From a virus: a stretch of DNA of 21,676 nt. Under the pieces are notes generated by a model. The model worked only from the letters and a program-made list of their open reading frames with translations, was not told where the DNA came from and did not search any database. The stretch lies in the IMG/VR virus record IMGVR_UViG_3300047550_003972, positions 1 to 21,676 of that record. The stretch is one strand, 5' to 3'. This document shows positions 1 through 21,676 of the stretch, in pieces (position 1 is the first letter of the stretch; each line of letters starts with the position of its first letter). A program made the translations under genes and the position numbers.

Positions 1-176
1 CTTGGATTCTTGCATACAAAACTGGTAATGGAGAGAAGGCAGATGATATTCGTGCTGCTCTCAAGTATGCTCTAAGTTCTAAAGCACAGAGTATTGCTGA
101 TAATCTGGGTTATGTTCCTCTGAGTGGTTCTATTCTTAACCGAGCACGGATTGCTATTGATCGTATCGGTAAGTGA
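1..176 (+). CDS. pstS: Phosphate ABC transporter substrate-binding protein PstS, C-terminal end only
   Basis: The reading frame opens at base 3 and is cut by the window start; 57 codons remain before TGA at 174-176. The visible tail begins WILAYKTGNGEKADDI and ends with NLGYVPLSGSILNRARIAID followed by RIGK. This matches the C-terminus of PstS-type periplasmic phosphate-binding proteins, which end with a W-I-L-x-Y/K segment, a helix, then 'LGYVPLP' and a final amphipathic helix. PstS captures phosphate for the PstCAB importer, and marine cyanophages often carry it as an auxiliary gene expressed under host phosphate limitation. The family is assigned from the tail only; the phosphate-binding residues lie outside the window. 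A rho-independent terminator follows within 10 bases. Confidence 0.8.
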   Translation, partial: WILAYKTGNGEKADDIRAALKYALSSKAQSIADNLGYVPLSGSILNRARIAIDRIGK

Positions 177-183
177 TGATATG

Positions 184-207
184 GGGAGTTGACAAACTCC
201 CTTTTTT
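184..207 (+). terminator. Rho-independent terminator after pstS
   Basis: A perfect 7-bp stem (GGGAGTT at 184-190, AACTCCC at 195-201) with the four-base loop GACA is followed directly by six T residues at 202-207. It lies 8 bases after the pstS stop codon. The loop and the end of the left arm also form a perfect TTGACA, so the structure doubles as a promoter element. Confidence 0.85.
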
Positions 208-217
208 GATGTATCCT
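189..217 (+). promoter_or_regulatory. Putative sigma70-type promoter embedded in the terminator
   Basis: TTGACA (189-194) is perfect and sits in the terminator hairpin; a spacer of exactly 17 bases leads to TATCCT (212-217), which matches four of six -10 positions. It would drive the 54-aa gene at 239 and tRNA-Val. A TATAAT at 219-224 is too far from the -35 box (24 bases) to pair with it. The better-formed example of the same arrangement at 20191-20219 supports the call. Confidence 0.5.
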
Positions 218-238
218 ATATAATGAAAGAGGAAAATA

Positions 239-403
239 ATGAAAATTAATCTCTGGTATTGTAAGGATATGAATCTGTGGCGGTGGTCTCTCACTGATGA
301 TCATCGCCCAATTGTTAGACAGGAAACTGGACAACAACCAGATCTTCGTGATGCTATGAATGATGTGGCAAATACCGTAGAATATCTTATGAATAAATCC
401 TGA
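239..403 (+). CDS. Small protein of unknown function (54 aa)
   Basis: An ATG at 239-241 opens 54 codons ending in TGA at 401-403. The purine-rich AAAGAGG at 227-233 is a plausible ribosome-binding site 5 bases before the start. The product begins MKINLWYCKDMNLWRWSLT and is tryptophan-rich at the N-terminus, with a polar acidic second half and a helical end (ANTVEYLMNKS). No membrane segment or known domain was recognised. It sits between the pstS terminator/promoter and tRNA-Val, consistent with a small transcription unit of the kind common in T4-like cyanophages. The function is unknown. Confidence 0.7.
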   Translation: MKINLWYCKDMNLWRWSLTDDHRPIVRQETGQQPDLRDAMNDVANTVEYLMNKS

Positions 404-410
404 TTTTACT

Positions 411-482
411 GGGCGATTAACTCAGCGGTAGAGTGCCTCCTTTACACGGAGATGGTCACTGGTTCAAATCCAGTATCGCCCA
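411..482 (+). tRNA. tRNA-Val (anticodon TAC)
   Basis: A 72-base cloverleaf can be drawn. The acceptor stem GGGCGAT pairs perfectly with ATCGCCC, and the discriminator is A482. The D arm contains AGCGGTAGAG, the anticodon loop is TTTACAC on a stem with four paired bases (CTCC/GGAG), and the T arm is ACTGG-TTCAAAT-CCAGT. CCA is not encoded. It reads GUA (and by wobble GUG) codons, which suits the A/T-rich genes nearby. Confidence 0.95.
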
Positions 483-485
483 CTT

Positions 486-493
486 TATAAATA
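486..493 (+). promoter_or_regulatory. T4-type late promoter
   Basis: The octamer TATAAATA is the exact T4 late promoter consensus recognised by the gp55 sigma with gp33/gp45. It begins 3 bases after tRNA-Val and 25 bases before the dps start, so dps is probably transcribed late. An inverted repeat (ATACCT 491-496, AGGTAT 504-509) overlaps its 3' end and covers the AGGT ribosome-binding site of dps. Confidence 0.7.
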
Positions 494-510
494 CCTAAAA
501 AACAGGTATA

Positions 511-1080
511 ATGGAAAAACTTTTTAAATTACTAAGTGATATTCAGGCAAATCTTTTTCTCTTATTTCATAAGACCTGGGTTTTTCATTGGAATGTAACT
601 GGTTCGGATTTTCAACAACTTCATACTTTGTTTGGTGGACAATACGAAACAATGTTTGAAGAAATTGATCGTCTTTCTGAACATATGAGATATCTTAATA
701 TACGCCCTGTAGGAACTCTTACAAGAATTGTTGAGGTATCTTCAATTGGTCAAGGTTCTGATATTATTCAAATTGATGAAATGGGACAGAAACAAATTGT
801 TCCTGGTAAACCTATTTCCAAGGCGGATGACATGGTGAAAAGACTTATGACAGATAATATGATTCTTCTTGAACTTTTAACGGAAGCTTCAGAAGAAGCA
901 GGAAACCAAAGATCATATGCAACAGAAAATCTTCTTCAAGATTTAATGGAATCGCACGGTAAATTTGTATGGATGCTAAGATCTGTAGTTGAAAAGTCGT
1001 CAAAACTATCAATTGAAGATTCTGAACAAACACCAATTATTGTACCTGAAGAAATACCTCAAGAAATACCAACATATTGA
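511..1080 (+). CDS. dps: Dps-like ferritin (DNA-protecting, iron-sequestering protein)
   Basis: The 189-aa product has the Dps signature: HWNVTG at residues 26-31, LH at 37-38 and EEIDRLSEHMR at 50-60. The ferroxidase ligand set H26, H38, D53 and E57 has the same 12/15/4 spacing as H31, H43, D58 and E62 of E. coli Dps. Dps proteins form 12-subunit shells that oxidise and store iron with peroxide and can coat DNA. This member has a polar insertion at about residues 75-105 and an acidic, proline-rich tail (ending PEEIPQEIPTY), so DNA binding is not certain. The ATG at 511 follows AGGT at 504-507. In a phage it could protect host or phage DNA from Fenton damage or hold iron. Family is clear, role inferred. 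Confidence 0.9.
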   Translation: MEKLFKLLSDIQANLFLLFHKTWVFHWNVTGSDFQQLHTLFGGQYETMFEEIDRLSEHMRYLNIRPVGTLTRIVEVSSIGQGSDIIQIDEMGQKQIVPGKPISKADDMVKRLMTDNMILLELLTEASEEAGNQRSYATENLLQDLMESHGKFVWMLRSVVEKSSKLSIEDSEQTPIIVPEEIPQEIPTY

Positions 1081-1086
1081 TTTGAA

Positions 1087-1344
1087 ATGGAAAATTTAAA
1101 AATTAGATGCCGCTCTTGTGGCAGAGAGTTGGAAGGACATCCAACTAAAACAATATCATGTGGTTGTTCAAATATGGCAACTATTCGTGGCGATAAGATC
1201 TCGGCACTTGACTTATCTCAGGTTATTATGCTAAACTCGTATCATACTAAATCAAAGTCTGGTATTCTTACAAGTGAAGATATTGCCTGGCAAGAAGCAA
1301 GGCGTCAGCGCAAAGTAAGACGACTTGATTTTGAAGTCCGTTGA
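1087..1344 (+). CDS. Small zinc-finger-like protein (85 aa)
   Basis: It begins 6 bases after dps and is probably co-transcribed with it. The N-terminal third contains CRSC at residues 8-11 and CGC at 25-27, a C-x2-C...C-x-C arrangement compatible with a single structural zinc site. The remainder is polar, and the C-terminus is strongly basic (EARRQRKVRRLDFEVR), which would suit nucleic-acid or protein binding. No catalytic motif is visible. Only a weak purine stretch precedes the start. It resembles small conserved proteins found next to dps-like genes in cyanophages, but no function is assigned. Confidence 0.75.
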   Translation: MENLKIRCRSCGRELEGHPTKTISCGCSNMATIRGDKISALDLSQVIMLNSYHTKSKSGILTSEDIAWQEARRQRKVRRLDFEVR

Positions 1345-1374
1345 GGACTTATACTTTAACACTCCGTAAATATT

Positions 1375-1461
1375 GGTAGCGTGGCAGAGTCCGGTTTATT
1401 GCGCTTGTCTTGAAAACAAGTGAGGGTAACACCTCCGTTAGTTCAAATCTAACCGCTACCG
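1375..1461 (+). tRNA. tRNA-Ser (anticodon TGA)
   Basis: An 87-base class II tRNA with a long variable arm. The acceptor stem GGTAGCG pairs perfectly with CGCTACC, and the discriminator is G1461, as in serine tRNAs. The anticodon arm is CTTGT-CTTGAAA-ACAAG, giving TGA, and the T arm is GTTAG-TTCAAAT-CTAAC. CCA is not encoded. It reads UCA codons, which are frequent in the A/T-rich island downstream. Confidence 0.95.
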
Positions 1462-1520
1462 TTTCAAAATATTACAAATTTTAAGATTCTCTTAAGCAGT
1501 TTCTTGAAACCAACACATAG

Positions 1521-1548
1521 TTGACAAGTTGAAACTACTGACTAGCAT
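1521..1548 (+). promoter_or_regulatory. Weak promoter candidate with an overlapping hairpin
   Basis: A perfect TTGACA (1521-1526) is followed after 16 bases by TAGCAT (1543-1548), four of six -10 matches. The downstream bases fold on themselves: GTTGAA (1528-1533) pairs with TTCAAC (1560-1565), and inside it ACTAG (1541-1545) with CTAGT (1551-1555). It stands 28 bases before the gene at 1576. The -10 box is poor, so this is tentative. The rest of the 114-base gap after tRNA-Ser shows nothing further. Confidence 0.4.
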
Positions 1549-1575
1549 AACTAGTAGTATTCAACTTAAAACCTT

Positions 1576-1725
1576 ATGGATCAGCACACCTACGATAATT
1601 GGGTGAAGATCAAAGCAACCTTTGAAGCTTCTGGTAATACTGATAATATGTTTTATAAGAGAGCAGTTGAAATTGTAAAAACTAGAAGAGATCCTCTGGC
1701 AAAATTTCTTGGAGATGAGAAATGA
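1576..1725 (+). CDS. Small protein of unknown function (49 aa)
   Basis: ATG at 1576 to TGA at 1723-1725. The product is soluble and charged: it begins MDQHTYDNWVKIKATFEASG and ends DPLAKFLGDEK, with a likely helix over the middle (NMFYKRAVEIVKTRR). No ribosome-binding site is obvious before the start, which lies 10 bases after the hairpin at 1528-1565. The stop overlaps the next start in ATGA, so the two genes are probably translationally coupled. It heads a run of five tiny overlapping genes. The function is not recognised. Confidence 0.65.
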   Translation: MDQHTYDNWVKIKATFEASGNTDNMFYKRAVEIVKTRRDPLAKFLGDEK

Positions 1726-1925
1726 TGGAACCAGGAGATGAATTTGTAAGTCGTTCTGAAGTTCAGGAGATGATCGATGCAGCAATACGACGACACAACC
1801 GTAATGCTTCTATCATTAGTATGTGCGTCGGTTGGGTGGTTCTTGCTTTATTTGCTGAGGGACTTTTAAGACTTATTGGGGTCATTCCTCCTTTGCTTCC
1901 ATGGATCAAAATCACTTTGAATTAA
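1722..1925 (+). CDS. Small single-pass membrane protein (67 aa)
   Basis: ATG at 1722 overlaps the previous stop (ATGA); a second ATG directly follows at 1725, and GGAG at 1711-1714 serves either. Residues 1-29 are polar and charged (SRSEVQEMIDAAIRRHNR). About residues 30-60 are hydrophobic (ISMCVGWVVLALFAEGLLRL, then a proline-containing stretch VIPPLLPWI), which predicts one membrane helix and perhaps a second short re-entrant segment. It overlaps the next gene by 25 bases. No function can be assigned; the pairing with another membrane protein suggests they work together in the envelope or thylakoid membrane. Confidence 0.7.
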   Translation: MMEPGDEFVSRSEVQEMIDAAIRRHNRNASIISMCVGWVVLALFAEGLLRLIGVIPPLLPWIKITLN

Positions 1926-2191
1926 TTTTTTTAGTTCCGTGGTTTGTACTTTTAATTATTTCTGTAACAATGTTTATCCAGGGATGGATGATTATGAATG
2001 CTCATTATGGATATTCAAAAAATCCTAAAGTTAAACATCCAGAGTTAAATAATGTTAGAGCAGGAGATCCATTACTAGTGTTTAAGTTTTCGGACGAAGA
2101 TTTGCAGGAACTGCAGAAAAGAGTTTTAGAACAAAAGATGAATGAACTTTTTGAGGAACCATCTACTTACGAGGATGATGAAGATGAATAA
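1901..2191 (+). CDS. Membrane protein with acidic C-terminal tail (96 aa)
   Basis: The start lies inside the end of the preceding gene. Residues 7-33 are hydrophobic (a stretch including LVPWFVLLIISVTMFIQGW), giving one transmembrane helix. The rest is soluble: a basic/polar segment (YSKNPKVKHPEL), a predicted helix rich in E, Q and K (DLQELQKRVLEQKMNELFEE) and the acidic end YEDDEDE. The architecture is a membrane anchor plus a short cytoplasmic helix, seen in small cyanophage proteins without known role. It overlaps the following 29-aa gene by 8 bases. Confidence 0.7.
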   Translation: MDQNHFELIFLVPWFVLLIISVTMFIQGWMIMNAHYGYSKNPKVKHPELNNVRAGDPLLVFKFSDEDLQELQKRVLEQKMNELFEEPSTYEDDEDE

Positions 2192-2273
2192 TACAATATA
2201 TAATGCGATGACTATTTTTGGTATTATAGGATTATTGATTATTTGGTCACTTAATCACGCATATCCACAATGA
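2184..2273 (+). CDS. Very small membrane protein (29 aa)
   Basis: ATG at 2184 to TGA at 2271-2273, overlapping the previous gene by 8 bases, with GAGG at 2171-2174 as ribosome-binding site. Most of the peptide is one hydrophobic helix (MTIFGIIGLLIIWSL) with short polar ends (MNNTIYNA and NHAYPQ). Its stop overlaps the next start in ATGA. It is short, but its place in a chain of exact overlaps and its clean membrane-helix composition support a real gene. The function is unknown. Confidence 0.6.
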   Translation: MNNTIYNAMTIFGIIGLLIIWSLNHAYPQ

Positions 2274-2386
2274 TTTTTCATATTGTAGAATCTATATTAA
2301 CTAGTCCCATAGGGTTGTTCATAATCGGGTGTGGCTTGACAATTGCTCCAGCACTGGGTATAATGTACATACACCGAACTAAATAG
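2270..2386 (+). CDS. Very small membrane protein (38 aa)
   Basis: ATG at 2270 overlaps the preceding TGA (ATGA); the frame closes at TAG 2384-2386. The peptide starts MIFHIVESILTSPIGLF and continues with a hydrophobic, glycine-containing stretch (IIGCGLTIAPALGIMYI) and the basic end HRTK, which predicts one membrane helix with a cytoplasmic C-terminus. Its second half contains the consensus promoter for tRNA-Pro (2336-2364), so these bases serve two purposes. The function is unknown. Confidence 0.6.
   Translation: MIFHIVESILTSPIGLFIIGCGLTIAPALGIMYIHRTK
2336..2364 (+). promoter_or_regulatory. Consensus sigma70-type promoter for tRNA-Pro
   Basis: TTGACA (2336-2341), a spacer of exactly 17 bases and TATAAT (2359-2364) match the bacterial consensus perfectly. 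Transcription would start about 2371, roughly 24 bases before tRNA-Pro. The whole element lies inside the coding sequence of the 38-aa membrane protein. Confidence 0.85.
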
Positions 2387-2394
2387 CGGTGTAA

Positions 2395-2470
2395 CGGGGT
2401 ATCGCCTAACTTGGTCATGGCACCTGCTTTGGGAGCAGGAATAATTTCGGTTCAAATCCGAATACTCCGA
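2395..2470 (+). tRNA. tRNA-Pro (anticodon TGG)
   Basis: A 76-base cloverleaf. The acceptor stem CGGGGTA pairs with TACTCCG (one G-T wobble), and the discriminator is A2470. C at position 1 is typical of bacterial proline tRNAs. The anticodon arm is CCTGC-TTTGGGA-GCAGG, giving TGG, and the T arm is TCGG-TTCAAAT-CCGA. CCA is not encoded. It reads CCA/CCG-type codons, CCA being the common proline codon in the island. Confidence 0.93.
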
Positions 2471-2472
2471 CT

Positions 2473-2492
2473 TGCCAGTTCCTTAACTGGCA
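2473..2492 (+). repeat. Perfect hairpin between tRNA-Pro and the next promoter
   Basis: TGCCAGTT (2473-2480) pairs perfectly with AACTGGCA (2485-2492) around the loop CCTT. No T-run follows; instead the TTGACA of the next promoter starts 3 bases later. It may mark the 3' end of the tRNA-Pro precursor, or act as a weak terminator or insulator. Confidence 0.65.
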
Positions 2493-2495
2493 CAC

Positions 2496-2524
2496 TTGAC
2501 ACAAAACTCTCCAACCCTTATAAT
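2496..2524 (+). promoter_or_regulatory. Consensus sigma70-type promoter
   Basis: TTGACA (2496-2501), a 17-base spacer and TATAAT (2519-2524) are a perfect consensus match. A transcript starting near 2531 would carry the 71-aa gene at 2548 and the structured stretch after it, ending at the terminator at 2970-2997. Strong host-type promoters of this sort drive early genes in T4-like phages. Confidence 0.88.
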
Positions 2525-2547
2525 ACTAGAGCAAACAAAACAAAACA

Positions 2548-2763
2548 ATGTCTCTGATCTCAAAATTCAAGAAAGATGTCAGCACTCTCCGTGCTGCTGC
2601 TAATGGTGAATTCTACCTTGATGTAAAGAATCCGAAACTTTATAAAAAGGTCCGCCGCTTCTACGAAAATGAAGGAGTGGTGTTTTCTGGAGAACCTCTT
2701 GATGATTATGAAATTCTGATGGAGTATATCGCCAGCGATCTTGAAACTGTAGAGGTTGCCTAA
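2548..2763 (+). CDS. Small acidic protein of unknown function (71 aa)
   Basis: The ATG at 2548 is only about 17 bases from the expected transcription start of the consensus promoter at 2496-2524. The leader is CAAACAAAACAAAACA-like with no Shine-Dalgarno, so initiation may depend on the short unstructured leader. The product begins MSLISKFKKDVSTLRAAANG, continues with NPKLYKKVRRFYENEGVVF, and ends with an acidic helix (YEILMEYIASDLETVEVA). It has no membrane segment, cysteine or recognisable motif. The strong promoter suggests early, abundant expression. It is likely a small cyanophage protein of unknown role, possibly host-directed. Confidence 0.75.
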   Translation: MSLISKFKKDVSTLRAAANGEFYLDVKNPKLYKKVRRFYENEGVVFSGEPLDDYEILMEYIASDLETVEVA

Positions 2764-2969
2764 AGATTATAGTCTCGGGATGACTATAAAAGCGCACTGG
2801 TCGGGAGCAAACCCCTTTAGTCACGGATGGACTCTAACAGAACTGGTGGAGTCAATATGACCCCTTAAAGTTTACGGCATCTTTCAAATGCCGTTGGTGC
2901 GGATGGGACTCTCTCCCGCCTGGTTTCCAATTTCCAGTAAAAGAATTGGTGGCGTGCATGGAAGACCTA
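2764..2969 (+). ncRNA. Hairpin-rich transcribed stretch, candidate structured RNA
   Basis: This stretch lies between the 71-aa gene and its terminator and has no convincing gene. It contains several inverted repeats: GACTA/TAGTC (2782-2786 with 2818-2822), GACTC/GAGTC (2830-2834 with 2849-2853), a perfect 7-bp hairpin ACGGCAT/ATGCCGT (2874-2880 with 2888-2894) and CCAATT/AATTGG (2927-2932 with 2944-2949). A loosely repeated motif occurs three times: CGG-ATG-ACT followed by A/C-rich bases and an ACTGGT/ATTGGT core, at about 2776-2807, 2824-2853 and 2900-2956. No known RNA family was recognised. A 26-codon frame (2780-2860) is the only short ORF with a tolerable form, and it has no ribosome-binding site. 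Confidence 0.4.
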
Positions 2970-2997
2970 ATGGAGAGTTACCAAACTCTCCATTTTT
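2970..2997 (+). terminator. Strong rho-independent terminator
   Basis: A perfect 10-bp stem, ATGGAGAGTT (2970-2979) with AACTCTCCAT (2984-2993), has the loop ACCA and continues into T2993-T2997. It ends the transcription unit begun at 2496. Between it and the next terminator (2998-3050) no gene or motif was seen. Confidence 0.92.
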
Positions 2998-3050
2998 ATT
3001 ATGATAAATAATAATATCTGTTGGTACTGCAATTCTCTACAGATAAGATT

Positions 3051-3073
3051 AGGTGCTCTTATGGGCACCTTTT
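3051..3073 (+). terminator. Rho-independent terminator
   Basis: AGGTGC (3051-3056) pairs with GCACCT (3065-3070) around an 8-base loop and is followed by T3070-T3073. It lies just 4 bases before the late promoter at 3078, so it insulates the homing endonuclease/glycan unit from upstream early transcription. Confidence 0.75.
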
Positions 3074-3077
3074 CTAT

Positions 3078-3085
3078 TATAAATA
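3078..3085 (+). promoter_or_regulatory. T4-type late promoter before the endonuclease and glycan genes
   Basis: An exact TATAAATA is located 26 bases upstream of the HNH gene start and directly after a terminator. No other promoter was found between here and 20191, so this may be the entry point for the entire 17-kb unit, with late timing. Confidence 0.68.
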
Positions 3086-3110
3086 CTAATGCAGTGCCAA
3101 TAGAATAGAA

Positions 3111-3857
3111 ATGAATTATCTAAAGATTTATTGTAATCTGATTAGGAAAGTAGAGAACAGAACTCTACCTGAAGGATACATAGAGAAGCATCATATTTTT
3201 CCAAAAAGTATCTTTGGTAACAATAAGAGAATTGTAGTGCTTACTGCAAAGGAGCATTATATTGCTCATTTACTATTATGGAAAGGATTTAAAAAAAGAT
3301 ATGGAAAAGATAATCAAAAAACTATAAAGATGTTTTATGCTTTATGGTATATGAATAATGGTTCTAGAATCAATAGATATTGTAACTCAAAAATGTATGA
3401 GAAATTGAGAGAAAAATTTATAGATGTTAGAAAGAATGATTCTGAATGGAAAAATAATTTTTTATTAGGAAGAGAAAAAATGAAAAATAAACCAGAATAT
3501 AAAAAAATGATGAAATTAAGAAATAAAGAACTTTCTAAAAATCATAAATGGTTAAAATCTATAAAAGATTCTGCTTATAGAAGAAAAAATGATCCAGTGT
3601 GGATTGAAAATCATAAAAAGGGAAGAGAAAAAATGAAAAATAATTCAGAGTGGCAAAAACAACAAAAAGAAAGAAATGATAGACAAAAGAAAAAATATAT
3701 GATAAAATTTCAAAATGGGGAAGTTCAAACTATTGTAGGATTATATGAATGGTGTAGAAATAATCCAAAATATGATAGCAGTGCAATCAGACGAGTTAGA
3801 ACTGGAAAACAACACAAACACTTTGATATTATTGAGGTTGCATTATTAAATGACTAA
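3111..3857 (+). CDS. HNH-family homing endonuclease (free-standing)
   Basis: The 248-aa product has an N-terminal HNH core: [10 protein letters not shown] at residues 25-34, then [17 protein letters not shown] at about 41-57, typical of phage HNH endonucleases that nick or cut DNA using a divalent metal. The middle (about 100-195) is lysine/asparagine-rich with helical repeats: GREKMKN occurs twice and W-containing units recur (SEWKNN, HKWLKS, SEWQKQ), as in NUMOD-type DNA-contacting arms. The C-terminus ([19 protein letters not shown], then [15 protein letters not shown]) resembles a helix-turn-helix NUMOD domain. It follows a late promoter and overlaps gmd by 8 bases. Such genes copy themselves into neighbouring loci of related phages. 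No intron signals were seen. It is A-rich compared with the genes before it. Confidence 0.88.
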
Positions 3858-4857
3858 AAAAATTGCTCTTTGTACCGGAATTACGGGTCAAGATGGATCA
3901 TACCTTGCAGAACTTCTTCTTGAAACTGGATATGAAGTTCATGGGATTATTAGGAGGTCTTCTCTTATTAATACTCATAGAATTGATCATATTTATCCTA
4001 ACATTAAATTGCATTATGGAGATTTAACAGATTCTACGAATCTTGTGAGAGTCATTCAGCAAGTTCAACCAGATGAAATATATAATCTTGGTGCCCAAAG
4101 TCATGTAAAAGTATCTTTTGAGATGCCTGAATATACTGGTATGGTTGATGGACTCGGAACTCTTCGCATTCTTGAGGCAGTTCGACTTCTAGGAATGGAA
4201 AAGAAAACCAAAATCTATCAGGCATCAACATCAGAGATGTATGGTAAGGTTCAGGAAATTCCACAATCAGAAACTACACCTTTTTATCCTCGTTCGCCCT
4301 ATGGAGTTGCAAAAGTTTATGGATACTGGATTGTCAAAAACTACAGAGAGTCTTATGGACTACATGCAAGTTCTGGAATTCTTTTCAATCACGAATCCCC
4401 TAGAAGAGGAGAAACTTTTGTCACTAGAAAAATCACTCGCGGATTATCACGCATTTCAACTGGGGAACAAGATATACTATATCTCGGCAACCTGAACGCA
4501 AAACGCGACTGGGGACACGCTAAGGACTTTGTAGAGGCGATGTGGTTAATGCTTCAGCAGGATGAACCAGATGATTATGTAATCGCCACAGGAGAGCAGT
4601 ATTCGGTGCGTGAGTTCGTTGAGGAAGCGGCACCTTATTTTGGTATGAATATTGTTTGGGAGGGTGAAGGATTGAATGAAGTTGGTATTGATAAATTTAC
4701 CAAAAGAGAGGTTGTAAGAATAAGTTCTAAATATTTCAGACCCGCTGAAGTAGAAACCTTATTAGGTGATGCCACTAAGGCAAAGGAAAAACTAGGTTGG
4801 GAACCTAAGATTTCTTTTAAACAATTGGTTGAAGATATGTGCATTTATGGTCAATAA
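3850..4857 (+). CDS. gmd: GDP-mannose 4,6-dehydratase
   Basis: The 335-aa product matches Gmd over its full length. It has the NAD(P)-binding [16 protein letters not shown] near residues 9-24, the RRSS segment that contacts cofactor, [12 protein letters not shown], the S/T-E of STSEMYG, the catalytic YGVAK (Y151, K155) and the family hallmark [17 protein letters not shown]. It converts GDP-D-mannose to GDP-4-keto-6-deoxy-D-mannose, the precursor of GDP-L-fucose, GDP-D-rhamnose, GDP-perosamine or GDP-colitose. The next step for L-fucose is encoded at 7730 (fcl). The start overlaps the HNH gene (ATGACTAA). Its base composition is less A/T-rich than the genes that follow, so it may have a separate origin. 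Confidence 0.97.
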
Positions 4858-4865
4858 TATAAGTC

Positions 4866-5690
4866 GTGAATCTTTCTGTAGGATTATCTGGGTGTCATCT
4901 TGAATTAATAGAAGATAGAATCATTAGAAAATATTCTACATCTAATGATTATAATAAAAGACTTTTATCACAGGCACAAAAACAAATTTTATTTTCACAA
5001 AGAATTTTTAAAAATATAGATACTCCAAAAATATATGACATAGGAGATAACTATTTTGATATGGAATATATTTCTGGACATAATTTTTTAGATTTCTTTT
5101 TAACATCTTCAATCAATGATGTTGAATTTATAATTGATACTTTATTTTACTATTTTGATTCCTTGTTATCTAACTATCAAAATATTAATATTCAGTCTAA
5201 TATTTTAAACAAAGTAGGTGATCTAAGGGAAAAAAGCGCATATAAAAATTATTTACAAAATATTGAGAAATTTGTAAAAAGTAACAATACATTTGTTCCT
5301 AAAACACTTTGTCATGGGGATCTTACTTTTACAAATATTATTTTTCACAAAAATAGACTTTTCTTTATTGATTTTCTTGATTCTTATATTGATAGTTTTA
5401 TTTGTGATTTAGTTAAACTCAAACAGGATTTGTATTATCTTTGGAGTATCAAAGTTCAAAAAATACAATCTAATAGACTTGAACAAATCTATAAACATAT
5501 TTGGAAAAAACTTTCCCAAAGATATTCTGAGTTTATTAATAGTGATGTTTTTGATGTTCTTGATGCAATGAACATGATAAGGATTGAACCTTACTTGACT
5601 TCTTCTCACCAAAGAACTATACTGGAAATAATAATAAAATCTACAAAATTATATGAGAACTTTAGTAGTTCCTATGGCGGGACGATCTAG
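4866..5690 (+). CDS. APH/choline-kinase-fold small-molecule kinase
   Basis: The frame starts at GTG 4866, eight bases after gmd, with no strong ribosome-binding site; the 274-aa length suits the family. The kinase signature HGDLTFTNIIF lies near residues 150-160 (catalytic D152, metal-binding N157) and IDFLDS near 168-173 supplies the DFD-like metal ligand. This is the layout of aminoglycoside phosphotransferase, choline kinase and LicA-like enzymes. It overlaps the next gene, a nucleotidyltransferase-HAD fusion, by 38 bases. By analogy with capsule loci, such kinases phosphorylate a small polyol, amino alcohol or sugar that is then activated with a nucleotide. The substrate cannot be read from the sequence. 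It is very A/T-rich. Confidence 0.78.
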   Translation: MNLSVGLSGCHLELIEDRIIRKYSTSNDYNKRLLSQAQKQILFSQRIFKNIDTPKIYDIGDNYFDMEYISGHNFLDFFLTSSINDVEFIIDTLFYYFDSLLSNYQNINIQSNILNKVGDLREKSAYKNYLQNIEKFVKSNNTFVPKTLCHGDLTFTNIIFHKNRLFFIDFLDSYIDSFICDLVKLKQDLYYLWSIKVQKIQSNRLEQIYKHIWKKLSQRYSEFINSDVFDVLDAMNMIRIEPYLTSSHQRTILEIIIKSTKLYENFSSSYGGTI

Positions 5691-6711
5691 CCGTTTTCCA
5701 AATATGAGACCAAAATGGATGCTTACCCATCCAATGACAAATCGCTTTATGGTTACGGAATCTATTCTTGGATTGAACTTAGATTTTTTTGATAACATTT
5801 ATTTTATTTGTCTTCAAGAACATCAAGATGAATATAAGTTTATGAAAGGTTTACTTTCGGAACTTGATGAACTTGGTTTGAGTAAAAAAACTAATATTGT
5901 TTTATTACCTCATCAAACAAATTCTCAATCTGAAACTGTTTATACATTTATTACTACTCAAAATTTAGAAGGATTTATATACATTAAAGATAGTGATGGT
6001 TACTATGAGTGTGAAATAATTGAAGAAAAAAATCAAGTTGCATACTTTGATTTAAATGACATGGATAATATTAATGCTAGAACTAAAAGTTATATTGAAT
6101 TTGACATTAATTCTATTTTAACTAATATTGTAGAAAAAAAAGTTATAAGTTCTACATTTTCTAGCGGTGGTTATGGATTTTCTGATGCAAAGGAATTTTG
6201 CAACACTTATGAGAAATTGCAGAACATGAGTGGTGAATGCTACATTAGTCACATTATTTTTGAAATGATGTTATCTGGATCTATATTTTATGGATCAAAA
6301 ACTTATAATTTCAAAGATTGGGGAACGATTGATTCGTGGAATAGATACAAGTCGCAATACAAATGTTTGTTTGTGGACATTGACGGAACTCTGGTTACAA
6401 ATTCATCTATACATTTTCCCCCATATATTGGTAACGGAAACTCATTACAAAGTAATATTGATTATTTAAATAGTTTACATTCATCTGGAATGGTTAAAAT
6501 AGTTTTAACCACCAGTAGACCAAAAAGTATGAGAGATAAAACTATTTTTGAGTTGGATAAAAAACAAATAAGATATGATGAATTAATAATGGGATTGCCT
6601 CATTGTAAGAGAATCATTATTAATGATTTTGCAAAAAGTAATCCATATCCATCATGTGAAGCGATCAATATTCCAAGAAACAATGATAATTTAAAGGAGT
6701 TTTTTCAATGA
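5653..6711 (+). CDS. Nucleotidyltransferase-HAD phosphatase fusion
   Basis: This 352-aa protein has two domains. Residues 1-230 are a nucleotidyltransferase: the opening VVPMAGRSSRFPNMRPKWML has the G-x-S-x-R-F...P-K signature that binds NTP, and the end (FKDWGTIDSWNRYK) resembles sugar-phosphate nucleotidyltransferases. Residues about 236-352 are a HAD-type hydrolase with motif I FVDIDGTLV, motif II VLTTSRP, and the late motif CKRIIINDFA. Fusions of this kind occur in capsule gene clusters beside APH-like kinases and are thought to make an NDP-activated alcohol or sugar. It overlaps the kinase by 38 bases and the following SDR gene by ATGA. The product could not be assigned; CTP is a reasonable guess as donor. 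Confidence 0.78.
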   Translation: MRTLVVPMAGRSSRFPNMRPKWMLTHPMTNRFMVTESILGLNLDFFDNIYFICLQEHQDEYKFMKGLLSELDELGLSKKTNIVLLPHQTNSQSETVYTFITTQNLEGFIYIKDSDGYYECEIIEEKNQVAYFDLNDMDNINARTKSYIEFDINSILTNIVEKKVISSTFSSGGYGFSDAKEFCNTYEKLQNMSGECYISHIIFEMMLSGSIFYGSKTYNFKDWGTIDSWNRYKSQYKCLFVDIDGTLVTNSSIHFPPYIGNGNSLQSNIDYLNSLHSSGMVKIVLTTSRPKSMRDKTIFELDKKQIRYDELIMGLPHCKRIIINDFAKSNPYPSCEAINIPRNNDNLKEFFQ

Positions 6712-7706
6712 AGATACTTTTAACAGGAGCAGCCGGTGGAATTGGATCTACATTGGGATATTTCTTATATAAGAAAGGACATACTCTTACACTTATTGAT
6801 AATTTAAGAAATGGTTATTTAGAAAATTTAACCATTAATGACGAAACTTTTGGGCAATTTTATAATATTAACATCTGCGATAAAAATATTATTAATCTAC
6901 TTAAAGATGAATATGATTGTATTATTCATCTTGCGGCAATCACTTCTCTTCCTGACTGTGAAACTAATGCCGTCGAAACTATTGATGTGAATGTTTCTGG
7001 TACGATGAATATTCTTGAGTGTGCAAGAGCATGGAATGTACCTCATGTAATTTTTTCTAGTACTAGTGCAGTGTATGAAAATAATAAACAAAAAATTTTT
7101 TCTGAAGATTTAGAAGTAAATCCAAGACTTTGGTATTCATTATCTAAAAAAATGGCAGAAGAAATTTGTCAATCATATCGGATTAATTATAATATGACAA
7201 TTACTACCCTAAGATTTTTTAATGTCTTTGGTCCAAGACAAGATATTCATAGAAAAAATCCTCCACTTATCAATTATATTGTTAAACAAATTTTAAATAA
7301 AGAATCACCTGTATTGCATTCTGATGGTAATCAAAGAAGAGATTATGTTTATGTTGATGATGTTATTAACTTGATTGATTTGTGTTTAGATAAAAAACCT
7401 GATGATACTTTTAATGTATGTACTGGAAAATTAATCTCAGTAAATGAAATTTTAGATTGTATTTATGAAGTTCTTGGTACTGATATTAAACCAATGTATA
7501 GGGAAGCAAGTAAACTTTGGGATAATTATTCTGAGTTATTTGATGGAAAATACTCATTAGACAAACAAATTGTTGCAAAAGAAACCAATAAATATTCTAG
7601 AGGAACATATCAAAAAGCAAAAGAACTTTTGGGATGGGAACCTAATACTGATACTGAATTTTTGATTAAAAAAGTGATCAAAGAAATTTGTAATTCTATG
7701 CTATAA
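6708..7706 (+). CDS. NAD-dependent nucleotide-sugar epimerase/dehydratase (extended SDR)
   Basis: The 332-aa product starts MKILLTGAAGGIGSTLGYFL, with the GxxGxxG NAD site at residues 7-13 and D32 of LIDNL for the ribose. It has HLAAITSLPDC, SSTSAVY and the catalytic YSLSK (Y143, K147), then RFFNVFGPRQDIHRKNPPLI and the DYVYVDDV motif of UDP-glucose 4-epimerase/dTDP-glucose dehydratase relatives. It probably epimerises or dehydrates an NDP-sugar; GalE-like 4-epimerase is the nearest family but substrate is not resolved. AAGGAG at 6694-6699 is a good ribosome-binding site, and the start overlaps the preceding stop (ATGA), so it is coupled to the kinase/nucleotidyltransferase pair. Confidence 0.85.
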   Translation: MKILLTGAAGGIGSTLGYFLYKKGHTLTLIDNLRNGYLENLTINDETFGQFYNINICDKNIINLLKDEYDCIIHLAAITSLPDCETNAVETIDVNVSGTMNILECARAWNVPHVIFSSTSAVYENNKQKIFSEDLEVNPRLWYSLSKKMAEEICQSYRINYNMTITTLRFFNVFGPRQDIHRKNPPLINYIVKQILNKESPVLHSDGNQRRDYVYVDDVINLIDLCLDKKPDDTFNVCTGKLISVNEILDCIYEVLGTDIKPMYREASKLWDNYSELFDGKYSLDKQIVAKETNKYSRGTYQKAKELLGWEPNTDTEFLIKKVIKEICNSML

Positions 7707-7729
7707 TATGAATAATATAAAACTAATTG

Positions 7730-8668
7730 ATGATGGAAAAAAATTCTAGAATATTAGTTTGTGGTGCCAACGGAATGGTTGGGTCGGCAATTGTGAGGAA
7801 CCTTGAAAGTAAAGGTTACACAAATATTATGAAAGGAACTCGTCATATTGTAGATTTTGTAAATCAAGAAGAAACTGATGCTTTCTTCAAACTTTCAAAA
7901 CCAGAATATGTTTTTGTTGCCGCTGCCAAAGTTGGTGGGATTATGGCAAACAATAATTATAAGGCAGATTTTCTGTCTGAAAATCTTCGTATTCAAACTA
8001 ATATTATTGATTCATCTTATCGTTGGAATGTAAAAAAACTTCTGTTTCTCGGTTCTTCTTGCATTTACCCTAAGTTTGCAACACAACCGATTGTGGAGGA
8101 TCAGTTAATGACTGGTTCTCTAGAACCAACTAATGATGCTTATGCAATTGCTAAGATTGCTGGTATTATGTTGTGCCAGGCGTATAGGCATCAGCATGGT
8201 TTTAATGCTATTTCTTTAATGCCTACAAACCTTTATGGTCCTAATGATAACTTTGATCTAGAAACATCTCATGTTCTTCCTGGAATGATTGCTAAATTTC
8301 ATAATGCAGAAATTAATAATTTATCTCAAGTTAAATGTTGGGGTGATGGATCTGCGATGAGGGAATTTTTACATGTAGATGATCTTGCAGAGGCATGTTA
8401 TGTTTGTATGCAAAAATATGATGAGGTAGAACATATTAATGTTGGAACTGGTGAGGACATAACAATTAAAGAACTTGCACACACAATTTCTAATGTTGTT
8501 GGGTTTATTGGAGATATTGAGTGGGATACTGCAAAACCGAATGGAACACCCAGAAAGGTTTTGAATGTGGACAAAATTAAATCTCTTGGATGGAAACCTA
8601 AGATTGGTCTCCGTGAAGGGATTGAAAAAACTTACGAATGGTACAAAGAAAATGAAAAAAACTCTTAA
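7730..8668 (+). CDS. fcl: GDP-L-fucose synthase
   Basis: The 312-aa product (ATG 7730, with another ATG at 7733) matches GDP-fucose synthase: RILVCGANGMVGSAIVRNLE (NADPH site), FVAAAKVGGIMANN, the FLGSSCIYPKFA motif with the catalytic serine/cysteine, the YAIAK pair (Y138, K142), and MPTNLYGPNDNFDLETSHVL. It performs 3,5-epimerisation and NADPH reduction of GDP-4-keto-6-deoxymannose from Gmd to give GDP-L-fucose. It is separated from gmd by three genes but lies in the same unit. The two GT11 proteins downstream are likely users of the product. Higher GC than its neighbours suggests a different history. It overlaps the next gene by 17 bases. Confidence 0.95.
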   Translation: MMEKNSRILVCGANGMVGSAIVRNLESKGYTNIMKGTRHIVDFVNQEETDAFFKLSKPEYVFVAAAKVGGIMANNNYKADFLSENLRIQTNIIDSSYRWNVKKLLFLGSSCIYPKFATQPIVEDQLMTGSLEPTNDAYAIAKIAGIMLCQAYRHQHGFNAISLMPTNLYGPNDNFDLETSHVLPGMIAKFHNAEINNLSQVKCWGDGSAMREFLHVDDLAEACYVCMQKYDEVEHINVGTGEDITIKELAHTISNVVGFIGDIEWDTAKPNGTPRKVLNVDKIKSLGWKPKIGLREGIEKTYEWYKENEKNS

Positions 8669-9254
8669 AGAAATTCTAGAAGAATGTCATTTAAATATAT
8701 TTGATCAGGTTAATTTAAATATTGATCCAAATTATGGTACTGATAAAGGGGAACCGAAATCTTATATTGATGAATATTATGAAGAAAATTTTAAAAAGTA
8801 TAGGGAAAAAGATATAACACTAGTTGAAATTGGTGTTAGAAGTGGTGCATCTCTTAAATTATGGTCTGAATATTTCTGTGAAAAATCTAGAATTTATGGA
8901 TTAGATAATTTATATGATAAAGATACTCATTCTGTTCCAATTAATGAAGATTGGATTTCTTCAAAAAATGTTGAATATATTGTGGGAGATGCTTATACTG
9001 AAGAAGTTTGTGGTAAACTCCCAAATATTGATATATTAATTGATGATGGACCTCATACTTTTGAAAGTCATGTTAAACTTCTTCAATTGTATGTACCAAA
9101 GATGAACACTGGTGGTGTTATTGTAATTGAAGATATTTCATACGATCCAAATGATATCTATAATCATGTACCAGATTATTTAAAAGATACATCCTATGTT
9201 TGTGATTATGGTAATTATGATGATAAATTGATTATTATTGAGGGGTTTAATTGA
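8652..9254 (+). CDS. SAM-dependent methyltransferase (CmcI/macrocin O-methyltransferase-like)
   Basis: The start is taken at ATG 8652, giving 200 aa; the frame is open further upstream but only inside fcl. The Rossmann SAM-binding segment is LVEIGVRSGASLKLWSEYF at about residues 56-74, followed by YGLDNL (acidic residue for the SAM ribose), VEYIVGDAYTEE and DILIDDGPHTFESH, where paired aspartates fit the metal site of the CmcI-type O-methyltransferases. GGVIVIEDI closes the fold. Enzymes of this family methylate sugar hydroxyls in antibiotics and surface glycans. The position right after fcl suggests O-methylation of a deoxysugar, which is inference. It overlaps fcl by 17 bases. Confidence 0.82.
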   Translation: MKKTLKEILEECHLNIFDQVNLNIDPNYGTDKGEPKSYIDEYYEENFKKYREKDITLVEIGVRSGASLKLWSEYFCEKSRIYGLDNLYDKDTHSVPINEDWISSKNVEYIVGDAYTEEVCGKLPNIDILIDDGPHTFESHVKLLQLYVPKMNTGGVIVIEDISYDPNDIYNHVPDYLKDTSYVCDYGNYDDKLIIIEGFN

Positions 9255-9255
9255 T

Positions 9256-10098
9256 ATGTTACCGATCACATTAGTATCTACTTTATATGAAGAAAATTTT
9301 AAACAACATTTAAAAGATAATTCTTGGTTTAGAGAATTTCAAAGTAAGTATATTACTAAAAAAAGACTTATTATTAATAACTTATATTCTACTAAGGAAC
9401 TTGAAGATATTTTAAACGAACTTTATGATTCTTCAGAAGTTGAACTTGTTTATGTTGATGAACATGCGGATAGAGTAATTGAAAAATACAAATTAAATAT
9501 TGATAGGAATCATCATGCCTATAATTTTTGTGTCCCATATTTTGTAAATATTGATACATGTGAAACTCCATATTTTTTTAATGTATCTACTGATTGCTGC
9601 ATTGATATTCATATTGATGATGATTATTTTGCAAAATCTATTGATTTATTAGAAAATCATCCAGAGTATTCTGTTAAAGGATTGGCAACACGAGTGAGTC
9701 ATTGTAAATATTCGGAAGATAAAATTTATGAACATCCAACGAATGAAGTTGGTGAATGGGAGCAATTAAATTGTTTGGGGTTTGACGATAAGAAGATTTT
9801 GGAACATTTTTGGATTAGTAATGTGTTTAATGATCAAGTTTTTCTTGGAAAAACTAATAATTTTAAAAAACTAAAAGATTTAACAGAATTTGGAAAGAAA
9901 TATAAAGAAATATCTAAGGAAAGTTATGCTGAGTGGATGTCAGTAAGAAGTAAATATTCTGCAAGAGCAGGATTAGATGCATTTGAGTGTAAAGTATCTG
10001 ATTATCTTAGATTTAATGATATTTTTAACACGATATATAAATCAAAAACAACATATTATATTCATTCTGGACATATTGATGGTTCTAATATTAAATAA
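9256..10098 (+). CDS. Putative glycosyltransferase-like protein (280 aa)
   Basis: ATG at 9256 follows AGGGG at 9241-9245 and lies one base after the methyltransferase stop. The protein opens with a beta strand (LPITLVSTLYEENF), has a mid-region rich in aspartate (NVSTDCCIDIHIDDDYFAKS, around residues 115-134) that could serve as a DxD-type metal site, and later hydrophobic strands and helices. This pattern resembles GT-A type glycosyltransferases related to family 2, but the canonical family-2 opening is not present. The assignment rests on the opening strand, the acidic motif and the location among glycosyltransferases. It could instead be a glycan-related protein of unknown fold. Confidence 0.55.
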   Translation: MLPITLVSTLYEENFKQHLKDNSWFREFQSKYITKKRLIINNLYSTKELEDILNELYDSSEVELVYVDEHADRVIEKYKLNIDRNHHAYNFCVPYFVNIDTCETPYFFNVSTDCCIDIHIDDDYFAKSIDLLENHPEYSVKGLATRVSHCKYSEDKIYEHPTNEVGEWEQLNCLGFDDKKILEHFWISNVFNDQVFLGKTNNFKKLKDLTEFGKKYKEISKESYAEWMSVRSKYSARAGLDAFECKVSDYLRFNDIFNTIYKSKTTYYIHSGHIDGSNIK

Positions 10099-10110
10099 AT
10101 TTAAAAAAAA

Positions 10111-10800
10111 ATGACTACAAAAAAGATAATTGTATCCAATCATAATAGTGATTTAGAGTGGTTAAAAATGACCCATGAACATGGGTTTTCTTCAGATAAT
10201 ATTGTAATTTATGATAGGAGTGACATTGAAAAGGATTGGTCTCATTTGGGATTAAATATTAGATCGCCAAATGTTGGAGAAAATATATATGATATAATGA
10301 GATTTATTATAGAAAATTATGATTGTCTTCCTGATATTAGTATCTTTATAAAAGGAAATCTATTTTCTAGGACTGAAGATAGAGGAGGAACTAATTACTA
10401 CACTACAAAAGAAAAGTTTATTAGATCCTTAAATGCTAATTATTTTTTACCAATAGAAAGATATCATCCATCTACATCTATTTTTGTAAACGGCGGAAAC
10501 TTTATTGAACCTACTTGGTCTCCAAATAGCAGCATACCTAGAAAATATTTTTCCACATTTAATGAACTTTTAAATTTAATGTTTATAGATCCACCAAATC
10601 CCCCATTTAATAGATTTGCTCCAGGTGGAAACTATGTAGTTCCTAAAGGTAATATTCTAAAATATAGTATAAAATTTTATAAAAAATTGCAAATGTATTG
10701 CTCTCATATAGAGCATCATACTTGTGCTGAAGCATTTTTAATCGAAAGACTTCTTTATATGATGTGGACTGAAGATCTAATAGAAAAGGAGGACTTATGA
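10111..10800 (+). CDS. DUF3431-like putative glycan-modifying protein (229 aa)
   Basis: The protein has features I associate with the DUF3431 family: NVGENIYDIMRFIIENYDCL, then PDISIFIKGNLFSR (residues about 50-90), followed by FAPGGNYVVPKGNILKYSIK and a final helix with a histidine/glutamate-rich stretch (EHHTCAEAFLIERLLYMMW). DUF3431 proteins occur in fungi, protists and giant or tailed viruses and are suspected sugar-transfer enzymes, though activity is not established. The ATG at 10111 follows a 12-base spacer of A/T and lacks a Shine-Dalgarno; the end overlaps the next gene (ATGA), which has a strong AGGAGG site inside this gene. The family call is from memory of motifs. Confidence 0.55.
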   Translation: MTTKKIIVSNHNSDLEWLKMTHEHGFSSDNIVIYDRSDIEKDWSHLGLNIRSPNVGENIYDIMRFIIENYDCLPDISIFIKGNLFSRTEDRGGTNYYTTKEKFIRSLNANYFLPIERYHPSTSIFVNGGNFIEPTWSPNSSIPRKYFSTFNELLNLMFIDPPNPPFNRFAPGGNYVVPKGNILKYSIKFYKKLQMYCSHIEHHTCAEAFLIERLLYMMWTEDLIEKEDL

Positions 10801-11684
10801 AAGTATTTGATGTATTTTTATTTTTTAATGAATTGGATCTTTTAGAGATTCGTTTAAATATGCTTTATCCTTTCATTGATTATTTTGTAATCAATGAAGC
10901 AACTCAAACTTTTTTTGGATCTGATAAACCACTTTATTATCTTGAAAATAAAGAAAGATTTAGAAAATTTGAAGATAAAATTATTCATAATATTATTGAA
11001 CCTCCTACAGTTGAACAACTTGATAGTATGGGTGAAAAATATGGAACTTTGGTGAGATGCCATCAGATGGATGCATATCAAAAAGACAGTATCTCACGAG
11101 AACTATCAAACAAATGTTCTCCAGATGATGTAATTATTTGGAGTGATCTTGATGAAATTCCAAATCCGGAAGTGATTGAAAATCTAAAAGATTTTTATGA
11201 ACCAAATAAGGTTTATAATTTTGCCCAAGAATATTGTATGTGTTATTTGAATATGGTTGAAAAGACTGGAATTTTTAGATCACAAACTCCAGATTTTGAT
11301 TATGATAGTTATCCTAAATGGTTGGGAACAAAATTGTTTAGTTTTAGTCTTTTAACTAAGTATTCTCTTACCGATATTAGAAGAGAACTTATGAATGAAG
11401 AGAATATTAGAATTTCTCCTGGGGGGTGGCATTGGACATATGTTGGTAGTAATGGTCTTTCTGTAGAGGAAAGAGTTCTTACTAAGATTAGTAGTGCAGC
11501 ACATCAAGAGTATAATAATGATTCTGTAAAATTTTCTATTTCTAATCATTTAAGATCTAATAATGATCCACTGGGTCGTGGTGGATGTAAATATGAAATT
11601 GTTGAAATTGATAATACTTATCCAAAGTATATTCTCGATAATTTAGAAAAATATTCTTATTTGATTAAAGATGTTAGCAACTGA
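10797..11684 (+). CDS. GT17-family glycosyltransferase
   Basis: The 295-aa product begins MKVFDVFLFFNELDLLEIRL, then LYPFIDYFVINEATQTFFGS and KPLYYLEN, the conserved start of glycosyltransferase family 17, the family of beta-1,4-mannosyl-glycoprotein beta-1,4-N-acetylglucosaminyltransferase. The metal/nucleotide-binding motif SDLDEIPN lies at residues 116-123 (D117, D119, E120). The later GGWHWTYVG and the HQEYN segment also fit. In bacteria and phages members transfer sugars to surface glycans. A strong AGGAGG (10788-10793) and an ATGA overlap with the preceding gene indicate efficient, coupled translation. Donor and acceptor are unknown. It overlaps the next gene by 14 bases. Confidence 0.85.
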   Translation: MKVFDVFLFFNELDLLEIRLNMLYPFIDYFVINEATQTFFGSDKPLYYLENKERFRKFEDKIIHNIIEPPTVEQLDSMGEKYGTLVRCHQMDAYQKDSISRELSNKCSPDDVIIWSDLDEIPNPEVIENLKDFYEPNKVYNFAQEYCMCYLNMVEKTGIFRSQTPDFDYDSYPKWLGTKLFSFSLLTKYSLTDIRRELMNEENIRISPGGWHWTYVGSNGLSVEERVLTKISSAAHQEYNNDSVKFSISNHLRSNNDPLGRGGCKYEIVEIDNTYPKYILDNLEKYSYLIKDVSN

Positions 11685-12564
11685 AATACTTAATGGGCAG
11701 GGAATTGGTAATCAATTATTTTGTTATGTAACTACAAGATCTATTGCTCATGATAGGGGATTAGAATTTGGTATTAAGGACAGTGGGTGGAGTGGTGATA
11801 GACGGTATAATCAGAATGGATTTTACTGGTTGGATCTTGATATGGGAGAACCTGTTCCCAATGAAATGGAAGTTTATTATGAAAAAGATGTAAGACTGAA
11901 ATTGAATACTTGCCTACATGATATGACTCATGGTTGTGATATAAGAAAATATGATTCTAATTTAGTTAATGTTTCGGACAACACATTAATATTTGGTAAT
12001 ATGCAAGATGAAAAATATTTTATTCACAATAAAAATCTTGTGAAATACTGGTTAAAGGTTAAGTCCGAATATGATACTTATGAGTATACTGATGATAATG
12101 TTTGTATATTAAATTTTAGGGGTGGAGAATATGTTGGACATCATGAACTTTATTTGACTAGAAAGTATTGGATTGATGCTATGAATAACATGACTAAAAT
12201 TAATCCAGATATGGAATTTTTTGTCATTACTGATGATGTAAAGGCGTCTCAAGATATGCTTCCAGAAATTCCAGCATACCACTTCTCTGTTGACAAAGAT
12301 TATGCTATAATTAAAAATTCTAAGAATGTAATATTATCAAATTCTAGTTTTCCATTTTTTGCTGTGTTTACTAGCGATACAATTGAAAATATTATTGCCC
12401 CAAAATATTGGGCAAGACATAATATTTCTAATGGATATTGGTCTATGGCTCAAAATATGTATTGTGGATGGACCTATCAAGATAGAGAAGGTAAACTTCA
12501 GACTTATGAAGAATGTTTAACGGAATTTCAAGAATATTCAATTCAAAATAATCTTTATGTATAA
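11671..12564 (+). CDS. Divergent GT11-like (fucosyltransferase-type) glycosyltransferase
   Basis: The 297-aa protein opens LNGQGIGNQLFCYVTTRSIA, the G-x-G-NQLFQYA-like start of family 11 alpha-1,2-fucosyltransferases, and keeps ILSNSSFPFFAVF, similar to the N-S-S-F-S-W-W block, and a terminal IIAPKYWAR. The GDP-contact motif HxRRxDY of the classical enzymes is replaced by LNFRGGEYVG, so the arginine pair is reduced to one and donor use may differ. The full-length match to the fold is good. GDP-fucose from Gmd/Fcl is the likely donor. It overlaps the preceding gene by 14 bases and its stop falls within the RmlA-like relic that follows. Confidence 0.72.
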   Translation: MLATEILNGQGIGNQLFCYVTTRSIAHDRGLEFGIKDSGWSGDRRYNQNGFYWLDLDMGEPVPNEMEVYYEKDVRLKLNTCLHDMTHGCDIRKYDSNLVNVSDNTLIFGNMQDEKYFIHNKNLVKYWLKVKSEYDTYEYTDDNVCILNFRGGEYVGHHELYLTRKYWIDAMNNMTKINPDMEFFVITDDVKASQDMLPEIPAYHFSVDKDYAIIKNSKNVILSNSSFPFFAVFTSDTIENIIAPKYWARHNISNGYWSMAQNMYCGWTYQDREGKLQTYEECLTEFQEYSIQNNLYV

Positions 12565-12616
12565 GGGAATTATCTTTGCAGGTGGGCAAGGAACAAGATT
12601 ATATTCAAGGATTTGA
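12557..12616 (+). pseudogene. Relic of an RmlA-like sugar-nucleotidyltransferase N-terminus
   Basis: A 19-codon frame from ATG 12557 to TGA 12614-12616 encodes MYKGIIFAGGQGTRLYSRI. This reproduces the conserved opening of glucose-1-phosphate thymidylyltransferases (K-G-I-I-L-A-G-G-x-G-T-R-L-Y), including the dTTP-binding G-G-x-G-T-R-L loop, then stops where the enzyme would continue for another 270 residues. The rest of the gene is absent: the next gene begins 15 bases later. The start overlaps the preceding gene by 8 bases in the manner usual in this operon, so the intact gene presumably sat here and was cut by a deletion. It is too short to be functional. Confidence 0.75.
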
Positions 12617-12631
12617 ATAAAAAAACTTTTG

Positions 12632-13474
12632 ATGAATGTGAAAAGTATGTTTGAAAAAATTTCTGTTTATGGTGGAACTGGATTTATTGGGGGATCTTTT
12701 TGTAATATTTTTTCTGATCAAGTTATAAAAATACCAAGAGATTCTAGAAAACCACAATCCAAAGATATTCTTTATTTCATTAGTACCACTACAAATTATA
12801 ATGTATTTGAAGATCTTCATGTAGATATCAATACTAATTTGAATCTTCTTATGGAAGTACTTGAGCATTGTAAGGATGAAGATATTGTTTTTAATTTCGT
12901 AAGTTCTGGATTTGTTTATGGATTGGATATAATAGATGCAAAGGAAACTGATATTCCAGATCCTAGAGGATTTTATTCAATTACAAAACGGACAGCGGAA
13001 CAGTTATTAATTTCATTTTGTGAAACTTTTGGATGTAAGTATCGCATATTTCGTCTTGCTAATGTTTATGGAACAGATAAAACAGTTTCTTCAAAGAAAA
13101 ATGTTTTGGGATTCTTAATAAACAAGTTAAAAAATAATGAGGATATTCAACTTTATGATGGTGGACTTGTCCTTCGTGATTATATGCATGTTGATGATGT
13201 TTCACGAGCAATTAAACATCTTATAGACCGTGGATCTGAAAATCAAATATATAATATTGCTTCTGGACATCCACAGTATTTTTGTGATATAATTCAATTG
13301 GCAGTTGATAGTTTATGCAATTCCAGAAGTAAAATTATATCTGTAGAAACTCCAAAATTTTACGCAAATACACAAGCAAAAAATTTCTCTTTAAATGTTG
13401 AGAAATTAAATAGTTTAAATTTTAAATCAAGTGTCCCTCTTAGTGTTGGAATCGATCTATTATGTACCAATTAA
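12632..13474 (+). CDS. NAD-dependent sugar epimerase/reductase (SDR), probable deoxysugar enzyme
   Basis: The best start is ATG 12632 (280 aa); ATG 12647, which gives MFEKISVYGGTGFIGGSF, is nearly as good. The GxxGxxG-type site YGGTGFIGG sits near the N-terminus and the catalytic YSITK gives Y115 and K119 in the longer form. RIFRLANVYGTD and LRDYMHVDDVSRAI are typical of extended SDRs acting on nucleotide sugars. It lies between an RmlA-like relic and an RfbH-type dehydratase and overlaps the latter by 13 bases, so it may be the 4-ketoreductase or epimerase completing a 3,6-dideoxyhexose, in the way RfbJ or ColC do. That role is inferred from context only. Confidence 0.78.
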   Translation: MNVKSMFEKISVYGGTGFIGGSFCNIFSDQVIKIPRDSRKPQSKDILYFISTTTNYNVFEDLHVDINTNLNLLMEVLEHCKDEDIVFNFVSSGFVYGLDIIDAKETDIPDPRGFYSITKRTAEQLLISFCETFGCKYRIFRLANVYGTDKTVSSKKNVLGFLINKLKNNEDIQLYDGGLVLRDYMHVDDVSRAIKHLIDRGSENQIYNIASGHPQYFCDIIQLAVDSLCNSRSKIISVETPKFYANTQAKNFSLNVEKLNSLNFKSSVPLSVGIDLLCTN

Positions 13475-14760
13475 TTGATAATTTTATCAAGTCTACTAAA
13501 GAAATTGATAATGATATTTTTCCTTTTTTAGCAAATAAAAAAAATTTTAATCCAGAAACTGATTCAGTTTATTATTCTGGACCTTACTGGGATGATGAAG
13601 AAATTACTGAAATGATTCATTCAATTCTGAAAGGAAAATGGTTATCTTCTGGAGAAAAGGTTCATAAGTTTGAAAAACAATTTTCTAAAAAGTTTGGATT
13701 TGATTATTCTGTAATGGTTAATTCTGGTAGTTCTGCTAATCTTGTAATGATTGCAGCTCTTAAGAAATATTTTGGTTGGGAAGATGGGGATGAGATTATT
13801 GTATGTGCCTGTGGATTTGCTACTACAGTTGCTCCTATTGTTCAAAATGGATTGAAACCTGTTTTTGTTGATATTGATTGGTCTGATTTAAATTGGGATC
13901 TTGATCAAGTAGAACAAAAAATTTCTTCCAAAACTGTAGCAGTTATTTCTTCTCCTGTTCTTGGAAATCCTTATGATATCGATAGACTTGTTGATATTTG
14001 TAAAGCAAAGAGTATTCATTTGATTGCTGATAATTGTGATAGTCTTGGTAGTAAATGGCGAGGAAATTATTTGACTGATTATGCCGTTGCTGCTTCTTGT
14101 TCATTCTATCCTGCACATCATATTTGTACTGTAGAAGGAGGAATGGTTTCTTCTAATATTAAAGAAGTTGTAGATCTTGCTCGTAGTTTTGCTTGGTGGG
14201 GTCGTGATTGTTATTGTGTTGGTCAGCAAAATCTTCTTTCTTGTGGAACTTGTGGTAAGAGATTTGACAATTGGTTGGAAGGATATGATGGAATTGTTGA
14301 CCATAAGTATATTTTTTCTAACATGGGATATAATTTAAAACCTCTTGATCTTCAAGGTGGATTGGGATCCGTGCAGATTGGAAAATTTGAGGATATTCAT
14401 CGTATTCGTAGAGAGAACAAGAAAAAAATTGGAGATATTGTTGAAACTATTTCTGGTGTAAGAGTTGTTGGTGAAAAAGAAAAATCAGAAACAAGTTGGT
14501 TTGGAGTGCCAATTGTTTGTGAAAACAAGCAAATAAAAGAGACTTTAGTTGCTCATTTGGAAAAAAATAAAATACAAACTAGAAATTATTTTGCTGGTAA
14601 TATTCTTCTTCATCCTGGATATAAACATCTTGATGATGCAAGTAAATATCCAAATGCAAATCAAGTATTGAGTAAAGTCTTCTTCTTAGGTTGTTCACCA
14701 ACTATTACAAATGATATGATTACTTATATTGGAAAAGTTGTAAGTCAATATAAACCATGA
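13462..14760 (+). CDS. rfbH: RfbH/E1-type PLP- and Fe-S-dependent NDP-4-keto-6-deoxyhexose 3-dehydratase
   Basis: The 432-aa product has the DegT/StrS aminotransferase fold (NSGSSANLVMIAAL, GDEIIVCACGFATTVAPIVQ, LIADNCDSLGSKW) but the PLP-lysine is replaced by histidine: SFYPAHHICTVEGG, with H219-H220. Loss of that lysine is the hallmark of the 3-dehydratases RfbH/AscC (E1) and ColD. The cysteine cluster GRDCYC...CGTCGKRF (C250, C252, C261, C264) and HKYIFSNMGYNLKPLDLQG match RfbH/E1, which bind a [2Fe-2S] cluster, unlike ColD. Length fits too (E1 about 437). It removes the 3-hydroxyl to form a 3,6-dideoxyhexose precursor (abequose, paratose, tyvelose, ascarylose type). RfbF and RfbG, which make the CDP-4-keto substrate, are not in view. 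Confidence 0.88.
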   Translation: MYQLIDNFIKSTKEIDNDIFPFLANKKNFNPETDSVYYSGPYWDDEEITEMIHSILKGKWLSSGEKVHKFEKQFSKKFGFDYSVMVNSGSSANLVMIAALKKYFGWEDGDEIIVCACGFATTVAPIVQNGLKPVFVDIDWSDLNWDLDQVEQKISSKTVAVISSPVLGNPYDIDRLVDICKAKSIHLIADNCDSLGSKWRGNYLTDYAVAASCSFYPAHHICTVEGGMVSSNIKEVVDLARSFAWWGRDCYCVGQQNLLSCGTCGKRFDNWLEGYDGIVDHKYIFSNMGYNLKPLDLQGGLGSVQIGKFEDIHRIRRENKKKIGDIVETISGVRVVGEKEKSETSWFGVPIVCENKQIKETLVAHLEKNKIQTRNYFAGNILLHPGYKHLDDASKYPNANQVLSKVFFLGCSPTITNDMITYIGKVVSQYKP

Positions 14761-15431
14761 TTGAACTACCGCAGGTAACTTTAATTTGTACTTCTTCCGT
14801 ACAAATGGATAGAGTTTATTACTCTTTTTATAAAAGTACAGAAAAAATTAATTTTGGAGAAGTTAAATTAGTATCTCACCAAAAACCTAAAGATTTACCA
14901 GATTTTATCTCATATGAAGAATGTTATGAGATAAAATCTAAAGATGATTATAGTTATTATTGCATTTACAATTTAACTAATCATGTAAATACTTCACATT
15001 GTTTGATAATTCAACCTGATAGTTTTGTAATCAATCCTGAAATGTGGGATGATTCTTGGTTGGAATATGATTATATTGGCGCTCCTTGGGAATATTCTGA
15101 GGGTGCTTATATTGATCCTTGGGGAAATCATCAAAGAGTAGGTAATGGTGGGTTTTCTTTAAGAAGTAAAAAACTCTTAGAAGTTCCTAAAAATGCTTAT
15201 GTTCATTTTGATGTTAATTATGGAAATTTTTATAAGCATATGAACGCAAATAATTTTGCCGAGGATGGAAATATATGTGTTCATAATCGCCATATATACG
15301 AAGTCTTAGGGTGCAAATTTGCGCCAGTGGAAGTTGCCGCCAGATTTTCACAAGAAAAACAAACTCCCGAAACATTAGGTATAATTCCTTTTGGATTTCA
15401 TTCAATTCTTCCTACAGGTACTAAGTTATGA
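14757..15431 (+). CDS. DUF5672-type putative glycosyltransferase (224 aa)
   Basis: The protein has the features I recall for DUF5672: an N-terminal strand (PQVTLICTSSVQMDRVYYSF), then CLIIQPDSFVINPEMWDDSW with an acidic residue at the donor site, YDYIGAPWEYS, VGNGGFSLRSKKLLE and a later NNFAEDGNICVH containing the E-D pair. This is a GT-A-like family found in bacteria, algae and large or tailed viruses and is usually annotated as a glycosyltransferase. It begins in an ATGA overlap with rfbH and ends in an ATGA overlap with the next gene, so it is translated as part of the chain. The donor is unknown; a dideoxysugar from the previous enzyme is a possibility. Confidence 0.72.
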   Translation: MIELPQVTLICTSSVQMDRVYYSFYKSTEKINFGEVKLVSHQKPKDLPDFISYEECYEIKSKDDYSYYCIYNLTNHVNTSHCLIIQPDSFVINPEMWDDSWLEYDYIGAPWEYSEGAYIDPWGNHQRVGNGGFSLRSKKLLEVPKNAYVHFDVNYGNFYKHMNANNFAEDGNICVHNRHIYEVLGCKFAPVEVAARFSQEKQTPETLGIIPFGFHSILPTGTKL

Positions 15432-16297
15432 AATTTATAATTTGGGGACATAAACTTCATACACATACCCATTCATATATTCATAGTGCATATAATAAGA
15501 CATTTAAATATCTTGGTTATGAAACTTATTGGGTAGATAATAGAGACGATTTGAGTTCAATTGATTTTTCGGATGCAGTCTTTTTTGTTGAGGGATCTGT
15601 TAGTGGTGATATGCCGAGAATTGCAACCTGCAAGTATATTGCACATCATGTTGACAATGAAAATTTAATTTCTTCTGGAATTCCTTTTGAAAATATTTTA
15701 AATCTTGGTAATTATCTTCCTAGAGAGGAAGTTCATGAGAAGGTTGAAGATCTTGCATATTGGGATAAAAATACTAGAACTCTCTATCAATGTTGGGGAA
15801 CTGATCTACTTCCTCATGAGATTGATGTTGATGGATATGTTCCATTTAACCCTTCAAGAAAAACTTTAAATTATGTTGCAATGCTTTATGAGCAAGGTCC
15901 TTGGTGGGCAGAAGAATTTGCAACTTTATTAGATCGTGATTTTGGTGTAGAATTTAAAGTTTTTACTCAGCATGTAAGTCATAAAGAAAATATTCAATTA
16001 ATAAGAGAATCATTTTTATGTCCAGATTTTAGAAGTGATTGGCATTTGGAATGTGGATATATTCCTTGTAGAATGTGGAAGAATATTAGTTATGGTAGAA
16101 TTACTGGAACTAATTCCCCATATGTTAAAAGGGCATTGGGAGATTATGTAGTATTTGGTGGAACACCTCAAACATTGTACCAAAATCTTTTGTTTGCTGA
16201 ACAGAATCGTTCAATTAATATGAAAGATGCTATGATGTTTGTGAGGGATAAACATACATTTATCAATCGTGTAAATAATATTTTGAAGTTCTTATGA
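15428..16297 (+). CDS. Putative glycosyltransferase-like protein (289 aa)
   Basis: The protein opens MKFIIWGHKLHTHTHSYIHS, a strand followed by a histidine-rich loop, then YLGYETYWVDN and AVFFVEGSVSGDMPRIATCK, resembling the N-terminal Rossmann domain of GT-B glycosyltransferases. The second half has LNYVAMLYEQGPWWAEEFAT, FKVFTQHVSHKENIQLIRES and GYIPCRMWKNISYGRITGTN, the pattern of a C-terminal donor-binding domain in which an R/K...E/N region grips the nucleotide. No precise family was recognised. ATGA overlaps with both neighbours place it firmly in the glycan operon. A glycosyltransferase is the most likely role, but it is an inference from fold pattern and context. Confidence 0.6.
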   Translation: MKFIIWGHKLHTHTHSYIHSAYNKTFKYLGYETYWVDNRDDLSSIDFSDAVFFVEGSVSGDMPRIATCKYIAHHVDNENLISSGIPFENILNLGNYLPREEVHEKVEDLAYWDKNTRTLYQCWGTDLLPHEIDVDGYVPFNPSRKTLNYVAMLYEQGPWWAEEFATLLDRDFGVEFKVFTQHVSHKENIQLIRESFLCPDFRSDWHLECGYIPCRMWKNISYGRITGTNSPYVKRALGDYVVFGGTPQTLYQNLLFAEQNRSINMKDAMMFVRDKHTFINRVNNILKFL

Positions 16298-17076
16298 TAG
16301 GTTTTAATCATTTAGGTCGTCATGGACGACTTGCCAATCAAATGTTTCAGTATGCGGCACTTAGAGGTATTGCGTCATTGAAAGGATATAATTTTTGTAT
16401 ACCTCAATCTGATTTTAAAAATGAATGGGAAGATCATCAATTATTTTTAACTTTTAAATTGAGTAATTTAAAAAATATACAAAGTCTTTCGGGCAATTAC
16501 TATCAAGAAAAACAATTTAATTATGATAATGAATATGTGGAAAATTGTCCAGATAATGTAAATTTATATGGATATTTTCAGTCAGAAAAATATTTTAAGC
16601 ATATTGAAGAGAGCATAAGAGAAGATTTTTTGTTTAAGGATGAAATTTTTGATTCTTGTAAGCAATTCTTTAACTTCGATGAAATTATTTCTTTGCATGT
16701 TAGGAGAACTGATTATGTTTCTAATTCGGAAAATCATCCACCGTGCTCGTTAGAATACTATGAAAAATCTTTGAGTATGTTTTCTGATAATATTCCAGTG
16801 ATGATTTTTTCTGATGATCCTCAGTGGTGTAAAGAGCAAAATTTGTTTAGTTCTGATAGATTTTTAATTTCTGAAAATGAATGGAATGCCATTGATCTTT
16901 GCCTAATGTCTTTATGCACTCATCATATTATTGCTAATAGTTCTTTTAGTTGGTGGGGAGCATGGTTATCTAAATCTAAAAATGTAGTTGCACCATCTAG
17001 ATGGTTTGGTGATAATGCATATACTTCGCAACATAATACCCGTGACTTGATTCCAAATGATTGGAAAATTATATGA
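16294..17076 (+). CDS. Alpha-1,2-fucosyltransferase (GT11)
   Basis: The 260-aa product carries the full family-11 signature: GRLANQMFQYAALRGIA near residue 10, the GDP-fucose-binding HVRRTDYV at about 135-142, IFSDDPQWCKEQ, and NSSFSWWGAWLS from residue 215. It transfers L-fucose from GDP-fucose, usually in alpha-1,2 linkage to galactose. This fits the Gmd and Fcl genes upstream, which make the donor. It is the second GT11 gene in the window and the more canonical one. It starts in an ATGA overlap with the previous gene and ends in an ATGA overlap with a GT2 gene. Confidence 0.92.
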   Translation: MIGFNHLGRHGRLANQMFQYAALRGIASLKGYNFCIPQSDFKNEWEDHQLFLTFKLSNLKNIQSLSGNYYQEKQFNYDNEYVENCPDNVNLYGYFQSEKYFKHIEESIREDFLFKDEIFDSCKQFFNFDEIISLHVRRTDYVSNSENHPPCSLEYYEKSLSMFSDNIPVMIFSDDPQWCKEQNLFSSDRFLISENEWNAIDLCLMSLCTHHIIANSSFSWWGAWLSKSKNVVAPSRWFGDNAYTSQHNTRDLIPNDWKII

Positions 17077-17828
17077 ATCCTAAAATTTCTATTGCTATTC
17101 CCACATATATTAATAATGAACTGCAACTTTCATATTTACGGTATTCATTTGATAAAATTTTAGAACAAACCTTTAAAAATTTTGAGGTTGTAATTTCCGA
17201 TAATTCTTTGAATACTTTTGTTGAAAATTTGTGTAATGAATACTCTGATTATTTTTCTATAATTTATTTTAAAAATTTAGATAAAGTAGGAATGTCTCAA
17301 AATTCAAATTCCTCAATGAAATTATGTAAAGGTGATTATATAAAAATATTGCATTATGATGATTTTCTATTTTCAAATAAGTCTTTAGAACTTATTGTAA
17401 ATAGTTTAGATAATAGTGATAATTATTGGTTAGTTAATGGATTTAATCATACACATGATGCCGTAAGTTTTTTTGATCCTAGAGTTCCAAAATATACAAA
17501 GTACTCTTTAATTGGAAATAATCTTCTTGGATGTCCTTCAAATGTTTCAATAAGAAATATTGATGTCCCAGATTATGATCCCAATCTTCATATGAGTATG
17601 GATGTTGAATGGTATCATAGAATTCGTATGTCCCACGGAATGCCCCTTATAATTGATGATGTTTTAACTACAAGTAGAATTCATAATAATAGTACAACTT
17701 CAAAAATTAATCTTGATGTTGTTATTGAAACTGAAGAAGGATCTTGGGAAAATGTTCAAAGTGAAATAAATTATCTTAACGAAAAATATAAAGATTTTTT
17801 TGAGACCTGGGAGTATCCTAATGATTGA
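17073..17828 (+). CDS. GT2-family glycosyltransferase
   Basis: The ATG at 17073 (251 aa) overlaps the previous stop. The protein starts MNPKISIAIPTYINNELQLS and has LEQTFKNFEVVISDNSLNTF, the usual start of family-2 GT-A enzymes, followed by NSSMKLCKGDYIKILHYDDF with the acidic nucleotide/metal motif (HYDDF, in place of DxD). The later HMSMDVEWYHRIRMSH matches the E-W/D catalytic region where a family-2 base resides. It adds a sugar to the growing glycan from an unknown donor. It overlaps the next gene by 8 bases. Confidence 0.87.
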   Translation: MNPKISIAIPTYINNELQLSYLRYSFDKILEQTFKNFEVVISDNSLNTFVENLCNEYSDYFSIIYFKNLDKVGMSQNSNSSMKLCKGDYIKILHYDDFLFSNKSLELIVNSLDNSDNYWLVNGFNHTHDAVSFFDPRVPKYTKYSLIGNNLLGCPSNVSIRNIDVPDYDPNLHMSMDVEWYHRIRMSHGMPLIIDDVLTTSRIHNNSTTSKINLDVVIETEEGSWENVQSEINYLNEKYKDFFETWEYPND

Positions 17829-18648
17829 TTTAACCAAAGCGACTTTTATTATTCCAATTCGTATTGAATCTGTTGATAGATTAAGAAATGTAATTACAGT
17901 ACTTTCTTTTCTTTTGGAAAATTTTAAAACTAATATTATAATCAAAGAAGTTGATACTGAATCTATATTTAAAAAGGATGCAGTTCCTATTTTAAATGAT
18001 ATCCTTGATGTTGATATTAATATAAATCATATTTTTGAAAAAAGTGATCAATCGTCATTTCATAGACAAAAAATTTTAAATGAAATGATAATAGAAACAG
18101 ACACTGATATTGTAGTTAATTATGATTGTGATGTTCTTCTTCCAATAACTTCTTATCAACAAGCATATCAAAGTATATTGAGTGGAAAATATGATATAGT
18201 TTATCCTTATGGAATTGGAACATATCAAAAACAAGTAAGAGCAACTGACGAAATAGTTTCGGAGTTTTTAGAGACTGGAAATTTTAGTATTTTGAATGAT
18301 AATTCTACAGATTACATGTCTGAATTTGGTTGGGTGCAATTTTTTACCAGACGGGTATATATTGAAGGTGGAATGGAAAATGAAAATTTTGTAGCATATG
18401 CCCCAGAAGATAAAGAAAGATTTTACAGATTTTCTACTTTAGGGTATAATATAGGTAGAATAAATGATATTGTTTATCATTTAGAACATTCTAGAGGAGA
18501 AAATTCTTGGTTTTCAAATCCTCATATGTATTCAAATAATTCCGAGTGGGAAAAAATTCAAAAAATGAATCTCTCAGAATTAAAAGAATATTATTCCAAT
18601 CAAGATTATTTAAAAAGGTATAAAGATGACACAAAGTTCATTGTCTAA
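17821..18648 (+). CDS. GT2-like glycosyltransferase (galactosyltransferase-type C-terminal domain)
   Basis: ATG 17821 (275 aa) is preceded by GGGAG at 17810-17814. The frame is open further upstream but only inside the preceding gene. Early strands (KATFIIPIRIESVDRLRNVI), the metal motif VVNYDCDVLLP (D-C-D) and a C-terminal block (GGMENENFVAYAPEDKERFY, then RINDIVYHLEHSRGENS) resemble the two-part layout of chondroitin-polymerase-like and galactosyltransferase (7C) family-2 enzymes, where the E-D and H residues of the second block help catalysis. It overlaps the FkbM methyltransferase gene by 23 bases. Donor and acceptor are unknown. Confidence 0.78.
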   Translation: MIDLTKATFIIPIRIESVDRLRNVITVLSFLLENFKTNIIIKEVDTESIFKKDAVPILNDILDVDININHIFEKSDQSSFHRQKILNEMIIETDTDIVVNYDCDVLLPITSYQQAYQSILSGKYDIVYPYGIGTYQKQVRATDEIVSEFLETGNFSILNDNSTDYMSEFGWVQFFTRRVYIEGGMENENFVAYAPEDKERFYRFSTLGYNIGRINDIVYHLEHSRGENSWFSNPHMYSNNSEWEKIQKMNLSELKEYYSNQDYLKRYKDDTKFIV

Positions 18649-19357
18649 TGCATATGTTGCTGGACAACTTCCAACAAATACACAAGATAATCATAAGTTA
18701 TATACTTCTATTGAATGGGAGCATACTGAATACTTTTCCGAAGTAATTAAATATTTGAAAGAACAGAACATAAAGTCTTTCATGGATATTGGAGGTTGCA
18801 CGGGTGAAGTTTCAAATGTTATTTTGAACCATATACCAACTATAGAACATGGTCTCATTTTTGAACCACATCCTATTAATTGTGAGTATATAAAGGAAAA
18901 TATTAATCTTGATAAAATTAAACTTGAAAACAAAGCGGTTTTTTATGGTGAAAAATCTATTAGTCTGTCCATTAGAGGTCCTAATGTAGGATCTTGGTCA
19001 TTTTTATTTTCTGAACAATATCCAGAAAATTCTTTTGAAGTTGAATGTGTTGAATTAGATGATTATTTGTCTGAATATGAATATGATTTTATAAAAATTG
19101 ATATTGAAGGTTCTGAATTTAATCTTCTTGAAAATTCTACTTTATTGAAAGAAGTAAAATATATTGAACTTGAAGTTCATCATGAACATTTTGGTATGTA
19201 TATGGGGGGTAAAAATAGCAAATATGATTCGGCAATTGATTTTGTTCTAAATTATTTACCTAATCATGAGGTTCTTTACTTTCTGACATCTGATTTTGAA
19301 AATGAAAATTCAAATCCAGGAACAAATTCCGGAAACATATTCTTAGTTAAAAAATAA
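18626..19357 (+). CDS. FkbM-family methyltransferase
   Basis: The 243-aa protein has SFMDIGGCTGEVSNVIL (SAM-binding glycine-rich loop, D54 region), GLIFEPHPINCEYIKENINL and the FkbM hallmark YDFIKIDIEGSEFNLLENS, in which D-I-E-G-S-E is diagnostic. FkbM enzymes are O-methyltransferases of natural products and cell-surface glycans. It has a good AAGG ribosome-binding site 7 bases before the ATG, and lies inside the end of the GT2-like gene. It is the second methyltransferase of the island, so the final glycan is probably capped or decorated with more than one methyl group. Confidence 0.9.
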   Translation: MTQSSLSNAYVAGQLPTNTQDNHKLYTSIEWEHTEYFSEVIKYLKEQNIKSFMDIGGCTGEVSNVILNHIPTIEHGLIFEPHPINCEYIKENINLDKIKLENKAVFYGEKSISLSIRGPNVGSWSFLFSEQYPENSFEVECVELDDYLSEYEYDFIKIDIEGSEFNLLENSTLLKEVKYIELEVHHEHFGMYMGGKNSKYDSAIDFVLNYLPNHEVLYFLTSDFENENSNPGTNSGNIFLVKK

Positions 19358-20148
19358 TGGATAGAAATAAATCTACTTATAAACTTAAAGGTCTTCCTCC
19401 AATATATTATTTAAATCTGGATGGACAACCAGATAGAAATCAATATATGGAAGATCAGTTTAAGTATTGGGAAATAGAAAATTATACGAGAATCTCTGCC
19501 TATGATGGTCGTAATGATGATCTGAGTGATATTATTAAAGGTAGATACCCAGATAACATGACTTCTGGTGAGATTGGTTGCACTACCTCTCATCTTAGGG
19601 CAATTAAATATTGGTATGATAATTCTGATAGTCCATATGCTATTTTTATGGAAGATGATGTTGATTTACAACTTGTGAAATTTTGGAATTTTACCTGGCA
19701 GGATTTTGCATCTAAAATTCCTTATGATTGGGATGTAATTCAACTTGCAATTATTTGTACTGGAGATCTTCATATTAAATTACATAAAAGATTTGTAAAT
19801 GATTTTTCTACAGCTGCATACATGGTAACTCGTCATCATGCCGAAAAATTATTAAAGTTTCATATACGCGATGGAAAATATAAATTGGATCAAGGTGTGA
19901 AACCAAGAGCAGTTGCTGATGATTTGATTTATAATTCTGGAAACACTTTTTCTATTCCAATTTTTCTTTATCGTATTGAATTGGGTTCCTCCATTCACCC
20001 AGAACATATTGATATATTTCATAAAGCAAGTCATAATGGTCTTCTTGAATATTGGAAAAATAAAGGATATGATATGTCTATTGATGATTTGATGAATTAT
20101 GATCCTTATCTTGGGCGCGTTACACAACACTCCCAGGTTCAACAATAA
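19357..20148 (+). CDS. GT25-family glycosyltransferase
   Basis: The 263-aa product begins with LPPIYYLNLDGQPDRNQYME, the N-L-x-x-x-x-D-R start of family-25 (LPS biosynthesis) enzymes, then YTRISAYDGR, TSGEIGCTTSHLRAIK, and AIFMEDDVDL near residue 99, where the E-D-D motif binds metal and nucleotide. FSTAAYMVTRHHAEKLL also fits the family. It is the last gene of the glycan island: its start overlaps the preceding stop by one base (TAATG), and a terminator begins 34 bases after its own stop. GT25 enzymes act in LPS outer core and O-antigen, so this supports a surface-glycan role. Confidence 0.9.
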   Translation: MDRNKSTYKLKGLPPIYYLNLDGQPDRNQYMEDQFKYWEIENYTRISAYDGRNDDLSDIIKGRYPDNMTSGEIGCTTSHLRAIKYWYDNSDSPYAIFMEDDVDLQLVKFWNFTWQDFASKIPYDWDVIQLAIICTGDLHIKLHKRFVNDFSTAAYMVTRHHAEKLLKFHIRDGKYKLDQGVKPRAVADDLIYNSGNTFSIPIFLYRIELGSSIHPEHIDIFHKASHNGLLEYWKNKGYDMSIDDLMNYDPYLGRVTQHSQVQQ

Positions 20149-20181
20149 GTATTTGTACTCATAATGTTAGTATATCCAAAC

Positions 20182-20209
20182 AAAGGGGGCTTGACGCCCC
20201 TTTCTTTTT
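20182..20209 (+). terminator. Rho-independent terminator at the end of the glycan island
   Basis: AAAGGGG (20182-20188) pairs with CCCCTTT (20197-20203) around GCTTGACG, or with a one-base bulge GGGGC pairs with GCCCC around TTGAC. A T-rich run TTTCTTTTT follows (20201-20209). It is the only terminator found after 3073 and separates the island from the photosynthesis cassette. The 33 bases between it and the GT25 stop show nothing else. Confidence 0.87.
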
Positions 20210-20219
20210 GCTATATACT
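20191..20219 (+). promoter_or_regulatory. Sigma70-type promoter embedded in the terminator hairpin
   Basis: TTGACG (20191-20196) lies in the hairpin loop; exactly 17 bases later is TATACT (20214-20219). Each box differs from consensus by one base. It would drive the hli gene starting at 20247, from a transcript beginning near 20226. The arrangement copies that at 184-217. Confidence 0.72.
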
Positions 20220-20246
20220 TCTGTAACAGTTCTTTACAAAACTTAT

Positions 20247-20450
20247 ATGACTGTAACAACTAACGAATTTGGTCAACAAAATGTGTGGGCAAAGGAGCCC
20301 GAGATGGTATATGAGGAGTATCATCGAAAAGGTTTGATGACCCCCTACGAAAGGATCGAAAACTACAATGGACGCTGGGCAATGGTCGGTATTATTGCTG
20401 GTGCTATTTCTTATGCTATCACTGGTAAACTCTTCTTCGGGATCTTCTGA
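20247..20450 (+). CDS. hli: High-light-inducible protein (Hli/HLIP)
   Basis: The ATG at 20247 gives 67 aa; a longer frame begins at TTG 20208 but would start upstream of the promoter's transcript. The C-terminal half is the single chlorophyll-binding helix of the LHC superfamily: YERIENYNGRWAMVGIIAGA, where E, N and R of ExxNGRxAM bind chlorophyll and form the salt bridge, ending SYAITGKLFFGIF. The N-terminal part is polar (EPEMVYEEYHRKGLMTPYER). Hli proteins dissipate excess light and protect photosystems; cyanophages express them during infection. No strong ribosome-binding site is seen. Confidence 0.93.
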   Translation: MTVTTNEFGQQNVWAKEPEMVYEEYHRKGLMTPYERIENYNGRWAMVGIIAGAISYAITGKLFFGIF

Positions 20451-20457
20451 CGATTGA

Positions 20458-20486
20458 TTGACAATGACTGAACTTTTGTTTACAAT
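20458..20486 (+). promoter_or_regulatory. Sigma70-type promoter for the petF-petE cassette
   Basis: TTGACA (20458-20463), 17 bases, then TACAAT (20481-20486), one base from consensus. Transcription would begin near 20493, giving a leader of about 57 bases for ferredoxin. The promoter sits just before and within the 28-aa membrane peptide gene, whose start codon at 20464 immediately follows the -35 box. Confidence 0.72.
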
Positions 20487-20550
20487 TACGAGTGTGAGTT
20501 TGCTGGTATTGCTGGCGTACTCTGTAGAAAAACTTTGTGAGACTTACTAA
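20464..20550 (+). CDS. Very small membrane peptide (28 aa)
   Basis: ATG 20464 to TAA 20548-20550, with a one-base overlap with the ferredoxin start (TAATG). The peptide is a single hydrophobic helix ([20 protein letters not shown]) with a charged C-terminus (EKLCETY), like the small accessory subunits of photosynthetic complexes, although no specific one was recognised. The promoter at 20458-20486 lies across its first codons, so it could be translated only from transcripts coming through hli. The exact stop/start junction and membrane character favour a real gene, but chance is possible. Confidence 0.5.
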
Positions 20551-20843
20551 TGACTACTTATAACATTACTCTCCAATCTCCCGATGGCACTGAAATCACT
20601 ATTCAGTGTCCTGACGATCAATATATTATGGACGCTGCCGAAGAGGCAGAAGTTGATCTTCCATTCAGTTGCCGTGCGGGTGCTTGCTCTGCTTGTGCTG
20701 GCAAATTGATCAGTGGTACTGTAGATAATGAGGACCAATCTTTCCTAGATGATGAACAGGTTGCTGAAGGTTGGGTTCTTACTTGTGTGGCATATCCCAC
20801 TAGCGATTGTGTGATCCTCACTGAACAGGAGGAGAACCTGTGA
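20550..20843 (+). CDS. petF: Plant-type [2Fe-2S] ferredoxin
   Basis: The 97-aa protein matches chloroplast-type ferredoxin in length and motif: CRAGACSAC supplies cluster ligands C41, C46 and C49, and VLTC supplies C79. The fold is acidic, as expected for docking to PSI and ferredoxin-dependent reductases. It accepts electrons from photosystem I and could supply phage-encoded or host reductases (for example for pigments, nucleotides or nitrogen). It lies directly before plastocyanin, and its end overlaps the plastocyanin start (TGATG). It has higher GC than the glycan island and resembles host genes. Confidence 0.95.
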
Positions 20844-21166
20844 TGAAAGCAATCATTACTTTCTTTGCTGTATTCTTTCTTGCTCTCCCAGCATGGGCAG
20901 TAGATGTTACAATGGGATCTAATGGAAATCTTGTTTTTGAACCTGCCGACATCTCAATCTCTGCTGGAGATACCATTCATTTTGTAAATGGTATGCTTCC
21001 TCCTCATAATGTAATTGTTGAGGATCATCCAGAACTTTCTCACGAAGGTCTTCTCTTTATGCCTGGTGAGAGTTTTGATGTTACTTTTACTGAGGCAGGA
21101 GATTATACTTTTTGGTGTGCTCCTCATAAAAGTGCTGGTATGATTGGTCATGCTCATGTTGGGTGA
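20843..21166 (+). CDS. petE: Plastocyanin precursor
   Basis: The 107-aa product starts at ATG 20843; a GTG at 20840 is an alternative, and AGGAGG at 20827-20832 serves both. Residues 1-19 are a signal peptide with an A-W-A cleavage site, so the mature protein enters the thylakoid lumen. Copper ligands are in place: H55 (PPHNV), C92 and H95 (WCAPH) and M100 (SAGM). It carries electrons from cytochrome b6f to photosystem I or a terminal oxidase. Mature length of about 88 residues is slightly shorter than many cyanobacterial plastocyanins (97-105). Located after ferredoxin, it gives the phage both the donor and acceptor carriers around PSI. Confidence 0.95.
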   Translation: MKAIITFFAVFFLALPAWAVDVTMGSNGNLVFEPADISISAGDTIHFVNGMLPPHNVIVEDHPELSHEGLLFMPGESFDVTFTEAGDYTFWCAPHKSAGMIGHAHVG

Positions 21167-21167
21167 T

Positions 21168-21323
21168 ATGATCTTTCTCTGTAATGCTCATCAACACTCT
21201 CAACCTGTTATCAATCACGATATTATTCATATGTTTGTATGCTGTCTTGCTATCGCTGGAGGAGTTGCGGCAATTGTATATGCTGTGAATCAATCCAGAA
21301 AAAATAAGGATCATAATTCATGA
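21168..21323 (+). CDS. Small membrane protein (51 aa)
   Basis: ATG 21168, one base after the plastocyanin stop, to TGA 21321-21323. The N-terminus is polar and histidine-rich (NAHQHSQPVINHDIIH), followed by one membrane helix (MFVCCLAIAGGVAAIVYAV) and a basic end (NQSRKNKDHNS). The stop overlaps the next start (ATGA). The adjacent histidines and cysteines might bind metal, but this is speculative. It resembles small membrane proteins encoded near hli and petE genes in cyanophages; the function is unknown. Confidence 0.6.
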   Translation: MIFLCNAHQHSQPVINHDIIHMFVCCLAIAGGVAAIVYAVNQSRKNKDHNS

Positions 21324-21592
21324 GTGATGAAATGTTAGGGCAATTTTCTCTTGCTCTTGAAAAACTTGGATGGGACGCTAACGATGAAATTTCTGTAGAA
21401 ATCGGAGGCGTAGCGGTAACAGGAACTGCGACTCATCCAGATGCAAATGCAAAGTGGGCAAAACCATACGGGACTGTAACTTATCAAAACGATTCATTTA
21501 TTGTAATCAAAAATAAAACCAGAAATCCTGTGGTTTTTTCCCAACCAAATCCTGAACTTAAACAACAACATCCCTATACTGGAGGAAACTAA
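21320..21592 (+). CDS. Protein of unknown function (90 aa)
   Basis: The start is an ATGA overlap with the previous gene. The protein is soluble: an N-terminal helix (MLGQFSLALEKLGW), an acidic strand (NDEISVEIGGVAVTGTATHP), a tryptophan- and lysine-containing loop (AKWAKPYGTVTYQNDSFIVI) and a proline-rich C-terminus (ending NPELKQQHPYTGGN). It looks like a small beta-rich domain. There are no cysteines and no membrane segment. Its place between the plastocyanin genes and hli suggests a link to photosynthesis, but nothing in the sequence confirms this, and I do not recognise a family. Confidence 0.7.
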   Translation: MSDEMLGQFSLALEKLGWDANDEISVEIGGVAVTGTATHPDANAKWAKPYGTVTYQNDSFIVIKNKTRNPVVFSQPNPELKQQHPYTGGN

Positions 21593-21593
21593 A

Positions 21594-21676
21594 ATGAAAA
21601 ATTTCGGATTTACCCCTGAGGCAGAAATTCTGAATGCTCGTCTTGCAATGATTGGTTTTGTTGCTGGCGTCGGTTC
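21594..21676 (+). CDS. hli: High-light-inducible protein, N-terminal part (cut by window end)
   Basis: ATG 21594 follows GGAGG at 21581-21585, a good ribosome-binding site inside the preceding gene; 27 codons are visible before the window ends. MKNFGFTPEAEILNARLAMI, then GFVAGVG, includes the chlorophyll-binding ExxNARxAMIGF motif. In this copy the motif is at residue 10, so the protein is of the short Hli type, unlike the 67-aa copy at 20247. Photoprotection in infected cells is the likely role. The 3' part is not seen. Confidence 0.92.
   Translation, partial: MKNFGFTPEAEILNARLAMIGFVAGVG

Follow-up and report, generated by a model that had tools for sequence, protein, structure and literature searches.

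A putative sugar 3-dehydratase and an SDR, encoded by overlapping genes in the sugar island of a T4-like cyanophage, would form a module for C3-deoxygenation and C4-reduction, which on balance probably gives a dTDP-3,6-dideoxyhexose from dTDP-4-keto-6-deoxyglucose. The window, by which we mean the whole stretch of DNA analysed (21.7 kb), is an IMG/VR virus record whose best DNA matches are Synechococcus phages, and it is probably a fragment of a phage genome. The sugar island, at about 3850–20148, is flanked by tRNA genes and by an hli/petF/petE block. The tRNA region to its left also encodes a ferritin-like (Dps-type) protein (PF00210; 511–1080).

The original prediction held that a 3,6-dideoxyhexose in a phage island would be notable. 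An RfbH-type gene in a phage is not new in itself, as it is present in public Synechococcus phages and ascC/ddhC/rfbH have been listed as marine viral auxiliary genes (PMC10653327). What is likely to be new is the separate clade of the dehydratase, its link to RmlB, a deletion scar, the contrast between phages and hosts and the probable dTDP substrate. The scar and the RmlB/RmlC link, neither of which formed part of the original prediction, point to dTDP-4-keto-6-deoxyglucose.

The dehydratase and its SDR partner

The dehydratase gene (13462–14760, plus strand) encodes a protein of 432 aa with a DegT/DnrJ/EryC1 domain (PF01041, 244 bits). Its best PDB match is E1, the CDP-4-keto-6-deoxyglucose 3-dehydrase (3bcx, E=2e-69). 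In the residue alignment with 3bcx, H219 falls on the catalytic H220 of E1, which is the PLP-lysine position, and C192, C250, C252 and C264 fall on the cluster cysteines C193, C251, C253 and C261. All five residues are unchanged in 84/84 phage homologues, the phage records and loci counted throughout being fragments or related genomes and many of the loci near-copies. The AlphaFold model has a good fold (pTM 0.83), with low confidence in the cysteine loop 246–292, and a Foldseek search of this model against the PDB returned E1 (3bcx) first and ColD next. On the strength of the E1 match, the alignment of H219 and the four cysteines, their invariance and the AlphaFold/PDB result, the protein is very probably a PMP-dependent [2Fe-2S] sugar 3-dehydratase of the E1 type with a predicted four-cysteine cluster site. 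An aminotransferase is rejected, since His replaces Lys in every phage homologue. The histidine, the four-cysteine cluster and the 3-dehydratase chemistry had all been proposed from the sequence of the window, and the residues together with the tree position on the RfbH side (see below) bear this out. A further cysteine of the window enzyme, C261, is replaced by Asn in 29/84 phage homologues and is therefore not the ligand.

The SDR, of the extended type and a putative C4-ketoreductase, is encoded on the plus strand at 12647–13474, in an ORF open from 12629 that overlaps the dehydratase gene at its 3′ side by 13 bp; the YxxxK motif is kept. The start is more likely ATG 12647 than ATG 12632, because the former overlaps the stop of the leftover rmlC 3′ end (ATGTTTGA) and homologues in bacteria begin at the equivalent position; ATG 12632 falls within that remnant. 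An SDR is present in 70/84 phage loci and lies at most 1.5 kb upstream of the dehydratase in 49 of the 84. The two genes also adjoin in Prochlorococcus, Nostocales, Bacteriovoracaceae, Nitrosomonadaceae and others, unrelated bacteria included. Thus the SDR, predicted earlier to be coupled to the dehydratase, is by its gene neighbourhood a regular partner of it. In the record of phage S-B43 (MN018232.1), RmlB and the SDR (56263–58505) are about 36 kb from the dehydratase (93845–95140), against about 6 kb or less in near relatives; a rearrangement or an assembly error in the record is possible.

A clade beside RfbH

Against the RfbH family PRK15407 (NCBIfam) the dehydratase scores 368.4 bits, below the cutoff of 423. 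In a tree of 64 proteins it belongs to a clade with 45 members from phages and bacteria (support 99/94) that is sister to the classical RfbH/E1 clade (support 100/99), and ColD-like proteins without the cluster cysteines branch outside the Fe-S group. Consequently, the enzyme is not RfbH itself, as had been proposed. The suggested placement within the RfbH/ColD phylogeny holds in that it lies on the RfbH side, but it occupies a clade of its own, with the ColD-like proteins outside. Actinomycete homologues over the RfbH cutoff, which probably include SpnQ-like enzymes, group with classical RfbH and not with the window clade; as these score as classical RfbH, membership of a clade is not enough to reveal the nucleotide.

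The window enzyme shares with E1/RfbH/AscC/DdhC (3bcx; PRK15407) the fold, the His replacing Lys, the four cysteine ligands and about 36% identity. It differs in its separate clade, its score under the family cutoff and the lack of RfbF/RfbG alongside. No dedicated E3 reductase gene was seen beside it either: a motif search of the 84 phage loci, which are fragments, detected no long ORF with a plant-type 2Fe-2S motif, and the neighbours in relatives of the window are RmlA, RmlB and RmlC. ColD, the GDP-4-keto-6-deoxymannose 3-dehydratase (2gms), has the same aminotransferase-like fold and His replacing Lys, but lacks the cysteine cluster, is linked to Gmd and lies outside the Fe-S clade. With SpnQ, a dTDP-4-keto-2,6-dideoxyglucose 3-dehydrase (PMC8987622), the likeness is one by description and concerns the Fe-S and PMP chemistry; use of a dTDP sugar and of a general ferredoxin-type donor, both presumed for the window enzyme, would extend it. 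SpnQ acts after a 2,3-dehydratase, and none was noticed among the annotated neighbours of the window-type pair. As for an SpnQ-type supply of dTDP sugar, RmlA/RmlB genes are linked to the pair in many relatives and the window holds remnants only.

Supply genes, substrate and rival routes

Over the curated cutoffs, RmlB was found in 29 of 50 related phage records, Gmd in 4, and RfbF and RfbG in none. The window likewise has neither RfbF nor RfbG, so that their absence, first noted there, extends to the wider set of related phages. The end of RmlB is less than 700 nt from the SDR start in 26/84 phage loci. Phage loci L006 and L008 have an intact cassette of a cytidylyltransferase-like gene, RmlB, RmlC, SDR and dehydratase (in L008, RmlB 419 bits, cutoff 365, and RmlC 255 bits, cutoff 156). 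Other arrangements are the tightly packed phage operons L067 (RmlA-like, SDR, dehydratase and RmlB-like, with overlapping ORFs), L046 (RmlB at 390 bits, over the cutoff, then SDR and dehydratase) and AG-345-D19 (RmlB-like at 359 bits, SDR and dehydratase). In bacteria, locus L095 carries RmlA (388 bits, cutoff 361) and RmlB (441 bits, cutoff 365) divergent from the pair, L096 and L113 share this layout, and L105 has the order RmlB, RmlA-like, dehydratase, SDR. Among named phages, six records encode the dehydratase with at least 60% identity. All six also have the SDR and rank among the top seven for RmlB, but five of them are closely related and these are therefore not six independent events. 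In L010–L014 many other sugar-island genes lie between the dehydratase and RmlB, and the module can thus be split within one island.

Directly upstream of the pair, the window has 42 bp (12565–12606) where L008 has 1915 bp. Window 11601–12564 corresponds to L008 6267–7230 (84.5%) and window 12607–13700 to L008 9146–10239 (88.5%); the gene order of the two islands is the same and the L008 enzyme is 89% identical to the window dehydratase. The 1915 bp of L008, between a GT11-like gene and the SDR, hold the cytidylyltransferase-like gene, rmlB and most of rmlC. On the plus strand at 12557–12616 the window keeps a remnant ORF, MYKGIIFAGGQGTRLYSRI followed by a stop, that looks like the signature start of an RmlA-type sugar-1-phosphate nucleotidyltransferase (glucose-1-phosphate thymidylyltransferase). 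Its BLOSUM62 score is 56 against a true RmlA start and at most 44 against the RfbF starts compared; the next best 15-mer in the window scores 24 against the RmlA start. No intact copy of it turned up when the degenerate motif KGIIFAGGQGTRLY was searched for in viral contigs. The second remnant (12607–12654, plus strand; about KDLNKKTFDECEKYV and a stop) matches the end of the intact RmlC of L008 (KDLKGKTFEECEKYD and a stop), its own stop overlapping the SDR start codon. The scar, the RmlA-like start and the RmlC tail thus indicate that the window phage lost supply genes at this place. Since RmlB/RmlC are deleted here, the phage would take dTDP-4-keto-6-deoxyglucose from its host; the lost genes could also lie elsewhere in the phage genome, the record probably being a fragment.

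From these gene neighbourhoods, dTDP-4-keto-6-deoxyglucose is the substrate that we favour with moderate confidence. Weighing against it, RmlB and RmlC beside the pair may instead serve rhamnose-like sugars, about 40% of the 50 records, all probably fragments, have no RmlB over the cutoff, and the cytidylyltransferase-like gene that often opens the RmlB–RmlC–SDR–dehydratase cassette could mean a CDP-linked product. This last gene and the E1 match, with RfbH as the family name at 368 bits, would suit RfbH-like action on CDP-4-keto-6-deoxyglucose from the host or from phage RfbF/RfbG not seen here. We consider this classical route unlikely, because the opening gene (PF01467; for example L008 7193–7744) has an HldE/TagD fold and is not RfbF, no related phage record has RfbF or RfbG over the cutoff, and the dehydratase lies under the RfbH cutoff in a sister clade. 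Moreover, a Nitrosomonadaceae genome (G053) keeps classical RfbH, RfbF and RfbG together on one contig and the window-type pair elsewhere.

In favour of a GDP-linked substrate, the island that holds the pair also encodes, 9 kb upstream of it, an intact Gmd (GDP-mannose 4,6-dehydratase; 3850–4857, plus strand; TIGR01472, 564 bits, cutoff 415), and Gmd is also over the cutoff in L007, L030, L049 and L070. Its product, GDP-4-keto-6-deoxymannose, would be used as in colitose synthesis, a ColD-like possibility that the original prediction had raised. However, the cluster cysteines are missing from ColD-type enzymes, which fall outside the Fe-S group, and Gmd is over the cutoff in only four of the 50 records, two of which also have RmlB. 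The window Gmd has, besides, a partner of its own, a GDP-L-fucose synthase-like SDR that uses the Gmd product (7727–8668, plus strand; NF047922, 466 bits, cutoff 500), and two GT11-type genes for whose products GDP-fucose would be the substrate. It is better assigned to GDP-fucose synthesis, as a separate module that probably does not supply the dehydratase, and the GDP route appears decidedly improbable. Finally, the pair might make nothing in the window phage, as a decaying leftover of supply-gene loss, and the scar with its rmlA-like and rmlC remnants fits such an origin. Against this, dN/dS relative to relatives is about 0.08–0.13 for the dehydratase gene and 0.12–0.17 for the SDR, so that both are under purifying selection; neither has a frameshift, and the end branch of the window dehydratase is no longer than those of its relatives. 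As most host-family genomes could also supply the substrate, we regard decay as very unlikely.

The dTDP pathway that we propose, and for which we infer nucleotide, stereochemistry and electron donor, would begin with dTDP-4-keto-6-deoxy-D-glucose, made by RmlA and RmlB (those of the host in the case of the window phage), entering the dehydratase. The substrate would form a Schiff base with PMP, H219 would take the proton and the C3 hydroxyl would leave. Electrons from a general donor, not a dedicated E3, would then pass through the iron–sulphur cluster and reduce the resulting 3,4-glucoseen. The SDR would then reduce the C4 ketone to yield the dTDP-3,6-dideoxyhexose, and glycosyltransferases of the island would attach this rare type of sugar to a surface glycan. 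RmlC beside the pair in related phages suggests an L-configured sugar there.

SpnQ has been reported with ferredoxin or flavodoxin plus their reductases (PMC8987622), and a host or phage ferredoxin is therefore a plausible electron donor by analogy. The window encodes a putative donor, a PetF-type 2Fe-2S ferredoxin (20550–20843, plus strand; PF00111, 85 bits). The idea of the phage ferredoxin as a pathway-specific donor is weakened by the presence of petF in 279 phage records, which makes it general to cyanophages.

Distribution and possible role

The pair is common in viruses of marine cyanobacteria and rare in their hosts. Relatives of the dehydratase are encoded by 560 IMG/VR stretches, a count not corrected for redundancy. 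Among host-family genomes the dehydratase was found in 3/251 and RmlB over the cutoff in 72/101; most hosts could therefore supply the substrate without owning the pair. The same gene, about 75% identical and accompanied by the SDR in a comparable sugar island, is present in Synechococcus phages S-B43, S-B05, RB11-B, RN05-S and S-H68. Unlike the window, these phages retain RmlB, RmlC and the cytidylyltransferase-like gene next to the SDR. The annotations of their homologues vary between CDP-sugar dehydratase, aminotransferase and hypothetical protein; that of S-H68 reads CDP-sugar 3-dehydratase. A literature search combining cyanophage and dideoxyhexose found no report.

Sugar 3-dehydratases are credited in a review with three preferences, for CDP-4-keto-6-deoxyglucose (E1), GDP-4-keto-6-deoxymannose (ColD) and dTDP-4-keto-2,6-dideoxyglucose (SpnQ) (PMC8987622). 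We tentatively suggest that the window clade may be a further substrate class of Fe-S sugar 3-dehydratases, one whose members act on dTDP-4-keto-6-deoxyglucose itself and draw electrons from photosynthetic ferredoxin. Cyanophages might use them to put a 3,6-dideoxyhexose on hosts mostly without the pathway and so alter the host surface during infection. If this were true, a dTDP-4-keto-6-deoxyglucose enzyme would add to the three preferences and the database labels of many phage and bacterial genes would change. Cyanophage LPS clusters have been described, and in 2010 it was still undecided whether they serve a function or are stuffer DNA (PMC3037559). The purifying selection, the regular co-occurrence with the supply module and the rarity in hosts argue for function, and the dehydratase–SDR pair provides a defined reaction to test. 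A role in defence or counter-defence is rejected, PADLOC having given no match.

The window genes at 3850–8668 follow one another as Gmd, an APH-type kinase (4866), ORF 5653, an epimerase-like SDR (6708) and the GDP-fucose synthase. By eye, the product of ORF 5653, which has no Pfam or NCBIfam match, is nucleotidyltransferase-like at its N-terminus and HAD phosphatase-like at its C-terminus. The APH, 5653-type and 6708-type genes are ordered in L024 as in the window, hinting at a second sugar module. Locus L085 (DKPS01000090.1), labelled Saprospiraceae, is a contig in a bacterial genome bin that bears the phage island; most of its genes are 77–95% identical to cyanophage loci, and it is therefore probably a misbinned cyanophage.
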